Below, piece after piece: positions 1 through 64,000 of a DNA stretch of 64,000 nucleotides. Position 1 is the first letter of the stretch; each line of letters starts with the position of its first letter. A program made the translations under genes and the position numbers. The DNA comes from a virus: positions 21,444 to 85,443 of the IMG/VR virus record IMGVR_UViG_3300033153_006243; one strand, 5' to 3'. The notes under the pieces were generated by a model. It was given only the letters and a program-made list of their open reading frames with translations, searched no databases and was not told the origin of the DNA.

Positions 1-522
1 GTTAGAAAAACGAAACCGATCTGCTTTTGGGCTAAAAAATAGGAAGGATATACTTTTTGGTTAGAAACGAGGAATATATTGCTTTCGGGCTCAAAAGCAA
101 AAGTGATCTGCTTTTAGGCCGGGGACTAAGAGTATTCTCCTTTTGGACGGAGGATTAGAACTGATCTGCTTTTTGTCAAGAAGCCAGAAGCGATCTGTTT
201 TTGAGGCAAAAGGGAAAAGTAAAATGTTTTTGAGGCAAAAGGGAAAAGTAAAATGTTTTTGAGGCAAAAGGGAAAAGTAAAATGTTTTTGGCCAGAAAAG
301 TAGAATTGATCTGTTTTTAGGTAAAGTGGCAAAAATGATTTATTTTGGGCCGAAAAGAGGAAACTATTCGTTTTTGGGTAAGAAGGTAAAAATGATCCAC
401 TTTTGGGTAGGAAACGGAAAATGATCCGCCTTTTGAGGGAAAGACGAAACCGATCCACTTTTGGGCTGGAGAACAAAAGCGATCTATTTTTAAGGAAGAA
501 ACCAAAAACGATATATTCCTTT
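1..522. repeat. Degenerate 29-bp tandem repeat array with GATC cores
   Basis: About 18 head-to-tail units of 28-31 bp fill this stretch, and the array continues off the left edge. Most units follow a pattern of an A-rich half, a central GATC or relic of it, and a T-rich half ending TTTTGG, so each core is an imperfect palindrome (AAAA-N2-GATC-N2-TTTT). Three units at about 204-290 are identical to each other and have lost the GATC. There are no spacers of unrelated sequence, so it is not CRISPR. It could be an iteron-type origin, a partition site or a protein-binding array. Short open frames here on the minus strand are by-products of the repeats. Confidence 0.8.
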
Positions 523-604
523 GTGAGCTATTTCGATAAACCGCTCTAACGGTAGCGTAAGGGGGGTTTTTGGGATGAAAAGTATCAAGTTTTAGGAGAG
601 GGGC

Positions 605-3064
605 ATGATAACGCTCCATCTCGGCGACTGCCTGGAAGTATTAGGGACGCTGGAGGAGAATAGCGTGGATACGGTGATTACCGATCCCCCGTATGAACTT
701 GGCTTCATGGGGAAGAAATGGGATGGTACGGGAGTCTCCTTCCAGAAAGAGACGTGGAAGGCGGTGCTTAGGGTAGCGAAACCGGGGGCGACGATGCTGT
801 GCTTTGGGGGAACGAGGACATGGCATCGGCTGGCTTGTGCGGCAGAGGACGCGGGATGGCAAATAAGGGATACATGCATGTTTTTGTACGGATCTGGATT
901 TCCAAAATCTTTATCAATATCGAAGCAACTGGATAAGCAGGAGCGGGATAAGTGGTTGAAAGTAGAGAAGGCAACTTACGATATCAACAAACATACTGTA
1001 ATGGTAGCATGGAAAGAGAACTCAAGAACTGCGAAGTCTGCGGGGCTACTATTCGCAAAGAATGGAATCGGAACTGGAATGAATACGCCAAAAAGCGATT
1101 TTGTTCTAGGAAATGCAATGCTATCAATCAATCCCAAAAAATCAAGTGTAAATGCGATCATTGCGGAACTATCTTTGAACGTTCCCCATCACATCTACGA
1201 CAAAAGAAATGGGTATTCTGTTCCAGAGAATGTAGACATAAGCACCTATCGGTCGAAGCCATCTGCGGAATTTGTGGTAAGCAAGCAACCGTGCCTAGAA
1301 GTAGGGCCAGCGGAAAGTATTATTGTTCCCGTCAATGTATGGGGTTGGCAAAGCGGAAATACAATGGGCAATCTCAAGGCCGTCGAAGCCCTGAGGATTT
1401 GGCTTGGAAGCAAAAAGTCCTCAAGGACGCAAACTATAAATGTGCTATGTGCGGCATTGACCGACGACTTGAAGCACATCATATTAAGTCAATCAAAGAC
1501 TTTCCAAACCTTCGACACGATCCAACAAATGGAATGTGTGTCTGCCATGAATGTCATTATTACGGAATCCACGGCGGAGCACCTAATTTCATTCATGGTC
1601 GATATGCTAAGAAGTAAAGCTATTGATAAGGCGAAAGGAGCGAAAAGGAAAGTGGTAGGTAAATCCCGCTCAATAGATTGTATCGAGCGTGGGTATACCA
1701 AAGAGTACAGTACGAAGGCGGAAAATAGTGGTTACGGAACATCTCGCCAATTTGGGCTTGGCCTCCCCATCACCGCCCCCGCGACCGATCTCGCCAAGCA
1801 ATGGAATGGATGGGGTAGTTCCCTTAAGCCCGCATGGGAACCTATACTTGTATGCATGAAACCATTAGACGGGACATACGCGGAAAATGCAGAAAAGCAT
1901 GGTGTGGCTGGATTGAATATCGATGGGGGAAGGATAGAGATACAAGGTAATCCATATAAGCAGGGGTTTAGAAAGGGAATCTATGTTGATAATTACGAAG
2001 CGACCTCTTGGAGGCTACGGAAGAATGGAATCCCGCATACAAAGCTCCCGCACACTCAAGGCCGCTGGCCCGCGAATCTGATACTCTCCCATTCCCTCGA
2101 ATGCCGCCAAGTCGGGGAACAATGGGAATGTGCTGAGGGCTGCCCGGTGAGGATGCTAGACGAGCAGAGCGGGGAGCTGGATGGAAGAGGGAATAAGGGG
2201 CCTAGTATATCAAGGGCGGATGTATATGGATTCACTTTTGTTCATAGCTGCGGAGGGGAATTCTCTCGTGGCGATTCGGGCGGAGCATCTCGATTCTTCT
2301 ACTGTGCGAAGGCGTCGAGGAAGGAACGGAATATGGGGCTTAACAGCATACATACGATAAAGTATAATGTAGGCAAGTCAACTTTAGGGGGCTTGTTATG
2401 CAAAGACGTAAGTATGGTACTGGTAGCATTTCTCGAAAAGGCTACATCAGGATCAATGGTCAGATGGCTCATCGACGAGTCTGGCGAAAGCATCATGGGC
2501 CTGTGCCCGTCGGATTCTTTATCCACCACATTGATGGGGATAAGCAAAATAACCGAATCGAAAATCTCAGACTTATTGATGCCCTTACTCACAAAAGACT
2601 GCATACCGGATGTGAATTGCGGAACGGGGAATGGTGGAAGCCCTGCCGCAAGTGTGGAGAGTTCAAGCAAGTCTCAACGGACTATTATAAGCGAAAGCCA
2701 AGCGGGATTAGTCCGTGGTGTAAAAGCTGTTGCGTTGCCAATGCTGTCTATAATAAGCGACGCCGCAAACTGGAAGCCGCTAACCAATACACATAGTACA
2801 GTAAAGCCTCTTGCCCTCCTAGATTACCTCTGTAAGCTGACTAAGACGCCTACGGGGGGAATCGTTCTCGACCCGTTTATGGGTAGCGGGACTACGGGGA
2901 TAGCGGCGATCAGGATGGGTAGGAAATTCATAGGTATCGAGAAGGATAAGGAGTCGTTTGAGATAGCGAAGATGAGGATAGAGGCGGCGAAACCGGAGGC
3001 GGAGGCGATTAGGTTGGGGATAAAGCCGGAGAATCACCTGCCGGGGATTAAGCCGCTGTTCTGA
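605..3064 (+). CDS. DNA methyltransferase (DPPY class) with two in-frame insertions
   Basis: Amino-methyltransferase for adenine N6 or cytosine N4. Motif IV (DPPY, residues 27-30) comes first and the SAM-binding motif (LDPFMGSGTTG, about residue 754) comes last, the beta-class order. A good ribosome site (AGGAG) precedes the ATG. The frame is 819 codons, whereas such phage enzymes usually have roughly 400-450. The excess lies in two blocks, about codons 109-337 and 580-727, that do not resemble methyltransferase and coincide with two HNH genes read in the -1 frame. Removing them would rejoin a normal protein (…SISK to AIDKAKG; …KERNMGL to NTHSTVKPL). Whether the full 819-residue chain is made, and is active, is unknown. 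Confidence 0.85.
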   Translation: MITLHLGDCLEVLGTLEENSVDTVITDPPYELGFMGKKWDGTGVSFQKETWKAVLRVAKPGATMLCFGGTRTWHRLACAAEDAGWQIRDTCMFLYGSGFPKSLSISKQLDKQERDKWLKVEKATYDINKHTVMVAWKENSRTAKSAGLLFAKNGIGTGMNTPKSDFVLGNAMLSINPKKSSVNAIIAELSLNVPHHIYDKRNGYSVPENVDISTYRSKPSAEFVVSKQPCLEVGPAESIIVPVNVWGWQSGNTMGNLKAVEALRIWLGSKKSSRTQTINVLCAALTDDLKHIILSQSKTFQTFDTIQQMECVSAMNVIITESTAEHLISFMVDMLRSKAIDKAKGAKRKVVGKSRSIDCIERGYTKEYSTKAENSGYGTSRQFGLGLPITAPATDLAKQWNGWGSSLKPAWEPILVCMKPLDGTYAENAEKHGVAGLNIDGGRIEIQGNPYKQGFRKGIYVDNYEATSWRLRKNGIPHTKLPHTQGRWPANLILSHSLECRQVGEQWECAEGCPVRMLDEQSGELDGRGNKGPSISRADVYGFTFVHSCGGEFSRGDSGGASRFFYCAKASRKERNMGLNSIHTIKYNVGKSTLGGLLCKDVSMVLVAFLEKATSGSMVRWLIDESGESIMGLCPSDSLSTTLMGISKITESKISDLLMPLLTKDCIPDVNCGTGNGGSPAASVESSSKSQRTIISESQAGLVRGVKAVALPMLSIISDAANWKPLTNTHSTVKPLALLDYLCKLTKTPTGGIVLDPFMGSGTTGIAAIRMGRKFIGIEKDKESFEIAKMRIEAAKPEAEAIRLGIKPENHLPGIKPLF
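952..1617 (+). CDS. HNH homing endonuclease nested out of frame in the methyltransferase
   Basis: A 221-residue protein in the -1 frame relative to the surrounding methyltransferase. It has three treble-clef-like zinc fingers (Cys pairs around residues 28-55, 67-90 and 105-130) and a C-terminal HNH nuclease domain with CAMCG, AHHIKSI and CHECH motifs. The GTG start is preceded by AGGAG at 939-943, 8 nt upstream, so it can be translated on its own. Its TAA stop lies exactly where methyltransferase-like sequence resumes. HNH proteins of this type usually spread by homing into conserved phage genes. The insert is barely longer than the gene, leaving no room for an intron core. A later ATG at 1009 is a less likely start. 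Confidence 0.85.
   Translation: MVESREGNLRYQQTYCNGSMERELKNCEVCGATIRKEWNRNWNEYAKKRFCSRKCNAINQSQKIKCKCDHCGTIFERSPSHLRQKKWVFCSRECRHKHLSVEAICGICGKQATVPRSRASGKYYCSRQCMGLAKRKYNGQSQGRRSPEDLAWKQKVLKDANYKCAMCGIDRRLEAHHIKSIKDFPNLRHDPTNGMCVCHECHYYGIHGGAPNFIHGRYAKK
2398..2796 (+). CDS. Second nested HNH homing endonuclease
   Basis: A 132-residue protein, again in the -1 frame relative to the methyltransferase. The N-terminal part is the common phage HNH fold (RRVWRKHHG, then IHHIDGDKQNNRIENLRL), followed by a zinc finger (CRKCGEFK … CKSCC). AGGGGG about 7 nt before the ATG serves as ribosome site. The stop codon falls inside the conserved methyltransferase segment encoding NTHSTVKPL, so the endonuclease borrows its end from host sequence. 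Its family differs from the first nested HNH gene (short HNH with C-terminal finger rather than finger-rich N-terminus), so the two insertions were probably independent. Confidence 0.85.
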   Translation: MQRRKYGTGSISRKGYIRINGQMAHRRVWRKHHGPVPVGFFIHHIDGDKQNNRIENLRLIDALTHKRLHTGCELRNGEWWKPCRKCGEFKQVSTDYYKRKPSGISPWCKSCCVANAVYNKRRRKLEAANQYT

Positions 3065-3076
3065 GGAAAACGAAGG

Positions 3077-3400
3077 ATGATTAAGGAATTCGAGGACGGA
3101 AGGGTGCAGATAGAGTTAGATACCGATAGGGATCCCTTCGGGTGGATATCGTGGAAGGGCACTGATGTATGTATGACTATCAAGTGTACTAAGTGCGGGT
3201 TCACGGGGCATGTGGATGCAGAGGGGGCCTATTTCGTCCGTTGCGCCGTATGTGGCCAGATGTATAGGGTACTTGGCTTCGTTATCCTTCAGGCCGTAGA
3301 TACCCTACCGGAATGGATGGGGGAGGATGGGGAACGGATAGCGGATTCTGGTATCGAAAAGGAGGAAATAGAGGAAGCAAAGCAAGACTATGAGAGGTGA
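3077..3400 (+). CDS. Small zinc-ribbon protein, function unknown
   Basis: 107 residues with a clear zinc ribbon (CTKCGFTG … CAVCGQMY, about residues 34-62) and an acidic C-terminus. It starts 12 nt after the methyltransferase stop, so it is probably in the same transcript. I do not recognise a family. Single zinc ribbons of this kind are common in phage early regions and may bind nucleic acid or a host protein. Confidence 0.65.
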   Translation: MIKEFEDGRVQIELDTDRDPFGWISWKGTDVCMTIKCTKCGFTGHVDAEGAYFVRCAVCGQMYRVLGFVILQAVDTLPEWMGEDGERIADSGIEKEEIEEAKQDYER

Positions 3401-3404
3401 GGTG

Positions 3405-3746
3405 ATGAGGAGAAGGTTTGCACTATATGTTATTATGGTACTCTTACTGGCATTGGGGGCGTGTGCAGAGAAGCGGGAAGAGAAAATTGACGGAATATAT
3501 AAGGGTTCAGTCTTTGTCGCCGGATATATGATGAACTACTTGAGTTCACAACCCGCACGATGCCATGTACTGGTTTTAATCGACGGTATAGAGAAAGTCT
3601 ATACGTTTTCCTACCAGTCGGCAGAGGTAGCATGGTTGAAGCTTAAGAACTGCCCCAATGGGACGCCTGTAACCGTGATCATGGTAGGCGATAAATTTCG
3701 CGGACTAGAATGGAGTAGAGGTGATTATTACGACGGTAAACGGTAA
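3405..3746 (+). CDS. Small lipoprotein
   Basis: 113 residues starting MRRRFALYVIM, with a basic N-terminus, a hydrophobic stretch and a lipobox (LGAC) that would be cut before Cys. The mature part has no recognised domain. The ATG at 3405 is preferred because GAGGTG lies just upstream and the gene then follows the previous stop by 4 nt. An in-frame ATG at 3390 would overlap the previous gene. As a phage lipoprotein it could act in superinfection exclusion, but this is inference from location in the envelope only. Confidence 0.65.
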   Translation: MRRRFALYVIMVLLLALGACAEKREEKIDGIYKGSVFVAGYMMNYLSSQPARCHVLVLIDGIEKVYTFSYQSAEVAWLKLKNCPNGTPVTVIMVGDKFRGLEWSRGDYYDGKR

Positions 3747-3778
3747 GTTTCGCATTAGGAATAGAGGAAGGAAGAAGG

Positions 3779-4078
3779 ATGAAGGAAATAGGTAGGATAG
3801 AGATCTGTAGTATATCTAAGGGGGATGTAAGTAGGAAGTGTGAATGGATGGATAGGGGGGACTATAACAAACAAGATTATGTTAGATGTCTCAATCCCGC
3901 CGTCCGTGAGATTAGTACGGTACATATAAGCGATAGCGAGCAGGGAAAGGAACGTCCGGGCGGCGTATTTCGTATCGCCGTCTGCATGGAACATACGGAA
4001 GATGCGGTTATTGGCGGGCTTAACGCCCTACGTGGATGTTATCTACTACTGTCGGATGAGAAGGAGGAAGAGAAATGA
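3779..4078 (+). CDS. Hypothetical protein
   Basis: 99 residues, unrecognised. Cys and His residues (three Cys in the first half, a CMEHT motif near residue 81) could bind a metal. GAAGGAAGAAGG upstream gives a ribosome site. Its stop overlaps the next start by 4 nt (ATGA), showing tight coupling within a run of small genes. Confidence 0.55.
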   Translation: MKEIGRIEICSISKGDVSRKCEWMDRGDYNKQDYVRCLNPAVREISTVHISDSEQGKERPGGVFRIAVCMEHTEDAVIGGLNALRGCYLLLSDEKEEEK

Positions 4079-4341
4079 ACGGGATGGATAGGAGTATGAT
4101 AATGGAGACGTATAAGTTTGGTAGGACCCCTATCGAGATATGGAGGCATTGTGATACGGGGGAGGAGATCCGGCTAGAGCCAAAGAGGGATAAGATTGAC
4201 TACTGGGGGATGAGTTTCGCCGCGGAGGTGAAGTATTGGGAGGCGAAGGAGGAGGAGTATAGCCTAATCGGGCTAGGGACGAGCCAAAGACTGGCTATCG
4301 AGGACCTACGGAGAAAGATAGAGAAGGAGAACGCCGCTTAG
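4075..4341 (+). CDS. Hypothetical protein
   Basis: 88 residues, charged, unrecognised, starting in an ATGA overlap with the preceding gene. The C-terminal half (LIGLGTSQRLAIEDLRRK) looks like the end of a small alpha/beta protein. No catalytic motif is visible. Confidence 0.55.
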   Translation: MNGMDRSMIMETYKFGRTPIEIWRHCDTGEEIRLEPKRDKIDYWGMSFAAEVKYWEAKEEEYSLIGLGTSQRLAIEDLRRKIEKENAA

Positions 4342-4367
4342 GAACGTAGAGAGAGGAGGACGGGGGA

Positions 4368-4727
4368 ATGAAGACAAACATCCTATGCAAGGAGATTAGG
4401 CAGGTGGCCACGGGATTCATCGTAGAGGCGCAATGGCCTACTGGAGGGGAGCCGGGCGGATACGGAGAGGTGATCTGTAAGGATATGGAGGAGGTTATCC
4501 GCGTACTGAAGGACTGCCAATGTGTAGATGTAGATGAGGAAATCGTGAACGAAGAACCTGAAGAACGAACAACTAGCGAACTCCTACGTAAATTGGAAAC
4601 CACGATGTTATTGTGGAGGGGGCCGTATGATCATAGGGATTTCGAGGAAGTGATACGTAGGATTGTAGCGCTCTTGCGGCGGCTATATGATAAGAGATGC
4701 TGTGTAAAGGCTGCGGAACGGAGATGA
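4368..4727 (+). CDS. Hypothetical protein
   Basis: 119 acidic residues with no recognised domain. AGAGGAGG lies about 9 nt before the ATG. The C-terminus overlaps the start of the following zinc-ribbon gene by 31 nt. Confidence 0.55.
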   Translation: MKTNILCKEIRQVATGFIVEAQWPTGGEPGGYGEVICKDMEEVIRVLKDCQCVDVDEEIVNEEPEERTTSELLRKLETTMLLWRGPYDHRDFEEVIRRIVALLRRLYDKRCCVKAAERR

Positions 4728-4897
4728 AGGAGAGGGAACCGAACATTGGGGCGGGAATCCTAGGGAGCCTATTGGAGATATTCGATTGTCCCAAATGCAG
4801 TATGGGATACGCCGGTGGTGCGTGGTGCTATAGCGATAAGAGGGAAGAGGAGATAAGAAGGGAACTGGAACGGAACAATGAGGATACAAAAGAATGA
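4697..4897 (+). CDS. Small zinc-ribbon protein
   Basis: 66 residues with CKGCG near the N-terminus and CPKC about 30 residues later, a two-knuckle zinc ribbon, followed by a charged tail. It overlaps the previous gene by 31 nt in another frame. The cysteine spacing, not chance, argues that it is coding. Function unknown. Confidence 0.6.
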   Translation: MLCKGCGTEMKEREPNIGAGILGSLLEIFDCPKCSMGYAGGAWCYSDKREEEIRRELERNNEDTKE

Positions 4898-4930
4898 ATA
4901 CGCTACCTAACATTCCCAAGCTACCCCACA

Positions 4931-4946
4931 TTACACTATAGTGCAA
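4931..4946. promoter_or_regulatory. Palindrome upstream of the small terminase gene
   Basis: A perfect 10-bp palindrome CACTATAGTG (4934-4943) is extended by TT/AA at both sides with one mismatched pair. It sits in the 90-bp gap before the likely terminase small-subunit gene. It could be an operator or part of the packaging start site. No clear -35/-10 pair is seen here. Confidence 0.35.
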
Positions 4947-4987
4947 TACATAGTAGCTCTATAGCATAGAATACGAAAAGGAATATC

Positions 4988-5776
4988 ATGGCAAAGAAGA
5001 AGAAACCAAATAGAACACCAAAACCGTCCCCGTCAAAGGCACTGGCGAAAGGAGGAAAGACAGGGAAAGGAACATGGAAGAAATTGGATAAGGAAAGCGG
5101 GGAAAGAGGTATAGAGTTCCCTACGGCTAATAGGGCGGAAACCCCTAGTATACTTGGGTTTGAGGTGCCAAGGGAAAGGGCGCAGAGCTATTCAAGACAG
5201 AAAGGGGATATGGTAGAGGAGATGCTTAGGAAAGGAGCACCGGATATAGTAGCAGCAGCTTCGGTAGGATGGACTATGGATACTGTATTCGCACATATGA
5301 AGGCCCGCCCTGACTTCCGCCTGCGTCTCAAGAAAGCCGTGATCGACTCAATCATGGAGATGGTAGGGAATATCAGGCGCGCAGCGGGGGAAACGAGGGC
5401 ATGGACTGCCGGGGGCTGGTGGTTGGAGCGGTCTCTCCCGGAACTGTTCTCTCTACGCCGTGAGGCGCATGTGAAACATGAGCACGTGGTCAAGGTAGTC
5501 TCCAATCTCCCTAGACCCTCCAGGGCGCAGCAGGATGCCCTACAGGCGAAGATAGTGGATGCGGAGTACGAAGTTAAGGATAAGGGCCGTATAGAGGATT
5601 CTAGGCTCCCTACGGAGGATACCGGCGAGAACCTCGATGCATTAGTGTACAAAAATGTACATAAAGAGGGAGAGACATCTGACGATACAACGCCCGACGC
5701 GACAATGTCCAAAAATGTACATAGGGGGAAGGCCAAGGTAAGGGAGGGGGTAGGGCCTGCGGATGATTGGCCATGA
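4988..5776 (+). CDS. Likely terminase small subunit
   Basis: 262 residues. The middle (about residues 65-150) has the helix-turn-helix pattern of phage small-terminase-like proteins: a short helix-turn-helix around PDIVAAASVGW, a long helix, then a WWLERSLPELF segment matching the WWLER-PEEF ending of that family. A basic N-terminus and a long, acidic, probably disordered C-terminus flank it. The product would recognise phage DNA and start packaging with the large subunit. Unusually, the large subunit lies about 8 kb downstream, beyond small genes and a sugar island. AAGGA precedes the ATG. The assignment rests on pattern memory, not alignment. Confidence 0.55.
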   Translation: MAKKKKPNRTPKPSPSKALAKGGKTGKGTWKKLDKESGERGIEFPTANRAETPSILGFEVPRERAQSYSRQKGDMVEEMLRKGAPDIVAAASVGWTMDTVFAHMKARPDFRLRLKKAVIDSIMEMVGNIRRAAGETRAWTAGGWWLERSLPELFSLRREAHVKHEHVVKVVSNLPRPSRAQQDALQAKIVDAEYEVKDKGRIEDSRLPTEDTGENLDALVYKNVHKEGETSDDTTPDATMSKNVHRGKAKVREGVGPADDWP

Positions 5777-5792
5777 GGGGGGAATAGAGGCG

Positions 5793-5954
5793 ATGAAGCG
5801 AGGGAGCCTATCCATCTGTCCCCGATGCGGTACTAGAATGAATCGGAAGTCCCGTTTTATTCCCCTAATGGCGGGGGAGGGGAGGCTGGAACTAGGGATA
5901 CAGGTGTATATTACTGCACGGAACAGCATAGAGAGAGGATGGAATGGGCGTTAA
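5793..5954 (+). CDS. Small zinc-ribbon protein, apparently frameshifted
   Basis: The frame starting at ATG 5793 (an in-frame ATG at 5763 is also possible) encodes a first zinc knuckle (CPRCGTRMN) but then loses sense. A -1 frame open to the stop at 5978-5980 encodes VYYCTEQHRERMEWALREE, the expected second half of such a ribbon. The shift would lie in the G-rich run at about 5870-5890. A natural frameshift mutation, a sequencing indel or programmed slippage would all explain it. Confidence 0.45.
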   Translation: MKRGSLSICPRCGTRMNRKSRFIPLMAGEGRLELGIQVYITARNSIERGWNGR

Positions 5955-6058
5955 GGGAGGAAATGAGAGGACGAATATAGGGATGATCCGGGGGGTGTAC
6001 CAGGACTCCTTGGGAATCCTTTTCCCCCCAGTCCCAAACTCCACTAAGGTATTGATAC

Positions 6059-6073
6059 ATAAGGACTTATAAT
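6059..6073 (+). promoter_or_regulatory. Operator-like palindrome overlapping a -10 box
   Basis: The palindrome ATAAG-GA-CTTAT overlaps a TATAAT hexamer (6068-6073). A closely related palindrome with the same GA centre on the minus strand occurs at 51260-51271. No good -35 box stands 17 nt upstream. The surrounding gap, 5981-6092, holds no gene I can support. Confidence 0.35.
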
Positions 6074-6092
6074 TTTAGTAAAAGGTTAGTAA

Positions 6093-6377
6093 ATGACTAC
6101 TATATTGCTTAGTACGGAGAGGTTCATTCGGGGGATAAAAAGGGTAGAGAGGACGATAGAGAAACAGAGGCGGCTGGGAAGGATGGATATGGGCCATAGG
6201 AAGCATAGGAGACATGGAATAGGGACGACGAGGGGAACCGAAGGGATGTATAAGACCGATAGACCCCCCCTCCCTTTGGGGAAAAAACAAAATAGGGAGT
6301 ATATGGGGCTAGGGTACGCCAGTAACAAATCCTGGCCGATTCTAGACGTTTTTAGTATCACTATTGAACCTAAGTAA
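6093..6377 (+). CDS. Possible small basic protein
   Basis: 94 codons, very rich in Arg and Lys in the first half, with a weak ribosome site (AAAGG) and no recognised domain. A hairpin-like C-run/G-run followed by As lies within it. It could be a real small basic protein or an open frame arising by chance. Confidence 0.35.
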   Translation: MTTILLSTERFIRGIKRVERTIEKQRRLGRMDMGHRKHRRHGIGTTRGTEGMYKTDRPPLPLGKKQNREYMGLGYASNKSWPILDVFSITIEPK

Positions 6378-6388
6378 GGAGGGGGGTT

Positions 6389-6562
6389 ATGGACAAAGAC
6401 TATCGTACCCCCGGCTGGCCCGATATCGTTATCGAGGCCGGTAAGATAACGCAGGTAGTTAGGGGGGGCTATGTTCATCAAACGTTCCATGATTGTACGA
6501 TTCGCATAAGAGGAACTTGGCTTCGGAGCATGAAACAAGAGGTAGCTAGAGGTAGAGGGTAG
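6389..6562 (+). CDS. Small hypothetical protein (57 aa)
   Basis: A 57-codon frame starting MDKDYRTPGWPDIV with a strong ribosome site (AAGGAGGGGGG) 4-10 nt before the ATG. Composition is protein-like, and one HDC segment could bind metal. Not recognised. Confidence 0.5.
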   Translation: MDKDYRTPGWPDIVIEAGKITQVVRGGYVHQTFHDCTIRIRGTWLRSMKQEVARGRG

Positions 6563-6604
6563 AAATAGCGGATAGTTCAAAATTGGACATGGGGGATAGA
6601 TGGA

Positions 6605-6832
6605 ATGGTAAAGTTCATTTTTAGTCCGGGGGCTGACGACTACGGGAACATTCAAGCGTTAGAGGGCTGGCTTCAGAACGCAGGGATCGTCTTCGGGAAG
6701 GAGTCCGTGTATTTCTACGGCGAGGGGGCTAGGGTAACGCTGACAGTGGATTCCACCGGGGCACAGGAATCGACAGCGGTAGATATCGCAAAGCGGCTGA
6801 ATGTATCCGATTGCCGTACAGAGAAGGATTAG
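6605..6832 (+). CDS. Small hypothetical protein
   Basis: 75 residues of protein-like composition (alternating strands and helices, VYFYGEGARVTLTV) with no recognised family. It stands alone between two small gaps. Confidence 0.5.
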   Translation: MVKFIFSPGADDYGNIQALEGWLQNAGIVFGKESVYFYGEGARVTLTVDSTGAQESTAVDIAKRLNVSDCRTEKD

Positions 6833-6862
6833 TATTCTTAGTTTAGTTACGGATGAATCCTT

Positions 6863-6985
6863 ATGCGCATATATAGGAATACGGATACCCGGAAATCGAG
6901 GAGAAAGAGGTCCCGTGGGCGGGGGTTCCATCCATCTAGGTGCGCAAGGCCGAAGAGGCGCGGGAGTAGGGGGGTGAAGAGATGA
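6863..6985 (+). CDS. Tiny arginine-rich protein (40 aa)
   Basis: 40 codons with roughly 17 Arg/Lys, ending in an ATGA overlap with the next, well-supported gene. That coupling is the main argument that it is translated. The ribosome site is weak. It could bind nucleic acid. Confidence 0.35.
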   Translation: MRIYRNTDTRKSRRKRSRGRGFHPSRCARPKRRGSRGVKR

Positions 6986-7215
6986 CGGCGCGGGGGCATG
7001 TTCGGGGCTGGCCGTGCGAATACAGGGGGGATAGGTGGGTATATACGGATAATGGGCAGCCGATTGATGGGCGTCGAGCATGTTCCCGGTGTGGTAGGAG
7101 GCCGACTGAGGAGGGGTATGATGCCTGTTTAGGGTTCATTCCGAGAGCTGTATCGGCCTGTTGCGGACATGGCGTCGAGAAGGGGTATACGATTAAGAAG
7201 GAGGCGAAAAGATGA
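6982..7215 (+). CDS. Conserved small zinc-binding phage protein
   Basis: 77 residues. The core (RACSRCGRRPTEEGYDAC … SACCGHG, about residues 33-66) matches a small conserved protein seen in many phages and prophages, with CxxC, a lone Cys and CCGHG as likely zinc ligands. Function is unknown. It overlaps the next gene by 4 nt. Confidence 0.65.
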   Translation: MTARGHVRGWPCEYRGDRWVYTDNGQPIDGRRACSRCGRRPTEEGYDACLGFIPRAVSACCGHGVEKGYTIKKEAKR

Positions 7216-7664
7216 CAGGTGAATCCGCCGAAATCCATGCGCTTACTGAGGAGGTCCATGGGGCAAAAGGTGCGGAGTTTACATCTAGGGGGAGGCCGAC
7301 CGCGGAAGCGTCTGCGGAACTATTCGCCGCGATGGAGAGGGAAGGCCGGGAGCAAAGGGTGGAGACAGAGAAATGGAATCCCGGATTGGGGGCCGAAGCG
7401 GAGGAAGAGATATTTAGGGAGGATGCGATTCGGAGGGTGGAAGCGGGGAAGGCGGAACGGCGGACGAAAAGGAGACAGAGGGAAATTGGCCGGAAACTCA
7501 AGGGCATAGCGAACGAGTTTGCAGAAGCAATTAACAGGGAGCGGAAACTTGGCTACCCTGTAGTCTATACATTCAAGGGAAGGCTACTTGCGGATGCCAA
7601 GAGGGAGTGTAAGGAGCTTCTGGAGGAGCAAAGGGAGATAGAGGGTGCTAGCAGACTTTATTGA
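7212..7664 (+). CDS. Hypothetical coiled-coil protein
   Basis: 150 residues, strongly charged, mostly helical, with a likely coiled coil in the C-terminal two thirds (many Glu, Arg, Lys in heptads). It starts in an ATGA overlap with the conserved zinc protein. Not recognised. Confidence 0.55.
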   Translation: MTGESAEIHALTEEVHGAKGAEFTSRGRPTAEASAELFAAMEREGREQRVETEKWNPGLGAEAEEEIFREDAIRRVEAGKAERRTKRRQREIGRKLKGIANEFAEAINRERKLGYPVVYTFKGRLLADAKRECKELLEEQREIEGASRLY

Positions 7665-7830
7665 GGAGGAATACATTATTTATGATGAGACTAAGACATT
7701 TGCAGGGGCCTATAGGCGATTAGGGGACGCTCTTCGGGAGTTCGGGGGGCTAATTTATCGGCATAACCTAAAGTGGCTAGAGCGTCCGGTTGCTTGGCTG
7801 AACCGGAAACTCGAAAGGATCATGAGATGA
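7645..7830 (+). CDS. Small hypothetical protein
   Basis: 61 residues, helical, starting at GTG inside the end of the previous gene (20-nt overlap) with GGAG upstream, and ending in an ATGA overlap with a membrane protein gene. Probably part of a coupled small-protein operon. Confidence 0.5.
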   Translation: MLADFIEEEYIIYDETKTFAGAYRRLGDALREFGGLIYRHNLKWLERPVAWLNRKLERIMR

Positions 7831-8033
7831 AGAATCTTTGGTTCCCTATACTGAACGTCGTAGGTGGCTTAGTAATGGTAGCGGCCATTATCCTTCCGCT
7901 CGTTAACGCTATGATTAACGGCGGAGCCTTGAACTGGTGGGTATTCGCTTGCGTAGCGGCGGGGATGGGGATGAACACATTTCTTTGGGTGACGATAATG
8001 ATAGCGATTTTTATGATGGCGATTAAGCATTAG
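7827..8033 (+). CDS. Small membrane protein with two transmembrane helices
   Basis: 68 residues starting MKNLWFPILN. Two hydrophobic segments (about residues 8-28 and 38-64) are separated by a short polar turn. Size and topology would suit a class II holin, but no endolysin is nearby. The ATG at 7827 is coupled to the upstream stop. Confidence 0.55.
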   Translation: MKNLWFPILNVVGGLVMVAAIILPLVNAMINGGALNWWVFACVAAGMGMNTFLWVTIMIAIFMMAIKH

Positions 8034-8047
8034 TAGGAGAAGAACGG

Positions 8048-8278
8048 ATGGAACACAGGGAGTTCTTCGACCCGATCATCGATTGGATTCTTAGGACAAT
8101 GGAGTTAGCCGATCCAGCGATGGATAGGATAGCTAAAATGGCGGACAAGGTTTTCGGTGGGGTGCTCTTTACGGTTCTGATTGCGTCTATATTCGTGATC
8201 TACTTTTGTATAGTAGTTCCGATACATCTATTTATTGGCGTCCTTATTAGGTTTGGGGGGTTAAGGCGGCGGAAATGA
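8048..8278 (+). CDS. Small single-span membrane protein
   Basis: 76 residues: an amphipathic N-terminal helix, one long hydrophobic segment (about residues 39-68) and a basic end (RRRK). AGGAG precedes the ATG. It overlaps the next gene by 4 nt. A holin-like or exclusion role is possible, but nothing specific is visible. Confidence 0.5.
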   Translation: MEHREFFDPIIDWILRTMELADPAMDRIAKMADKVFGGVLFTVLIASIFVIYFCIVVPIHLFIGVLIRFGGLRRRK

Positions 8279-8463
8279 TCTGGCCAGAGGATAGAGAAGA
8301 AACTAGGAAATATATTAACTCCCTGCGGATTGAAAATGAGCGGTTAAGACTAAGGCTTGAATCTCTTACCAAGTGGGCATACAAAAAGGCTCGACCGGGT
8401 CTGTGGCTATCGTTTGCGCTAGGAAGGTTTATCGGAAGAAGGGAGAGGCGAAGAGGTGGATGA
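8275..8463 (+). CDS. Small basic hypothetical protein
   Basis: 62 residues with an N-terminal coiled-coil-like helix (about residues 7-33) and a very basic C-terminus (GRRERRRGG). It starts in an ATGA overlap with the preceding membrane protein gene. Confidence 0.45.
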   Translation: MIWPEDREETRKYINSLRIENERLRLRLESLTKWAYKKARPGLWLSFALGRFIGRRERRRGG

Positions 8464-8505
8464 GAAGCATTATTGGTATTTCGTAGTAGATAGGGGAGAA
8501 GGATA

Positions 8506-8721
8506 ATGGATGGAGTGACTGAACAGGATCTGATGATCTCGGTGAGCTTCCTTATGGGAATGGTATTCTCCGGCATTTTCCATTGGCTTATCTTTGGGAT
8601 CGCTCTTTGGGGGGTTACGAGATTTTTCAGAGGCAGGATTAACGACATGAAAAGACAGCTTACGGTGAGAGGAAGTATAGATGCTCAAGAAGAAGATATT
8701 CACGGAGGACGGGGAGTTTGA
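8506..8721 (+). CDS. Small membrane protein
   Basis: 71 residues with one or two hydrophobic segments (about residues 9-40). Its last 41 nt overlap the HicB-like gene in another frame. Function unknown. Confidence 0.5.
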   Translation: MDGVTEQDLMISVSFLMGMVFSGIFHWLIFGIALWGVTRFFRGRINDMKRQLTVRGSIDAQEEDIHGGRGV

Positions 8722-8917
8722 GATTGAGCTGGAGACGGAATTGATAGAGGCCCATGCAGGAATGGACGAGCGGCTAGTCTGGTGCTCCTTTTGCCCGGAA
8801 CTGGGGGCGGCATCCTGCGGGGATACAAAAGGGGAGGCGATTAGGAATATCAAGGAGGCGATAGAGACCCAGTTAGACGCGATGCGGGAGCTTGGAAAGA
8901 GGATGGAGGAAGAATGA
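8681..8917 (+). CDS. HicB-like antitoxin-fold protein
   Basis: 78 residues with the HicB partial RNase H fold pattern: an N-terminal strand (FEIELE), WCSFCPELGAASCGDT, then KGEAIRNIKEAIETQ. HicB proteins neutralise the mRNA-cutting toxin HicA, and many also bind DNA. No HicA gene lies beside it, so it may be a stand-alone regulator or an anti-toxin counter-defence. AGAGGAA precedes the ATG. It overlaps the previous gene by 41 nt and the next by 4 nt. Confidence 0.65.
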   Translation: MLKKKIFTEDGEFEIELETELIEAHAGMDERLVWCSFCPELGAASCGDTKGEAIRNIKEAIETQLDAMRELGKRMEEE

Positions 8918-9612
8918 AGGTAGTCGTTATCGGAGCAGGGCCGAGCGCGACGGTCTATCCTCATGCTAAAGAGATAGATTCGGCGGATAAGGTGGTCCGG
9001 GTGAACTACTACGAGATCAAGGGATACGAGGATCGTGTAGGAACCCGGACGGATATATGGATCACGACCCGTCTTGATTCCCATAAAGGCTTTCGGGACA
9101 ATATGAGGGATTTCTTAATAGATTGGGTTCCCGACGGGATCGATAAGATTGAGGCTATATGGATATATCCGCGAAGGGGAAAGGAGAGATATGGGGATCA
9201 GCTTACTAGAATCCTGGCCCTTCGGCCCGATCTGGAGCCTGTCATAACGGAGCGCGGCTTTGTTACCTATACGAATAAGGAATGCGGGAACGAGGGGACG
9301 AGTATAGCGTCGGGGCGACCGTCCTCTGGGACAATGGCCGTGTTCCTCGCCTTTCAGCGGTTCGATCCGACGGAAATGCTGATTATGGGGTTTGACGCGG
9401 TGCTTACGGATAGCCCTGCCTATATGGACTATTATGGTTCGATTGGGAGGCCAATTTTTCAGAAGGAAAACCCCCGCAGTTCCGGCCATCACTATGATAG
9501 AGAGCGGGCGTTGATATTTAAGACCGCTAGGGAGTTCGATATGGACATGGATGCCGTGGAGCAGTATAGCGGGATTGTGCGTTTCCGAAAGGTAGGGATT
9601 CCGAATGAATGA
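8914..9612 (+). CDS. Sialyltransferase-like glycosyltransferase (GT29 family)
   Basis: 232 residues. Features match the GT29 sialyltransferase motifs: an N-terminal VVVIGAGPSA nucleotide-sugar segment, then VVRVNYYEIKGYED and VGTRTDIW (motif L), RPSSGTMAV and LIMGFD (motif S, about residues 137-165), and HHYDRERAL (motif VS, about residue 190) with the catalytic His. GT29 enzymes use CMP-sialic acid and related CMP-ulosonic acids. No signal peptide, so it acts in the cytoplasm. It overlaps the HicB-like gene by 4 nt. A second member lies at 32051-32677. Confidence 0.75.
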   Translation: MKVVVIGAGPSATVYPHAKEIDSADKVVRVNYYEIKGYEDRVGTRTDIWITTRLDSHKGFRDNMRDFLIDWVPDGIDKIEAIWIYPRRGKERYGDQLTRILALRPDLEPVITERGFVTYTNKECGNEGTSIASGRPSSGTMAVFLAFQRFDPTEMLIMGFDAVLTDSPAYMDYYGSIGRPIFQKENPRSSGHHYDRERALIFKTAREFDMDMDAVEQYSGIVRFRKVGIPNE

Positions 9613-9991
9613 TATTCTGCTATCCGAAAAGTATCTAGTAAGCAGCCATTGGTATAGAGCAATGGCCGATGAGCTACAAAGGATAAAGCGGGGCCTTGAG
9701 GAAAGCCGGAGGGGGCTTTTTACCCTTGGGAAGACCCCGGAATCGAACCCCGAAATGTTTGGTAGGATTGATAGGGTATCGGGGGCTTGCGACGTGGCTG
9801 TAGCCCATCTCCATCTTACGAAGTTGGGACTAGACTTTGAGGAGAGTATAGCGGGGATAAGCGGTAGGGAGATTAAGGACATCAAGTGCCCTAAATGTGG
9901 GTTCGAGTGGGCGGAGAATCACCCGCGATTCTGTATGGTAGATATAACTTGTCCGTTCTGTGGAAAGGAGAAGGAGGCGGAACTATGGTAA
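9605..9991 (+). CDS. Hypothetical protein with C-terminal zinc ribbon
   Basis: 128 residues: a helical N-terminal part and a C-terminal zinc ribbon (IKCPKCGFEW … TCPFCGKE). It overlaps the GT29-like gene by 8 nt, which places it in the same operon. Function unknown. Confidence 0.55.
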   Translation: MNDILLSEKYLVSSHWYRAMADELQRIKRGLEESRRGLFTLGKTPESNPEMFGRIDRVSGACDVAVAHLHLTKLGLDFEESIAGISGREIKDIKCPKCGFEWAENHPRFCMVDITCPFCGKEKEAELW

Positions 9992-10001
9992 GGAGGAATA
10001 G

Positions 10002-11405
10002 GTGAAAGTTCTCCTAATTGCCTATGACAATGGTTCCTTCATTCACCACTTCCCTTTGGGTTTGGGGTATATTGCATCGGCCCTGCGGGAGGCGGGGCAT
10101 GATGTGGAGATATACAACCAGGATAAGAACCATTGGCCCGACCAGCACCTAGCAACCTATCTCTATCATAATCCAGTTGACGTGGTGGGTCTTGGAATCA
10201 TCGCGGGCTATTATCAATACCAGAAGATACTGGCGATCTCAAAGGCCGTTATGGAGGCGAGAAGCGCGGGAGTAGAATTCCTTTACGTCCTTGGTGGGCA
10301 CGGCCCCTCACCAGAGCCGGAGTTCTTCCTGAAGAAGACGGGCGCGGACGTAGTGGTATTAGGCGAGGGCGAGAGAACCTTTGTTGAGCTTCTCGATGCG
10401 GAGAAGCAGGGGATAGGGAGGGAAGCCGTAAATGGCATCTATTTTCTGGCGGAGGATGGGACGGGGGTAAAAACGGCAGCAAGGCCGCTTATCTCAAATA
10501 TTGATGGGATTCCGTGGCCCGCGTGGGACCTATTCCCGATGGACTATTATTCCCTCATACGGCTATCCCATACGGCGAATGAGGATAGGGTGGCGGCGGT
10601 AGTCTCCGCCCGCGGCTGCCCGTTCAAATGTAATTTCTGCTATCGGCTGGATAAGGGAATCCGGTTGCGGTCGCCTGAACCTATCGTTACGGAGATGCAG
10701 GAATTAAGGTCGAAATACGGAATGAACTACTTTGGCTTTCTTGATGAGCTTTTGATGTTTGGTGAACAAAGGACAATAGCGGTCTCGAATGCGATTGAGG
10801 AAGCTTTCTTCGGATCGGTTAAGTGGGCATGTAATGGGCGGCTGAATTACGCTACCCCGAAGGTACTTAAGGCAATGAAGGATTCGGGATGCGTGGAAAT
10901 CAATTATGGCGTGGAGTGCTTCGACGACGAGGTTCTAAGGAGAATGAATAAGCAGCTTACTACGAGGCAGATTGAGGAGGGGACTAAGGCAACGCTTGAT
11001 TCGGGCATAACTCCGACGCTTAACGTTATGTTCGGGAATCTCGGCGAGACTGAGGAAACGCTATGGAAGACCGTCGAGTTCATGTTGAAGTATGATCCGC
11101 ATGAGACCCTACGGACGATAAGGCCGCTGACCCCCTATCCCGGCTCCCCGCTTTACTATCAGGCGATTGAGATGGGACTGCTCGAAGGGCCGGAGGACTT
11201 CTATGAGAACAAGCATACTAATTCCGATCTAATGAGCGTGAACTTTACCGACATACCCGATGATAGATTCTATGAGCTTCTCCTTCAGGCGAACGGAATG
11301 CTAATTGAGAAATACTACGAGCGCCAGAGAGAGCGGAACGAAGAGGTGCTTGATTCCCTATATCGAAAAAAGGATGCTAGCTTTAGGGGGTTCAGGCAGA
11401 CATGA
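10002..11405 (+). CDS. B12-binding radical SAM enzyme
   Basis: 467 residues. The N-terminal ~150 residues form a cobalamin-binding-type Rossmann domain (LGLGYIASALREAGHDVEIY, LGGHGPSPEPE, VVLGEGERTF). The radical SAM domain follows, with the iron-sulfur motif CPFKCNFC near residue 206, and MFGNLGETEET further on. Such enzymes do radical methylations or rearrangements of unreactive carbons. The substrate is unknown, but its neighbours are glycosyltransferases, so a sugar or lipid-linked sugar is plausible. GTG start with AGGAGG 8 nt upstream. Rare in phages. Confidence 0.85.
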   Translation: MKVLLIAYDNGSFIHHFPLGLGYIASALREAGHDVEIYNQDKNHWPDQHLATYLYHNPVDVVGLGIIAGYYQYQKILAISKAVMEARSAGVEFLYVLGGHGPSPEPEFFLKKTGADVVVLGEGERTFVELLDAEKQGIGREAVNGIYFLAEDGTGVKTAARPLISNIDGIPWPAWDLFPMDYYSLIRLSHTANEDRVAAVVSARGCPFKCNFCYRLDKGIRLRSPEPIVTEMQELRSKYGMNYFGFLDELLMFGEQRTIAVSNAIEEAFFGSVKWACNGRLNYATPKVLKAMKDSGCVEINYGVECFDDEVLRRMNKQLTTRQIEEGTKATLDSGITPTLNVMFGNLGETEETLWKTVEFMLKYDPHETLRTIRPLTPYPGSPLYYQAIEMGLLEGPEDFYENKHTNSDLMSVNFTDIPDDRFYELLLQANGMLIEKYYERQRERNEEVLDSLYRKKDASFRGFRQT

Positions 11406-11442
11406 AAGTTGATGCGGGGTTACCGAGCTAAGGAGGATTCTT

Positions 11443-11853
11443 ATGTGGCATGATTGGGAATGGTTTAAGGCTGTAATTTGGATGTGGTGTTTAAGGCTTT
11501 TGTTGTGGGGATGCATTGTAATCGGCGTTAGTTGTACCTTTGCATTAGTTGCCACGATAGTTTACTGTATTAAACATTGGAACGATCCGGTTCCTAATTT
11601 GAGTGATCAGTTATTTACAGAGATGCTTAAGGACTACAATGATGGTTGGAGGCCGTCTACTGCTCAATTTGTACCTGGACTTTTCGGGGTACAAGTGAAT
11701 CCGTGGTATAAGAAGTGTCTTTCCCCTTCTAAGTTAGTGAAGTGGTCAGAAGAGGTTCCATTTGATGAGGAACATAAGGAAGAATACCATGAGCGGGCAA
11801 ACCTCGTTCTTGATACAATTTTAACATTAGCGAAGGACGCGATGCACCCATGA
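11443..11853 (+). CDS. Hypothetical membrane-anchored protein
   Basis: 136 residues with a Trp-rich N-terminus, one strong transmembrane segment (about residues 16-46) and a soluble acidic C-terminal domain. It ends in an ATGA overlap with the GT4 gene and so may anchor or assist the sugar enzymes. Its base composition is more A/T-rich than its neighbours. Confidence 0.55.
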   Translation: MWHDWEWFKAVIWMWCLRLLLWGCIVIGVSCTFALVATIVYCIKHWNDPVPNLSDQLFTEMLKDYNDGWRPSTAQFVPGLFGVQVNPWYKKCLSPSKLVKWSEEVPFDEEHKEEYHERANLVLDTILTLAKDAMHP

Positions 11854-12806
11854 AAGTCAACGTAGTAGGCAAGACAAACTTCCGCTGGCTTTTCCACGGG
11901 TTATCTACGGCCCTTGAGAAGAATATAGATGGGGTGAAGGCGACAAAATTCTATGAGAAGGGCTTCGATCTCTATCACTTCTTCAGGCCGCAGGATTTAA
12001 TGCGGGAGAATTTCTCGTGGGACGTTCCTGCTGTAACCTCCTGTTTCGGGGTAGTCCCCGGTGAGACAGACTACGAGAGCTGTAAGAAGGCTTACGATTA
12101 TTGCGAGAGGATAATCGTCCAGTCTACCCCGAACCGCCAGCATTTCCTCGACATAGGGATTGCCCCGGAGAAGATCGTAGTTATCCCTACGGGTTCCGAT
12201 CCGAACCTATTTGACTTCCAGGAATGGAATATGACTCTTCCGTTTACCGTGGGGTTTGTAGGTAAGTGGTATTGGCATCTCGGAACCGTCGTGGATATTA
12301 AGGGGCTGCATCTACTACGGGATACCTTCTTGGAGCTTGACCGTAGAGGAGTATATGCCCGGCTGTTTTTCCTCGGCCTCGGTTGGGAGAAGACCGTGGA
12401 TGAATTCCGCCAGTTGGGTATAGATGCCTTCAGCATGGAGCGGGACGTGGAGATGAAATGGCCGGAGGACTACCCCCTTTTCTATAACTGGATGGACTGT
12501 GTGATTGTTACGTCAAAGATAGAGGGGGGACCTGCCTGCATCACCGAGGCCCTTTCCTGCGGACGGCCCGTAGTCGGGACGGATGTGGGGATGGTTCACG
12601 ACTTAATTACGAATGGCATAAACGGATATATCTGCGACCGGAGTGCAGATGCTTTGGCGGGGGGAATCATAAAGATTCTACTTAAAAGGGAGTCCCTTGC
12701 GGCGGGGGGTTGGAGGGGGGTTAGGAATTCCGTTGAGGGGCTGACTTACGATAATTGGGTTTGGAGACATAGGGAACTTTATCAGGAGGTGCTGGATGGC
12801 TATTAG
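11850..12806 (+). CDS. Glycosyltransferase family 4
   Basis: 318 residues with the two-domain GT-B pattern. DLYHFFRPQ near residue 41, an IIVQSTPNRQHF segment, IPTGSDPNLFD, GFVGKW at about residue 136, and the donor-binding region SKIEGGPACITEALSCGRPVVGTD (described here in parts) near residues 220-245 with the usual E-x7-E arrangement. It transfers a sugar from an activated donor. A paralogue sharing DLYHFFRPQ lies at 25175-26143. No signal peptide. Confidence 0.85.
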   Translation: MKVNVVGKTNFRWLFHGLSTALEKNIDGVKATKFYEKGFDLYHFFRPQDLMRENFSWDVPAVTSCFGVVPGETDYESCKKAYDYCERIIVQSTPNRQHFLDIGIAPEKIVVIPTGSDPNLFDFQEWNMTLPFTVGFVGKWYWHLGTVVDIKGLHLLRDTFLELDRRGVYARLFFLGLGWEKTVDEFRQLGIDAFSMERDVEMKWPEDYPLFYNWMDCVIVTSKIEGGPACITEALSCGRPVVGTDVGMVHDLITNGINGYICDRSADALAGGIIKILLKRESLAAGGWRGVRNSVEGLTYDNWVWRHRELYQEVLDGY

Positions 12807-13047
12807 GCCGATAGTGAATACGGGCTTGACTGAGCATAAACTAATGAGCGAGATTGACAATTCAATTCGCGGGGGGTTTGTTCTCCTTGCGAAGATTCTT
12901 GCCGTTTGGGTTTGTAGTAATAATCCTAGTCCGGAGGCTACGGCAAAGACTATAGGGGAGAGCATTGAGGACTACGCATATCAAGAGCAGGGACCCCCGC
13001 CTGATCCTATGAACGTTCTGGCCAAAATGAAAGAAAGAAAGGGGTAG
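12796..13047 (+). CDS. Small hypothetical protein
   Basis: 83 residues, starting inside the end of the GT4 gene (11-nt overlap) with AGGAGGTG upstream. A central helical stretch (about residues 24-42) is hydrophobic enough to be membrane-associated. Not recognised. Confidence 0.5.
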   Translation: MAIRPIVNTGLTEHKLMSEIDNSIRGGFVLLAKILAVWVCSNNPSPEATAKTIGESIEDYAYQEQGPPPDPMNVLAKMKERKG

Positions 13048-13051
13048 AAAG

Positions 13052-13309
13052 ATGCCTTGGACTGCTAGCGACGCGCCGAGTACGGTTAAGACCCCGGCAA
13101 AGCGTAAGAAGTGGGCGGAGATAGCGAACGCCGTAAGGGAGGAGTGTATTGCCGACGGCGGCGAAGAGAAGGAATGCGATGCCCAAGCAAAGATTGTAGC
13201 AAGCACTACGGTTAAGAAGAAGGCGGAAATGATTCTTCCTACCATGAAGATCGTGGAGATCGCAAGGATAGCCAGAAAAGGGGCAGTCGAGAATGCCGGA
13301 GACGAATAG
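13052..13309 (+). CDS. ChaB-like small phage protein
   Basis: 85 residues starting MPWTASDAP, then AKRKKWAEIANAV, a pattern shared with many small phage proteins annotated as ChaB-like that often sit near terminase or capsid genes. Its role is not known. It overlaps the next gene by 17 nt. Confidence 0.55.
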   Translation: MPWTASDAPSTVKTPAKRKKWAEIANAVREECIADGGEEKECDAQAKIVASTTVKKKAEMILPTMKIVEIARIARKGAVENAGDE

Positions 13310-13637
13310 AGCGCCTATGCCGTTTATCGCACCGAAGAGACAGAGGGAAAGAATTGAGCAGGCGAGAACGATGAGGATTAACCTTACCGTCGAGTCGAAC
13401 GCCCATGAGATTCTTAAACGTATAGAGAACGAGATCGGCGGGCGGGTTGAACGAATCGAGATGGCGATTAAGGAGCTTACCGAGGCGATAGAGGACTTAG
13501 AGGGGCTTGAGGAGACATTCGAGATTGAGATGACCTTGCGGCCTAATGCAAAATGGAAGGAACCGAAAGAGAAGAAGCCCTCGTGGATTACGTGGGTATG
13601 GAGGCTGTTTGGGGTTCCAGGGCAGGCTAATCGGTAG
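13293..13637 (+). CDS. Coiled-coil hypothetical protein
   Basis: 114 residues with a long amphipathic helix (about residues 35-80) rich in Glu and Ile, followed by a basic, Trp-containing tail. Its stop codon lies inside the 5' half of the following tRNA-Gln gene, so the two share 22 bp. Confidence 0.5.
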   Translation: MPETNRAPMPFIAPKRQRERIEQARTMRINLTVESNAHEILKRIENEIGGRVERIEMAIKELTEAIEDLEGLEETFEIEMTLRPNAKWKEPKEKKPSWITWVWRLFGVPGQANR

Positions 13638-13687
13638 GCCAACGGACTTTGAATCCGTCAGAGGAGGTTCGATTCCTCCCTCTGGAG
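13616..13687 (+). tRNA. tRNA-Gln (TTG)
   Basis: A full cloverleaf can be drawn: acceptor TCCAGGG pairs with CTCTGGA, D stem GGCT/GGCC, anticodon stem ACGGA/TCCGT with loop CTTTGAA, and T arm GGAGG-TTCGATT-CCTCC. CCA is not encoded. The first 22 bases overlap the end of the preceding gene. Confidence 0.85.
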
Positions 13688-13692
13688 CAAAC

Positions 13693-13760
13693 GCGGGTGA
13701 AAGGGTTTTGGCTTGGGATTCCATCCCAGGTATACGCGGGTTCGACTCCCGCCGCCCGCT
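13693..13760 (+). tRNA. tRNA-Gly (TCC)
   Basis: Acceptor GCGGGTG pairs with CGCCCGC, anticodon stem TTGGG/CCCAG holds loop ATTCCAT (anticodon TCC), and the T arm is GCGGG-TTCGACT-CCCGC. The D stem is short. Five bases separate it from tRNA-Gln, so the two are probably cut from one transcript. A second tRNA-Gly (TCC) occurs at 41329-41399. Confidence 0.8.
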
Positions 13761-13774
13761 CTAAGGAGATAGCG

Positions 13775-15175
13775 ATGCTAAAGGCAGAAGAAGAAGTAAT
13801 CAATCTCGCCGATTACTATAAGCCAAATAAGAGGCAATGGCTCGCCCACCAGAGTTCGGCCCTAGTCACCGGGGTCGGCGGCGCGAAGGGGGGCGGCAAG
13901 ACCGTGTTCCTAGTTAGGGAGGGGCTTGAACTGAGTCTCGATGTTCCGGGGAATGTGGGGTTTATTTGCCGACATGAGGCATCCTCATTTATCAAGAATG
14001 TCCTTCCGGTGATGGAGAAGTTTATTCCAAGGAAACTGATTAGGGAGCACAATAGGGTCCAAAAATATATGATCATTAACACCGATATCCCCTCCCTTCC
14101 GAGCAGAATCTATTATGGGGGGTTGAGGCCAACTAGGGGGGTAAGCCCGCTTGATAGGATTAAGGGATTCGGCGGGGGGTTAGGTTGGTTCGCAATAGAC
14201 GAAGCGAGCGAGACGGAGGAGCAGTTCTTCTTGATGCTATTGGGTGAGCTGAAGCTGAACCTTCTAGATAGGCACGGCAAACCTATGATACATAGGGCAA
14301 TGATCTCGACGAATCCCGAACCCGGATGGGTATATCGGAGATTCATCAAGAATCTTCCGCCTGACCATAGTTTCATCCCGTTTCTTCCAAAGGATAATCC
14401 GTTTCTTCCGAAGGATTACGTTAAACGGCTAAGAGCCAACTATCCTCCTGATTGGGTATTGAGGTACCTTGAGGGAATTTGGGCGGTAGAGTCCGATACT
14501 AATAGGGTCATTCCGTATCTGCTGCTTCAGAAGACCATAGATTTGCCGGAATCGGAGAACGGCCCTATACGGCTTGCCGTGGATGTCGCGAGATTCGGCG
14601 GGGATAGGTCGGTAATCGCCCGGAGTAGGGGGCCGAAGGTGAAGATACTATGGAGTAAATCCCATACGGACATGATGGTTGTTGCCGAGAAGGCCGTCCA
14701 GGAATACCGTAGGGAGGTTGCGTATCAACAGGCACAGCATAAGAAGAGGATAGAGGCCGGAAGGGATTCCGAACCTAATAAGGTCGATCTAATTATTGAC
14801 GCCGTTGGTTTGGGGGCGGGCGTGGTTGATCGGGTGAGGGAGATGGACAATAGTATTCGGGTAACGGAGTATATCGGCGGAGCTTCCGCAATGGAACCGG
14901 ATAGGTTCATTAACCTACGGGCGGAAACCTGGTGGAAGATGAGGAAGATGCTTGAGAATGGTGAGGTATGCCTTCCCGACGAGGACGAGCTTCACGCCGA
15001 ACTAACTGCACCGAAATACTCTATCCGTTCCGATCAGAAGATTGCGATAGAGTCTAAGGAGGATTTGAAGAAGCGGGGATTCCGGTCCCCGGATAAGGCC
15101 GATGCTGTAACGATGCTCTTTGGGGCGAAGGTGTTCCCAAAGTTGGATATTCTTATGTTAGGAGGTAGAAGATGA
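13775..15175 (+). CDS. Terminase large subunit
   Basis: 466 residues. ATPase motor: Walker A (TGVGGAKGGGKT, about residues 32-43), Walker B (GWFAIDEAS, about 137-145). Nuclease: acidic residues in LAVDVARFGGD (about 267), LIIDAVGLG (about 338) and KADAVTMLF (about 441). The protein cuts concatemeric DNA and pumps it into the prohead. The ATG at 13775 is chosen because AAGGAG lies just upstream; the frame is open further back only through the two tRNA genes. It overlaps the portal gene by 4 nt. Confidence 0.95.
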   Translation: MLKAEEEVINLADYYKPNKRQWLAHQSSALVTGVGGAKGGGKTVFLVREGLELSLDVPGNVGFICRHEASSFIKNVLPVMEKFIPRKLIREHNRVQKYMIINTDIPSLPSRIYYGGLRPTRGVSPLDRIKGFGGGLGWFAIDEASETEEQFFLMLLGELKLNLLDRHGKPMIHRAMISTNPEPGWVYRRFIKNLPPDHSFIPFLPKDNPFLPKDYVKRLRANYPPDWVLRYLEGIWAVESDTNRVIPYLLLQKTIDLPESENGPIRLAVDVARFGGDRSVIARSRGPKVKILWSKSHTDMMVVAEKAVQEYRREVAYQQAQHKKRIEAGRDSEPNKVDLIIDAVGLGAGVVDRVREMDNSIRVTEYIGGASAMEPDRFINLRAETWWKMRKMLENGEVCLPDEDELHAELTAPKYSIRSDQKIAIESKEDLKKRGFRSPDKADAVTMLFGAKVFPKLDILMLGGRR

Positions 15176-16503
15176 GTTTCATTTCGAGAATCAAGAAGGC
15201 GGTGGGGGAGCTTGTCGGGAGAAGGTCTTCCCTTGGGGTTCCCTACATGCAGATCGGCGGGATGGGAATAGCATCCCCGAATAAGCCAAAGGAGTATCTC
15301 CAGTTATATGGAAGCATGGTCTGGGTCTATTCCTCAACCTTTGCGATATCGACGGGGGCGGCATCAGTTCCGATCAAGCTCTTCCAGATTAGCAAGGACA
15401 AGAAGGATCGTACTGAGATTCTAGATCACGATCTACTTACCCTTCTTAATAAGCCTAACGCCCATACGACGTGGAGCGAACTAATTGAGGGGACGCTGGT
15501 ATACCTCGAACTTACGGGAGATGCCTATTGGGAGATAGCAAAGCCTGCGGTAGGTAATCCGGGGGGGCTCTACCTTCTGCGGCCCGATAGGGTAAGGGTT
15601 AATCCCTCGGAGGACGGTAAGGCGGTTGCTGGGTATACCTATACCGTAGATGAGGGAAGGAGTAGGAAGAAGATCGCAAACTTCCCGGTGGACGACATTA
15701 TCCACTTCAAGTATTTTAACCCGCTTGACGACTGGCTTGGACAGGGAAGCGCAAAGGCGGCGACGGACACGATAATCCTTGAGCAATATGCTACCCGGTA
15801 TAATCAGGCGTTCTTTAAGAACTTCGGCTCTCCTGCCGGTTTCCTGAAGACCAACCAGCCTATTGATGAAAATGAGGCGGAAAGGCTCGAACGGAAGTGG
15901 GCACAGATGCATTCCGATCCATCAGATTCATTCAAGACCCCGGTACTTCCGGGCGGTATCGAGTATGAGGAGATAGGGCAGACCCCGCGGGGTGCGGAGC
16001 TTCTCGTTCAGCGGAAGGTCTGCCGCGAGGAGCAGCTTAGTTCCTTTGGCGTTCCTCCGGTAAAGGTAGGGTTGTTGGAGAATGCGAAGTACGCAAATTA
16101 TACCCTTCAGGATAGGGCGTTCTTTAGGGATACTATGCGTCCGAGATTGCGGATGATACAGGCGATAATCAACGTCTACCTCGTCCCGCTATTCGGGGAT
16201 AATCTACATTTCGAGTTCGATCTCTCAGAATATCTTGGCGAGGATAAGATACAGCAGATATTAAGGATCGAAAAGAGCATTTCCCTTGGTGCGATGACCC
16301 CGAACGAGGCTAGGAGAGAGCTTGACCTCGGCGAGCCATACGAAGGCGGGGATCAGTTCTATATGAGCACGAAGCTCCAGGCAGTTTCCGAAACTACGGA
16401 GAGCACCCTTGAGGGGGCCGCGCAGAAACTCGGCTATACTTCTGTTGCCCATTGGAAGTCCAGCCTGAAGAAGACCATTGAGGAGGAAGCAAAGCAGGAA
16501 TGA
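15172..16503 (+). CDS. Portal protein (HK97 family)
   Basis: 443 residues typical of the HK97-type portal: N-terminal LYGSMVWVYSSTFAISTG, GDAYWEI, LRPDRVRVNP, a central DIIHFKYFNPLDDWLGQGS and a C-terminal GLLENAKYANYTLQDRAFF region. Twelve copies form the DNA entry channel at one capsid vertex and dock the terminase. It starts and ends in ATGA overlaps with terminase and MuF genes. Confidence 0.93.
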   Translation: MSFISRIKKAVGELVGRRSSLGVPYMQIGGMGIASPNKPKEYLQLYGSMVWVYSSTFAISTGAASVPIKLFQISKDKKDRTEILDHDLLTLLNKPNAHTTWSELIEGTLVYLELTGDAYWEIAKPAVGNPGGLYLLRPDRVRVNPSEDGKAVAGYTYTVDEGRSRKKIANFPVDDIIHFKYFNPLDDWLGQGSAKAATDTIILEQYATRYNQAFFKNFGSPAGFLKTNQPIDENEAERLERKWAQMHSDPSDSFKTPVLPGGIEYEEIGQTPRGAELLVQRKVCREEQLSSFGVPPVKVGLLENAKYANYTLQDRAFFRDTMRPRLRMIQAIINVYLVPLFGDNLHFEFDLSEYLGEDKIQQILRIEKSISLGAMTPNEARRELDLGEPYEGGDQFYMSTKLQAVSETTESTLEGAAQKLGYTSVAHWKSSLKKTIEEEAKQE

Positions 16504-17420
16504 AAGTTCCGTCGAAAGCGAAAAAGAAGCTATTCGCCCTGGACGTAATTCGGTTCCGTCTTAGTAGGGCGCGCATGATCCATCTTAGGACGAAACCCAT
16601 GTTCCAGGCTTGGGATAAACAGTGGGTAAGCTATACCCGAAAGAGCGGAATTCTTAATAAGGCCGAAAGGGAGGCTAAGAGAATTAGGGAGGTCCAGGGT
16701 CTAGTTAAGTCCGCAATTCCAATGGAAAAGGGGATGGCTATCGCCCTCGACGATTTCGGGGCGTGGCTGGATGATAGGGTACTTTTTCCATTCGATACCC
16801 CAAAGACTACTACCAAGAGAATCCATGATGGTCTTGTTAAGACGGCGGAGAAGTATGCCCCATTTCCAAAAAGGGGTTTGGGGCTTGCCGTTAGTTTGAG
16901 CCTCCAAGACCCGGCATACGCAGCGATTCTTGAGGGACGAGATAACCTGATAACCGTAGGGACGGCTAAAACCCGATTTGAGCAGATAAAGACTACGATT
17001 AGGGATGAGTTCATTCGGCATGGGAGGAATGCTGAGGAAGTACGGCGCGCCCTGCTTCCCGTTTTTAGGGATGCCTATAGGAACCAGGGATTATTGATAG
17101 CAAGAACCGAAGTTCACCATATTATTGGTAAGGCGAACTTCGAGACCTTTAAGGCGAACGGATTCGAGTTCAAGTCTTGGTATTGCGCCGGGAATAAGCC
17201 TTGTGATGTTTGTCTAGGTAGATGGGCGGAGGGAACCATCCCTTTTGGAGATGCGTGGGGCGATGGGGCTATGGACGCGGGGGATTCCCACCCGAATTGT
17301 TTTTGCATGATAGTACCGGAAAACCAAGGGGCAACTCCCCTACATCCTGTGGCTTTTGAGGGAATAGAAGTCCCGGATGCCGCTCTTGAACGCGGATATT
17401 GGGAGAGGGTTGCTGTTTAA
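16500..17420 (+). CDS. MuF-like minor head protein
   Basis: 306 residues. The C-terminal part (about residues 200-285) carries the Mu gpF-like pattern: ARTEVHHI, then a Cys-rich segment (CAGNKPCDVCLGRW), and a final SHPNCFCMIVP. Such proteins attach to the portal and take part in head assembly or are ejected with the DNA. It directly follows the portal gene with a 4-nt overlap, the usual order. Confidence 0.85.
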   Translation: MKVPSKAKKKLFALDVIRFRLSRARMIHLRTKPMFQAWDKQWVSYTRKSGILNKAEREAKRIREVQGLVKSAIPMEKGMAIALDDFGAWLDDRVLFPFDTPKTTTKRIHDGLVKTAEKYAPFPKRGLGLAVSLSLQDPAYAAILEGRDNLITVGTAKTRFEQIKTTIRDEFIRHGRNAEEVRRALLPVFRDAYRNQGLLIARTEVHHIIGKANFETFKANGFEFKSWYCAGNKPCDVCLGRWAEGTIPFGDAWGDGAMDAGDSHPNCFCMIVPENQGATPLHPVAFEGIEVPDAALERGYWERVAV

Positions 17421-17442
17421 TCAATAGAATAGGAGAAAGCGA

Positions 17443-18393
17443 ATGAGGATCGAGGATCTCGATTCAGAACGGATTACTAAGCTGACCGACGGGCAGCTCT
17501 ATTCCATGCGGCTGAGGTTCATACAGATTTGGGATCGCTGGTTTACAAAGGGGACTCTACGGCTTAATGCCGCAGGGGGCCTTGACAGGGGGGAACTCCT
17601 GTCAAAGTATCAGGAGCTTGCCTCTGAGATGGGAAGTAGGAACCTAAAATTCAAGAGGCACCATAGTATCGACCGGGCGGCGTCGAAGGCTAAGATGTTC
17701 TTAGGTATTGATGTTCCCTCTCTTCCGACAAAGATAATTTCTGAGGGGTTCGTCTCTCTGGGGAAGGGATTCGTCGAGGATCCGAAGGGTGCTAAGATAA
17801 TCAAAGTCATCGTGAAGGGGGATAAGTCCGCCGCGCTTGAGAAGTACATTGCCAATATCCTAGATGGAATGGGCAAGCCGTTGGAGTTCTCCTTTGGAGA
17901 GCCGGAGGAGACCCATGCAATGGTCTATGACCTTGCCTTGATCCCACGACCTGAAATGGCGATAGTCAAGATTAAGGGGGGAACGGTTCCGGCTTCTTCC
18001 CAGAAGGTTAAGAAGGCCGAAGCTAATTTTGGGTTTGAGATTATGAAGGTAGATGAGGATAAGCATCTTATTGGTGGGGTAATCTACGCTCCTGATGAGG
18101 TTGATTCACAGGGGGATTACACCGATGCTGAAGAAATCTATAAGGCTATGGAATACTTCATGATCAATAGCCAGAAGATCAAGGTAATGCATAAGGGCAG
18201 GCAGATTCGGGCGGCAGTAATTGAAACCTATCAGGTTCCTATAGATTTGGATCTCTATGGTAGGGAGATTAAGAAGGGAACTTGGTGGATGACCGTAAAA
18301 GTTCTTGCCGAACCGGATGTATGGAATGATGTTAAATCAGGGAGATTCGGGGGATTCTCGATGGGTGGTAGGGCTATGGTAGCTGAAGAATAG
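17443..18393 (+). CDS. XkdF-like putative prohead protease
   Basis: 316 residues. The C-terminal half (about residues 200-316) matches the XkdF family: LIGGVIYAPDEVDSQGDY, KVMHKGRQI, AAVIETYQVP, KKGTWWMTVKV and GRFGGFSMGG. XkdF-type proteins are predicted serine proteases that mature the capsid. The conserved His and Ser of those segments are present. The N-terminal half is unrecognised. It is followed by a 320-bp region with promoter and terminator instead of the next structural gene. Confidence 0.75.
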   Translation: MRIEDLDSERITKLTDGQLYSMRLRFIQIWDRWFTKGTLRLNAAGGLDRGELLSKYQELASEMGSRNLKFKRHHSIDRAASKAKMFLGIDVPSLPTKIISEGFVSLGKGFVEDPKGAKIIKVIVKGDKSAALEKYIANILDGMGKPLEFSFGEPEETHAMVYDLALIPRPEMAIVKIKGGTVPASSQKVKKAEANFGFEIMKVDEDKHLIGGVIYAPDEVDSQGDYTDAEEIYKAMEYFMINSQKIKVMHKGRQIRAAVIETYQVPIDLDLYGREIKKGTWWMTVKVLAEPDVWNDVKSGRFGGFSMGGRAMVAEE

Positions 18394-18403
18394 AATATTT
18401 GAT

Positions 18404-18432
18404 TTGACTTTTTACATGATTTCTGTTATAAT
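18404..18432 (+). promoter_or_regulatory. Strong sigma-70-type promoter with extended -10
   Basis: TTGACT at 18404-18409, a 17-bp spacer and TATAAT at 18427-18432, preceded by TGT (extended -10). Transcription should start near 18438 and run into the structured leader and capsid genes. It is one of the two best promoters in the window. Confidence 0.8.
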
Positions 18433-18436
18433 ATAG

Positions 18437-18687
18437 GCGCAAGAGAATACCGGCGGGTCGCCGGGATTTTAAGCCTATGGAGATGGAGAGAAAATCTCCT
18501 CTGTGAAGTAGGAACCTTAGCGCAAGGGGGAAGGGAGGTTAGTAGAAAGTTAATCTCTTTCCCACGCGCGCGAGGAGACCAGGAAAGGAATAGGCCAGGC
18601 TCGTATAGCAGGCCGTTCGCAGCGTTGGGAATCTACTCGTATAGTAGACCCGCAGCACTGGAAACAAATCGGTGCTGCGGGTTTTTT
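18437..18687 (+). ncRNA. Structured leader RNA ending in a terminator (candidate attenuator)
   Basis: About 250 nt without a convincing gene. Possible pairings: GCGCAAG (18437) with CTTAGCGC (18516-18523) closing a domain; hairpin CCGGCG-GGT-CGCCGG (18450-18464); GGAGAT with ATCTCC (18479-18499); CTTTCC with GGAAAG (18557-18587); and two hairpins, at about 18599 and 18632, with the same TCGTATA loop. It ends in an intrinsic terminator 27 nt before the next start codon. The layout suggests attenuation or antitermination control of scaffold and capsid genes. I recognise no known riboswitch class. It could instead be a stand-alone small RNA. Confidence 0.6.
18648..18687 (+). terminator. Intrinsic terminator before the scaffold/capsid genes
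   Basis: A 13-bp stem (ACCCGCAGCACTG with CGGTGCTGCGGGT, one G-T pair) with a 9-nt loop, followed by six Ts. It is strong on paper and stands just upstream of the scaffold gene ribosome site (AAAGGAGGG). Confidence 0.85.
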
Positions 18688-18714
18688 GTTGCCCTCGAAA
18701 GGAGGGAACCTATA

Positions 18715-20154
18715 TTGCCAGAAGCAAAGAGAAAGTTAAAGAACATCCAGCCGGAGGAAATTTCCCTTGTGGACTTTCCGGCGAATATGATCCCGTTCTT
18801 CTTTATCAAGCAGGACGAAAGGCTTGAGAAGGCAGAAGCGTTGAGCCTTGCAATTGGATCCGACGGAACCGCCGCCGGGACAGAGATTCAGGTCAACGGA
18901 AAGAAAATCAAGGATCTCAAAGAGTTTAGCTTTTCCTATTGGGTTCCTGATACTCCTACTGCGGAGGTATCGGAGACAATGGGGGATCAGTTAGCTCCTA
19001 TGATTACCGCAACTTGGGCGGTAAAAGGGGACAAAGCGGGGTTTAGGCATATCTACGGGATTAGCAAGGCGGAGATTGACGAGGCAAGGAAACTTTCGGG
19101 GGAATTGAACGACGCCGAGGAAATGAAGAAGGCATCGGCGCTTCTTGAGACCTATAGGGAGGACCTTCCATCCGATCTTGCCGGGGCGATGCAGTTCTTG
19201 ATTAGTAAGGCCCGTGGACAGGGACAGGGAGTTGGGGGTCCGCGACAGGGGGATGGTGGCGCGGATAAGTGTGTATGCCCCGATTGCGGGGCGGAATACC
19301 CACATGATAGAGGAACGCCATGTAATGAACAGACCTGCCCGGAATGTGGTGCTACGTTAGTAGGCAAGGCCAAGGGGGGGCCAGTTCCTCCGCATACATC
19401 TCCAAAGGCCCCTGAAGATATGGCTTGGAGTAAGCCGAAGGATTCCGAGCTGAAGGATTCCCATTACGCTTGGATTGACCCGGAATATGCAAGCGGGGAA
19501 TCCGAAGATAAAAGTAAGCGGAAACTTCCTCACCACCTACCTGATGGCAGGGTGGTCTGGCGCGGGGTTGCTGCCGCTGCCCAAAGGCTTGACGGAACTG
19601 ATATCCCCGAAGGTGATATGGCAGGGGTAAGGAAGCATCTTGAACGGCATTATACCCAATTTGATAAGACGCCTCCGTGGAAAGTTGAAAAAGGAGATGA
19701 AGAGATCGATACAACCGAAGTTTCTAAGGCGCGGGTAAAAATGCTAAAGGAACTCGAAGACTCCTTGGGAGCCGCATCGAAGATCATACGGGACCTAGCG
19801 GAATCCTTTAAGCCCGTCCAGAAGGACGAGGAGGGGGATACCGCCGGGGACGCCGCGGACGCTTCGGAGGGAACCGAGGATAAGACCGAGGACGCCGCTT
19901 CGGCGGGCGATAAGGATGGAACTACTGCGGTGGCTGAGCAGGGAACCCAGGCAGGCGACGCTAAGGACGGCGATGCGAAGGCCGAGGGAGCCGAAGAGGC
20001 CAGCGGAGGGGCGGGGGAAGATAAGACCGAAGCCTCCGCATCATTGTATACTCCCGAATTCGCCGAGACTATTGCTTCAACAGTAGGTACAGCGGTTTCG
20101 GAAAGTGTAGGTAGATTACTTGGTACTAATGACAAAGAAGGGAATTCAGAATGA
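18715..20154 (+). CDS. Scaffold/prohead core-like protein
   Basis: 479 residues. The N-terminus (EISLVDFPANMIPFFFIKQ) resembles the start of phage head-morphogenesis and XkdF-like proteins. A zinc ribbon (CVCPDCGAEY … CPECGATL) lies near residues 183-215, and a KLPHHLPDGRVVWRGVAAA … HLERHY segment near 264-310 is of a kind found attached to phage prohead proteases. The rest is an acidic, alanine-rich, low-complexity tail typical of scaffolds. TTG at 18715 with AAAGGAGGG upstream is the likely start; the open frame further upstream runs through the terminator hairpin. It overlaps the capsid gene by 4 nt. Confidence 0.65.
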   Translation: MPEAKRKLKNIQPEEISLVDFPANMIPFFFIKQDERLEKAEALSLAIGSDGTAAGTEIQVNGKKIKDLKEFSFSYWVPDTPTAEVSETMGDQLAPMITATWAVKGDKAGFRHIYGISKAEIDEARKLSGELNDAEEMKKASALLETYREDLPSDLAGAMQFLISKARGQGQGVGGPRQGDGGADKCVCPDCGAEYPHDRGTPCNEQTCPECGATLVGKAKGGPVPPHTSPKAPEDMAWSKPKDSELKDSHYAWIDPEYASGESEDKSKRKLPHHLPDGRVVWRGVAAAAQRLDGTDIPEGDMAGVRKHLERHYTQFDKTPPWKVEKGDEEIDTTEVSKARVKMLKELEDSLGAASKIIRDLAESFKPVQKDEEGDTAGDAADASEGTEDKTEDAASAGDKDGTTAVAEQGTQAGDAKDGDAKAEGAEEASGGAGEDKTEASASLYTPEFAETIASTVGTAVSESVGRLLGTNDKEGNSE

Positions 20155-21281
20155 ACGAAATCGAATTCCAGAAGGCTTTGTCTGACGGGATTACTAAAGC
20201 GGTTGATGAGGCGCTTGCGCCTTTGAAGAAGACCGTCCGGAAATCCTCTGGTGCTACTGAGGTTATTGAGGTAAATCGGGTTCGCCCCTTTTCCATTGCC
20301 AAGTATTTCCGTGGTGCATGGAAAGGGAACTGGACTGATGCCAACTTGGAGAAATCCGAGTACGTCAAGATGAATAAGGCTCTTGGCGGGGGCACTGGTG
20401 CAGGTGGCGGGTTCCTGGTTCCACCTGAGTATTCCAGCGAAATCATCGAGCTTGCGAGGGCACAAGCCGCCGTTCGCAATATGCCTGGTGTTCGCACCGT
20501 GAATATGAAAGGGGACCAACTCAATATCGTGGCACAGTCAGGCGCAGGCACGGCCTACTGGGTAGGTGAGAATAAAGAGAAGACCTCTGCCGATGCTACG
20601 TTTGAGCAGAAGTCTCTCGTCCTGAAGAAATGCGCGGCCCTGACCTACGTCTCTAATGAGCTTTTGGATGACGCAGATCCTGCGGTCGATGACATAATCA
20701 AGGGCGACCTTAGTATAGTTCTTAGTCTTGCTGAGGATATTGCGTTCCTTGAAGGCGCAGGGGGCGCGGCTCCAAGCGGGCTGTTTACTACGGCGAATGT
20801 AGGATCAACTACAGTAGCCGGACTCGTTAGCTATGACAATCTAATCGACGCGATTGACGACATCGAAGGGAATAATGGCATACCTAACGGCTGGCTGATG
20901 CATCCGAGCGCGAAGAACAGCGTCCGTAAGCTCAAGGACGGCGAGGGCCGTTTCGTTTGGGATAGTGGCGACGTGACGAAGAAAGAGCCGCCTTCTCTAT
21001 TTGGATTGCCTATAGGACTCTCGACTCAGATCTCTACGACCTGTAATGAGACGACCGGGGCGCTTGATGCTTCTGGTACGGATTACACCTATATCGTCCT
21101 TGGCGATTGGAGACAGTTCATGATCGGTCAGAAGGCTGGGGAGGCAATCGTAATTGAGGCTAATGCTCAAGATACGACCTCCTGGACTTATGACCAAACG
21201 TCCTTCAGAGCGGTTCTGAGGACGGATTGTCTAGTAAGACAGCCTACTCATTTCCACATTTTGAAGGCTGTCAACTTCTAA
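20151..21281 (+). CDS. Major capsid protein (HK97 fold)
   Basis: 376 residues. N-terminal ~75 residues are a helical scaffold-like arm, then GGGFLVPPEYSSEIIELAR, AYWVGENKEKTSADATF, SNELLDDADPAVDDII, GWLMHPSAKNSVRKLKD and a C-terminal VRQPTHFHIL. This is the Phage_capsid (HK97 gp5) pattern. It builds the icosahedral shell and may be processed by the nearby protease. It starts in an ATGA overlap with the scaffold gene. Confidence 0.95.
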   Translation: MNEIEFQKALSDGITKAVDEALAPLKKTVRKSSGATEVIEVNRVRPFSIAKYFRGAWKGNWTDANLEKSEYVKMNKALGGGTGAGGGFLVPPEYSSEIIELARAQAAVRNMPGVRTVNMKGDQLNIVAQSGAGTAYWVGENKEKTSADATFEQKSLVLKKCAALTYVSNELLDDADPAVDDIIKGDLSIVLSLAEDIAFLEGAGGAAPSGLFTTANVGSTTVAGLVSYDNLIDAIDDIEGNNGIPNGWLMHPSAKNSVRKLKDGEGRFVWDSGDVTKKEPPSLFGLPIGLSTQISTTCNETTGALDASGTDYTYIVLGDWRQFMIGQKAGEAIVIEANAQDTTSWTYDQTSFRAVLRTDCLVRQPTHFHILKAVNF

Positions 21282-21298
21282 GAAAGGAGTGAGAACTG

Positions 21299-21703
21299 AT
21301 GAGTAAAGAAATCACCGAATATATTGATTTCCAGATTGGACTCGCTCCTCAGGACATAGCTCACGATACGGCTACTGACTCTAGTACGTTCTTTGCAATA
21401 GCGAATTACGATAGATTCGCAGCCGTAGCCTCTTGCGAGGCGCTGGGAGCGGCTACGGACACACTGAAGGTACAGCTCTTGCAGGCAACCGATTCTTCGG
21501 GAACTAGCAAGACGACCGTCGGTGACGCGGGAACATATACCGGGGCAGTTTCCGGTCCCGCCGAGTGCAACGCACGGGGCGACGAGTTCACTTCTGGTTA
21601 TGGATACGTCGGGGTTCGGGTTACTCCCGATCCCGATGACGACGCGGCCAAGATGTGCGCGGCATTCATAATGAGGGGTCGAGCTAAGGTCGAGCCCGTC
21701 TAA
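21299..21703 (+). CDS. Probable head decoration or structural protein
   Basis: 134 residues, beta-rich, following the capsid gene with a strong ribosome site (AAGGAGTGAG). Position and composition (many Ala, Thr, Asp; AIANYDRFAAV) suit a small capsid decoration protein, but no family is recognised. A strong terminator follows. Confidence 0.5.
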   Translation: MSKEITEYIDFQIGLAPQDIAHDTATDSSTFFAIANYDRFAAVASCEALGAATDTLKVQLLQATDSSGTSKTTVGDAGTYTGAVSGPAECNARGDEFTSGYGYVGVRVTPDPDDDAAKMCAAFIMRGRAKVEPV

Positions 21704-21713
21704 GTAACAACTA

Positions 21714-21766
21714 ACGGGGAAGGGGGCTAGTAACCCCTTAAGGTGAAGTCCCCCCTTCCCCGTTTT
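21714..21766 (+). terminator. Intrinsic terminator after the capsid gene block
   Basis: A GC-rich stem of about 13 bp (ACGGGGAAGGGGG with CCCCCCTTCCCCGT) closes a loop of about 23 nt and is followed by TTTT. It ends the scaffold-capsid-decoration transcript. The rest of the gap to 21845 shows nothing further. Confidence 0.8.
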
Positions 21767-21845
21767 ACTCATGCCTTAAATGGCTACTCGAACTCGATTC
21801 TGCTTTGTCGGGTTCCGGGGCAACCAATGAGAAAGGAAAAGCAAA

Positions 21846-22211
21846 TTGGCTCTCCCATACCTACCGAAAGTCTACCGCTCTGAGGGCGGAGACCGGATCA
21901 CAATATCGACCGGGGGTAACATTGTTTTCGGGGCGACGAGAACTACCGCTTCGGGGAACATTACGCTTACCACCGCGTCGTCAATCATACAGACTATTGA
22001 CCCCGCGTCTACGGCCCGAACTGTTACGCTTCCTGCCGAAGCGGATGCGGACGGATTCATCTATATGATCGCGAACGAGGCAAGCGATGCTACAGTTGTT
22101 ACGATCAAGGATGATGGTGGATCAACGGTCTGCACACCCACGCAGAATGAGGCGGCCCTATGCTTCTGTGACGGGACGGCCTGGGTTGGTCTCGTCGGCG
22201 ACTGGAGCTAA
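21846..22211 (+). CDS. Small structural protein, beta-rich
   Basis: 121 residues with repeated short strands (GNIVFGATRTTASGNITL, RTVTLPAEADADGFIYMI), the look of a small phage fibre or decoration domain. TTG start with AAGGA upstream. Not recognised by family. It lies between capsid and connector genes, which supports a virion role. Confidence 0.5.
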   Translation: MALPYLPKVYRSEGGDRITISTGGNIVFGATRTTASGNITLTTASSIIQTIDPASTARTVTLPAEADADGFIYMIANEASDATVVTIKDDGGSTVCTPTQNEAALCFCDGTAWVGLVGDWS

Positions 22212-22239
22212 CCTCCATACCTTTTTGAAAGGAGGTTAG
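22208..22239 (+). promoter_or_regulatory. Hairpin covering a ribosome binding site
   Basis: CTAACCTCC (22208-22216) pairs perfectly with GGAGGTTAG (22231-22239). The second arm is the ribosome site of the gene starting at 22244, and the first arm overlaps the previous stop codon. Ribosomes ending the upstream gene would open it, giving translational coupling. Confidence 0.55.
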
Positions 22240-22243
22240 TTCT

Positions 22244-23014
22244 ATGCAAAACTGGAAGCTAATGTCGCGGGCGGTCCCGTTTGGTGACTATATTCGCCTT
22301 GCGGGGTATAACCTGCACGTCCACGGTGAGTCCTCTGCCGTTGCGAATTCCTTTGAGGACCTATCGGCGAGGGGTGCCGATAACGACTATATTACGGGTA
22401 CTTCCGGGGTTCAGCTCGTTTTTCGTTCCACTAGCGCCCAAGACGCGGCGGCGGGAACGGGGGCGCGGACAGTTGCCCTTACCTACCTCGATGAGAATTG
22501 GGATAGGCAAATTGAAACCGTCACGTTAAGCGGAACTACTCCGGTTGCGACTACGGCAACCGATATCCTACGGGTATGCGAGTTAGAGGTAATGACCGTA
22601 GGAACTAATGGGAGTCCCGTGGGGACGATTATCCTTACCGAGGTAGGCGGCGTAACGAAGCGCTATCTAGTTCTCAGGCCGGGCGATAACCATAGTCGTT
22701 GCGGGTACTTCTACGTTCCGAGGGACACGGCCTACTTCATCACTGGAGTAAATGCGGGAACTACGTCTACGGATACCAACCTCATGCAGATTAGGCTCTA
22801 TATGGAGCGACGGGAATCCGCTACGTCCGATCCTATCGAGGGGTTCTACAATCTCGTTTCATTCAAGTCGGCGAGTAAGGTGTTTGATTTAGATGCGCCG
22901 ATTATGATCGGCGAGAAGTGTAGGGTCCGGGTTAAGGCGATTTCCGCAACGACCGGAGCGGGCTATTGTGAGCTACGAGGCTACTTCGCCCCGGCGCACC
23001 AGACCCCAACATAA
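22244..23014 (+). CDS. Probable structural protein
   Basis: 256 residues, beta-rich, no recognised family. It follows a small structural gene and precedes the connector gene. Features such as TVALTYLDENWDRQIETV and RYLVLRPGDNHSRCGYFYVPRDT resemble phage virion proteins of unknown fold. Its ribosome site lies in a 9-bp hairpin. Confidence 0.5.
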   Translation: MQNWKLMSRAVPFGDYIRLAGYNLHVHGESSAVANSFEDLSARGADNDYITGTSGVQLVFRSTSAQDAAAGTGARTVALTYLDENWDRQIETVTLSGTTPVATTATDILRVCELEVMTVGTNGSPVGTIILTEVGGVTKRYLVLRPGDNHSRCGYFYVPRDTAYFITGVNAGTTSTDTNLMQIRLYMERRESATSDPIEGFYNLVSFKSASKVFDLDAPIMIGEKCRVRVKAISATTGAGYCELRGYFAPAHQTPT

Positions 23015-23027
23015 ACGGAGGTGACTG

Positions 23028-23873
23028 GTGGCAGTAGGTACTTATGCGTTGACTACGCTGGATAACCTAAAGCTCCATCTCGAAATCTCCGCCTCCTCTG
23101 ATGATTCGCTATTAGAGGATCTGATAGACAAGGCTACGGACATGATCGAGCGGGAAACACACCGCTTGCTCATGTCCCGTAGTTACACGAAGGAGCAGTA
23201 CAACGGGAATGGATGGGGTGATCTTATCCTCCGTCAATATCCCGTGACCGCCGTAGCTAGGCTAGCAATCGGGGAGGCTACGGCCCTGACTATTAAGGGG
23301 ACTACGGCAAGCGTTACACAGGCGCTCGTCAACGTGACCTCTACGGCAGTAAACTGCATCGAGGTAGCTTCAACGACGACGACGAACGAGATCGACTTCG
23401 CGACTTACGCGACGCTGGCGGATGTGAATACTGCGATCAACGCGCTTGCGAATTGGTCATCGACGGTGGTCTCGGCCTATTCCGGGTTTGTCTCTTCGGA
23501 ACTTATTCAGCAGGGCGGGCTTAACGCGAGGAACGGGACGGCAGTATCTCTCCTGATTCCCAACCGGGGGGAAAACAGTTTTGACGTAGACTGGGATAGG
23601 GGAATAATCTCCGTCGATTCCGGGTTCACGAAGGGGGAAAGGATCTGGATTGATTACACAGCGGGGTATTCGACTATTCCCGACGCGCTGGAGCAGGCAT
23701 GTATTGACCTCGCCTCGTCGCTTTATCATAGCAGGGATAAGGATCTCGGCGTAGCGTCTGAGAAGATAGGTGACTATTCCTATTCCCGCGCATCAGGAGT
23801 AGGCAGCGTGGACATTCCCGATAGAGTGAAAAGGGCACTTGGGCCGTTTACGAAATACACACCGTTCGGATAA
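23028..23873 (+). CDS. Head-tail connector protein (gp6-like)
   Basis: 281 residues. The N-terminus (LTTLDNLKLHLEISASSDDSLLEDLIDKA in parts) is the helical gp6/gp15-type adaptor pattern, and the C-terminus (IPDALEQACIDLASSLYHSRDKDLGVASEKIGDYSY in parts) is its usual second half. A beta-rich insertion lies between them (about residues 85-190). It joins the portal to the tail-completion proteins. GTG start with GGAGGTG upstream. Confidence 0.8.
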   Translation: MAVGTYALTTLDNLKLHLEISASSDDSLLEDLIDKATDMIERETHRLLMSRSYTKEQYNGNGWGDLILRQYPVTAVARLAIGEATALTIKGTTASVTQALVNVTSTAVNCIEVASTTTTNEIDFATYATLADVNTAINALANWSSTVVSAYSGFVSSELIQQGGLNARNGTAVSLLIPNRGENSFDVDWDRGIISVDSGFTKGERIWIDYTAGYSTIPDALEQACIDLASSLYHSRDKDLGVASEKIGDYSYSRASGVGSVDIPDRVKRALGPFTKYTPFG

Positions 23874-23898
23874 GGGAATTTCTTATGGGGCACTCTAC

Positions 23899-25209
23899 AT
23901 GAAACAGCGGACTTCGGGCGTTACGAAAACCTTGGGGCGGCACAAGAATAGGCCGAGGAGACTGAGGGGGAAGAAATTCCACCTCTTCCTTCGTTCCCAT
24001 CAGGCGGATGACTACTGGCCCCTGTATAGCGAATTGCTAAAAGAGGGGGCGATCCCGCAGTTTATCGAGATACAGCGGTCGCGTCCGGACGACGATGCGA
24101 ACGCAGCGTTCCTCGCGAATAAAGGAATCCCGCTATTCAGTACGACGTGGGAGGAGCCGCAGGAGTTCTCGGCGAGTATGGTCCAGGAGAACTATAACGG
24201 TTTCGACATCGAGGGGATAACCAAGTTCGCCCGTTGGCGCTGGCGTAGAGGCGGAGCCAAGATGGACTATATCATCCTTGCCAGAACCAACTGGATTCTA
24301 CACCGATACGAGAAGTTCTTTAAGGAGAATAGACCGGACTACATAGTGACCTGGGGGGATATGGCCCATGACTCCGCAGCGATCAAGGCGCTTGCGGACA
24401 AACTGAAAATCCCCCATTTGCTTTTCGAGGGGGGGTTCCTGCCGAACTCTATGTGCCTTGACGGCGGGGGGATGTATTACACGCCGGAAAGCGACTGGAA
24501 TGGGATATGGGAAAACCAAAGCGAACCTACGGCGGACGAGAGGATACGAATTAAGAAGCTGATGGATCAGTGGCGGCAAAAGGATATGTCGAAATACAAT
24601 AACAAGACCGCCTTTACCGAAATCGAAACGGGGGTAGATTGTAGGGCACTGGCCCCGAAGGGTAAGAAGATCATGCTTATCGTCTGCCAGACTACTGGGG
24701 ATGCAACGATGTATTTCCCACGGGTCCTGGTGGATAACAAGCTCTCCCTGACGAATCTCGTTCTTCGGACGATGGCGGGGATGACGGACTGGCATATTTT
24801 GGTCAAGCCCCATCCCCATGAGCGGCACGACGACTTGGCTTTGATGGTTAATCCCTACGAGGGCATCGACATTATCCCAAAGGCGTCGCCGCATTCCGCT
24901 TTGAGGGCGGCAGATATGGTTATTACGATTAACTCGACGATGGGATTCGAGGCGTTGGGGTACGGAATCCCGGTGATAACCTTTGGGGACAACTTCTATA
25001 CGGGAAAGGGGCTGACATGGGATATAAGGCGGGCGGATAGGCGACTGAAGGAACAGCTTCGTACTGCAATAGATCAGGCGAAGCCGCCAGATATGAACGA
25101 AGTGTACTCCCTGTTTAATCTAGTCGCGTATAAGTTCCTATTCCTCTTCGGCTATAACAACGGGAGGCTGATAGATGCAGCCAAAAGCGCTCGTCAACAT
25201 TGTAGGTGA
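23899..25209 (+). CDS. Capsule-synthesis glycosyltransferase (KpsC/KpsS-like)
   Basis: 436 residues. The C-terminal half shows the Capsule_synth pattern: WHILVKPHPHER, then ADMVITINSTMGFEALGYG and PVITFGDNFYTGKGLT. KpsC and KpsS transfer Kdo from CMP-Kdo to a lipid in group 2 capsule assembly. The N-terminal half has a GT-B-like domain (IPHLLFEGGFLPN). No signal peptide. The ATG at 23899 avoids overlap with the connector gene; an earlier ATG at 23839 is possible. The gene interrupts the head-tail genes and overlaps a GT4 gene by 35 nt. Confidence 0.72.
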   Translation: MKQRTSGVTKTLGRHKNRPRRLRGKKFHLFLRSHQADDYWPLYSELLKEGAIPQFIEIQRSRPDDDANAAFLANKGIPLFSTTWEEPQEFSASMVQENYNGFDIEGITKFARWRWRRGGAKMDYIILARTNWILHRYEKFFKENRPDYIVTWGDMAHDSAAIKALADKLKIPHLLFEGGFLPNSMCLDGGGMYYTPESDWNGIWENQSEPTADERIRIKKLMDQWRQKDMSKYNNKTAFTEIETGVDCRALAPKGKKIMLIVCQTTGDATMYFPRVLVDNKLSLTNLVLRTMAGMTDWHILVKPHPHERHDDLALMVNPYEGIDIIPKASPHSALRAADMVITINSTMGFEALGYGIPVITFGDNFYTGKGLTWDIRRADRRLKEQLRTAIDQAKPPDMNEVYSLFNLVAYKFLFLFGYNNGRLIDAAKSARQHCR

Positions 25210-26143
25210 GACGATCAATGGGTGGATTTTCAGGGCAATGGCCGACGCCATCGCGAAATCTGCGGAGAAGTTCGAGGTACGGATAACCGAGAAGCCCGTT
25301 TCCGATGCAGACCTATACCATTTCTTCCGCCCCCAAGAGATGAACATGCTCCTCTCCGGCGGATGGGAGGGAAGGGCAGTGACGACGCTTCACGGGTTCC
25401 TTCCGGGAGCTACGGACTTTAAGACGTGCGAGCTGGCCTATTCCCAGGCGGAAAGGGTTATCTGCGTCTCCTTGGGCTGTAGGAACTATCTAGTCGAAAA
25501 TGGAATCCCTATGCACAAGACGGAAGTTATACACGCGGGGGTAGATCACGAGAAATTCAAGATGTTCTCCTGGCCAGCTAACCACTTTACGATTGGGGTC
25601 GTCGGTCGCCTATATCCCTTCCACGGGAGTATTGTAGACAATAAGGGGGGTAAGCTCGTCTTGGAGGTAACAAAAAGGCTAAAGAGTAGGCTTACCGACC
25701 TTATGCTCTTGATAGTCGGGGAGGCGTGGGGTCCCCTCTGTAATTCGCTTGCGAACCTTCCGGCACCCTTCGAGTTTTGGAACCGGGAATTGAACTGTAA
25801 CTATGATCACTACCCCATGCTCTATAACCGAATGGACTGCCTACTTGTCGCGTCGAAGCACGAGGGAGCCCCCGTTCCCGCATACGAAGCGATGGCCTGC
25901 GGGAGGCCCGTCGTAGGTCCGAGGATAGGCACTCTCCCTGAAATTGTAGAGGATGACAAAACCGGATACCTCGTTGACCGCGACCCGGAACAGATGGCGG
26001 ACGCGCTACTGAAGATCGCTAAGGCACGGGGAAGATGGGCGAAGCGCAACTTCTCCTTCTGTCAGAATAAGGTTAAGGAATTCACGTGGGACAACTGGGG
26101 AAGGATGCATGAGGAAGTATATATGGAGGCCCTAGATGCCTGA
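25175..26143 (+). CDS. Glycosyltransferase family 4 (paralogue)
   Basis: 322 residues with DLYHFFRPQ near residue 46, VICVSLGCRNYLV, VIHAGVDHEKF, GVVGRLYPF and the donor-site block SKHEGAPVPAYEAMACGRP near residues 226-245. It resembles the GT4 enzyme at 11850-12806 along its length, so one phage lineage probably duplicated or acquired both. It overlaps the KpsC/S-like gene by 35 nt and the next gene by 8 nt. Confidence 0.85.
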   Translation: MQPKALVNIVGETINGWIFRAMADAIAKSAEKFEVRITEKPVSDADLYHFFRPQEMNMLLSGGWEGRAVTTLHGFLPGATDFKTCELAYSQAERVICVSLGCRNYLVENGIPMHKTEVIHAGVDHEKFKMFSWPANHFTIGVVGRLYPFHGSIVDNKGGKLVLEVTKRLKSRLTDLMLLIVGEAWGPLCNSLANLPAPFEFWNRELNCNYDHYPMLYNRMDCLLVASKHEGAPVPAYEAMACGRPVVGPRIGTLPEIVEDDKTGYLVDRDPEQMADALLKIAKARGRWAKRNFSFCQNKVKEFTWDNWGRMHEEVYMEALDA

Positions 26144-26453
26144 CGATGTGAAGCAGTTTACCGAAAAGGATCTCGAAGATACGGCGTTCAAGGTATCGGT
26201 ACTAACTCAGCTCGAAAGGCTTAAGCCCATCGAGGAGAAGCTGATAACCATGAACGGAAGATGCGCGGAGAGGCTAGAGATGATCCACGGTAATGAAATC
26301 TCCATGACCCAACTAGACGGGAAGGTTGATAGCCTGAACGATAATGTAAAGTTCTGGCGTAAGGTGGTATTCATCATACTAGGCTTCATCGGAACCCTAT
26401 CCGCTGGGATTGGTGGCGTTCTCGCCTATATGAAAGCCGCCAACGGAGGCTAA
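26136..26453 (+). CDS. XhlA-like coiled-coil membrane protein
   Basis: 105 residues: an N-terminal coiled coil (about residues 20-70, with LDGKVDSLNDNVKFW) and one C-terminal transmembrane segment (about 75-98). This matches the layout of XhlA-type holin-associated or hemolysin-like proteins. It is not certain that it has a lysis role, because no endolysin is next to it. Confidence 0.55.
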   Translation: MPDDVKQFTEKDLEDTAFKVSVLTQLERLKPIEEKLITMNGRCAERLEMIHGNEISMTQLDGKVDSLNDNVKFWRKVVFIILGFIGTLSAGIGGVLAYMKAANGG

Positions 26454-26454
26454 G

Positions 26455-26781
26455 ATGATTGGGCCGCTTTCTGACGTAGTGAACGTCTGGAGGAAAACCT
26501 ATACGAGTGACGGAAAGGGAGGGCATACAGCAACCGAATCGTCCATTGGTCCCTATAGATGCAGAATCTATACCGAAAGGGGTTCCTATTTTCGCGGGGA
26601 AAGGGGACCGGAACCTGCGGGGACAATGAAGATCATTGGACCTACCGGGACGCTTCAGGACGGGGATAGGATTGAGCATAGCCCAAGCGGGACGAACTAT
26701 ATCCTACGGAAGGTACGGGACGTAATGGGTTCCATGAGTGCCCATCATATCGAGGGCGCAATCGAGGAATGGCAGGAATAA
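26455..26781 (+). CDS. Head closure protein (gp16-like)
   Basis: 108 residues with the small beta-barrel pattern of SPP1 gp16/HK97 head-tail adaptors: VNVWRKTYTSDGKGG, GPYRCRIY, LQDGDRIEHSPSGTNYILRKVRD. It closes the connector and joins the tail. Order (connector, closure, gp10-like, terminator, tube) is the standard one, apart from the inserted sugar genes. Confidence 0.75.
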   Translation: MIGPLSDVVNVWRKTYTSDGKGGHTATESSIGPYRCRIYTERGSYFRGERGPEPAGTMKIIGPTGTLQDGDRIEHSPSGTNYILRKVRDVMGSMSAHHIEGAIEEWQE

Positions 26782-27185
26782 TGAAGACGGAATGGATAGT
26801 AGACTACAGCAAGCTTAAGGACTATATGGCCAACGTCAAGCATAAGGTGGAGAACGAGGGGGAGCGGGAACTAATGAAGCTTGCAGGGCCGATAGTTAAA
26901 AGGGCAAAGGAGCTTGCGCGTAAGGGTCCTACGAAGAATATGTCACAGACAACCCATGCCGCATTTATGACAGGGGAGGGATTCGGGGGGCGGCAGAGTG
27001 CGGTATTGGGGTTACTTATAGGAACCCCGATGTATTACGCATACTTCCAAGAGATGGGGTTTACCCATTGGAAGTCGAGGGCGTGGATAAGGAACCAATT
27101 CCTTGCACCGGCAGTAAACCAGGGATTCCCCGCGTTTGTCGATGGGGTTAAGGGAATGGTAAATAAATGGATAGCGTTCTTCTAA
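26781..27185 (+). CDS. HK97 gp10-like neck/tail completion protein
   Basis: 134 residues with LAGPIVKRAKELARKGPTK and a C-terminal MYYAYFQEMGFTHWKSRAW segment, matching HK97 gp10-like proteins, which act at the head-tail joint. The ATG at 26781 overlaps the upstream stop (TAATG); an in-frame ATG at 26769 is also possible. Confidence 0.75.
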   Translation: MKTEWIVDYSKLKDYMANVKHKVENEGERELMKLAGPIVKRAKELARKGPTKNMSQTTHAAFMTGEGFGGRQSAVLGLLIGTPMYYAYFQEMGFTHWKSRAWIRNQFLAPAVNQGFPAFVDGVKGMVNKWIAFF

Positions 27186-27186
27186 A

Positions 27187-27615
27187 ATGGCAAGCCTGAT
27201 TGAATATACGAATAATGCGATATACGCCGCGCTTGCGGCGGACTCCGCGCTGGAGACGGCTATAGGCGTTTCAGGTAGAATCCAACGCGGATATCAGGGG
27301 GCCAAGATAACGGTCCCTGGGATTGTCTACCAGATCGACGGACAGCAGAAGCTATTGGCTGAGGTGACGGAGCCAAGGCGGGTAGACGTTCTTATATCCT
27401 GCTATCACGGCGTTGACTTGGGTTCGCCCTCAAGTTGCGCCTCAATAGCGGAGGCGGCCTTCGCCGTATTGAACGACAATGTGACACTGACCGCCACAGG
27501 ATCCAAGATTTATTTTTCGGATTGTACGCCAATTCTAGGCGCTCCCATCTGGAGCGAACCGGAAAGAGCATATCGACAGGACTTCCACGTTGAAGTCTAC
27601 TTACGTGCCGACTAA
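27187..27615 (+). CDS. Tail terminator/completion protein
   Basis: 142 residues. IYAALAADSALETAIG at the N-terminus and the YQIDGQ, VLISCYHG and DFHVEVYL strands fit the gp17-like/DUF3168 tail completion fold, which caps the tail tube at its head end. It sits just before the tail tube gene, as expected. Confidence 0.72.
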   Translation: MASLIEYTNNAIYAALAADSALETAIGVSGRIQRGYQGAKITVPGIVYQIDGQQKLLAEVTEPRRVDVLISCYHGVDLGSPSSCASIAEAAFAVLNDNVTLTATGSKIYFSDCTPILGAPIWSEPERAYRQDFHVEVYLRAD

Positions 27616-27633
27616 CCAAAAGGAGATAAACAA

Positions 27634-28134
27634 GTGGCTGTTGATGATGATAATGTAATCATTGGACCAATAAAAATCGAGTATTCGCTTGATGGAGATA
27701 ATTGGACCGATGTAGGCATTACGAATGGTGGCTTCGAGATCCGTAAGGAAGAGGAGATCGTCGAGACCCTAAGTGATCAGGGTATCGGCGTCCTCGACAA
27801 GAATCGAAGTCTTGTCCGCCAGTTCCTGAAGTTTACGATTAACGAGGTGCTAACGACCTCCCTCGTCAAGTTAGCCTTCGGAATGGAATCCTCGCCTGAT
27901 ACGGCGATGGATTACGTCTCGTCGGTTCCGAAGAGATACTTCAGGGTAACTGGGAAGAGCGTGACGGGGACAATGAAGATATACACCAGCAAAGAATGTT
28001 GGGTTGGTGGAAATACCCCCACCCTCATGCTCGCGAGAGACGCGGCTGCCGGAATCGAAATCGAGGCCGAAGAGAAACCGACCATAGACGATACGACCGG
28101 AAAGACGACGTTCGGCGTCTGGAGTGATAGTTAA
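27634..28134 (+). CDS. Major tail tube protein
   Basis: 166 residues with the simple tube-protein fold pattern: GPIKIEYSLDGDNWTDVG, then EIVETLSDQGIGVLD and a C-terminal strand pair. Located between tail terminator and assembly chaperone genes. GTG start with AGGAGAT upstream. It polymerises around the tape measure. Confidence 0.8.
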   Translation: MAVDDDNVIIGPIKIEYSLDGDNWTDVGITNGGFEIRKEEEIVETLSDQGIGVLDKNRSLVRQFLKFTINEVLTTSLVKLAFGMESSPDTAMDYVSSVPKRYFRVTGKSVTGTMKIYTSKECWVGGNTPTLMLARDAAAGIEIEAEEKPTIDDTTGKTTFGVWSDS

Positions 28135-28159
28135 ACCCTAATACATAGGGAGCAAGAGT

Positions 28160-28651
28160 ATGCCTGAAGAAGCGGGAACGGTTACGGTACAGTCTATCGT
28201 AGACGAGGGGAAGGTATCCCTCGATCCGATTGAACCTACGCCGAGATCGAGAACAGTGGAAATCGGGGGCAAAAAAATCGAGATTACCCCCGTCAAGGTA
28301 AGGAACTGGAGTGGATTTACCTCTGCGCTATCCTCCTTGGCGAAGCTGTTCGAGGCGAAGAGGGGGGAGATGTTTAAGGAGGAGGAGAAGTTTTCCGCTT
28401 CCCTTTTCCTGGATGCCCTCAGCGACTGCGGGGGGGATATCATTTCTATTCTCTCCGGTATGACGGGAATCGCAAAGGAGGACCTTGAGGATGCAGACTT
28501 GGCAGGAATGATCGGGCTAATCGATGCATGGCTTGAGGTGAACGATGCGGAGAGGGTGGCAGAACGTTTTTTCGCTCTATCGGGAAGGATCAGGGGAACG
28601 AGAAAGGCCCTACAAGAACTGTCGAAGAAGGTAGCGACTTCAGCCAGTTAA
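28160..28651 (+). CDS. Tail assembly chaperone, G-like part
   Basis: 163 residues placed between tail tube and tape measure. KKIEITPVKVRNWSGF and a helical C-terminus (LIDAWLEVNDAERVAERFF) match gpG-like chaperones, which coat the tape measure during tail assembly. The frame contains a slippery heptamer at 28567-28573 where a share of ribosomes should move to the -1 frame and make a longer product. Confidence 0.75.
   Translation: MPEEAGTVTVQSIVDEGKVSLDPIEPTPRSRTVEIGGKKIEITPVKVRNWSGFTSALSSLAKLFEAKRGEMFKEEEKFSASLFLDALSDCGGDIISILSGMTGIAKEDLEDADLAGMIGLIDAWLEVNDAERVAERFFALSGRIRGTRKALQELSKKVATSAS
28567..28573 (+). other. Probable -1 ribosomal frameshift site (T TTT TTC)
   Basis: The zero frame reads CGT TTT TTC, giving the heptamer T TTT TTC, a known efficient slippery type. 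The -1 frame is open from well before this site to 28905 and stays protein-like before its first ATG. No pseudoknot was worked out. A later slip site cannot be excluded. Confidence 0.6.
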
Positions 28652-28905
28652 TTGCGATTTTTCTTCAGGCGTACTCTTATACCCTCGATGAGGTTATGGA
28701 GATGCCTGTGGTAACTTTCTTTCAGATGGTAAGCCACGGGATACGGACGAAGGGGGCTGACCTCGCTATCTATGCGAGAGCGACCCAACTTGCCGTCGGT
28801 AGCATACTAGGCGGTAAGAAAGGTCTCCAGGCGTTTGAGCAATATCTCGACATACTGCAAGGCAGGCGGGGGATTACGGTCGAGGAGGTTCTTAGGAGAC
28901 TCTAG
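28573..28905 (+). CDS. Tail assembly chaperone, T-like frameshift extension
   Basis: The -1 frame downstream of the slip site encodes about 110 residues (…EGSDFSQLIAIFLQAYSYTLDEV and MPVVTFFQMVSHG, in parts) and ends at the tape measure start. Its protein-like sequence extends upstream of the only ATG (28696), which argues for expression as a G-T fusion, as in lambda. The fusion would recruit tube subunits to the tape measure. Confidence 0.7.
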   Translation, partial: RSIGKDQGNEKGPTRTVEEGSDFSQLIAIFLQAYSYTLDEVMEMPVVTFFQMVSHGIRTKGADLAIYARATQLAVGSILGGKKGLQAFEQYLDILQGRRGITVEEVLRRL

Positions 28906-31499
28906 TGGCCAATGTTGAGGGCATCTACGTCAAGGTAGTTGCCGACATCAAGCAATTCATGACGGGCATAGATAAAACTATGGCCAAGACGGAAGCCTTC
29001 GCAAGGAAGGCACGTGCCGCGTCTATGGCCGTCGCCGCTATCGGGGCTGCCGCGACTGCGGCCTTCGCCCTCTCCGTCAAGACCGCCGCCCAGTTCCAGC
29101 AGGAGCTAGCGAATACCCAATCCGTAGCGAATGCGACCAAAGTGGAATTAGGGAGGCTACGCGACGCTGCGGAGGACTTCGGGCGTACTACGATATTCAC
29201 GGCAAAACAGGCGGCTGCCGCGATGTATGATCTTGCTTCCGCTGGATTGGATACCACAGAGATTATCGAGACCCTTCCGGGAGTCATCGCCCTTGCCGCC
29301 GCTACACAGAACGACCTTGCTTTTACTTCCCAGCTTGTGACCGCATCCCTTAAGCAGTTCGGCCTCGCGACCTCGGAATCCGAGAGGATTGCGAACGTTA
29401 TGGCGGCAACTATCTCGAAAACGAAGGCCACAATGGACAAGCTGGCCTCATCAATGGCTTATATCGGCCCGATTGCAAGCGCCATAGGGATGTCTCTTGA
29501 GGAAACCGCCGCCTCCCTGGGTCTACTTTACGATGCAGGATTCGAGGCGTCGATGGCAGCAACGGGATTGAGGATGGGAATCGCGCAACTCCTCGGCCCG
29601 ACCCCAAAGGCTACTAAGCTTCTTGCTCAGATGGGCCTGACTGCTCAGGATGTAAACGTCGAAATTCATGGGCTTGCTAATGTCATTGATAAATTAAGAG
29701 AAGCCGACATAGGCGCGACGGAAGCCTTCGAGATATTCGGGAACAGATCCGCCGCCGCGATGCTTAGCTTGACAAAGCAGGGAGGAGGGGCGCTTCGAGA
29801 ACTAACTAAGGAAATTACAGGAACCGATGATGCCGCACGAATGTCCGCTCAGCAGCTTGATACCCTGCCGGGAAGAGGAAAGCTTTTGCTATCCGCCCTT
29901 GAGGGTCTGAAGATTGAGATTGGAACCTACCTTGTTCCTGCTCTTGAAGGCTTAACGGATAAATTAACAACGATAGTAAACGCAGTCACCAATTATTTAA
30001 AAGAGCATCCGGCGGTGGGTAAGGCACTAACCTTTCTCGGTTCAACTCTTGGTATAATCGCTACAGTTCTAGGGACTATCGGAATTATTCTAGCCCCAGC
30101 TATTTATACCCTTAAAAGCATAAAGGTCGTGCTTATTGCGCTAGGCGTTAAGATAAAGGTTATAGTGGGGTTTCTTCTTTCCATCCCATCGGCCATCGCG
30201 GCGATCCTAGTCGCTGGGGCTGCCCTTCTTGCTTGGGTAGTCGCCTTCCCGATACATTTTGTCCGTACAACGTCCAGAGTGAAGACCGCGCTACTTGGAA
30301 TTGGGGAGGCTATAACCGAACTTCTTGAACAGTTCTTTAATCTTCTTGGGAAAATCCCCATCGTCAGCAAGGTATTTGAGAAACTAGCGGGGATTATCGA
30401 AAAGGTCGGGGATAAATTTGGGAAGGCAAAAGAAAAGGAGGAGAAGTTCCGTGCGGCGCTCGAATGGACCGAGGAGGAAGTCGAAGGGGTCGGAGAGGGG
30501 CTTGAAAAGGTAGGGGATAAGGTAGACGAGACCGCGAATAAGGTGAATGCCGCCGCGAATACTATGAAGGACGGCTTTGATGGGGTTGCCAATGCGGTAG
30601 GCGGAATGGCCGACCAGTTTGACGATGTAGAAAATAACGTTACAAATCTGACGAAGGCCCTTGAGACTTATGAGGAGTTTATCGAAAGGATAAATGCGGA
30701 GCGGGAGAGGGCGGCGAATGAGGAGAAGAATCTAGCCCGCTACCAGAAGGAAAGCCTTAAGGCGTTCAAGGAATCCGCGGTTGGGCGGATGCTTGGACTC
30801 AAAGAGGAAGCAGTAGGCCGCACTAAGGAAATCTACGAGTATAAGGCTAGGGAAGCAAGGGAGAAATATGTCGAGGATCGGCTTGCAAAATATCGGGAAA
30901 GATGGGGGGATAAACTTAGTGAGAAGAGAGAGAAGTCCGAAAGATCGAGGGCGGAAGCTACGGCGAAGGCTATGTTTCCTATGTATGATAAGTTAAACGA
31001 GCTTTTAGAGAAGAGAAAGGCCACGCTAATCGAGAAGTATGGGGAGGAGTCCGTTAAGAAGATCGACCTAACAAAGACCCTTCCTATGGGATTAAGGGAA
31101 ATGATAGATGCAGCGAAGGGGAAGCAAAGGGCTGAGGTCGATTGGGATGTGGTGCTTAGGGGTCGGGGGGCAGAAATGGTTAGCGAGGCTAGAACTAAGA
31201 ATATGATAGACGCGCTTAGTACCGCCGTTACCGCGGGCATAAAAATGGCAGTAGAAACCCCAAGGGGATTTATACCAAAAGTTTCAAAGCCCGAAGTAGA
31301 AGCCAAACCCGTATCTGTTGAAGCCCAAAGGCAAATGAATCGGGAAATGATCAAGGGAACATTTACGGATCCCTTTACCCGTCTCGTATTCCAAAATACC
31401 TGGAACATCAAGGACGTAACCTTACAGGAACTGATCAAGAAATCCGCTAAGGAGCTTGAGGATCAGGTCAAAGCGGGAACGGCAAACGCGGGGGATTGA
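28905..31499 (+). CDS. Tape measure protein
   Basis: 864 residues. The N-terminal half carries the TP901-type tape measure domain: AAQFQQELANTQSVANATK, FGRTTIFTAKQAAAAMYDLASAG (in parts), LGLLYDAGFEASMAATGLRM and LPGRGKLLLSALEGLKIEIG. Two hydrophobic segments (about residues 370-450) follow, then long coiled coils. It sets tail length and is probably ejected into the host envelope. GTG start shares a base with the preceding stop (TAGTG). At 864 residues, a tail of roughly 130 nm would follow from the usual ~0.15 nm per residue. Confidence 0.93.
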   Translation: MANVEGIYVKVVADIKQFMTGIDKTMAKTEAFARKARAASMAVAAIGAAATAAFALSVKTAAQFQQELANTQSVANATKVELGRLRDAAEDFGRTTIFTAKQAAAAMYDLASAGLDTTEIIETLPGVIALAAATQNDLAFTSQLVTASLKQFGLATSESERIANVMAATISKTKATMDKLASSMAYIGPIASAIGMSLEETAASLGLLYDAGFEASMAATGLRMGIAQLLGPTPKATKLLAQMGLTAQDVNVEIHGLANVIDKLREADIGATEAFEIFGNRSAAAMLSLTKQGGGALRELTKEITGTDDAARMSAQQLDTLPGRGKLLLSALEGLKIEIGTYLVPALEGLTDKLTTIVNAVTNYLKEHPAVGKALTFLGSTLGIIATVLGTIGIILAPAIYTLKSIKVVLIALGVKIKVIVGFLLSIPSAIAAILVAGAALLAWVVAFPIHFVRTTSRVKTALLGIGEAITELLEQFFNLLGKIPIVSKVFEKLAGIIEKVGDKFGKAKEKEEKFRAALEWTEEEVEGVGEGLEKVGDKVDETANKVNAAANTMKDGFDGVANAVGGMADQFDDVENNVTNLTKALETYEEFIERINAERERAANEEKNLARYQKESLKAFKESAVGRMLGLKEEAVGRTKEIYEYKAREAREKYVEDRLAKYRERWGDKLSEKREKSERSRAEATAKAMFPMYDKLNELLEKRKATLIEKYGEESVKKIDLTKTLPMGLREMIDAAKGKQRAEVDWDVVLRGRGAEMVSEARTKNMIDALSTAVTAGIKMAVETPRGFIPKVSKPEVEAKPVSVEAQRQMNREMIKGTFTDPFTRLVFQNTWNIKDVTLQELIKKSAKELEDQVKAGTANAGD

Positions 31500-31502
31500 C
31501 GA

Positions 31503-31949
31503 ATGGCTCTTGAATATAATATGGGAATCAAGCCGAGTGGAGGAGCCTTCACCGCCTTCCCCGCTTCCGTTACCCTACAGGAGTTCACCGTTGGTCAGGA
31601 TACGATCTCGAATGAACACCAGGTTCCGCTCGCCGAAGGTATAGTTAGGACGGGATGGCGGCCCGGCGCGGTTACCATTACTATACGAGGAAGGGTAACC
31701 CAGACTTCCCACGTTGCGGCCCTTGATGATATCCAGGAGATCAGGAACCTCTTCCTTGATAACTCGAACTATAGGCTTGTCCGCTACCGGACGGGAAGCA
31801 CGGATCAGGAATACTGGGAGGAGTGCTATACAGAAAGCTTTCGTTGGCCACGCGACCGAAAACCCCCACGGGTTATTGACTGGCAGGCAACCGTGATAGC
31901 GAGCGATCCTGAGCATTACCAGGCAACTCCGCTTGCTCAGGACCCCTGA
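31503..31949 (+). CDS. Distal tail protein-like (Dit-like)
   Basis: 148 residues, beta-rich, directly after the tape measure. VTITIRGRV, a DDIQEIRNLF helix and WPRDRKPPRVIDWQATVIASD fit small distal-tail proteins that form the ring at the tail tip. The next 100 bp (31950-32050) hold no gene; I see only two loosely similar TACGATT segments. Confidence 0.6.
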   Translation: MALEYNMGIKPSGGAFTAFPASVTLQEFTVGQDTISNEHQVPLAEGIVRTGWRPGAVTITIRGRVTQTSHVAALDDIQEIRNLFLDNSNYRLVRYRTGSTDQEYWEECYTESFRWPRDRKPPRVIDWQATVIASDPEHYQATPLAQDP

Positions 31950-32050
31950 TAGTCCTTGAGATACGATTCTAAGTGCCCAGGACGCCCATAGCAGGACTTT
32001 AATCTCCTAGATGTACGATTAGAACTTAAGCCTGTAGAAAGCAAATTACG

Positions 32051-32677
32051 ATGGGAACAGCGGCAGTAATTGGCAATGGCGCGGGAATGCTAAAGGAGGA
32101 GAGGTTGGGGGGGCTCATAGACTCCTTTGACGCCGTAGTCCGCGTGAACTGGTATCGCATTAGGGGCTACGAGGAATTCGTCGGCTCCCGAATAGACTAC
32201 TGGGTTACTGATCTTCGTCCCGTAAAACACGGCCCGCCGGAGAATCTTGATCAGATCAAGGAGGTTTGGATCTACCCGTTCTACGAATTCTCGCCGGAGA
32301 CCCATCAAGGCCACATCAAGTTCTGTCCCGATACGGAAATCGTTTCCAACAAGAAGTTCTATATGTGGACGTATGGCTTCATTCCAGGGAAAAGGTGGCC
32401 GTCGAATGGGTTTGGCGCACTGATGTATACCTTAACGAGGCTGAAGCCCTCTAAGCTCCTTTTAGCCGGGTTCGATTCCCTTCTCGACCCTACCGTTGCG
32501 TATACCTACTACTACGGTAAAATCGGCGTCAGTTCTAGGGAGGGAACCGGATTTGATATAGCACACTCGAACCATAGCCTTAAGGACGAGAATAGGGCAT
32601 TTACAGAATTCACCCAAGATGGATATAGAGAAGAATGGAGGCGTAACGGATGCCAGCTCTTGATCTCTCAGTCGTAA
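32051..32677 (+). CDS. Sialyltransferase-like glycosyltransferase (GT29 family), second copy
   Basis: 208 residues. It matches motif L well: AAVIGNGAGMLKEERLGG, DSFDAVVRVNWYRIRGYEE, VGSRIDYWVTD; motif S is WPSNGFGALMYTLTRL and LLLAGFD; the VS-like segment is SNHSLKDENRAF. Donors in this family are CMP-activated ulosonic acids. It is more like eukaryotic-type GT29 than the other copy in its first 50 residues. It overlaps the GT2 gene by 28 nt and sits between tail-tip and tail-hub genes. Confidence 0.78.
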   Translation: MGTAAVIGNGAGMLKEERLGGLIDSFDAVVRVNWYRIRGYEEFVGSRIDYWVTDLRPVKHGPPENLDQIKEVWIYPFYEFSPETHQGHIKFCPDTEIVSNKKFYMWTYGFIPGKRWPSNGFGALMYTLTRLKPSKLLLAGFDSLLDPTVAYTYYYGKIGVSSREGTGFDIAHSNHSLKDENRAFTEFTQDGYREEWRRNGCQLLISQS

Positions 32678-33444
32678 TCTCCACGATGGGAAGGCCAAGG
32701 CTATTCGACCTCTGCTTAAGATCATTGGTAATGACGGAAATGAATCCGTCCCGATGGGAGATTGTCGTAATTGACGACGGGAGCCTCCCGCTAGATAAGG
32801 ATCGGAACCGTGCTATAGTCAACTGGGTACGGGCGGAATCTCCCGTTGCCATCTCGTATTTCTACCGCTCGATAAACATAGGTAGGCCGAACAATGTCGC
32901 GCTGCCGAGAAACTGTGGGCTTAGAAAGGCTAGGGGGAAATATATTGCCTTTGTAGACGGAGATTGCGTATTCGTCAGCGATGTGATTCGGCGGGCGATG
33001 GACTGGATTAAGATGCTGGAGGAGACCGGCGTCCCTACGTTCATGACAAGCGGGGATTGGGATAGGATATCAAAGGATTCAGGAGGGCGCTTCCATCGGA
33101 ATATGTCCATCGGAAATGTCTCCTGTTCGCATAGGGGGGCGACCTCAAGCGTTCCGTTCGGCCCCTGGTTCTCCGTTGACCGCGAGGTGCTGCTACGGAT
33201 CAACGGATTCGACGAGAGGTTTAGTACCTACGGCGGCGAGGACGAGGATATAGTATCGCGGCTAATGCGACTGCACTACCGTCCGTTCCGGGATACCCAG
33301 GTAATAGCGATTCATCTATATCATGATCCCGGAATAGCAGGGCAGGATAAGGAGCAGCACCAAAGGCAGAAGGAATGGATTCGCGAAAAGACCAACGTCC
33401 GTAACGAGGGGGTAGAATGGGGAATTTTATGCCTACCGAAATAG
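32650..33444 (+). CDS. Glycosyltransferase family 2
   Basis: 264 residues with GT-A features: LSVVISTMGRP, IVVIDDGSLPLD, the metal-binding FVDGDCVFV (about residues 101-109) and GFDERFSTYGGEDED, as in chondroitin-synthase and galactosyltransferase-like GT2/GT7C enzymes. It would add a hexose or hexosamine. It follows the GT29-like gene in the same operon. Confidence 0.85.
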   Translation: MPALDLSVVISTMGRPRLFDLCLRSLVMTEMNPSRWEIVVIDDGSLPLDKDRNRAIVNWVRAESPVAISYFYRSINIGRPNNVALPRNCGLRKARGKYIAFVDGDCVFVSDVIRRAMDWIKMLEETGVPTFMTSGDWDRISKDSGGRFHRNMSIGNVSCSHRGATSSVPFGPWFSVDREVLLRINGFDERFSTYGGEDEDIVSRLMRLHYRPFRDTQVIAIHLYHDPGIAGQDKEQHQRQKEWIREKTNVRNEGVEWGILCLPK

Positions 33445-33743
33445 AGAAGACGTTCCCTCACCGTAAGATAGACGAGAAGGGACTGAAGGCGCGGGCTGAA
33501 GCCCTTAAGGATATGTCTGAATCCGTGAAGAAAAAGGTTGATCGGATTAACGGGCAGATTTCGGATCTTACCATCATGAAGAAGGAGATTCGCTACGAAT
33601 GGGTAGAGGCCGTTTGGCGGCTAGGGGTGATCCCCGGAAACGTAAGTGAGTTCAAGGTGCTTGCGGTGACGAAGGATGGACGGAACGTAGGCTGGAGCCT
33701 AAAGGAGCCGGAGTTCAAGGAGATTGATAGCGATGGAAAGTAG
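33417..33743 (+). CDS. Hypothetical protein
   Basis: 108 residues: helical first half (about residues 18-60) and a short beta end. It overlaps the GT2 gene by 28 nt and has GAGGGGG upstream. A start at ATG 33429 is equally possible. Not recognised, but its place before the hub gene suggests a tail role. Confidence 0.5.
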   Translation: MGNFMPTEIEKTFPHRKIDEKGLKARAEALKDMSESVKKKVDRINGQISDLTIMKKEIRYEWVEAVWRLGVIPGNVSEFKVLAVTKDGRNVGWSLKEPEFKEIDSDGK

Positions 33744-34281
33744 GATCATAGAGTCCGGGCCGATTGGCGGCGCTGCCGTTGTCTCGTCGGAAGGACTCTC
33801 CAAGTCGAGGGAGATATGGCCGGAAAGCAGCCCGGCCCCTAAGATCACGAAGGACCCTATCGTCATCGAGCGGGTGAAGATAGACCCGCAGGAGCTTGAG
33901 GCGGTTTCCGCTACCGTCATCTCGGATACCGAGAGGATGCTTACGGCCTTGAGGAATACGGAAAGCAAGATGGACGAAATCGTCGAGAAGGAATTCGAGG
34001 GGAATAGGCAGAAGGCGTTCGAGAACAGTAAGGAATACAAGGCGCTTTGGAAAGTTCATAGGGGTACGGTGATGGACTGGGGGTCGGATATATCGAGGGC
34101 GAAGCTCCACGTAGGCAGGATTCCAACATGGGGGAGGAAGCCAAAGATCATGGCGTTGGGAACCGATGGGAAGACCAGGACATGGGAAAAGGGACAGGTT
34201 GGATTTAGAGCCGAGGCGCAGATCGTTCCTAAGCCTCTGGGTTCCCCTAGTTCCGGTGGATTGGAAGGGGAGACTCCCTAA
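33733..34281 (+). CDS. Hypothetical protein before the tail hub gene
   Basis: 182 residues, helical in the middle (about 60-130), with Pro-rich ends. The ATG at 33733 has AAGGAG about 10 nt upstream. The stop and the next start share a base (TAATG), so it is tightly coupled to the tail hub gene and may be a chaperone or tail-tip subunit. Confidence 0.5.
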   Translation: MESRIIESGPIGGAAVVSSEGLSKSREIWPESSPAPKITKDPIVIERVKIDPQELEAVSATVISDTERMLTALRNTESKMDEIVEKEFEGNRQKAFENSKEYKALWKVHRGTVMDWGSDISRAKLHVGRIPTWGRKPKIMALGTDGKTRTWEKGQVGFRAEAQIVPKPLGSPSSGGLEGETP

Positions 34282-37200
34282 TGGCCGACTATAGGCAGAG
34301 CTGGTTCTTTTATCGAATATCTAGCGCTTGGATGGGGCTCCCTATGACCTTCTATGGGGGCTACTATCATAACCCAGTTCAATATGGATTCCTTGACGCG
34401 CCGACAAGCTATACCCTAGATGATCTTGGCTTTCTAAGAACGGGAGGTATACACGAATGGACATACCAGAAGAATAGTATCCCTATATTCCTCAGAAGGG
34501 ATAACTGCGATAACTTTACTGACGGGGAGGTAGAGAATTATTGGACTATAACGAATAATGGGGGTTCGGGAATATATGAAACTAACTCTCCGGTGGTTGC
34601 TACTTGGCCTGCGTGGTTTTATATTGCTGGGAGCTATGGGGGGGGAATGCGTAGGCAGGATGCCGTTGGACACGACCCGATGTCAACGGGGCACATGTGG
34701 GTAGATACATTTACCCACGGCGAGATGATACGGAATTTGAATAATAACGATACCGAATTCTGGGTAGCAGCACGTCTCTGTCCAAGAGGTGGACCAACTG
34801 CAACAACAGGTACGATTGGAGCATGGTCTATATTCAATTCCGATGACTATTATACTTCGGGACTCTTCCTCTTTCCCGACCATGACGGCGGGTGGGGGGT
34901 AAATAAGAGATATAACCGAATCGAGATAGGTCTTACCTACGATTCCTCAATCGGCGGATCAAATGTAGGTATCTGGTTTGCGGCATCTGCCTGGGATCCA
35001 GATGCAGGGGACGATATAAGGGACCATAATGTCGAAGAGGTACTTGATACGACAGATGGTCCTGTTGAGGTAATGATCCAGCGTAGGAATATTAGCGGCA
35101 TTACGGCGGATTGGTATGTCTATTATCGTATTCACGGTTCCGTTGGCGGACCGAACGACTGGGGGGCTTGGCAGGAGGCGGACGATGCGGGGGTAAAGGC
35201 AGTAATCGCCGCTTGGGGGACCGCCTGGACAGACCCCGGTAGGCTAGACCAAAGCGTTACCTGTTACTGCGGAACATATGCGTATACCCAGAACGCCGGG
35301 TTAGATAACGAGCGGGCGTTCTTCGGAAGATTCCAGTATGGGCTTAACCCGTCTGATCCGGCGTCTAACCAGCTATATCTTGAGGACCATTTAGCATCCG
35401 AGGAGATCGAGTTTAAGGAGGTTCTCACCGGGACCCCGTATGCCTATTGGGATATGAGCACATTTGACCATACTATTACCAATACATTAGTAACAAATGT
35501 CTTCGGTATCGAAGGATCCGCGAAGAACGATCTTGTCCAGTTTGCCTACGATATTGATAACGACAATACGCCGTCCTATTCTGCCTATAAGACCCTTGCC
35601 CAAATGCAGGCAGAACCGGATAAGCATGGGAAGTATTTCCATCTGAAGGCGAAGTTGATTGATGGCGCAGGAGCGCCTACTCCCTATGGTGGGGTTGTCT
35701 TTCCGGGGTCTTCTGATAATGAGGGGGAATATAGTTTTTTCGATTATGATGCCTCGACGACCCCAGAGTTCGGGATAACGACCTGTGTATTCAAGTATGG
35801 GCCGGACTTCACATTCGAGGGTTCCCCGACTAGCGGCGGTCCACCCCTTTCCGTTAATTTCTGGCCGATAATAGAGTCAAGTGCGACAGTAGTTTCCTCA
35901 TGGGATTTCGGCGATCCCGATAGCGGAACGCTTAATTACTCGATGGAAACGACACCAACCCACGTCTACAATGATTATGGGGTCTATTCGGTCGCCCTTA
36001 CCTGCGAGAATCCGTATACTTGGACTACGGTAACCCGATCTGATTATATCACCGTAATCGAACCACAGATAACCTACGCCGTAGATTTCGAGGGATCGCC
36101 GACTAGCGGGTATACCCCACTTAACGTCCAATTCTACGAGACGGGAAGCAACAAGATGGCAAAGGCGTGGTCCTGGGACTTTGGGGACGGACAGACCTCG
36201 GCAAACGCCAACCCGTTCCATCTCTATTCCGAGGCCGGGGTATATACCGTAGCGATGACGGGGACTAGCGTAGACGATGATTCCGATACCGAGACTAAGG
36301 TTAATTATATTACGGTAATCGACGAGGGGTCGCCCGGCCCGCAGCCGAACTTCTATTACGAAAGCTCCCCGATAGATTCACGGGGGGGTATTGCCCCGTA
36401 CCATGTTCACTTCTATGATGCATCGTCGAATAATCCCGACACCTGGAGCTGGGACTTTGATGGGGATGGGGTCGAAGATAGTACCCTCCAGAATCCAAGC
36501 TATACCTACGATTCGGCGGGGACCTATTCGGTTACTTTGGGGGTTTCGCGGGACGGGGGTTCCGTGAACTCGTTTACCTGGGGGAATCTGATTAACGTCG
36601 AAAGCTCATGGGCTCCTTCGGTTTCGGATTCCTACGAATACGGATTCAAGATATGGCATCTCCCCTCGGCGAGCAGATATCTTGAGGGGGGACGGCACTT
36701 AATCTCTGATAATGCAGTAAAGCACTTCTCATGCTCCTATCTTGCTCGCGGGGGATTGGGCGGAGCGCGTCTAGTCTTAGCGAAGGAATGGACGAACCGG
36801 GCGTCAGAAGCTATAGAGATCGGGGACCCCATCGCCCTAATGAAGAAAAACTCCTCCGCCTATTCCGAGGAGGCTGGCTATATCCAGGTCTGGTACTACG
36901 GATACGTTTCCGAAATATCGAGCGATGCGGGATCGGACGAAGTTACCTACATCCTTGAGGGGCCGATGGGTAGGCTCGCCGGGATATATCCAGGCGGTAA
37001 TTCGGACGACGATAAAACCATTTTCTATAAAACCCATATTTATAACATCTATACGGAGAACCCGAACGACCCCCGGCTTCTAGAATCAAGCTTCGTCATT
37101 GATAAGAACAACATCGAGGACATCGTAAAGGACCTATACGACCGATACCTCGCGACGCTAACCTTTTCGGAGAACCCGAACGATCTTGTCTATGGGGCGA

Positions 37201-38708
37201 GGGGAGTTACCCCTAGATTCTATTCGGAGGCGACCGCGGCGACTACGAACATTTTCTCCCTTCGCCTTGATGGGGAGCAGAGCCTTTGCGAGATAATGGA
37301 TCAGCTCTGCATCCTCGCCGGGGATTACGTTTGGGGCGTCGATGTAAGATGCCATTATGGAGGTAGCCCCGAATCTATTGTCTACGTTGAGCCGGTATTC
37401 TTCTTCCGTAAGAGATCGAGAGATGCCGGATACCCCGCAACTGCCTCCTTTGCCTTTGGAGATAGATCCTACCCGCTAACTAGCATCACCGAGACGGAAT
37501 CCCGCAGATACCTATATAACGAACTCGCCCTTGAGGGCGGGTATATGTACGGCGGGCTACCCTATGTCGTTCCCTATGCGAGAGTGTGGAGACATGCAGG
37601 GTCCATTGCTAAGTACGGCAAACGGCGAATCTCGATGTGCTTCCCGATGGCAAAGACCTATACCCAGGCGGAGCAGTATATCAACGAGTTCTTCTCTAAG
37701 TATTCCTTCCCCCACAAGTTCTACAGCGTTACTCAGATAGGATCGACGGAGCGGATACAGCCGTGGCGAATGGAATACTATATCAATGGGGACGGCGACT
37801 GGACGCCGGAGGGCGGCCACATTATGCTGAAGAACGAAAGCGGAGGGGTCGTCGGGGTCTACGAGTTCGACGAAAGTACCCTAAACATTCTAGGCCCCAC
37901 ATCTGTCTGGACGGTAGAGCTTGGTCCAAGGAATCCAAAGCTGAAATCCGGGATTTCCACCCTGACTACATCGGGCCTAGGTGGCTCCCTACATATCGGT
38001 CCTGATGTAAGCACCCAAGCCCGCAAGACACAAGAAGCCATTACCCAGGACGACTACGATACTCCATATAAGCCGGTTTACTTAGGATACGCCCAGGTAT
38101 TATCGGGGGATTACGACGCCGATCTGAAGGATTATCTCTATACCATCATGCCGATTCAGGATCCTACGGGCATAATTGGCGTGGAACCGGAACGGATGGG
38201 GGAGTCTATCTCCGGCGTACTCAATATCCAGAGCGTCCTAATCATGCCTTCAGTTGCGGGGCACGGGAACCTTTCATATAGCGCGAGGAAGATCGTTCCG
38301 GGAACGATAGTGAACTACTATCGCGGGTGGAACCCAATAAAGCGCTCTTCATATTACTATATCGCGGAGCAAGGCCAGAGGCTTGTTGCATACAGCATCA
38401 ACCCCGTGAATAAGGGGGTTGTATCCACATTCACGGTAACGGCGGATATCCCGCCAGAAAGCGCATTCTATAATGGGCTCCGGTACGACCATGTTGCTCC
38501 GACCGTACAGACGTTCATCCAGGGTGGTGAGAAGGAAGACTGGACCGTTTGGGCCTCCTGGACAATGGATGATAACCCGAAGCTTCACGTCCACGGAAGA
38601 ACCGTAGATAACCTTCCCCGCAGTACGGCTAGCCTAACTGTGGATCTCTGGTTCCTCGGCAATATTGAAAAGAGGAGCGACTGGGGATTCGCCTGGCCCA
38701 TACTATAA
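34281..38708 (+). CDS. Giant tail hub/adhesin with three PKD domains
   Basis: 1475 residues. The N-terminal ~430 residues look like a lectin-type beta sandwich (YWTITNNGGSGIYETN, IEIGLTYDSS). Three PKD domains follow at about residues 510-598, 600-686 and 688-773, each with the WDFG/WDFD and YTV-type strands (WSWDFGDGQT, WSWDFDGDG). The last ~700 residues resemble a baseplate-hub-like module (GFKIWHLPS, GYIQVWYYGYVSEI). PKD domains bind surface polysaccharide or protein. The first two PKD copies start almost the same way (FEGSPTSG), suggesting duplication. Probably the receptor-binding tip. Confidence 0.75.
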   Translation: MADYRQSWFFYRISSAWMGLPMTFYGGYYHNPVQYGFLDAPTSYTLDDLGFLRTGGIHEWTYQKNSIPIFLRRDNCDNFTDGEVENYWTITNNGGSGIYETNSPVVATWPAWFYIAGSYGGGMRRQDAVGHDPMSTGHMWVDTFTHGEMIRNLNNNDTEFWVAARLCPRGGPTATTGTIGAWSIFNSDDYYTSGLFLFPDHDGGWGVNKRYNRIEIGLTYDSSIGGSNVGIWFAASAWDPDAGDDIRDHNVEEVLDTTDGPVEVMIQRRNISGITADWYVYYRIHGSVGGPNDWGAWQEADDAGVKAVIAAWGTAWTDPGRLDQSVTCYCGTYAYTQNAGLDNERAFFGRFQYGLNPSDPASNQLYLEDHLASEEIEFKEVLTGTPYAYWDMSTFDHTITNTLVTNVFGIEGSAKNDLVQFAYDIDNDNTPSYSAYKTLAQMQAEPDKHGKYFHLKAKLIDGAGAPTPYGGVVFPGSSDNEGEYSFFDYDASTTPEFGITTCVFKYGPDFTFEGSPTSGGPPLSVNFWPIIESSATVVSSWDFGDPDSGTLNYSMETTPTHVYNDYGVYSVALTCENPYTWTTVTRSDYITVIEPQITYAVDFEGSPTSGYTPLNVQFYETGSNKMAKAWSWDFGDGQTSANANPFHLYSEAGVYTVAMTGTSVDDDSDTETKVNYITVIDEGSPGPQPNFYYESSPIDSRGGIAPYHVHFYDASSNNPDTWSWDFDGDGVEDSTLQNPSYTYDSAGTYSVTLGVSRDGGSVNSFTWGNLINVESSWAPSVSDSYEYGFKIWHLPSASRYLEGGRHLISDNAVKHFSCSYLARGGLGGARLVLAKEWTNRASEAIEIGDPIALMKKNSSAYSEEAGYIQVWYYGYVSEISSDAGSDEVTYILEGPMGRLAGIYPGGNSDDDKTIFYKTHIYNIYTENPNDPRLLESSFVIDKNNIEDIVKDLYDRYLATLTFSENPNDLVYGARGVTPRFYSEATAATTNIFSLRLDGEQSLCEIMDQLCILAGDYVWGVDVRCHYGGSPESIVYVEPVFFFRKRSRDAGYPATASFAFGDRSYPLTSITETESRRYLYNELALEGGYMYGGLPYVVPYARVWRHAGSIAKYGKRRISMCFPMAKTYTQAEQYINEFFSKYSFPHKFYSVTQIGSTERIQPWRMEYYINGDGDWTPEGGHIMLKNESGGVVGVYEFDESTLNILGPTSVWTVELGPRNPKLKSGISTLTTSGLGGSLHIGPDVSTQARKTQEAITQDDYDTPYKPVYLGYAQVLSGDYDADLKDYLYTIMPIQDPTGIIGVEPERMGESISGVLNIQSVLIMPSVAGHGNLSYSARKIVPGTIVNYYRGWNPIKRSSYYYIAEQGQRLVAYSINPVNKGVVSTFTVTADIPPESAFYNGLRYDHVAPTVQTFIQGGEKEDWTVWASWTMDDNPKLHVHGRTVDNLPRSTASLTVDLWFLGNIEKRSDWGFAWPIL

Positions 38709-38754
38709 TAAGATTTTTCCTATCACGAATCCCTCTTTTTAGGGGTATAATAAT

Positions 38755-39132
38755 ATGAAGGCCGACGACATTGACGCCGCGGACTGCGAACGGATAGTAA
38801 GGCTCTTCCAGCCCCTAATGCTACTTTCCGACTGGAGAATTGAGGTTAAGGACGGGGAGACTAGCAAGGAGGAAAGGGCCGAGGCGTATATCAACGGAGG
38901 GGCTAAAAGCCTCCTAATCCGGGTATTCTCCGATTGCGAGGCTGGAAGAAATGAAATTATGGTTCCCGTTGAGGAGACTATCCTACACGAAATGCTTCAT
39001 GGGGTTCTTAATGATTTCTGTGAAAGCAGGGAACTTAAGGAAGATGATGAAGATTGGCTTTGCGACAGGTTCGCCGCTATTCTCTATAGGGTCTGGAGGA
39101 ACGCGGATCGCCTAACGGCCCAATCGGAGTAA
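38755..39132 (+). CDS. Small zinc-metallopeptidase-like protein
   Basis: 125 residues with a zincin motif HEMLH (about residues 78-82) in a helix and a further acidic helix. Similar small HExxH proteins occur in phages near tail or lysis genes; substrates are unknown. AGGGG serves as ribosome site. The TATAAT just upstream is too close to the ATG to be its own promoter. Confidence 0.6.
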   Translation: MKADDIDAADCERIVRLFQPLMLLSDWRIEVKDGETSKEERAEAYINGGAKSLLIRVFSDCEAGRNEIMVPVEETILHEMLHGVLNDFCESRELKEDDEDWLCDRFAAILYRVWRNADRLTAQSE

Positions 39133-39137
39133 GCCTT

Positions 39138-40235
39138 ATGTTGTACCAAAAGGTCTGCGAATATTGCGGGGAGCCGTTTGAAACTAGGGAATACCGGAGA
39201 AGATACCACCCGGAATGCGCGAGGAAATATAAGCGGGAACGGGCAAAGGAACTTCGGCGGGAAGATAGGAGGAGGAATAAGCAGGAGTTCACCTGCTCCC
39301 TTTGTGGTAAGAAGTATACGATCTCGATGTTGGGGAAGAACCTCGACGACTACAAACGGGCATGTCCATCCTGCCGACCAAAGCTTGCTCATGAGAGTAA
39401 GAAGAAAAAGGAAGAAGAACTATTTAGGGAGCTTAAGGAAACCCAGGAATGGTATGACAAGTGGCCCGTCCTTGAAGGCGACTGGATAGTCTCTGCGGAT
39501 TTCCACGGCCACCGCCTCTTCCTCCCGATGCTAAAGAGGCTCATTACGATAGCCAAGAAGTTCGGGATACGGAACCTGCTCATCAACGGCGACCTCTTTG
39601 ACGTGAATACCCTACAGCATTACGATATCTACGTCAAGGACTCCAACGTCCATAAGGAGATGGTGGCGGTTAGGAAGGTCATCGAGATTATCTTTATGCA
39701 TTTCGACCGGGTAATCTGGACGATGGGAAACCACGACCTACGACTCCTTCGGGTAATGCAATTCGAGGTTACGCCGGAAGACTTAGGCAGACGGATATGT
39801 GATAAGATGGATTCCGGGGAGCTCCAGGCTTCGCTCTATCCCTACGCGGTAATCAAGGGGAAGTTCGGGGACTACCGAATCACCCACCCGAATTCCTATG
39901 GAAATAGGACGGGAACCGTACCTAGAGCCTTATGCCATAAGTACCACAAGCACTGTATCGTTACCCACGGGCATCATGGGGGGATGGAATGGGATGATAG
40001 CGGCGACTACATGGCGATAGACCTTGGGGCGATGACCCATCATCAGCTTCATCCCTACATAATGTTCAGCGATACGACGCATAAGAGATGGAATCGGGAC
40101 TTCGGGATGGTCTACCGGGGGTCCTGGTATAGATTCACCGATCATCCCGCAGCGACCGATTGGGACTTCTGGCTAAAGGCGGTTGACCCGCGCAAGCTGG
40201 AGGGGAGAGAGAGAAAAGAGGAGATGCCCATTTGA
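39138..40235 (+). CDS. Metallophosphoesterase with N-terminal zinc fingers
   Basis: 365 residues. Two Cys-rich fingers (CEYCGEPFETRE, CSLCGKKY … CPSCRP) and a basic linker occupy the first ~90 residues. The calcineurin-like domain has all core motifs: DFHGH (about 120), GDLFD (about 150), GNHD (about 196) and THGHH (about 275). Such enzymes cleave phosphoesters, including nucleic acids. The finger region resembles that of the nested HNH protein at 952, which points to nucleic acid as substrate. The stop codon overlaps the -35 box of the tRNA promoter. Confidence 0.82.
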   Translation: MLYQKVCEYCGEPFETREYRRRYHPECARKYKRERAKELRREDRRRNKQEFTCSLCGKKYTISMLGKNLDDYKRACPSCRPKLAHESKKKKEEELFRELKETQEWYDKWPVLEGDWIVSADFHGHRLFLPMLKRLITIAKKFGIRNLLINGDLFDVNTLQHYDIYVKDSNVHKEMVAVRKVIEIIFMHFDRVIWTMGNHDLRLLRVMQFEVTPEDLGRRICDKMDSGELQASLYPYAVIKGKFGDYRITHPNSYGNRTGTVPRALCHKYHKHCIVTHGHHGGMEWDDSGDYMAIDLGAMTHHQLHPYIMFSDTTHKRWNRDFGMVYRGSWYRFTDHPAATDWDFWLKAVDPRKLEGRERKEEMPI

Positions 40236-40260
40236 CTTTTCTTTACAAATGGGGTATAAT
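40232..40260 (+). promoter_or_regulatory. Strong sigma-70-type promoter of the tRNA cluster
   Basis: TTGACT (40232-40237), a 17-bp spacer ending GGGG, and TATAAT (40255-40260). Transcription should start near 40267 and read the leader and tRNAs. Confidence 0.8.
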
Positions 40261-40266
40261 GATAGA

Positions 40267-40419
40267 ACGTTGGGGGCAGTATCCGCCCCTAAGCCGGGCC
40301 GCTAGGCGAGGATACTTCGCCGAGTGCCGTAGGTCAATCGGCCTGTGACGGCGGGTTATACGATTGGCACGACGAACCTTCTGCGGAAGGGGATGGCCGG
40401 TGGCCCGGTTATAAAATTC
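40267..40419 (+). ncRNA. Structured leader upstream of the tRNA cluster
   Basis: About 150 nt with no gene and several strong hairpins: GGGGC/GCCCC, GGCGA/TCGCC, and GCCGT-AGGTC pairing with GGCCT-ACGGC. It does not fold as a tRNA in my attempt. It could be a processing leader or an independent small RNA. Confidence 0.45.
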
Positions 40420-40493
40420 GCCGGAGTAGCTCAACTAGGTAGAGCAGTCGCCTTGTAAGCGAAACGTTGAGGGTTCAATTCCTTCCTCCGGCC
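40420..40493 (+). tRNA. tRNA-Thr (TGT)
   Basis: Acceptor GCCGGAG/CTCCGGC is perfect, the D stem is GCTC/GAGC, the anticodon loop is CTTGTAA and the T arm is GAGGG-TTCAATT-CCTTC. The first anticodon-stem pair is mismatched. No CCA is encoded. Confidence 0.82.
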
Positions 40494-40496
40494 CCT

Positions 40497-40760
40497 ATGA
40501 AATTCAAAATCTACGGCAGGGAATCCTGTCCCAAATGCCAATCTACCCGGCGTAAGATTTTCCACCTGCTCAAGCGGATAGGAATAGAGGCGGCGATATC
40601 CTATATCGAGATGGATACGGTGGATGGGATGGCGGAGGCGATGTGGGACGATGCCTATGAAGTACCTACTACGATCCTCTCGCTTGGCGGGGCGGAGATA
40701 TCCCGATGGAACGGACGGATTCCTAAGTCCGATGAATTGATTAAGGCGATGGGGGAATAG
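40497..40760 (+). CDS. Glutaredoxin/thioredoxin-like protein
   Basis: 87 residues with the redox motif CPKC near the N-terminus (FKIYGRESCPKCQ), a cis-Pro segment EVPTTILSLGG and the expected alpha/beta order. It would reduce disulfides, perhaps for ribonucleotide reductase. The ATG lies 3 nt after the tRNA-Thr gene with no ribosome site, and the last 10 bp overlap tRNA-Ala. It may need RNA processing or leaderless initiation to be translated. Confidence 0.72.
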   Translation: MKFKIYGRESCPKCQSTRRKIFHLLKRIGIEAAISYIEMDTVDGMAEAMWDDAYEVPTTILSLGGAEISRWNGRIPKSDELIKAMGE

Positions 40761-40824
40761 CTCTAATTGGGAGAGCGGCTGGTTTGCACCCAGTATGTTC
40801 GGGATTCGATTTCCCGTTCCTCCA
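40751..40824 (+). tRNA. tRNA-Ala (TGC)
   Basis: Acceptor GGGGGAA/TTCCTCC, D stem GCTC/GAGC, anticodon stem GCTGG/CCAGT with loop TTTGCAC, T arm CGGGA-TTCGATT-TCCCG. It begins inside the end of the glutaredoxin-like gene. Confidence 0.82.
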
Positions 40825-40830
40825 CAATAT

Positions 40831-40910
40831 GCGGGTGTAGTCTTTAGGACGTCAAGAGACTAGGGCATTGCGCAATGCCTGAGTGGAAAATCAAATCTCC
40901 TCCACCCGCT
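40831..40910 (+). tRNA. Degenerate tRNA-like gene
   Basis: Acceptor GCGGGTG/CACCCGC is perfect and a D stem GTCT/AGAC can be drawn, but the anticodon arm is an over-long palindrome (GCATTGCGCAATGC) and the T arm has mismatches and a large loop. If read as a tRNA the anticodon could be GCG (Arg). It may be decayed, or a non-standard tRNA. Confidence 0.4.
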
Positions 40911-40919
40911 CCAATTTTT

Positions 40920-40991
40920 AGCATCGTAGCGCAACGGTAGCGCAGCTCCCTGTTAAGGAGATGATTGGAAGTTCGAATCTTCCCGATGCTG
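40920..40991 (+). tRNA. tRNA-Asn (GTT)
   Basis: Acceptor AGCATCG/CGATGCT, D stem GCGC/GCGC, anticodon loop CTGTTAA, T arm GGAAG-TTCGAAT-CTTCC. Standard length. Confidence 0.85.
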
Positions 40992-40996
40992 CTGAC

Positions 40997-41070
40997 GGTT
41001 ACGTAGACTGGCGAAGTAAGTCACTTTCCTGTCAAGGAGGAGATCGCGGATTCAAATTCCGCCGTAACCG
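40997..41070 (+). tRNA. tRNA-Asp (GTC)
   Basis: Acceptor GGTTACG/CGTAACC, D stem GACT/AGTC, anticodon loop CTGTCAA with a stem containing G-T pairs, T arm GCGGA-TTCAAAT-TCCGC. Confidence 0.82.
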
Positions 41071-41078
41071 CCTTTAAT

Positions 41079-41149
41079 TGCGGAGTGGAGCACTGGAGGC
41101 TCATGGGTCTCATACGCCCATTAAGGAGGTTCGATTCCTCCCTCCGCTA
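41079..41149 (+). tRNA. tRNA-Met (CAT)
   Basis: Acceptor TGCGGAG/CTCCGCT with a T-T mismatch at the first pair, D stem GAGC/GCTC, anticodon stem TGGGT/GCCCA with loop CTCATAC, T arm GGAGG-TTCGATT-CCTCC. The unpaired first position recalls initiator tRNA, but the anticodon stem is not the classic three-G form next to the loop. A CAT tRNA could also be an Ile tRNA with modified C. Confidence 0.75.
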
Positions 41150-41150
41150 C

Positions 41151-41203
41151 TATGGGGGCCCGGCTGTGACCCAGGAGATGGGAGTTCAATTCTCCCCATC
41201 CAG
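41151..41203 (+). tRNA. tRNA-His-like remnant lacking a D arm
   Basis: An anticodon-arm-like hairpin (CCCGG-CTGTGAC-CCAGG, anticodon GTG) and a good T arm (GGGAG-TTCAATT-CTCCC) are present, with ATGGGG/CCCCAT possible as outer stem, but there is no space for a D arm. Probably a deletion product. The next 125 bp, to 41328, hold only a hairpin (TGCCGC/GCGGCA). Confidence 0.35.
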
Positions 41204-41328
41204 ACTCGATAGTATCATTACCAGATATACATTAGTGGATAGGTTTTTATCAAGGTAGTATATGTCCTTTACCAGAGGTAAGGGACCCACAAAGGCTTCT
41301 GCCGCTGAGCCGTATCGGCGGCATACTA

Positions 41329-41399
41329 GCGGAGCTGGTGTAATGGTAGCATCCTTGCCTTCCAAGCAAAGGGTGGGGGTTCGAATCCCCCGTTCCGCT
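41329..41399 (+). tRNA. tRNA-Gly (TCC), second copy
   Basis: Acceptor GCGGAGC/GTTCCGC, D loop AATGGTA, anticodon loop CTTCCAA, T arm GGGGG-TTCGAAT-CCCCC. Its body differs from the tRNA-Gly at 13693, so it is not a recent copy. Confidence 0.82.
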
Positions 41400-41479
41400 C
41401 CTATTAGGTTTTTGATATAGTAATAACACGGTAGGTTCTAACCCCGTAGCCGGGAGCTCAATTCCTATAAGGTCTGCCA
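41400..41479 (+). tRNA. tRNA-like remnant
   Basis: A weak acceptor (5 of 7 pairs), an anticodon-like arm (ACGG … CCGT around GTTCTAAC) and a poor T arm (GGGAGCTCAATTCC) suggest a decayed tRNA. The anticodon cannot be fixed; TCT or CTA could be argued, so no suppressor claim is made. Confidence 0.25.
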
Positions 41480-41506
41480 ACTTAGGAGAACAAGGGAATG
41501 GAAAAG
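41464..41506 (+). repeat. 43-bp direct repeat, copy 1
   Basis: 39 of 43 bases match 41660-41702. The unit contains a tRNA 3'-end-like piece, a ribosome site (TTAGGAG) and the first codons MEK. It drives the small gene at 41498. Confidence 0.8.
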
Positions 41507-41653
41507 AAATGGGAAGAAGATTCTAGTGGGGTCGGGAAACTTGCAGCAAGAATAGCGGTAAGGAAATTAAAAATAATGCTAAAGGTTTTTCAAAAGGAGG
41601 CTAAAGAAAAAGAACAGGTGAGTAGTGCAATAGGCAAACATACCAACATATAA
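41498..41653 (+). CDS. Small basic hypothetical protein (51 aa)
   Basis: 51 codons, Lys-rich and helical (LAARIAVRKLKIMLKVF), with the same ribosome site and first codons as the downstream deacetylase gene because of the 43-bp repeat. The duplication gives it a good start region; its function is unknown. Confidence 0.45.
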   Translation: MEKKWEEDSSGVGKLAARIAVRKLKIMLKVFQKEAKEKEQVSSAIGKHTNI

Positions 41654-41659
41654 TCGATT

Positions 41660-41702
41660 CCTCTAGGGCCTGCCGACTTAGGAGAACAAGGGAATGGAAA
41701 AG
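41660..41702 (+). repeat. 43-bp direct repeat, copy 2
   Basis: Second copy of the repeat at 41464-41506, carrying the ribosome site and start of the polysaccharide deacetylase gene. Confidence 0.8.
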
Positions 41703-42599
41703 CCCCACGGGATTATGTTCCACCATTTCCACGGGGGAGAGCATCCGAAGCAGCAAGGATCCATTTCGGAATCCGAATTCAACGGCCTACTCGATTTCTA
41801 TTCCAGGGATCACGCCATCCTCAGCGCGGATGAATGGAAAAGACGGGCGTTCTGTCAAACGCTCAACGAGAATGATGTCTGCCTTACCTTCGACGATGGA
41901 CTCCGGTGCCAGTACGACCTCGCGCTCCCCATTCTAAAGGATAGAGGGCTTACGACGTTCTGGTTTGTCTATACCGGGGAGCCGTGGGTAGAAATATACC
42001 GTAGGTTTCGGCATGAATTCTTCGATTCCATTGATAACTTCTACGCCGAATTCTATCGGCAGGCGAAGCTACAAGGGCTTGGAAATCTGTTCGACCGGAT
42101 ACCCATGCCCCTTAACTACCTTTCGGAATATAAGTTCTATTCGGATTCCGATAGACGATTCCGCTGGGTTCGGGATAGGGTTCTAAGCAAAGAACAGTTC
42201 GGTAGGATCATGCGCTCCTTAATGAATAGTAAAGATACAGACCCCGTAAAGCTAGCGGAGGGCCTAATAATGGGCGCAGAAGAATTCCAGGAATTGGTGA
42301 ATAGTGGGAACGTCGTCGGGCTCCATTCCCATAATCACCCGACGAACATGGCAGAGTTAGGCGAGAGGGAGCAGCTCAAGGAATACTATTTCAATCAATC
42401 CCACATCCTCGGCGCGACGGGGATTCTAGCAGACTCTATGTCCCATCCAAGCAATAGTTATAGCGAGAAAACCCTACGGCTCCTAAAAGCAATCGAAATA
42501 TCGCTAGGCTTCCGGGCGAACATGGAGGATGGGTACGGTTCTCTCTTGGAGATGCCGAGAGAGGATCATGCGAACATAATGAGGAGGATGAGGGAATAA
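41694..42599 (+). CDS. Polysaccharide deacetylase-like protein (CE4 family)
   Basis: 301 residues with the NodB fold motifs: LTFDDG (residues 64-69, catalytic and metal Asp), HSHNHP near residue 208 (metal His pair) and a C-terminal MSHPSNSYS. CE4 enzymes remove acetyl groups from N-acetyl sugars. No signal peptide, so it likely acts on a cytoplasmic or lipid-linked sugar. An insertion of about 100 residues lies between the two motifs. The next gene is a formyltransferase; together they could swap an acetyl for a formyl group. Confidence 0.75.
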   Translation: MEKPHGIMFHHFHGGEHPKQQGSISESEFNGLLDFYSRDHAILSADEWKRRAFCQTLNENDVCLTFDDGLRCQYDLALPILKDRGLTTFWFVYTGEPWVEIYRRFRHEFFDSIDNFYAEFYRQAKLQGLGNLFDRIPMPLNYLSEYKFYSDSDRRFRWVRDRVLSKEQFGRIMRSLMNSKDTDPVKLAEGLIMGAEEFQELVNSGNVVGLHSHNHPTNMAELGEREQLKEYYFNQSHILGATGILADSMSHPSNSYSEKTLRLLKAIEISLGFRANMEDGYGSLLEMPREDHANIMRRMRE

Positions 42600-42607
42600 G
42601 GATTACG

Positions 42608-43393
42608 GTGTTCACCGGGAACCAGCCGAGACATATCGCCCTAATCGAGAGGCTTGCGGAGAACCATAGGATATTCGTAGTGCAGGAGGTTACTACCCTC
42701 TTCCCCGGCTACGTTGAGGATTTCTATTGCAAGTCAAAAGCAATGCAAGAATATTTCGGTTATGTCCGCAGAGCTGAGCGGGAAATTTTCGGCCTTCCCC
42801 GCCTCCTTCCCGCCGGGGTTCGGGGGATTGCGATAAAGGCGGGGGATTTGAGGCTGATAGACCCCGACTACATCGATAGCGCCCTAGAATCGGATTTTTA
42901 TATTGTCTTCGGGAGCAGCCTAATCAAGGGCTGGCTCCTTACGTTTCTCCAGGATCATTACGCAATTAACATTCACATGGGGATAGCGCCGCAGTATCGG
43001 GGGAGTTCCTGCAATTTCTGGGCGCTATACGACAGACACCCCGAACTGGTAGGTGCGACGATACAAACCCTAGCAAAAAAGGTAGACGAGGGGGAGATTC
43101 TTTTTCACGCACTACCCGCAGTTGAGGAGGTAAACCCGTTCGTCCTCGGAATGAAGAGCGTCATGGCGGCGCACATTGGGCTAACAAAAGCTATTAAAGG
43201 CGGGGAGATATTCAAAATGGAACCCGTTAGGCAGGACCTAAGTAAGACAATCCGGGTCACACGAAATAGGGACTTCACCGACAAAGTTGCCGAAGACTAT
43301 CTACTCCTTAGCCCCCGATTTACTAATGGCGATCACGAGAAGGTACACAATAGGGCAATAGGCGATTTCGTCCGGCCTTTTATTCTAAATTAG
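42608..43393 (+). CDS. Formyltransferase-like protein
   Basis: 261 residues. The formyl-transfer core is present: AINIHMGIAPQYRG (about residues 118-131) with the catalytic Asn and His, and KVDEGEILFH with the catalytic Asp. The family moves formyl from 10-formyl-tetrahydrofolate to an amine, in methionyl-tRNA or in amino sugars such as those in O-antigens. Beside a sugar deacetylase the latter is favoured. GTG at 42608 is the nearest standard start, but RITV just upstream looks native and an ATA at 42596 overlaps the previous stop, so the true start is uncertain. Confidence 0.75.
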   Translation: MFTGNQPRHIALIERLAENHRIFVVQEVTTLFPGYVEDFYCKSKAMQEYFGYVRRAEREIFGLPRLLPAGVRGIAIKAGDLRLIDPDYIDSALESDFYIVFGSSLIKGWLLTFLQDHYAINIHMGIAPQYRGSSCNFWALYDRHPELVGATIQTLAKKVDEGEILFHALPAVEEVNPFVLGMKSVMAAHIGLTKAIKGGEIFKMEPVRQDLSKTIRVTRNRDFTDKVAEDYLLLSPRFTNGDHEKVHNRAIGDFVRPFILN

Positions 43394-43395
43394 AT

Positions 43396-43470
43396 ATGGA
43401 CGTAGCGCAGTTTAGTCAGCGCACCTGCCTTGGAAGCAGGGGGTCGGAGGTTCGAATCCTCCCGTCCATA
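43396..43470 (+). tRNA. tRNA-Pro (TGG)
   Basis: Acceptor ATGGACG/CGTCCAT, D stem GCGC/GCGC, anticodon CCTGC-CTTGGAA-GCAGG, T arm GGAGG-TTCGAAT-CCTCC. It starts 2 nt after the formyltransferase stop and ends the plus-strand block. Open frames across it are not genes. Confidence 0.87.
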
Positions 43471-43507
43471 CGAAAGAGGCCCCTTTGGTTCTCCGAATAC
43501 TTTCCTT

Positions 43508-43816
43508 TCATCTCAACAGGTAGAACCCTACGATCATCAGCGCAACCCCAGCCCACTGTCTCATCCCGAACTCCGCAGCAACTCCAAGGTGAACGAGCAT
43601 CAAGTTATGGCCAAACAGCATTAAGGAATCGTAAAGCAGGCCATCTCTTACAAGGTTCTTCGAGAAGTAGCTGACGACGGTCCATAAGCTAATCATCCCG
43701 CAGAGGATCATAAAGGCGAACCACCTGCCCCCGTAGAGATTGTTCTGCCGCGAAAGCCAGGCGTAGAATCCGTAGTAGATAAGAACCGGCGGAACCCACC
43801 AGAGCTGACGAAGCAT
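43508..43816 (-). CDS. Four-helix small membrane protein
   Basis: 102 residues with about four transmembrane helices and few charges (WWVPPVLIYYGFYAWLS, GVALMIVGFYLLR), resembling one half of an EmrE/DMT-type transporter in size and topology. Function unknown. GTAGGAA lies before the ATG. It is the last gene of the minus-strand block, facing tRNA-Pro. Confidence 0.6.
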   Translation of the reverse strand: MLRQLWWVPPVLIYYGFYAWLSRQNNLYGGRWFAFMILCGMISLWTVVSYFSKNLVRDGLLYDSLMLFGHNLMLVHLGVAAEFGMRQWAGVALMIVGFYLLR

Positions 43817-43956
43817 TTCCTACTTCTCCCTTCTTCGCCTTGGCATATGTACCATGTAGTGCTTCTTTTACTTCCGCCGACGACGGAATCTACGTAGACT
43901 TCTAACTTCGGCTTTCATTTGCTTGCCTCATCCGCTCTAGGTTTCTTGGGCATGGG

Positions 43957-44037
43957 TTACTCCTTTCTGTGCCCGATAAGCAGATGCGCAATGAATAGTA
44001 GCCAAAGAAGCATAATAGCGATTTCATGTCTCAACAC
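43957..44037 (-). CDS. Tiny membrane peptide (26 aa)
   Basis: GTG start behind GGAGGAAGG. The product is one hydrophobic helix (IAIMLLWLLFIAHLLIG) with a basic tail. Short and easily missed. The 43817-43956 stretch holds only micro-frames that I do not call. Confidence 0.4.
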   Translation of the reverse strand: MLRHEIAIMLLWLLFIAHLLIGHRKE

Positions 44038-44050
44038 TTCCTTCCTCCTT

Positions 44051-44143
44051 TCAGGGTATCCAGCCCAGCCCTCTAGCTACAAACGCGGCTACCAGGGCTC
44101 CGGTGCAGATTGCTAGGAGTAGGTCATTCAGGAATTGGAGCAC
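44051..44143 (-). CDS. Tiny membrane peptide (30 aa)
   Basis: GTG start behind GGAGGG. The product is a single hydrophobic helix (LLLAICTGALVAAFVA) and ends 14 nt before the next tiny membrane gene. The tandem arrangement with good ribosome sites supports both. Confidence 0.45.
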   Translation of the reverse strand: MLQFLNDLLLAICTGALVAAFVARGLGWIP

Positions 44144-44201
44144 GAGATTTCCCTCCTTGCGCCCAGGGTGCGGTTAGCCAACGGTATCATTTCTCTTCCT
44201 T

Positions 44202-44672
44202 TCATAACGTCAGTAGCGCTTCCCTAAGCTCCATCTCTATCTTAACCATTTCCCTCCGTGAGATACCAAGCATATCCCTCATCGTTGTCCTAATCGTCTT
44301 CGTTCTTTTCGTCCCCCTTGTTCCCGCCCATTCATTCATCGTCTTAGCCGTATGGAGAACCTTTCGGGCGATAGGGGATAGGTCCACTTCCGCCAGCCAC
44401 TTTTGCTCCCATATCCCTTCCAGGATTTCGCAGTCCTCATCAGAGGTCCGGGGCAGCCTCATGCTCTTCTGCCTTAGCTTCTGCTTCAGGAGAAATACGA
44501 GAAACGTAGTGAACTTCGCCCCCCGGTTCTCGTCAAACTTCTGCCCGGCTAGGAGATAGATAAGCACTCCCTCCTGGATAAGGTCCTCCACCTCAAGCAG
44601 GGAGGGAAAGGCGGCGACCTCTACGGCCTCCTTGACTATCAGGCCCATTACTTCGTCAAGGGTCGGTATCAT
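44202..44672 (-). CDS. Sigma-70 region-2-like protein
   Basis: 156 residues. The N-terminal half has the region 2 pattern (EVEDLIQEGVLIYL, then FDENRGAKFTTFLVFLLKQKLR in parts), which binds core RNA polymerase and the -10 box. The C-terminal half could hold a region-4-like helix-turn-helix (RDMLGISRREMVKIEMEL). It may redirect host RNA polymerase to phage promoters. It overlaps the QueD-like gene by 4 nt. Confidence 0.7.
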   Translation of the reverse strand: MIPTLDEVMGLIVKEAVEVAAFPSLLEVEDLIQEGVLIYLLAGQKFDENRGAKFTTFLVFLLKQKLRQKSMRLPRTSDEDCEILEGIWEQKWLAEVDLSPIARKVLHTAKTMNEWAGTRGTKRTKTIRTTMRDMLGISRREMVKIEMELREALLTL

Positions 44673-45094
44673 CTCTGCTCCTCCTGCTTCCTAAGATCGG
44701 GATGAATTCCCCTACCGGAAGTTACGTTCTGCGGCGGTCTCGGTATGAATAGTGCCCAGGACTGCATATCGCTGGGGAGCGCATCGTCTACCTCGCATAC
44801 GGCAACCTGCTTTACGTCCACCCCTATTTTTCTAATCTTCGAATAGAGAAAGGACGCTATCGTTTCGGTGGTATACGGATCACGCATATTGGCAGCAAAT
44901 AGGGTTCCCGCAAGGGAACTAATTGCCGTTTTGATAACACTTCTATTCACTACCACTCCGCCCTCTAGCTTAGTAGTGGCGCAGGTAACATTAACCTTCC
45001 AGGTATGGGCATGGATATCGGTGGTATCGGGCGGGTGATAGTGCTTTGCCTCAAAGGTTTCGACTACGTTCAGGACGAATAGTCCTTCAATCAT
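44669..45094 (-). CDS. 6-pyruvoyl-tetrahydropterin synthase/QueD-like protein
   Basis: 141 residues with the T-fold pattern: FEAKH (residues 14-18) and HAH (28-30) supply the zinc histidines, and TTETIASFLYSKIR, VAVCEVDDAL follow. QueD makes the 7-deazaguanine precursor that some phages put into DNA. The Cys normally found a few residues before the HxH motif is absent (TTDIHAH), so its reaction may differ. No QueC, QueE or DpdA-type partner is seen in the window. Confidence 0.7.
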   Translation of the reverse strand: MIEGLFVLNVVETFEAKHYHPPDTTDIHAHTWKVNVTCATTKLEGGVVVNRSVIKTAISSLAGTLFAANMRDPYTTETIASFLYSKIRKIGVDVKQVAVCEVDDALPSDMQSWALFIPRPPQNVTSGRGIHPDLRKQEEQR

Positions 45095-45582
45095 CTTTTA
45101 GCTCCTTTCGGCCAAACAAAATCAATATATCTTAGAGGGAAATCAAAGTGCGGCGCGTTCCTCAAGCGGAGATTCCACGCTGCATCTTTTACGGTAGATA
45201 GATCGGCTACGGAAAGAATCCAATCCCTCCCGTTCGTCGTTGTATCAAATCCTTTCTTCTCAAGAATATCCTGTAGTAGCAAAAGGAAGAGTCCGAGATG
45301 GGCGATCTCCCCCCACCGCTGATCCGCGCAAAGAACCAACGACAAAGATTCAGCCTTCTTCACATTTAATCTATCTCCATAACCCATGATTTTCGGGGCC
45401 TTGTCGAAGGCTCCCGCCTTTGCTAACGCCTCCTTAATCTCGGCGATGCCGGAGGTAAGAACCCTAGCCCGTTCTTGTTGTTCAGGGCTCTTATAAATAA
45501 TGGAATCTGTTTTGCAAAGATCTATGAACCATTCCGCTTCTTTCAGTACCGCCTCAACCCCGTCTGAGTAGTTCTCACTCAT
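45091..45582 (-). CDS. Hypothetical protein, MSEN-family long form
   Basis: 163 residues. The N-terminus (MSENYSDGVEAVL … GIAEIKEAL) is clearly related to the neighbouring 93-residue protein, so the two arose by duplication. The C-terminal half is unique. Function unknown. It overlaps the QueD-like gene by 4 nt. Confidence 0.55.
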   Translation of the reverse strand: MSENYSDGVEAVLKEAEWFIDLCKTDSIIYKSPEQQERARVLTSGIAEIKEALAKAGAFDKAPKIMGYGDRLNVKKAESLSLVLCADQRWGEIAHLGLFLLLLQDILEKKGFDTTTNGRDWILSVADLSTVKDAAWNLRLRNAPHFDFPLRYIDFVWPKGAKR

Positions 45583-45586
45583 GTTC

Positions 45587-45868
45587 CTATTCCCTTTCTC
45601 TTATATGGGCATCCCATGCTATATCAATCAAAGAACCACACCGCCTACATTGGGCAAGCTCGCCTGGGTTATCCTTTAGAGCCTCTAGCTTATCCAACGC
45701 CGCCTTAATCTCGGCGATGCCGTCGCGAAGGTCGTCTGCCTTTTTACAGTTTTCTGCCTTCATCGGATTCCGCGTTGATAGACGCGGGATTTCTGATAGA
45801 TAAAAGTTCATTGTACTAGCCGCGTTTTCCAGCACCGCCTTAGCCCCATCACTAAAGTTCTCACTCAT
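45587..45868 (-). CDS. Hypothetical protein, MSEN-family short form with zinc knuckle
   Basis: 93 residues. The N-terminus matches the next gene (MSENFSDGAKAVL … GIAEIKAAL); the C-terminus has CRRCGSL, half a zinc site. It overlaps the upstream gene by 4 nt. Confidence 0.55.
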   Translation of the reverse strand: MSENFSDGAKAVLENAASTMNFYLSEIPRLSTRNPMKAENCKKADDLRDGIAEIKAALDKLEALKDNPGELAQCRRCGSLIDIAWDAHIRERE

Positions 45869-46083
45869 GATTCTAGCTCCTTCTCCCTAATCTTTGGCCT
45901 ACAGAATATCCGCCCCTCACATAGGGCGGCCTCGAATTTCCCTTTATCGATCCATTGCCGGATGGCCTGAATAGTTACTACCATGTTCGCCGCCCACCAT
46001 TGGGTCGTATGATATCCCCCGTCCGCCACCTGCGTTAGCGTAATCTCCCTTCCCGATTCCCTCAGCCTATCCTTGAGACTCAT
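45865..46083 (-). CDS. Excisionase/MerR-like DNA-binding protein
   Basis: 72 residues. AANMVVTIQAIRQWIDKGKF and the following EGRIFCRP fit the winged helix-turn-helix of excisionase and MerR-type proteins. It stands first in a run of coupled genes after a 120-bp gap (46084-46205) that contains TGTATAAT on the minus strand, so it could be a regulator. Confidence 0.5.
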   Translation of the reverse strand: MSLKDRLRESGREITLTQVADGGYHTTQWWAANMVVTIQAIRQWIDKGKFEAALCEGRIFCRPKIREKELES

Positions 46084-46205
46084 GATTCCTCCTTTTCGTC
46101 CTCTAATGGCCTAACTCCTTTTCATGGTAAATTATACATCCAAAGCCCTAAAGTCCCGCCATGGGGCGCATAGGCCCCTAGAATCGCCCCCTATGGCCAT
46201 CATGT

Positions 46206-47033
46206 CTACGTTCCCGATATAAGTCCATTGAAATACGCATCAACGTCCTCTGGCGTCGCTTTACGTGCCGAGTGGTGTGTTCGCCGTTTCATCTCTATAG
46301 TCCCGAACCCGGAACCGGCGGATATCTTCTCCCCGATCTCCTTTGTCGTCTCGACAAATGCGGCACGCAGAAGCTGAATCCTAGACATATCTACTTCCCC
46401 CATGACCCGTTCGACTTCGGCTTTGCTCCACTTAGCAGCGTACTTAAGCTTTACCGCCAGCTCGCGGGCCTCCTTGTAGAATGAGACAAGCTTATCCCCC
46501 ACGTTCTGCGGAAGCCCGTTCTCCACCCTGATCCCCCTAGCCTCCCTCAGAACCTTACGGATGCCGAGGACATCTGCGTTAGCAATAGCGCAGTGTAGCC
46601 GTTTTACAATATCTGCGGCTTCCTGCCAGACGAGATGCCCGGTTCTTAGGTCATTCGAGGCAATGGGGTAGATGCCGTACCACATCCTTGCCGAAGTATG
46701 CTTCGCGCCCTTGTTGTACGCGGTGATCCTCCCCTCACATTCCTTTAGAACATCGAGCATCTCCTGTCCCTTCCTGTACGGAAAGAAGAAACCGAAGGGG
46801 CCTTGGAACCCTGTCTTCGATAGTCTGCTGAGTATGGTCTTACGTAGCTTCCTTACCGCCTTATCTTCCTTCACGCTCGGACAGGACATCCTGATCTCCC
46901 AGCCCCCGGCCTCTGCCTCGCCGTCCGCCACGGGTTCCTGGAAGTCCCGCCGCTTGAGGGTACGGCATCCCTTCATGCTTATCTTGAAACCGACTATGTA
47001 CCCCGCCTCCAGGTACGTTTTCTCGTTAGTCAT
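46206..47033 (-). CDS. Hypothetical protein
   Basis: 275 residues. It has an alpha/beta N-terminal part and a long helical C-terminal half (about residues 150-250). No family is recognised. AGGAGG precedes the ATG. It is overlapped at its start by the next gene upstream (4 nt). Confidence 0.55.
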   Translation of the reverse strand: MTNEKTYLEAGYIVGFKISMKGCRTLKRRDFQEPVADGEAEAGGWEIRMSCPSVKEDKAVRKLRKTILSRLSKTGFQGPFGFFFPYRKGQEMLDVLKECEGRITAYNKGAKHTSARMWYGIYPIASNDLRTGHLVWQEAADIVKRLHCAIANADVLGIRKVLREARGIRVENGLPQNVGDKLVSFYKEARELAVKLKYAAKWSKAEVERVMGEVDMSRIQLLRAAFVETTKEIGEKISAGSGFGTIEMKRRTHHSARKATPEDVDAYFNGLISGT

Positions 47034-47254
47034 TTCTCCTCCTTCTTTGCTTTTGTTATACCAGGAAAAGACTGAATCTGTTTTATTATGTTAAGCAGGT
47101 GGGGATGCTCCCTGGTTCCAAGATCTAAATAGGAAGCCTCCGCTAAATCGTGAGCTTCCTTCGTCCAGTTCTTTTTCTGGCTGTGCCGCTTTCTTTCATC
47201 TTCGACATCTTTTCTCCACTTCCAACAGCGCGGCTTCAACGGCTTACGCTCCAT
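47030..47254 (-). CDS. Small basic hypothetical protein
   Basis: 74 residues, basic, starting MERKPLKPRCWKW, with AAGGAG 8 nt upstream (the in-frame ATG at 47281 lies inside the upstream gene and is less likely). Not recognised. Confidence 0.5.
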   Translation of the reverse strand: MERKPLKPRCWKWRKDVEDERKRHSQKKNWTKEAHDLAEASYLDLGTREHPHLLNIIKQIQSFPGITKAKKEEK

Positions 47255-47256
47255 CA

Positions 47257-47913
47257 CTAACTCCTTTCCTTTTCTGGCCACGGCAGGCCATAGTCTACCC
47301 GCCTAATCTTTGCCATCCTCCCGTCGGGATGGTGGAATACGACGCCCTCGAATCCCGGCCACTTGATCAAGAATTCTCTGATGGACTGGAATGTCCGCGG
47401 GCATAGGGGGAGCTGGTCATATCCGTGCCTCTCCATCGTCCAGTTCCTCCAGCCATGGTGATTCCCGTTTATCTTCGGCCCCATCAGCTCGTAGGTTCCG
47501 TCAGGGAAATACCCAAGTTCGACCATTCTCTTCGCGGCCTGGAAATGCTTCTCGTCCGCGGAATCACCGACGGGGATCCATCCCGGCCAGTGCCCGGTAT
47601 ACATATCCGGCCTTCCCTCACAAGCCTCCCATTCCGGCGGGGCGGGCTTGAAGTCTGCGGGATACCAGGGAGCCCCCCGCCTCCGCGCCCCCTTCGTTAC
47701 CTTCCTATCGTACCTACGGAAGAATCTGACATTATCCCGGACCATCACCGCGGTTCCGTCCCACTTGACTGTAGCAACACCTTCCCCCCTAGAAACCCAT
47801 TCGCATTTCGGATTTATCCGCGATGTCATGACGGAGCGCTTCGGCCCGGGGGTATAGTAGGAATCCGGGCGCTCCTCGAATATCCTGACGAACAATAGCG
47901 GTATCTTCTTCAT
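47257..47913 (-). CDS. RNA-ligase-like nucleotidyltransferase
   Basis: 218 residues with the ligase core: motif I KWDGT with the lysine to be adenylated (K50), FFRRYDRK, EGVVFHH (about residue 190) and AKIRR (about 203). It would seal RNA nicks using ATP, for example to repair tRNAs cut by host defence, fitting a phage with its own tRNAs. It resembles short, recently defined RNA ligase families in phages. No separate kinase/phosphatase gene was found nearby. Confidence 0.7.
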   Translation of the reverse strand: MKKIPLLFVRIFEERPDSYYTPGPKRSVMTSRINPKCEWVSRGEGVATVKWDGTAVMVRDNVRFFRRYDRKVTKGARRRGAPWYPADFKPAPPEWEACEGRPDMYTGHWPGWIPVGDSADEKHFQAAKRMVELGYFPDGTYELMGPKINGNHHGWRNWTMERHGYDQLPLCPRTFQSIREFLIKWPGFEGVVFHHPDGRMAKIRRVDYGLPWPEKERS

Positions 47914-48160
47914 TTCTCCTCCTTCTTTCCGGCAGCCAGTTCTTACACCAGCGCTGTCCTTGTACTATCTTATCCTTTGCACATCTAGCATGAAAGCGGC
48001 AGGTCCGGCAGGTCTCCTCCCGTTCCCTCTTTCGTAATTCCTTAAGCTTATTCAAAGCATCTCGAAATCCGCTTGCTCTTTCAACTCCAGTCGCCCATTC
48101 AAAATATTCTCTCCGCTCTTGAAGATATTTGCTTAGTTCCTCAATCAAGTCCTCTCTCAT
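47789..48160 (-). CDS. Small Cys-rich hypothetical protein
   Basis: 123 residues. A helical N-terminus is followed by a four-Cys cluster (CRTCRFHARC … RWC). The last 41 codons overlap the start of the RNA-ligase-like gene in another frame, an unusually long overlap of 125 nt. The Cys cluster supports the first 80 residues; the tail may be passive read-through of the neighbour. Confidence 0.5.
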   Translation of the reverse strand: MREDLIEELSKYLQERREYFEWATGVERASGFRDALNKLKELRKREREETCRTCRFHARCAKDKIVQGQRWCKNWLPERRRRNEEDTAIVRQDIRGAPGFLLYPRAEALRHDIADKSEMRMGF

Positions 48161-48243
48161 TTCACCTTCCTCCGAAATGCTATCTTCCGCCTAATACCAA
48201 CGAACTATCCTATCCCCCCTCCGCTCCTCGTGCATTAACTTTT

Positions 48244-48660
48244 TCATTCTATCTCCTCCACGGTTCCGTTGGGAAAGATGATCTTAACCGGAACCCCGGA
48301 CTTCCTAGCGTACGTCACGGTCGCCCACGTTCCGGAACGCCGGGTCTCCCCATCCCTCTTTGGAATTGCGATAAGTACGTCAATCTCCTTTACCATCTCC
48401 CTATTCCTTTTAAGATACGGCCTTTCGGGGCGGATAAATCCCGACTTGCAGAATGCCCTATAGGTTAGTACGTCAGGGGGATGGATAATTATATCCCTAA
48501 CTCCCAGGGTCTCGGCGGTCTCATGGGCCTCCGCATCTACACCTACGCAGTCGCCGTGGTGTAGCTGCTCCGGTGGCCCCATCTCCTCAAGCATCCTCTC
48601 AAGGGATACAAGCTGCTTCAACGTCATCCCCTCCCGCGTTCCCGTAATTCCTACCTTCAT
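48244..48660 (-). CDS. SLOG/DprA-like nucleotide-binding protein
   Basis: 138 residues from MKVGITGTREGMT. LHHGDCVGVDAEAHETA, PYLKRNREMV and SGTWATVTYARKSGVPV match the Rossmann-type SLOG fold (DprA/LOG, DUF2493-like), which binds nucleotides or nucleic acid. Start chosen for the ATGA overlap with the upstream gene. Open sequence upstream is in the neighbour's end. The gap after it (48161-48243) holds only an 18-codon frame. Confidence 0.7.
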   Translation of the reverse strand: MKVGITGTREGMTLKQLVSLERMLEEMGPPEQLHHGDCVGVDAEAHETAETLGVRDIIIHPPDVLTYRAFCKSGFIRPERPYLKRNREMVKEIDVLIAIPKRDGETRRSGTWATVTYARKSGVPVKIIFPNGTVEEIE

Positions 48661-49265
48661 TCGGGTTCCTCTTCCTTTCTCCATTCGATTAGTTTCCTCA
48701 TTACCTCTTCCTCCTCCGCCTGGATTTCTATATCGTCCTCGATTCGGGTTTTCTCCCAATCTCGAATCCGTACCCTCGCTTCGTTCGCGAATATCTCATT
48801 CATTTTTCTCTCCTGTTGGAACGCTTTAGTCCAATCAAACGCAACCATATCCGCCTGCGGCTCCCGCATCCGCCCGAACGCCTTCGACGATAGCGGGGGC
48901 CTTTCGCCAAGTAGTCTTTTCCATTGGAGATGATGGGCTACCTCATGAGCGGCAACATAGACCATTACGTCCTGAAGGTCCTCCATTATAAGGGTTAATT
49001 GATCGTGCCCACGATAATGTCTTCGTAGCGTATAGGGAAACGTAATCTTAGTCCGCATTAGCCATTCTTGATAATACTTCGTTATCCTTGCCTTTGCCGT
49101 TTCAAAAACGGGGTGATATTCCCCCGTCCAGAGGCTTTGCCTTCCCCGTCCCCACTTCATCTCGACGAGGAACTCGGTGGTCGGGGAGTCTACCGCGAAC
49201 TGTTCTGCCTTCCATCGGATGAAGTCGGCGGCTAGGGCAAAGAATTTGGGGTGCCTAACCTTCAT
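48657..49265 (-). CDS. Zincin-type metallopeptidase-like protein
   Basis: 202 residues with AAHEVAHHLQW (HEVAH, residues 107-111) and a downstream EPQADMVAFD that can supply the third zinc ligand. The arrangement resembles small phage or SprT-like zincins. Substrate unknown. It overlaps genes on both sides by 4 and 11 nt. Confidence 0.65.
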   Translation of the reverse strand: MKVRHPKFFALAADFIRWKAEQFAVDSPTTEFLVEMKWGRGRQSLWTGEYHPVFETAKARITKYYQEWLMRTKITFPYTLRRHYRGHDQLTLIMEDLQDVMVYVAAHEVAHHLQWKRLLGERPPLSSKAFGRMREPQADMVAFDWTKAFQQERKMNEIFANEARVRIRDWEKTRIEDDIEIQAEEEEVMRKLIEWRKEEEPE

Positions 49266-49677
49266 CTATCCTTCTCCTCTTGATTTTCTTCAGCTCTATC
49301 GGACGCCTCTCCTCAACATGGCATATCCCGCCTCGATCCCACCAAACCTCCCCGCCGAACCAGGAACCGTCCTCGTTCTGATATAATGATAATGGCTTCC
49401 TCCCTCCGGCTTCGACGCCTATCGCCTGTACGATTTTCTCGAAACCCTTTTGGATTCTTGCCGAGGGTATCTCCCTTCTCGCCAGAACGTAGGTTACGGC
49501 ATAAATTACTTCGCCGATCTCTACGGCGTCCCCTACCATTAGGCTTCCCAACTCCCCCCTAAGGCCGTTGATCCTTCGCCTCTCCGCTAAGCCACCCTCC
49601 CCCTCGATTCGCTTTCTACTCGGCTTAACCGAGGATGGCCTTTTCTTCTTGCTTTCAATCAGTTTCCTAATCGCCAT
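49255..49677 (-). CDS. Hypothetical protein
   Basis: 140 residues: a basic N-terminus, a helical middle (GDAVEIGEVIYAVTYVLARR) and a C-terminal beta part rich in Trp and Gly. Unrecognised. Confidence 0.55.
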   Translation of the reverse strand: MAIRKLIESKKKRPSSVKPSRKRIEGEGGLAERRRINGLRGELGSLMVGDAVEIGEVIYAVTYVLARREIPSARIQKGFEKIVQAIGVEAGGRKPLSLYQNEDGSWFGGEVWWDRGGICHVEERRPIELKKIKRRRIDEG

Positions 49678-49685
49678 CTCTTCTC

Positions 49686-49886
49686 CTATTCGACGTTGAC
49701 AAACTTCATCGCCGTCTGTAACAGATGATTATAGTCGCCCGTTGTCGCCTCTTTAAAGAAGTCGTCCGCCGCATCTTCATGCCCCGCCCTTCTTAGTGCC
49801 TTCCTTACCGCACCCAGGATCGAGAAGGCATTCCCGTCCCTTCCGGTAAGCTGAACTGTTACGTCCGTGTATTTCGGTTCCATCAT
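49686..49886 (-). CDS. Conserved small phage protein
   Basis: 66 residues. VTVQLTGRDGNAFSILGAV … GDYNHLLQT matches a short protein I recall as common in phages and prophages, of unknown function. GGAGGAG precedes the ATG. Confidence 0.65.
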   Translation of the reverse strand: MMEPKYTDVTVQLTGRDGNAFSILGAVRKALRRAGHEDAADDFFKEATTGDYNHLLQTAMKFVNVE

Positions 49887-49914
49887 GTCTCCTCCTTTGC
49901 GCCCGTAGACGCTG

Positions 49915-50112
49915 TTATAGCTGGGTTTGCATCCAGCGGTTAAGGGCTTGATTCTGCTTTTGGATAGCGCGCCGTTCCTTTGCTCGGTCTCGCCTATAGG
50001 CTCTCAGCGCTTTAACAGCAGCACTCCACTTACCTTGTTCGCGGTAACGCTGGAGCATTGCGAATACTCGGCCCTCGCGCTCGTCGAGCTTATCCTGATC
50101 TGTCAAGATCAT
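49915..50112 (-). CDS. Small basic helical protein
   Basis: 65 residues, almost all helix, rich in Arg, Lys and Gln. It lies two bases from the next tiny gene. Unrecognised. Confidence 0.5.
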   Translation of the reverse strand: MILTDQDKLDEREGRVFAMLQRYREQGKWSAAVKALRAYRRDRAKERRAIQKQNQALNRWMQTQL

Positions 50113-50115
50113 CTC

Positions 50116-50205
50116 TCAAAACCCTCCAACTAGCGCTATTCTTGCGGCGTATATGCCTAGCGTTAAGGCTAGGCCGATGAAAATGGCGATTAGGGCGTCG
50201 AGCAT
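50116..50205 (-). CDS. Tiny membrane peptide (29 aa)
   Basis: ATG with AAGGAG 8 nt upstream. The product is one hydrophobic helix (LIAIFIGLALTLGIYAA) with an Arg near the end. It overlaps the upstream gene by 16 nt. The ribosome site makes this start better than the longer in-frame ATG at 50301. Confidence 0.5.
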   Translation of the reverse strand: MLDALIAIFIGLALTLGIYAARIALVGGF

Positions 50206-50423
50206 GGGGTCTCCTTTGCTATACGTTGCCAAGCGACTTGTGAGCAGGTGCGGTAAAGTATGCCTTGTGCGTAAATCATGCCAGCTTTCCACGCAGGCCA
50301 TTCGTCGCTATGATCGTTTGTTGGGGCTACCTGCTCGGTGGTGTCTCCTATTTCAATCTCGCGCTTGACTTGCGCATCGAAGCGGTCAATTATCTCATTT
50401 ACAAGAGCAAATTGGTCTGCCAT
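50190..50423 (-). CDS. Small hypothetical protein
   Basis: 77 residues with an N-terminal helix (LVNEIIDRFDAQVKREIEI) and a Trp-containing middle. Unrecognised. The 84-bp gap upstream holds a 9-bp hairpin. Confidence 0.5.
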   Translation of the reverse strand: MADQFALVNEIIDRFDAQVKREIEIGDTTEQVAPTNDHSDEWPAWKAGMIYAQGILYRTCSQVAWQRIAKETPCSTP

Positions 50424-50455
50424 TTGTCCATCACCGCCTTTCTAGGCTTGAGTAG

Positions 50456-50501
50456 TGCCGCTGGAGGTCTTGAGCCTCCTGGGGCCTTGAGCCCAGCGGC
50501 A
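50456..50501. other. Intercistronic hairpin
   Basis: TGCCGCTGG (50456-50464) pairs perfectly with CCAGCGGCA (50493-50501). The loop carries two near-copies of CTTGAGCC. There is no T-run, so it is more likely an RNA processing or stability element than a terminator. Confidence 0.5.
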
Positions 50502-50507
50502 AGGGTG

Positions 50508-50735
50508 CTAGTGAACCAATCTCCTATGCTCTCGACGGAATTCTTCTTCTCGCATGTCAGCAGCAATTCCGTTGATTACTTGCTGCGCCTTATCCAGCGC
50601 CGTCCGTTGCTCATGGGTAAAGGTGTCAACTGTCGACAATTCGTGCGAAAGAACTTGTCCAAGTAGATTAGATATCGCTTGGAGCCGCGCAGTAACGAGG
50701 GCGCTACCTACCGGATACCATCCATCTAAAGCCAT
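50508..50735 (-). CDS. Small helical hypothetical protein
   Basis: 75 residues with long helices (LVTARLQAISNLLGQVLS, TALDKAQQVINGIAADM). Unrecognised. The ATG shares a base with the upstream stop. Confidence 0.5.
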   Translation of the reverse strand: MALDGWYPVGSALVTARLQAISNLLGQVLSHELSTVDTFTHEQRTALDKAQQVINGIAADMREEEFRREHRRLVH

Positions 50736-50917
50736 TATCTACTCACCTCCTTATTAAAGAAGATCACCAGTCCATCCAACTCCCTATCCCAGAATACTAC
50801 GGGCTCCTCGTCCGACGCCGCCCCGCTAACCGTAAGCTGCGCGGCGTCCCCGTCGTCGTCGATGTCCGTCAACGTCGGGAATATTTCGACCTCCTGCCAG
50901 CTATGTACTCTCCTCAT
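50735..50917 (-). CDS. Small acidic hypothetical protein
   Basis: 60 residues starting MRRVHSWQEVEIFP with AGGAGGAG upstream. Acidic middle (DIDDDGDAA) and a beta-like end. A longer in-frame start exists at 50986 but lacks a ribosome site. Confidence 0.5.
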   Translation of the reverse strand: MRRVHSWQEVEIFPTLTDIDDDGDAAQLTVSGAASDEEPVVFWDRELDGLVIFFNKEVSR

Positions 50918-50928
50918 CTTACTCCTCC

Positions 50929-51138
50929 TCATATCAGGTCGATTACATTCTCTTTCTGCACTATCCCCTTCACAAACTGACGCCAAGAATCATAGACGCA
51001 AATACACTCGTCGCTAAAGACAACGAAGTGCCCATCGCTCGGCCTCTCCTTGACTATTAGCCACACCCTACCGCTGCGGTTAAGTGCCTGCCCTCTGAAA
51101 ATCTTCGCCGCCGTTTTCGCCTCCACCTCATCAAACAT
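50929..51138 (-). CDS. Small hypothetical protein
   Basis: 69 residues starting MFDEVEAKTAAKIF with GGAGGAG upstream. Alternating strands (VWLIVKERPSDGHFVVFSD). Unrecognised. First gene after the 170-bp gap downstream of primase. Confidence 0.5.
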   Translation of the reverse strand: MFDEVEAKTAAKIFRGQALNRSGRVWLIVKERPSDGHFVVFSDECICVYDSWRQFVKGIVQKENVIDLI

Positions 51139-51259
51139 TGCTTCTCCTCCTCCGTCTCCTCGGTTTCCGTTTTCCGTATCCCTTATCATCATGCCTAAAG
51201 AATACACCCCTACTTCATGAAAGCAAAGGACCAAAAATAAAAAAATACCATCAATCGAC

Positions 51260-51271
51260 GTAAGTCCTTAC
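51260..51271. promoter_or_regulatory. Operator-like palindrome after the primase gene
   Basis: GTAAG-TC-CTTAC (GTAAG-GA-CTTAC on the minus strand) resembles the palindrome at 6059-6070. It lies in the 170-bp gap 51139-51308 between primase and a run of small genes. That gap otherwise shows A/T-rich sequence and no clear promoter. Confidence 0.35.
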
Positions 51272-51308
51272 TACATAAGGGAAAATAGCGACGAAATTTC
51301 TTTTGATC

Positions 51309-52253
51309 TTACCCCAAAACTGGACTGAAAGCCGGGGCCGAGGGAATCATCCGTACCAATTCCCCCCTTCCTAGCGAGTCGGGGTCCTCGCCTTCAGGGA
51401 GCCGCAATACACGGACATCGGAGACAAACGGAAGCATCTCCTTAGCCGCCTTTAGCGCGTATCCGTAAGCGTCGGAATCCCACGCAAATACGAGCTGCAT
51501 CGGGCGGAGAACCTTTATGAGCAGGAGCCTTCTCACCGGGGAAAGGTTCGTCCCAAATGTAGCGAAGCTCCCCTCCCCGATACGCCACTGATCAAATACG
51601 CCCTCCACAATGATTACCCTCCGCACCCTTTCCTCCGGATAGGGATAGAGCATCTCATTTATTTCTTTGAACCCATTAGCAGTGAGCCAAGAAGCCCGCG
51701 CCCTCCCAGATACATCCCTTCCCTGAAATCCGCGAACCTCCGTTCCCCTATAAATCGGGACGATGAGCCGGTATCCCCAGCGGCCCCCCGTAGGACAGTA
51801 GAGAACATTATGGTCGATACAGGTCTTGAGGGTGATTCCCCGTCTCTCCAGGAATGCGCGGAGCCATCGATTTTTCCGGATAGTTCCCGCGGAAACGGGG
51901 ACGGCCTCGTTGGGAATTTTCTCAACGGGATCGCGGGGCTTAGAGATTAGCTGTCGGTCAAGGATTTCCCTAACCTTCGATAGCGCGTCCTCCTCCGCGA
52001 CGGGGGCCTCAACCCCCAGGAATCCGAGGTACTCGTCAACCGGGATTCCCAGGGCCTTCGCGAGGCGGGACGGAGTTCCCCGACTCCCGCATTTCCAGCA
52101 TGAGAAATTTCCGGGGGGGAATACCCCACAATGAAACCCGGAATCATAGCAGAACGGACAGGCAATGCCGACGCAGCGGAGGGTAACATCCTTAGTGAGG
52201 GAGGCGGGTATCCCCTTATGCTCGAAGAATTCGGCGAGGTCCTTGCGGGTCAT
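51309..52253 (-). CDS. DnaG-type primase
   Basis: 314 residues. A CHC2-like zinc domain (CPFC at 32-35, HC at 41-42, CWKC at 52-55) is followed by the primase core and a TOPRIM domain with VIIVEGVFDQW (about 207) and FAWDSDAYG (about 257). It makes RNA primers with the DnaB-like helicase encoded nearby. It is short compared with bacterial DnaG, lacking the C-terminal helicase-binding domain, as is common in phages. Confidence 0.9.
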   Translation of the reverse strand: MTRKDLAEFFEHKGIPASLTKDVTLRCVGIACPFCYDSGFHCGVFPPGNFSCWKCGSRGTPSRLAKALGIPVDEYLGFLGVEAPVAEEDALSKVREILDRQLISKPRDPVEKIPNEAVPVSAGTIRKNRWLRAFLERRGITLKTCIDHNVLYCPTGGRWGYRLIVPIYRGTEVRGFQGRDVSGRARASWLTANGFKEINEMLYPYPEERVRRVIIVEGVFDQWRIGEGSFATFGTNLSPVRRLLLIKVLRPMQLVFAWDSDAYGYALKAAKEMLPFVSDVRVLRLPEGEDPDSLGRGELVRMIPSAPAFSPVLG

Positions 52254-52260
52254 CTTCGCC

Positions 52261-53556
52261 TCATATAAACGGACGGATTACGGAATCCTCTGATACGGGG
52301 GGCCGCTTCCTCTTTGCGTATGGATTCCTAATCCGTCGATTCGCCATCTCGCAGTAATCCGGGTTGAGGTCTAGGCCGATAAATCTTCTATTCAGTTTCC
52401 AAGCAACCACACCCACCGTACCTGAACCAGCAAAGGGGTCGAGGACGAGGCAGGGATCAAGTTTCTGATCCGGCGGGGGGATATAGTATTTTTGCATTTT
52501 CGTAACCCACTGCACCTCAAAATCGACCACGCTATCCCATACCTTGATGTGCCTTTCCTTCCACTCGCCCTCACAGGAACAGGTGGGTTGCCATCCATTG
52601 GCGTGACCACGCCTAACGGGGCTATCATAATCTCGTGGTGACTTTTCTTTCTCCATCACCCTCTCTTGCGGAGCCCCACATTTCTGGCAGCACCCCTTCT
52701 CGCTCGTTCCCGCCTTAATCAGAGGCATTACCAATCCCTCTGGAAACGTAGCGAAGTGGGCCTCCTTGAATCCCGCCGGGTTTACAATTAGTGCTAACGG
52801 GTCGCCCCCCTCATTCCATAGGCCCCGCCACGACTCGAAGAACCAATCGGAATTCCGGCGGCTACGACCAGAGGACGGCCCCCAACGTTCTCCCATCTCC
52901 TCTACGGCATCCGGTTCCGAGCGCTTTCCGCCCATCTCTACGCCATGCCAACCGGATTTACACCGTTCAACCGTAGAACCCTTCAGCCTTACTTTGACTG
53001 CCTCCCCATCATAAAAGTATCGGGCGCTTTTGGTTAGCAGGAAAATATATTCCACGGCGCTCGTCGGCCTATCCTTACAGCTCTCAGGCATTGCCGATCT
53101 TTTGAGCCACGGGATCATGCTCCGTAAATACCAGCCGTCCGCCTGGAGAGCTATCGCAAGCCTCGCTGGAATCATGCATAGATCTTTAGGCTTGAGGCTG
53201 TCCACGAAACGACGCTGCTTACCCTTAAAAGCTTTTAGGGTTGCCTGTGAGTCAAGCGGGCCAACCTTATTGCCCCCGCCGTGCGTAGAGGCGGCAGAGT
53301 ACGAATCGCCCATCACCAACCACAGCGTCCCGTCCTTCCTAAGCACCCGCCTTACCTCCCGGAACACCTTAACCATCTTCTCGATATAGGCTTCCAGGGT
53401 TTTCTCAAGGCCATATTGCCCCTCTACATTATACGATCTTAACCCCCAATAAGGGGGAGAAGTTATGCAGCACTGAACACTTTCGCCCGGCAGCTTTGCC
53501 AAGCCTTCCAGTACGTCGAAACAATGTACCTTCCCTAGTTCCAAATTCAATTTCAT
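52261..53556 (-). CDS. DNA methyltransferase (SPPY class)
   Basis: 431 residues, beta class: motif IV TSPPYW (residues 32-37) first, SAM-binding LDPFAGSGTVG (about 378) last. SPPY favours cytosine N4 methylation. A zinc finger (CCQKCG … CSCEG, about residues 287-330) sits between the two and may aid target recognition. Unlike the enzyme at 605 it has no inserted gene. It overlaps the helicase gene by 4 nt. It may guard phage DNA from host restriction. Confidence 0.88.
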   Translation of the reverse strand: MKLNLELGKVHCFDVLEGLAKLPGESVQCCITSPPYWGLRSYNVEGQYGLEKTLEAYIEKMVKVFREVRRVLRKDGTLWLVMGDSYSAASTHGGGNKVGPLDSQATLKAFKGKQRRFVDSLKPKDLCMIPARLAIALQADGWYLRSMIPWLKRSAMPESCKDRPTSAVEYIFLLTKSARYFYDGEAVKVRLKGSTVERCKSGWHGVEMGGKRSEPDAVEEMGERWGPSSGRSRRNSDWFFESWRGLWNEGGDPLALIVNPAGFKEAHFATFPEGLVMPLIKAGTSEKGCCQKCGAPQERVMEKEKSPRDYDSPVRRGHANGWQPTCSCEGEWKERHIKVWDSVVDFEVQWVTKMQKYYIPPPDQKLDPCLVLDPFAGSGTVGVVAWKLNRRFIGLDLNPDYCEMANRRIRNPYAKRKRPPVSEDSVIRPFI

Positions 53557-55106
53557 TTCCTACCCTCCAGATATGAGAATAGTTCCTCCCTAAGATCCTT
53601 TCCTTCCTTGTTAATCGCAAGCATCCGGGAATCGAAGCTCCCCTCCATCAGTAGGTCAATGAATACACAGGTATCTGCCCGCTGTCCTCCCCTTAGTATC
53701 CTCCCCTCTGATTGGTCCCGTAGGATAGCCGAGGGAACGTTGGAATAGTATATCTCAAGACTCGCCACCTGAAGCCCGTCTATCCCTTCCCCCCCGCTCT
53801 GTGGCTGGGCTATCATAATCTGCGCGTCCCCCTTCTCAAATCGTTCCATCCCGATCTCTCTCTCCCTCGTCGGTATCTCCCCACGTAGCGAGGCGAACTC
53901 CGCACCTATCCTATCGCACATCTCCTCCAGCATCCTCCCCTCCATAACGAATCTATGAAAGATAATCACCTGTTCATTCAGTGCCCGGATGAGCTCGGCC
54001 AGGTCGTCTATCTTCGGGTTGGACTTCAGAATTACCTCCTCCCCTTTCGGCCCTATGAACCCCCCGGCGATCTGGAATAGCCGCATCGCCTTCGACTCCG
54101 GGGAGAACTTCCATGCCTTATCCCCCAATTCCGCCTTGAGTTCCTCGGAGACGGATCTAAAGAGCCTCCATTGTTCCTTACTCGGCTCCACCCATCTCGT
54201 TTGGTAGATAGCTGGCGGGAGGCCCAGCATTTCCTTCCGCTCATAGGTCAGCACCGAATCCCTTAGCCTACCCATAATTTCCCTTTTCGCCCCGTCCTTC
54301 GGATACCAGTTCCACCCCATATAGTCCTCGTCAAAATATTTACTGCGAAAGGCGAAGAAGTTATAGCCAAGAGAAGCTCCCCCGTCCAGTATGTTCATCT
54401 CGGACCATAAGTCCAGCGTAGCCCGATTCACCGGGGTCGCGGTTAGTTCAATTACCCACTTCACTCTTTGGGATAGCTTTGCCGCGATTTTCGTCTGGAT
54501 AGCATTATAATTCCGTAGATGGTGTGCCTCGTCTAGGATAAGCCCATCTATCCCGATATCGTCGAAAAGGGACGGGTCAATGGCGTATTTCCTAGAGACT
54601 TTACTATCCGGCGATGTTCTTCTTCGTATTATGCTATGCTTCGTCTCTACCTTCGTACCAAACATATTCTTGAGGGACTCGTAATTGGTAACGATAAGAT
54701 TTACGGAGGATTTCTCAAGCTGCCCCCGCTTCTCCTCCCCCGTCCCAACAAGTTCCTCGATTTCTACCCCCGCCTTCGCCGCCTGTTTTCGCCACGTACG
54801 CTTTACAGGATTCGGGCAGACAACCAATATCTTTCTACAACCCCATAGCCCCATCATCCAAATCGAGGTAAGAGTTTTTCCCGAACCTATCCCGTGCCAG
54901 TAGGCAATGTGGTCCCTGCCGTCCACCCCAAAGGCCATCGAAACGCGCTGATGATGATAGGGATCAAGGGTAAAGTCGATTCCCTTGAATTCCCTTTCGA
55001 GTTCCTCCGGGGCAATCCGTTTGTAATCTACGGCATAAAGCCTCTCTTTAGGAACGGATTCCCCACAGACTTCCTTCAGGGTTTCCTTTAGCCAGTCATC
55101 ACTCAA
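53553..55106 (-). CDS. SNF2-type superfamily 2 helicase
   Basis: 517 residues with HGIGSGKT (Walker A, about 72-78), LILDEAHHLRN (motif II, about 197), TATPVNR (motif III) and a C-terminal helicase domain ending SEGRILRGGQ (motif VI). SNF2-like translocases in phages help replication restart or recombination. It overlaps its neighbours by 4 and 8 nt. Confidence 0.9.
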   Translation of the reverse strand: MSDDWLKETLKEVCGESVPKERLYAVDYKRIAPEELEREFKGIDFTLDPYHHQRVSMAFGVDGRDHIAYWHGIGSGKTLTSIWMMGLWGCRKILVVCPNPVKRTWRKQAAKAGVEIEELVGTGEEKRGQLEKSSVNLIVTNYESLKNMFGTKVETKHSIIRRRTSPDSKVSRKYAIDPSLFDDIGIDGLILDEAHHLRNYNAIQTKIAAKLSQRVKWVIELTATPVNRATLDLWSEMNILDGGASLGYNFFAFRSKYFDEDYMGWNWYPKDGAKREIMGRLRDSVLTYERKEMLGLPPAIYQTRWVEPSKEQWRLFRSVSEELKAELGDKAWKFSPESKAMRLFQIAGGFIGPKGEEVILKSNPKIDDLAELIRALNEQVIIFHRFVMEGRMLEEMCDRIGAEFASLRGEIPTREREIGMERFEKGDAQIMIAQPQSGGEGIDGLQVASLEIYYSNVPSAILRDQSEGRILRGGQRADTCVFIDLLMEGSFDSRMLAINKEGKDLREELFSYLEGRK

Positions 55107-56079
55107 TTCCTACCCTCATCAGGTCTTGAATATCAATCATGCCTACGGGCTTACCACCGCCATCGACAACGGGGATCTCGTCCACTTTATGTTCCTTCAT
55201 AAGGGCATAGGCATCAAGGGCGCTATGGCCTAAAGAAATAGTAATGGGATTCTCCGACATCGGTTTTCCAACATTGGGGACAACGTGGGTTCCTTTCACC
55301 AGGTTTGATTCTTCGAGGTAGGAGATTATCCATCTTCTTACATCTCCATCCGTCATTATTCCTTTCAATACCCCGTCAAGATTGACTACACAGATAGCCC
55401 CCCCTTTAGCCTCTGTAATCTTCTGGAGGGCCTCCCGAATCGAACACATACTAACACAAGTAGCAAACTCCTTCCGCATCACATCGGAAGCCTTCAGGTT
55501 CCTTAGCCCTATTCCCCCGCCTGGATGGGTTTCGCAGAATTTATTCTCGTCGATTCCCGCCCGCCTCATTAGGCAGATACAGATTGCATCCCCTACCGCC
55601 ATCATCGCGGTAGTCGATAGGGAGGGAATAATGGGGTCCTTTATCGGCCCCGTCCAAAGAAGGATAGATGCCCTCCGCGCAAGACGGGATTCCCTATTCG
55701 TAGTTACGACAAAGATAAACATCACCGGTATCCTCTTCCGTAGGTACTCCATTAAATCTACTAACTCTTTCGTTTCCCCGGATGCGGAGAAAATGAAGAG
55801 GATATCATATATAGTTAATGATGCAACGTCCCCATGTTTCGCTTCAGTCGGGTGGAGGAACGGCCCAGTCGAATATCCCAGGCTCGCTAAGGTTGCCCGG
55901 AATTTTTCGGCGACGAACCTAGATTTACCTACACCAGAAACGTAGATGATCCCCTCGTTTTCCTCGATGCTTTTCACTACCCCCTCGATAGCGTTCGGAA
56001 GGCTTACCATGCCCGCCATCTCCTCCATGATTTCACTTAGCCCCATAAAGTAGTTCTCCGTTATTTTCGCGACGCTCAT
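55099..56079 (-). CDS. Arabinose-5-phosphate isomerase-like protein (KdsD/KpsF)
   Basis: 326 residues, the size of bacterial KdsD. An N-terminal SIS sugar-isomerase domain (VSGVGKSRFVAEKF, HPTEAKHGD, SASGETKELVDL, PSLSTTAMMAVGDA) is followed by two CBS domains (about residues 200-326). KdsD turns ribulose 5-phosphate into arabinose 5-phosphate, the first step to Kdo. The HPTEAKHGD segment carries the family's active-site His. Start chosen at the TGATG overlap. It lies among replication genes, an odd place. Confidence 0.85.
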   Translation of the reverse strand: MSVAKITENYFMGLSEIMEEMAGMVSLPNAIEGVVKSIEENEGIIYVSGVGKSRFVAEKFRATLASLGYSTGPFLHPTEAKHGDVASLTIYDILFIFSASGETKELVDLMEYLRKRIPVMFIFVVTTNRESRLARRASILLWTGPIKDPIIPSLSTTAMMAVGDAICICLMRRAGIDENKFCETHPGGGIGLRNLKASDVMRKEFATCVSMCSIREALQKITEAKGGAICVVNLDGVLKGIMTDGDVRRWIISYLEESNLVKGTHVVPNVGKPMSENPITISLGHSALDAYALMKEHKVDEIPVVDGGGKPVGMIDIQDLMRVGIE

Positions 56080-56378
56080 CACATCCACCCCCATTCTACA
56101 TAACTCCACGGCCTAGTTAAATACATCTGTAACGCAACGAGGGACATTTCCATCAACGGCTCCGGGTCCCTGAATACCGCGAGATGCGCTTCTCCCTCCC
56201 TCAATCTCTCTTCCTCCTCTTCGGTTATATCCCCGATAACGAACCGTCGCGGGAACGCCTCCCCGAAAAATGTTAGCATTCTCGCCTTACCGACATCCTC
56301 GATAATCCAATCCTTTCCCTCGATTCTCCTCGTCGAGGAAAGTGCCTCTCTAATCCTTTTCCACACCTTGTCGTTCAT
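56079..56378 (-). CDS. Hypothetical protein
   Basis: 99 residues, mixed alpha/beta (IIEDVGKARMLTFFGEAFPRR in parts), unrecognised. It overlaps the DnaB-like gene by 29 nt and shares a base with the next start. Confidence 0.5.
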   Translation of the reverse strand: MNDKVWKRIREALSSTRRIEGKDWIIEDVGKARMLTFFGEAFPRRFVIGDITEEEEERLREGEAHLAVFRDPEPLMEMSLVALQMYLTRPWSYVEWGWM

Positions 56379-57735
56379 GGGGTTTACTCCATAAGGCGAA
56401 TTGTCCCGTCTCGAATTGCCTCCTCACGACGCACTTGCCAAACTGGGGGCCTGAACGGTTCGCCGAAACGTATAGAATGGCCTCTTCGCTCGCATTATCC
56501 CGTTGCTGCCTATTCTGCCAGATGGCGATACCGAGGTCGATGTTCCCCGCCTTACGAATATCCTCGGCGAAATCGTCCATTTTTGGTTCGCCCGACGATA
56601 CTGCCTGCCGCCGCACTTGGGATGCAGTCACCATCAGGAGATTCCTTTCGTCGGCCACCCGCTTATGCCAGATATACAGTTCGTTAAGGCGGTGACGTAA
56701 GTCCTCATTGCTCTTCGATGTCGTACTCATCAGGTCCGCATAATCGTTCAGGATTACGTCCGGCGTAAAGTTCTCAAACGTCTCAAGCTGGTTAAGGTAT
56801 CTCTCGATCTCCTCTGGCGTCGCCGCACCCATCGCATATTTCTTTAGGATTAGTCTCCCCTCGTGCGTAAGGATTTCCTTTCGCTTCTTCTTCACTGCAT
56901 CCTGATCAAATATAGTAGGTCTGAACTCCCGCCTTCGGATATATCTCCCCCTATTATCCTCCCCAAGCTCCCAATCGAAGAATTCAATCTCTCTTCCCTC
57001 CTCAGTGGAAACAAAGCTCCCAAAGGCCATATCGTATCTATCCTCCATCTCCTCCATCGTCATCTCATGGGAAATGTGAAGTACCTTCAAACCCCGTAGC
57101 ATCGCGTACTTCCCGATATGAATCAGGAACCATGACTTCCCCGACTTAAACGCCCCCTGTATACAAACGAGCTTCTTCCTCTTAAGGTAACCTATCATCT
57201 TATCCAGGTCGTCAATCCCCCAGGACATTAGCTTATCAGTCTCTTCCTTCTTGAATCTAATTGGTATTTTCGTAGGGGAATAGACGAGCCCCTTATCGTC
57301 CGTCCCCACCCCGGACTTCAGCGCCTTATACATCAAAAGCTGGGCTTCTACAAACTGCTCCTTCGAGAGAAGTTCCGCAAACTTAATTGAGGCCGACTCA
57401 AGCTCCCTTAGCCGAACGTAGTCGCTATACCTCTTAAGAATATAGTTTCGGTTAGGCGGGCCGAGTGCCTCCAGCTTGGCGACGTAGGAAAGGAGGAGTT
57501 CTTTTTCGCTATTCGGCATATCGAGGGCCTCGCGGACGATCTCGTCCTCGATATGCTGTTTGGGGGCCGCCCCGCAGGCGTCGAAGAACTGGATGCATAG
57601 CTTAATTAGTGTCCTCGCGGCGGCGGAGGTGAACTGCTCCGGCTTAAGGGTTTGCCTTATGGTTTTCAGAAAGTCGGCGTCGGAGATGCATAGCTTAATC
57701 ACCGAGTCCTGATAAGTCTGTTCAAGAACCTTCAC
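56350..57735 (-). CDS. DnaB-like replicative helicase
   Basis: 461 residues: an N-terminal helical domain (about 1-110) and a RecA-type ATPase with IQGAFKSGKSWFLIHIG (Walker A, about 190-206), ISHEMTMEEMEDR, a Walker B-like DVILNDYADLM, and VTASQVRRQA (sensor). It unwinds DNA at the fork and works with the primase. Confidence 0.88.
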   Translation of the reverse strand: MKVLEQTYQDSVIKLCISDADFLKTIRQTLKPEQFTSAAARTLIKLCIQFFDACGAAPKQHIEDEIVREALDMPNSEKELLLSYVAKLEALGPPNRNYILKRYSDYVRLRELESASIKFAELLSKEQFVEAQLLMYKALKSGVGTDDKGLVYSPTKIPIRFKKEETDKLMSWGIDDLDKMIGYLKRKKLVCIQGAFKSGKSWFLIHIGKYAMLRGLKVLHISHEMTMEEMEDRYDMAFGSFVSTEEGREIEFFDWELGEDNRGRYIRRREFRPTIFDQDAVKKKRKEILTHEGRLILKKYAMGAATPEEIERYLNQLETFENFTPDVILNDYADLMSTTSKSNEDLRHRLNELYIWHKRVADERNLLMVTASQVRRQAVSSGEPKMDDFAEDIRKAGNIDLGIAIWQNRQQRDNASEEAILYVSANRSGPQFGKCVVRRQFETGQFALWSKPHERQGVEKD

Positions 57736-58097
57736 TCAGGGGCTCCTCCTGATATACAAAGCATCTTCTCGCGAAGTAGTTTTAAGACATCTTTAGCTAT
57801 GTCAACTATACCTCCGTAGAACGCCGTTCTATGTTTACTATCACTAGGGCACCGCCCCCCTCCCCCTATATTATACCGGGCAATTGTTTTTACTATCCAC
57901 TTCTCTAATTCTACTTCTGGTATATTGCTACGAAGATATTTTAGGATATCTCCCGCCATAGCGTACTGCCCTTCATTAAACGCCGCCCCCACCTCATTGC
58001 CCCGCTCTATTTGCTCCCATCTATCCATATCGGCTAGGCGTATTCTATGGTTCAAATTCTTCTCTAATATAACTCCTAGATGAACATTATCTAGCAT
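57732..58097 (-). CDS. Hypothetical protein
   Basis: 121 residues, helical, starting MLDNVHLGVILEK with AAGGAGGTG upstream (an earlier in-frame ATG at 58121 lacks one). It overlaps the helicase gene by 4 nt. It could be a helicase-associated factor, but nothing specific is visible. Confidence 0.5.
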   Translation of the reverse strand: MLDNVHLGVILEKNLNHRIRLADMDRWEQIERGNEVGAAFNEGQYAMAGDILKYLRSNIPEVELEKWIVKTIARYNIGGGGRCPSDSKHRTAFYGGIVDIAKDVLKLLREKMLCISGGAPE

Positions 58098-58251
58098 CAC
58101 TCCACCTCCTTTTAGAATCATTTATCTTCTCTTCTATCATCCAACTATGTCCCTCCGCAGTCAGCGTCCATCGGCAGACGCCGAAGAACCCCAATTCCCA
58201 ATCAAGATACGGGGGTTCAAGAAACCTACTTGGAATAAGCGGATTAGGCAT
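58087..58251 (-). CDS. Small hypothetical protein (54 aa)
   Basis: 54 residues starting MPNPLIPS. FFGVCRWTLTAEGH is a conserved-looking core, similar to short proteins of other phages. GGAGG lies 8-9 nt upstream. It overlaps both neighbours by about 10 nt. Confidence 0.5.
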   Translation of the reverse strand: MPNPLIPSRFLEPPYLDWELGFFGVCRWTLTAEGHSWMIEEKINDSKRRWSDAR

Positions 58252-58450
58252 CCATAGGCTCCTCCGAAATATATGGCGGGGTTGCGCCAAACTGGGAGGC
58301 AAGTATGGCTATCGCACAACAACCCCTCTCGCGATTACGCTTATCATACGTCCTCATCCACCAAGCGCAGTCCTTCCCCATACAATGACAAGAGGTGTCC
58401 TCCGGCCCTATTGCAAGCAGAGGGCAGATCAAATCGCTCGCCCTTTCCAT
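58244..58450 (-). CDS. Small Cys-rich conserved phage protein
   Basis: 68 residues. ICPLLA … CMGKDCAWWM … GCCAIAILA matches a short Cys-rich protein found in many phages, probably metal-binding. Function unknown. It starts 2 nt after the clamp gene. Confidence 0.55.
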   Translation of the reverse strand: MERASDLICPLLAIGPEDTSCHCMGKDCAWWMRTYDKRNRERGCCAIAILASQFGATPPYISEEPMDA

Positions 58451-58452
58451 CT

Positions 58453-59643
58453 CTATTCCCCCTTAAAAAATACAGGCATTACTACATATTTATATCTCCC
58501 ATCGTCCATCCGAACCGAAGCAGGAAGCGTTGGCTCCTTTACCATGAACGGAATAGTCGTCTCGTCCAGCTCCTTTTTCACCGCGGCTAGGAAGTCCTCA
58601 AGGAAATGGGGGTTAAACCCGATCTCCATTGGACTACCTTTATACGTGCCGCCGGGAATCAACGCCACCGCCTTCATCCCTTCGCTATCCTCTGCATCAA
58701 GATTGATTCCCTTTCGGCTTAGCTTAAACCTGACAGCAGGAGAATCCCGGTTCACTGCCACCGAAACCGCATCAAGAGCATCCCCCAATGCAGCAATCGG
58801 AAGGTTTACACAGATATAACCCTTATCTATGCCGTCGAATACTGTCTGGCATGGGGGGAATTGCCCTTCGATAGTACGGGTGGCCACCTCTCCCTTCGGC
58901 GTCTGGAAGACAACTACGTTTTCCAAGTCGGGGAATATCCTAACTTCCCCCTTTCCGTCAACCATTCCCCGAAGCGCCTTAATCGCCTGGATCGGCAAGA
59001 TGGCCTCGAATGGAACTACCTCCCTCTCTATGGGCTTCTTTCCGTCATCTAGAAGGTTTCTCTTCAGAATCGAAGAAGTAGGGTTCAGCTCGTATCTCGC
59101 AATCCTCTTCATATCCGTCGCAGTCAGGCAGATTTTCTTACCCTTCTCGACACTAAGGAGGAGGCCGTTCAGTGCATATCTCTTCCGTTCCCTTGCCATT
59201 GCAAAACTCGTGAGCCGGATACCCTTGAGAATCTCCGCCCCCGGAACTACAACTGATGATCCTTCCGCTTGCGGGACTTCGGGATAGTCGGCGGGATCGT
59301 CCGCCAGAATCTCCACTTCCCCGCCGCCTGCTACATCCAGGAGGACACGGCTTCCCACAGCTTCGTCATCCGGGGTACGAATAGTGATAAGCCCCTTCGC
59401 CGCACTAGCCGGTCCCAGGAGTCCTATGTAAGGGCAGGCGATGTTTCCCTCTTCGACGATCTCCGCGTCTAGATTCACCCGTATCCCTACCTCTAGATCG
59501 GTCGTAGTCGCCGTTATCTTCCCTCCCCCCGCCTCCAGAAGTACGTCCGCCAATATCGGCTTGAAGTGGTTCTTCTTGGAAATTACCGGCCCCAATAGGG
59601 ATAACGACTTCTTCAACACCTTAGAATCCACGACGATCTTCAT
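58453..59643 (-). CDS. DNA polymerase III beta sliding clamp
   Basis: 396 residues with the three-domain clamp pattern: an N-terminal SLLGPVISKKNHFKPILADV, a middle RYALNGLLLSVEKGKKICLTATDMKR (in parts) and an ending KYVVMPV in place of the bacterial VMPMRL. It forms a ring on DNA and tethers the polymerase. A second, divergent clamp-like gene lies at 61246-62304. Confidence 0.9.
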   Translation of the reverse strand: MKIVVDSKVLKKSLSLLGPVISKKNHFKPILADVLLEAGGGKITATTTDLEVGIRVNLDAEIVEEGNIACPYIGLLGPASAAKGLITIRTPDDEAVGSRVLLDVAGGGEVEILADDPADYPEVPQAEGSSVVVPGAEILKGIRLTSFAMARERKRYALNGLLLSVEKGKKICLTATDMKRIARYELNPTSSILKRNLLDDGKKPIEREVVPFEAILPIQAIKALRGMVDGKGEVRIFPDLENVVVFQTPKGEVATRTIEGQFPPCQTVFDGIDKGYICVNLPIAALGDALDAVSVAVNRDSPAVRFKLSRKGINLDAEDSEGMKAVALIPGGTYKGSPMEIGFNPHFLEDFLAAVKKELDETTIPFMVKEPTLPASVRMDDGRYKYVVMPVFFKGE

Positions 59644-59838
59644 CTATTCCTCCTTCTCTATAATTTCTTCCGTGTAATCAAACCATGACGGGAACTCAAA
59701 ATTCCAAGCGTGCATAAAATCGGCCTCTCCATTTGCGATCCGTCTTGCCTTAATCTTCGCAAATTTCTCGTTCCTTGCCCGTACTTCGATCCTTCGATCA
59801 CAATGAATATTAGTTGAGACCTTAACGAGATACTTCAC
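59644..59838 (-). CDS. Small hypothetical protein
   Basis: 64 residues, basic first half and acidic end, directly before the clamp gene with one base between stop and ATG. Similar to short proteins of the form MKYxVKV… seen in phages. Function unknown. Confidence 0.5.
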   Translation of the reverse strand: MKYLVKVSTNIHCDRRIEVRARNEKFAKIKARRIANGEADFMHAWNFEFPSWFDYTEEIIEKEE

Positions 59839-59840
59839 TT

Positions 59841-60005
59841 CTACTCCTCCTTTGCTATCACGATTTTCCGAATCCAGAATCTAAGTTTCATTCTCAAGGC
59901 GTCCAAGTCCATCCGCTCCCCCGGTGTCAGGCCGTTCTCCTCGTCGTCTGACTTATTACGGAGGAAAGTATGTATCCTCCTAAGCGTCCATAGCCTATCT
60001 CTCAT
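59841..60005 (-). CDS. Small hypothetical protein (54 aa)
   Basis: 54 codons starting MRDRLWTLRRIH with AAGGGAG upstream and ending 2 nt before the next gene. Helical and charged. GGGGTATAAT stands about 20 nt before the ATG. Confidence 0.5.
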   Translation of the reverse strand: MRDRLWTLRRIHTFLRNKSDDEENGLTPGERMDLDALRMKLRFWIRKIVIAKEE

Positions 60006-60032
60006 AGAACTCCCTTTCACCTTATTATACCC

Positions 60033-60818
60033 CTAGAATCTACTTCCGGGGAAAAGTTTCTGGAGATATTGTACGAAATATGAACTCCAGAATTGCGAAC
60101 TCGACAGCATCCCAAACCGAACCAGGCCGGGGGCGGCATAATCAATTAGAGCACGAAATACTATTCCCACCAGTTCGTCCTCATCCGTCGGGACCTTCCC
60201 GATATAAACCTTCAGCCGCTTTGCCGCTATGACAAAATTTCGATATTCATAGGATGGGTTCGACAATTCTAATGTCTTTCCAGATACTAACGGGCCGTAG
60301 GATGCTATCAGTTTCCCGGTCAGTTCGGGATTCTCGTCCCGTATCGGCTGCGGATCCTCCCTCTCCCACCATAGCTTTTTCCCCTCCTTCTGCGCCTTGA
60401 GGATCGCTTTCAAAAATGATTCTAGATTCTTGTATCCGTGGTTCATCACAGGACTTCCCCAAAGATGCCTTCCCCCCCGGCACACATCGAGATAGATATA
60501 GATTCTCTCGATAATCTCCGTATGGCTGAAGGAAAGCAGGGCTATCCGCAATCCCTTTCGGAAGGCCGCGGAATCCTCCTGTTGCTGGTTCCTGGTCTCC
60601 TTTGGCGATAGGGGACGGGATAGTTCGTTCCAAGCGGATAGGATGGTACATTCATCCTCCGTTAGCGGTGGCTGCTTCTCCTCCCTCTTCCTACCAAGAA
60701 TCTTTCGGGGACCCCTCGATTCTACCGGGGTGATCTTGATTCTACCCATCCCCGCCCACCCACGAATGAAGGCTTCAACGGGAATCTCTATCTCAAGCCT
60801 TATTTTCTTTTTGTCCAT
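60033..60818 (-). CDS. Hypothetical protein, possibly replication-related
   Basis: 261 residues, first gene of the minus-strand replication block. The middle (HLWGSPVMNHGYKNLESFLK) recalls helicase-loader or replication-initiator proteins of phages, but I cannot place it in a family. AGGAGG lies just before the ATG and GGTATAAT lies directly upstream of it. Confidence 0.45.
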   Translation of the reverse strand: MDKKKIRLEIEIPVEAFIRGWAGMGRIKITPVESRGPRKILGRKREEKQPPLTEDECTILSAWNELSRPLSPKETRNQQQEDSAAFRKGLRIALLSFSHTEIIERIYIYLDVCRGGRHLWGSPVMNHGYKNLESFLKAILKAQKEGKKLWWEREDPQPIRDENPELTGKLIASYGPLVSGKTLELSNPSYEYRNFVIAAKRLKVYIGKVPTDEDELVGIVFRALIDYAAPGLVRFGMLSSSQFWSSYFVQYLQKLFPGSRF

Positions 60819-60836
60819 TATTTTTTCCTCCTATTA

Positions 60837-61245
60837 TACCATAAATGGCTTCAACTTCATAAAACTGAACCCCACATATATATCCCTATATACCCTTCTT
60901 TTCTCCCCCCTGATTTCCCCCGATTTCCACCACCCCACCCCCCCTCTAAAGAGGGGGGTGGTGGGATGGATTGGAAAGACACGGGGAGGAATATTCAGGT
61001 TGGGGGGAGGAAAGGAAAAAGAGGGGATATGAAAATATAGAAAAATAGAATGGAAAAAATCTAGACTATTAGTATTGAAATAGATATTCACCCGGCAAGC
61101 CTTTAGGCTAGAGAAGTTTATCCGTCCATCTTGTTATACCAGAAAAATTTTCCATCCGTTCGGATTTTTTTCCTACGGATGGATTTATTCTTGGGTATAA
61201 TCAAGTGTAGGGCAACTCTTCCCCGATTCCTTTTGGAGGTGGCCG
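60837..61245. other. Divergent intergenic region, candidate origin or control region
   Basis: Transcription diverges from here. Near its centre (60930-60975) a C-rich/G-rich inverted repeat (CACCCCCCCTCT with AGAGGGGGGTG) forms a long hairpin. CCATCCG and CGGATGG (61152-61182) flank a T-run. GGGTATAAT at 61193 and GGTATAAC on the minus strand at 61133 are possible -10 boxes; no -35 boxes are evident. Two sliding-clamp genes and other replication genes surround it. Confidence 0.5.
61193..61201 (+). promoter_or_regulatory. Candidate -10 box of the second clamp gene
   Basis: GGGTATAAT about 45 nt before the clamp-like gene, with no recognisable -35 box. The same GGTATAAT core recurs before several phage genes, so it might be read by a phage-modified polymerase. 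Confidence 0.4.
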
Positions 61246-62304
61246 ATGAAGATTGATCGAGCAAAGTTAGTCGGAGTTCTTGAATCTCTATCCCCCCTAG
61301 CATCCGCCGATTTGCTGACGGCGTTCAGCCGACATGCGGCGTTCCTTGGGGACAGGGTGCTTGCTACGGATACGATGGTATGGGGAGAGATGAATTCCCC
61401 GGTTGATATGAGGATTGCCCTTGACGTTCCGAAGTGGCTTGCCCTTCTCAAGTCCCTGAAGAAGCATAAGAGCGTCGAGATCGCCGTAGATGAAACGGGG
61501 AATCGAGTAGAATTAAAGGCCCCTCGGCATTCCTCGAAGCATATCTCCACAGTTTCCGTTGATGCCTTTCCTGAACGGCCTTCTCCGTCGGACAAGGCTT
61601 CCCCTTGGGATATGGATGCCGAGGAGGACGAGAGTACATTTTGCATCGGCCTTGAGAAGTGTGCGGCCCTTGCGGCTCAGGCAGGCGGGGAATACGGGGC
61701 TATCTACCTCTCCGAGGATGGGATGTACGCGACAGATCGCTATCGCGCCTGCTGGTTCCCGTTTGCCTTCCCGCATCTCAAGGGGGGGAAGTGGGTGGTA
61801 CTCCATCTTCGGTTCGTAGATATGCTGAGGAAGTGGGGCGTCCCGGAGAGTCTAAGGCTAGAGGGAGGGGTTATCGAGGCGGCATACGAAGATAAGAAAC
61901 TTTCCGGTAGGTTTAGGGAGGAGAAGTTCCCCGAACCCCTGATTAAGCTTCTCCATGAGGGAAGTAAGTCTGAGTTCAGTCCCTACCCCGACGATTTGGG
62001 GGGGGCATTATCGCGGCTTGCGTTGGTGAGGGCGGACACGAAGGAGGAATCGGGGCTTAAGATTAGCGGGGGTGGCTGGAGACTGGTACACCAGGGCGTC
62101 GCCGGAGAGGTGAGCGAGAATCTCATAGGGAAATATGATGTTGAGGCTCCGATTGATCTGGAGATATATTCCGGGTTCTTCACCGAGGCGATAGGGAGGA
62201 CGGATCAGTGGGTAGTGGTAGATTCGGGGGATTCGGCGAAATTCTACTTCCGGGACGAGGATACCGGATTTATAGAAATGGTGGCGGTTGGAAAGGGAAA
62301 GTGA
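61246..62304 (+). CDS. Second sliding-clamp-like protein
   Basis: 352 residues. N-terminal MKIDRAKLVGVLESLSPLAS, VDMRIALDVPKWLALLKSL and GAIYLSEDGMYATDRYRACWF have the look of beta-clamp domains 1 and 2. The third domain is shorter and divergent. It could be an alternative clamp, or a non-ring partner of the polymerase encoded just downstream. GGAGGTGG precedes the ATG. Confidence 0.65.
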   Translation: MKIDRAKLVGVLESLSPLASADLLTAFSRHAAFLGDRVLATDTMVWGEMNSPVDMRIALDVPKWLALLKSLKKHKSVEIAVDETGNRVELKAPRHSSKHISTVSVDAFPERPSPSDKASPWDMDAEEDESTFCIGLEKCAALAAQAGGEYGAIYLSEDGMYATDRYRACWFPFAFPHLKGGKWVVLHLRFVDMLRKWGVPESLRLEGGVIEAAYEDKKLSGRFREEKFPEPLIKLLHEGSKSEFSPYPDDLGGALSRLALVRADTKEESGLKISGGGWRLVHQGVAGEVSENLIGKYDVEAPIDLEIYSGFFTEAIGRTDQWVVVDSGDSAKFYFRDEDTGFIEMVAVGKGK

Positions 62305-62307
62305 TTC

Positions 62308-64000
62308 GTGCCTATTAAGAGTTTACTAAGTGCCTGTGAGGTATGTTCCCTGAAGAACTCTTGCCAGAGCCCTAAGATCGATCCCTACGGCGAAGGTGGG
62401 AGGAGGATTCTCATCATTGGGGAGGCCCCTGGTAAGCAGGAGGATGCACAGGGAATACCCTTCGTCGGCCTTTCCGGTAGGAAGCTGAAGAAGAATCTTA
62501 GAGCTGCGGGCATCGATCTCGATAGGGACTGCGTGAGGACGAACATAGTCCAGTGTTTCCCCGGAAATTCCTCCGTGAACTTCGATCAGGCGAGGAAGTG
62601 CTGGGAAAGGTTGGAAAAGCAGATAGAGGAGGCCAATCCCGATCTTATCATTGCCCTTGGGGGTAAGTCTGTTTCCTTCCTATTGGACGAACTGTGCGGG
62701 TACTCTGCGGGGGGGATCAATATCTCAAGTCTTCGGGGACAGATTATTCCGGTAAGGAAACTGGATTGTTGGATGCTCTGTGAGTTTCATCCGGCATATC
62801 TTCTTAGGCAGGAGGACCCCGTACTTGACAGACTGATGGTTAGGGATTTCGGGGAGGCCGTCGGGAGGATGAAGGAACCACTACCGGAACTTCTTGATCC
62901 AAAGGGATTCGAGATAATTGAATTGGTAGGGCGGGCGGAAACTGTTTTCGACGGGCTTATCTCTATGGGTTCTAAGGTTTCATTCGACTATGAGACTACG
63001 GCGCTATCCCCGTTTGTAGCGGGAGCGGATATTCTCGGTGTCGGGTTTGCTAATAATCCTAACGGGGGGTATTTTCTTCCATTGCTTTTGGGGAAGTGGT
63101 CGAAAGGGGACTATAAGGAGATAGAGAGATTGTGGAGGGGGTTCCTTTCCTCCGGCCTCGAATTCGTAGCACAGCATCAGATGTTTGAGCGGATATGGTC
63201 GGTGGAGAAGTTCGGGGTGAACCCCAATATCGAACTTGATACTATTCTCCTTGCCCATATTAAAGATGAGCGGCGGGGGATTAAGGGACTTGGGTTCCAG
63301 GTGTTCTCGAATTACGGAGATATCTATAAGGGCAGGATGGATAGGAAGGCAATAGTCTCCGAGACACTGGAATCGGTAGCGGAGTATTGCTGTTTGGATG
63401 CCCGTTATACCCTACGGCTTGCGGGGGATTATCTTTCGGGGATGGATGTAGAGGATATCAAGGCTTATGGGGTGTTTCAGAATTCGGTTCCCGTCTTGGC
63501 GGAGATGACGGCGAACGGGGTGAAAATTGATCTTGATGTGATGTCCCGGATATCTGACGAAGTTCAGGGGAAGAAGGATTCCCTTGAAAAGCGGCTAAAA
63601 GATTCCCCGATAGTCAAACCCTTTACGAAGAGGGGAAAGCAGTTTAATCCCGCATCCTCCCCGAATATTTCCGAATTGCTTTATAAGATACATGGGCTGG
63701 TTCCGGTTAGAAAGACGGCGAAGGGGGAACCATCTGCGGCTACACCCGCACTCAACCAGCACCTTCTCGATAGAGATCTAGATAAGGGTATGAGGGAATT
63801 CATCGAGCTTATCCTTCAGTATAAGAAGATGAGCAAGATGGAGTCTACATATACTGATAGCTTTATCAAGGCAGCAGATCAGGACGGGATTCTACACCCG
63901 AACTTCCTCCTACATACGACGGAGACGTATAGAAGCTCGTCTACCGAGCCTAATATCCAACAAGTTCCGAGGAGGGATGATGAGTTGAGCTTCGACCGTA
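62308..64000 (+). CDS. Uracil-DNA glycosylase / 3'-5' exonuclease / DNA polymerase I fusion (partial)
   Basis: At least 564 codons from GTG 62308, running off the window. Residues 1-190: family 4-type uracil-DNA glycosylase with Cys pair [28 protein letters not shown], and HPAYLL. About 210-400: 3'-5' exonuclease with [11 protein letters not shown] (D-x-E) and later [11 protein letters not shown]. From about 400: family A polymerase start with [11 protein letters not shown] near the end. The enzyme copies DNA and could remove or sense uracil. It follows the second clamp gene by 3 nt. Similar fusions are known in some large phages. Confidence 0.88.

Follow-up and report, generated by a model that had tools for sequence, protein, structure and literature searches.

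Replication clamps determine which enzymes act on DNA, and a phage genome that appears to encode two of them raises the question of what the second ring is for. The locus considered here lies in an uncultured bacterial virus, IMG/VR record IMGVR_UViG_3300033153_006243, of which positions 21,444 to 85,443 were analyzed (64,000 nt, hereafter the window). An earlier note on this DNA described a standard beta clamp on the minus strand, which we call clamp 1, and a divergent clamp-like protein on the plus strand, clamp 2, adjoining a UDG-polymerase gene. The genes that bear on the question are as follows, with the evidence for each in parentheses.

44202 to 44672, minus strand: sigma-70 region 2 protein, a possible clamp client (PF04542 2.3e-07, 30.9 bits against a cut-off of 24; phrog_351 7.1e-09)
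51309 to 52253, minus strand: primase, clamp 1 operon (phrog_47 2e-33)
52261 to 53556, minus strand: DNA methylase, clamp 1 operon (PF01555 4.3e-40)
53553 to 55106, minus strand: SNF2-type helicase, clamp 1 operon (phrog_62 3.9e-94)
56350 to 57735, minus strand: DnaB-type helicase, clamp 1 operon (phrog_19 1.6e-51)
58453 to 59643, minus strand: clamp 1, the extra clamp, 396 aa, bacterial DnaN-type (Pfam, PHROG, PDB, model)
59644 to 59838, minus strand: 64-aa ORF directly upstream of clamp 1 (ORF list; no match in Pfam or PHROG)
60033 to 60818, minus strand: 261-aa ORF between the clamps (ORF list; no match in Pfam or PHROG)
61246 to 62304, plus strand: clamp 2, 352 aa, phage-type clamp of the UDG-PolA operon (phrog_947, model, held-out profiles)
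62308 to 63999, plus strand: UDG-PolA fusion DNA polymerase (Pfam UDG 5.4e-22, DNA_pol_A 3e-18)

By their models, both clamp genes are predicted to encode genuine three-domain beta-type sliding clamps. For clamp 1 this agrees with direct family matches: all three Pfam DNA_pol3_beta domains score above their curated cut-offs (43.5, 36.2 and 31.7 bits versus 27, 27 and 24.4), phrog_947 matches at 2e-43 in a PHROG profile search, and PDB clamps match from 6.6e-20. Its predicted structure (pLDDT 82.9) has the full-length three-domain clamp fold (VIA Z 36.8, 358 residues, rmsd 2.4). Clamp 2 matches no Pfam family at E 1 or below, the DNA_pol3_beta domains that mark DnaN included, and it is found instead by the phage processivity factor family phrog_947 (5.2e-15 over residues 2-329). 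The predicted structure (pLDDT 90.5, pTM 0.88) aligns end to end with bacterial beta clamps (VIA Z 28.9, 337 of 352 residues, rmsd 2.6), which fill the top rows of both Foldseek and VIA. No non-clamp fold was obtained, so that the clamp-like description of the plus-strand protein holds, as does that of the standard clamp, while fold and family rule out the further suggestion that clamp 2 is a modifier of host clamp traffic.

The two proteins fall into different classes. Held-out profiles give clamp 2 91.5 bits with the phage-type P-model versus 13.3 with the DnaN-type D-model, and clamp 1 198.5 bits with the D-model versus 43.3 with the P-model, a comparison tilted towards clamp 1, since the bacterial sequences behind the D-model were those closest to it (best 80 of 575). 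Among control sequences, ten per class, the own-class profile scored higher in 20 of 20, the weakest being a phage-type row at only 15.6 versus 13.9 bits. In a tree of 88 of the 149 collected rows (10 of the phage-type and most of the bacterial ones were omitted), clamp 1 falls in a 37-row group (SH-aLRT 99) together with all 32 DnaN rows. Clamp 2 does not belong to this group, and its branch (3.03) is among the longest in the tree. The rows nearest to clamp 1, an uncultured bacterium and a planctomycete, are themselves on long branches. Nevertheless, a tree in which the two clamps are sisters, although 24 lnL units worse, is not rejected by the AU test (p 0.15), and duplication within the phage followed by unequal divergence is therefore possible.

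Gene order and family membership point to clamp 2, rather than clamp 1, as the ordinary replisome clamp of a conserved phage operon of clamp, UDG-PolA and clamp loader. It is the first gene of a series that continues with UDG-PolA, clamp loader, SSB, RecA/UvsX, RuvC, SbcC and SbcD. Its stop lies 3 bases from the start of UDG-PolA on the same strand, bearing out the adjacency that had been noted, and the polymerase gene runs off the end of the window and continues at the other end of the record (L002:2-739). The same arrangement recurs elsewhere: of the 71 loci that could be judged, 65 have a clamp gene ahead of UDG-PolA in the same orientation, and in 46 of these the distance is at most 500 bases. 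Loci were judged if they had at least 1.3 kb of upstream sequence or if a clamp was found, and 9 of the 80 had too little upstream sequence. For example, Vibrio phage vB_VpaS_MAR10 (Mardecavirus) and Edwardsiella phage ZHS carry clamps of 352 and 364 aa directly upstream of the polymerase and share the order clamp, polymerase, clamp loader, RecA, RuvC-like protein and SbcD-type exonuclease, although a single clamp was found in each of these whole records and the MAR10 clamp is only 23% identical to clamp 2 over 243 columns. In IMG/VR, single-protein patterns built on either clamp or on the polymerase gave no close relatives, nor did clamp 2 have a tblastn match in 50,697 phage records. We infer that clamp 2 would serve the phage's UDG-PolA as its processivity ring, a pairing read from fold, family and operon order, and that it would be loaded by the clamp loader of the same operon.

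Clamp 1 sits in an operon that runs in the opposite direction, with the DnaB-type and SNF2-type helicases, the methylase and the primase, and unlike bacterial dnaN it has no dnaA-dnaN-recF context. Like E. coli DnaN (dnaN b3701) it has three domains and the same fold, at 25% identity. The client-peptide pocket of the E. coli clamp, taken here as a set of 23 positions, appears in the alignment to be largely retained: 13 of the 23 carry the E. coli residue. Those kept include T172, D173, R176, P242, V247, N320, V360, M362 and P363, and the alignment has T/D/R/F/P/V/N pocket residues and a C-terminal VVMP in common with DnaN; the changes include G174M and H175K. The edge charges of clamp 1 depart from the bacterial norm. 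The alignment gives the domain I edge strand of clamp 1 a net charge of -2, versus +3 in E. coli and a mean of +2.23 (sd 1.36) in 82 bacterial clamps; its domain III edge is also -2.

This pairing of a phage-type with a bacterial-type clamp is rare, one other viral record among those checked. Among 100 records searched whole around the polymerase, only one other phage has two separate clamps (G011, also L072; IMG/VR 3300005264_000019, 57.9 kb). The first half of this set comprised 46 of the 80 polymerase loci and 4 named phages, the second 50 further records that came mainly from one follow-up search. Moreover, a search for DnaN-type clamps gave 80 viral loci, 50 of which were checked for a second clamp; none had one. 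The records of these surveys are partly dependent, with contigs that appear to be near-copies (L043/L044, L075/L076, L297/L298 and L309/L310 among others), and many are fragments. A single-protein search with clamp 1 over the first 50 surveyed records gave one weak match, in G011, and the second clamp of that phage, used as a query, matched only its own record. The surveys used a 20-row alignment, A4, that holds both clamps of each of the two phages. Searches of the window's own record with phrog_947 and PF00712 return clamp 1 only, whereas a protein-level scan also recovers clamp 2; record-level profile searches thus miss divergent clamps, and second clamps elsewhere may have been overlooked. 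A literature search with most subscription journals outside its coverage found no paper on phages with two sliding clamps.

In the other phage, a phage-type clamp likewise precedes UDG-PolA and a loader, and the additional DnaN-type clamp is placed before a primase; held-out profiles assign one clamp to each class. However, the sequences are distant, clamp 1 and its counterpart being 17-24% identical depending on the alignment, and the second clamp there lies 5 kb from the first on the same strand and in the same block rather than in a divergent operon. That the same pairing occurs in two phages so unlike each other suggests that it is useful.

What use might this be? The reading that we favour, of which we are about half convinced, is that the phage has two beta-type clamps of different lineages, with clamp 2 working with UDG-PolA and clamp 1 recruiting other clients. 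Most likely, clamp 1 would be a second ring on phage DNA for proteins that the phage-type ring does not bind, for example proteins of host or phage whose clamp-binding motifs are of the bacterial kind, and the lost positive charge at its domain I edge could prevent it from forming mixed rings with the host's clamp. A more specific form of this proposal, which we regard as rather unlikely, is a replisome whose two clamps are orthogonal and are loaded onto one and the same DNA. The phage-type ring would serve UDG-PolA, and the bacterial-type ring, its pocket largely kept and its interface changed against mixing with host subunits, would draw host clamp-binding proteins or the phage's own sigma-like factor to the phage DNA while exchanging no subunits with the host's own ring. 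The earlier note had also proposed separate jobs for the two clamps, one in replication and the other in transcription or repair; such a split is supported as a possibility, with the roles reversed, the divergent clamp being the probable replisome clamp and the standard one the extra. A virus that carries both kinds of ring offers a natural experiment on whether clients can be divided between two clamps, and also on how the mixing of clamp subunits is prevented.

Several other explanations deserve weighing. Clamp 1 groups with bacterial DnaN in the tree and appears to retain much of its client pocket, and it could accordingly be a redundant or decoy clamp acquired from a bacterium, acting as a sponge for host clamp-binding proteins or being on the way to replacing clamp 2. 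We consider this improbable: the nearest bacterial DnaN proteins are only 28-32% identical (among the best 80 of 575 bacterial clamps), which leaves a recent theft from a host unsupported, the third-position GC of the gene (0.59) is similar to that of its neighbours, and the pairing is kept in a second phage. Alternatively, clamp 1 might be a transcription clamp that works with the phage's sigma-like protein to switch on late promoters, as in T4, whose late transcription employs the clamp gp45 (PMC2988020, PMC7892883 and PMC9690074). A transcription role for one of the clamps is possible, a sigma-70 region 2 protein being encoded, and the window resembles T4 in having genes for a clamp, a loader, a gp32-like SSB, UvsX-like and SbcC/SbcD-like (gp46/gp47-like) proteins and a small sigma-like protein. 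Yet T4 manages with one clamp, a trimer with protomers of two repeats (PMC4858162), whereas both window models align full-length with bacterial three-domain clamps and neither has the two-domain build of a gp45-type trimer. An iterated profile, in which drift is possible, also picked up sigma-like proteins in phages with a single clamp, such as MAR10 and ZHS, and therefore the sigma-70 region 2 protein fails to explain a second clamp, a candidate reason that we dropped. In G011, the ORF that precedes the second clamp was likewise considered as a sigma factor and matches no sigma family, with no Pfam or PHROG support. We thus hold a T4-like role of clamp 1 to be quite improbable. In a search of 32 phage proteins for clamp-binding motifs, a test of low power, the strict pattern was found 0 times versus 0.2 expected and two looser patterns once each versus 1.7 and 1.4 expected; with no excess, none of these proteins was identified as a client of clamp 1.

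The remaining alternatives concern whether the two proteins are separate rings, or even belong to one virus. Both are full-length three-domain subunits, and the domain I edge of clamp 2 (+3) could pair with the domain III edge of clamp 1 (-2), which would allow a heterodimeric ring with two unlike faces or pockets, of which one could hold the polymerase and the opposite one a further factor. The remaining interface would, however, set negative against negative (-2 and -1), while the edges of clamp 2 (domain I +3, domain III -1, from the alignment) fit a homodimer; nearly all relatives run the phage-type clamp without a gene for a partner, and here the two genes lie in opposite operons. A mixed ring therefore seems highly doubtful. 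An assembly chimera of two viruses joined at the divergent region would place its junction conveniently between two operons, but is scarcely credible. The record ends, read as printed, overlap by 44 bases with 1 mismatch and when joined complete the polymerase gene. The primase and the DnaB-type and SNF2-type helicases of one arm form one plausible set with the polymerase, loader, SSB and RecA of the other, and G011 has both clamp classes within a short distance.

The region between the operons has features of its own.

60024 to 60031, minus strand: GGTATAAT, a -10-like word between the clamps (word count)
60819 to 61245, no strand: divergent intergenic region of 427 bp, between the 261-aa ORF and clamp 2
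60833 to 60840, minus strand: GGTATAAT, just upstream of the 261-aa ORF (word count)
60926 to 60943 and 60953 to 60970, no strand: C/G-rich inverted repeat with 18-nt arms, 83% complementary, 9 nt apart
61194 to 61201, plus strand: GGTATAAT, about 45 bases before clamp 2 (word count)

The two clamps had been said to flank a control region of about 400 bp. The gap is real and is bounded by clamp 2 on one side, but on the other the 64-aa and 261-aa ORFs separate it from clamp 1. There are 10 copies of the -10-like word in the window versus 2.5 expected, and because those at 60833 and 61194 point outward from the gap, the region is probably a divergent promoter. None of the tests run there gave any sign of an origin. 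The gap folds better than 100 of 100 shuffles (z -4.66), and the long C/G inverted repeat reported within it is confirmed here; the whole 64-kb window has only 4 close inverted repeats of at least 15 nt, this one included.

Two clamp genes lie on opposite strands of the window:

58453-59643, minus strand: clamp 1, the standard clamp, 396 aa
61246-62304, plus strand: clamp 2, the divergent clamp, 352 aa

Both genes encode clamps. For clamp 1, three Pfam DnaN domains score above their cut-offs, the sequence matches solved bacterial clamps, and the model (pLDDT 82.9) gives a VIA Z of 36.8 across 358 residues. A Pfam search returned no match for clamp 2; the earlier note had called this second protein clamp-like, which is borne out by a match to phrog_947 (5.2e-15), by an AlphaFold2 model from a 61-row alignment (pLDDT 90.5, pTM 0.88) for which the 50 Foldseek matches listed are clamp or clamp-complex entries, and by a VIA Z of 28.9 between that model and the Caulobacter clamp across 337 of 352 residues. 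From clamp 1 to clamp 2 the interval holds a 64-aa ORF, a 261-aa ORF for which Pfam and PHROG searches found no known family, and then a 427-base gap with an inverted repeat. Because of the two ORFs, the claim that both clamps directly flank the gap was inexact. Within the replication operon there is also a protein with SIS and CBS domains resembling arabinose 5-phosphate isomerase (55099-56109, minus strand), which in a phage may indicate a link to sugar metabolism.

Gene order marks the divergent gene, clamp 2, as the regular phage clamp of the normal replisome. Relatives of the UDG-PolA polymerase were found at 80 viral loci. At 65 of these, a profile iterated from clamp 2 detected a clamp, always on the same strand and upstream of the polymerase (within 500 bases in 46, farther away in 19). 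The other 15 yielded no clamp: in nine the upstream stretch is too short to judge, and in six the upstream sequence available contains none. In Vibrio phage vB_VpaS_MAR10 and Edwardsiella phage ZHS, an annotated clamp precedes the polymerase, clamp loader, RecA, RuvC-like and SbcD-type genes. All of these are shared with the window virus, whose order is clamp 2, UDG-PolA, loader (phrog_5846, 1.5e-55), gp32-like SSB, UvsX/RecA, RuvC-like, SbcC-like and SbcD-like. The UDG-PolA gene leaves the window at 63999 and continues at the start of the 85,443-base IMG/VR record (positions 2-739 of L002, the sequence at its other end), of which the window is bases 21444-85443; the two ends of this record share a 44-base overlap containing one mismatch.

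Possession of two clamps is rare among the records searched. Whole-record searches with a 20-row clamp alignment covered 100 records around the UDG-PolA polymerase (96 from IMG/VR plus four named phages, including Pan1 and R5C, both reached via the clamp loader). A clamp was present in 44 and 37 records of two 50-record sets, and only one record, IMG/VR 3300005264_000019 (G011; locus L072), had two separate clamp genes. Two other candidates were rejected. Both G024 matches come from a single broken gene, a phage-type clamp divided between two reading frames (L056:8974-9955) by a frameshift or a sequencing error. The two in G126 mark opposite ends of a 606-aa ORF that lies upstream of the polymerase (L319:7833-9653), and within this ORF an in-frame insertion interrupts a phage-type clamp gene; read by eye, the insertion is intein-like, with an HNH-like segment, Cys at its start and HNC at its end. 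Fifty viral records with a DnaN-type clamp had one clamp each and no second (0/50), and a scan of 80 flanks of DnaN-type clamps found no polymerase of the UDG-PolA kind and no second clamp, with one additional match in L206 at E 7e-3. Two 'Bacteriophage sp.' records from human faeces (L108, MT837359.1; L112, MT835476.1) look like bacterial fragments, since dnaN lies beside ORFs resembling its chromosomal neighbours (recF in both, dnaA and gyrase in L112). A literature search outside most subscription journals found nothing relevant on phages with two sliding clamps; an earlier description is possible.

The other two-clamp phage resembles the window virus in having a phage-type clamp before UDG-PolA and loader, plus a DnaN-type clamp. 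Its order is SNF2-type helicase, DnaB-type helicase, phage-type clamp, UDG-PolA, loader, methylase-like ORF, 150-aa ORF, DnaN-type clamp and primase, the helicase and methylase labels being read from the sequence by eye. Pfam matches were obtained for the polymerase, loader and primase, those for UDG and primase being under cut-off. Its second clamp matches PF02767 (27.4 bits, cut-off 27) and phrog_947 (3.6e-14); the first has neither a Pfam nor a PHROG match and was named from its position and a held-out profile.

Class assignments mark clamp 1 as the unusual member of the pair. We compared profiles of 57 polymerase-linked phage clamps (P) and 86 DnaN-type clamps (D), both excluding the test sequences. 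Clamp 2 scored 91.5 bits with P versus 13.3 with D, and the phage-type clamp of L072 62.5 versus 8.0. Clamp 1 scored 43.3 versus 198.5, the D score being biased toward it because the bacterial rows of D are those nearest clamp 1, and the second L072 clamp scored 9.9 versus 84.0. Control rows scored higher with their own class in 20 of 20 cases, narrowly in one. A tree of 88 rows places clamp 1 and the second L072 clamp in a 37-row set (SH-aLRT 99) together with three phage clamps and every one of the 32 DnaN rows; clamp 2, on a long branch, is not part of this set. Counting against this split, an AU test did not reject clamps 1 and 2 as sisters (p 0.15), an arrangement 24 lnL units worse.

The proposed roles are that clamp 2 works with the phage polymerase and that clamp 1 would be loaded as a second ring for other clients. 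Clamp 1 keeps 13 of 23 positions that we take to form the pocket binding client peptides in the E. coli clamp; T, D, R, F, P, V, N and the C-terminal VVMP are among the residues kept, and the changes include G174 to M and H175 to K. Canonical clamp-binding motifs showed no excess in any of 32 phage proteins tested, so clamp 1 may have host clients, or clients that bind through other motifs. In domain I, the edge strand, which belongs to the ring interface of the E. coli clamp, carries a net charge of -2 both in clamp 1 and in the second L072 clamp (where the stretch is gappy in the alignment), +3 in clamp 2 and +2.23 (sd 1.36) in 82 bacterial clamps. Given that gappy stretch, and with a Salinibacter phage clamp at -2 and two other phage clamps at +3, the negative edge is only suggestive of an unusual interface, one that might keep clamp 1 from mixing with host clamp subunits.

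The inverted repeat reported earlier at the 427-base gap is present, as one of four close repeats of its length within the window, and shuffled versions of the gap fold far less well. No terminator-like sites were found, and a promoter scan gave four sites versus 4.0 expected from shuffles. Transcription switches direction here, so skew is unable to separate an origin from a promoter. The motif GGTATAAT is enriched (10 found versus 2.5 expected); by comparison with ORF lists, five of the 10 places are not in long genes, and two of those five copies point outwards from the gap.

Elsewhere, several ORFs of radical SAM and glycosyltransferase-type appearance occur among the structural genes (10002-12806, 23839-26143 and 32650-33444), and an ORF at L002:17929-19128 resembles a TnpB/OrfB-type transposase-associated protein, all by eye. 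A 156-aa protein (44202-44672, minus strand) matches sigma-70 region 2 (PF04542, 30.9 bits), and with an iterated profile comparable proteins turned up in other loci, MAR10 and ZHS among them.
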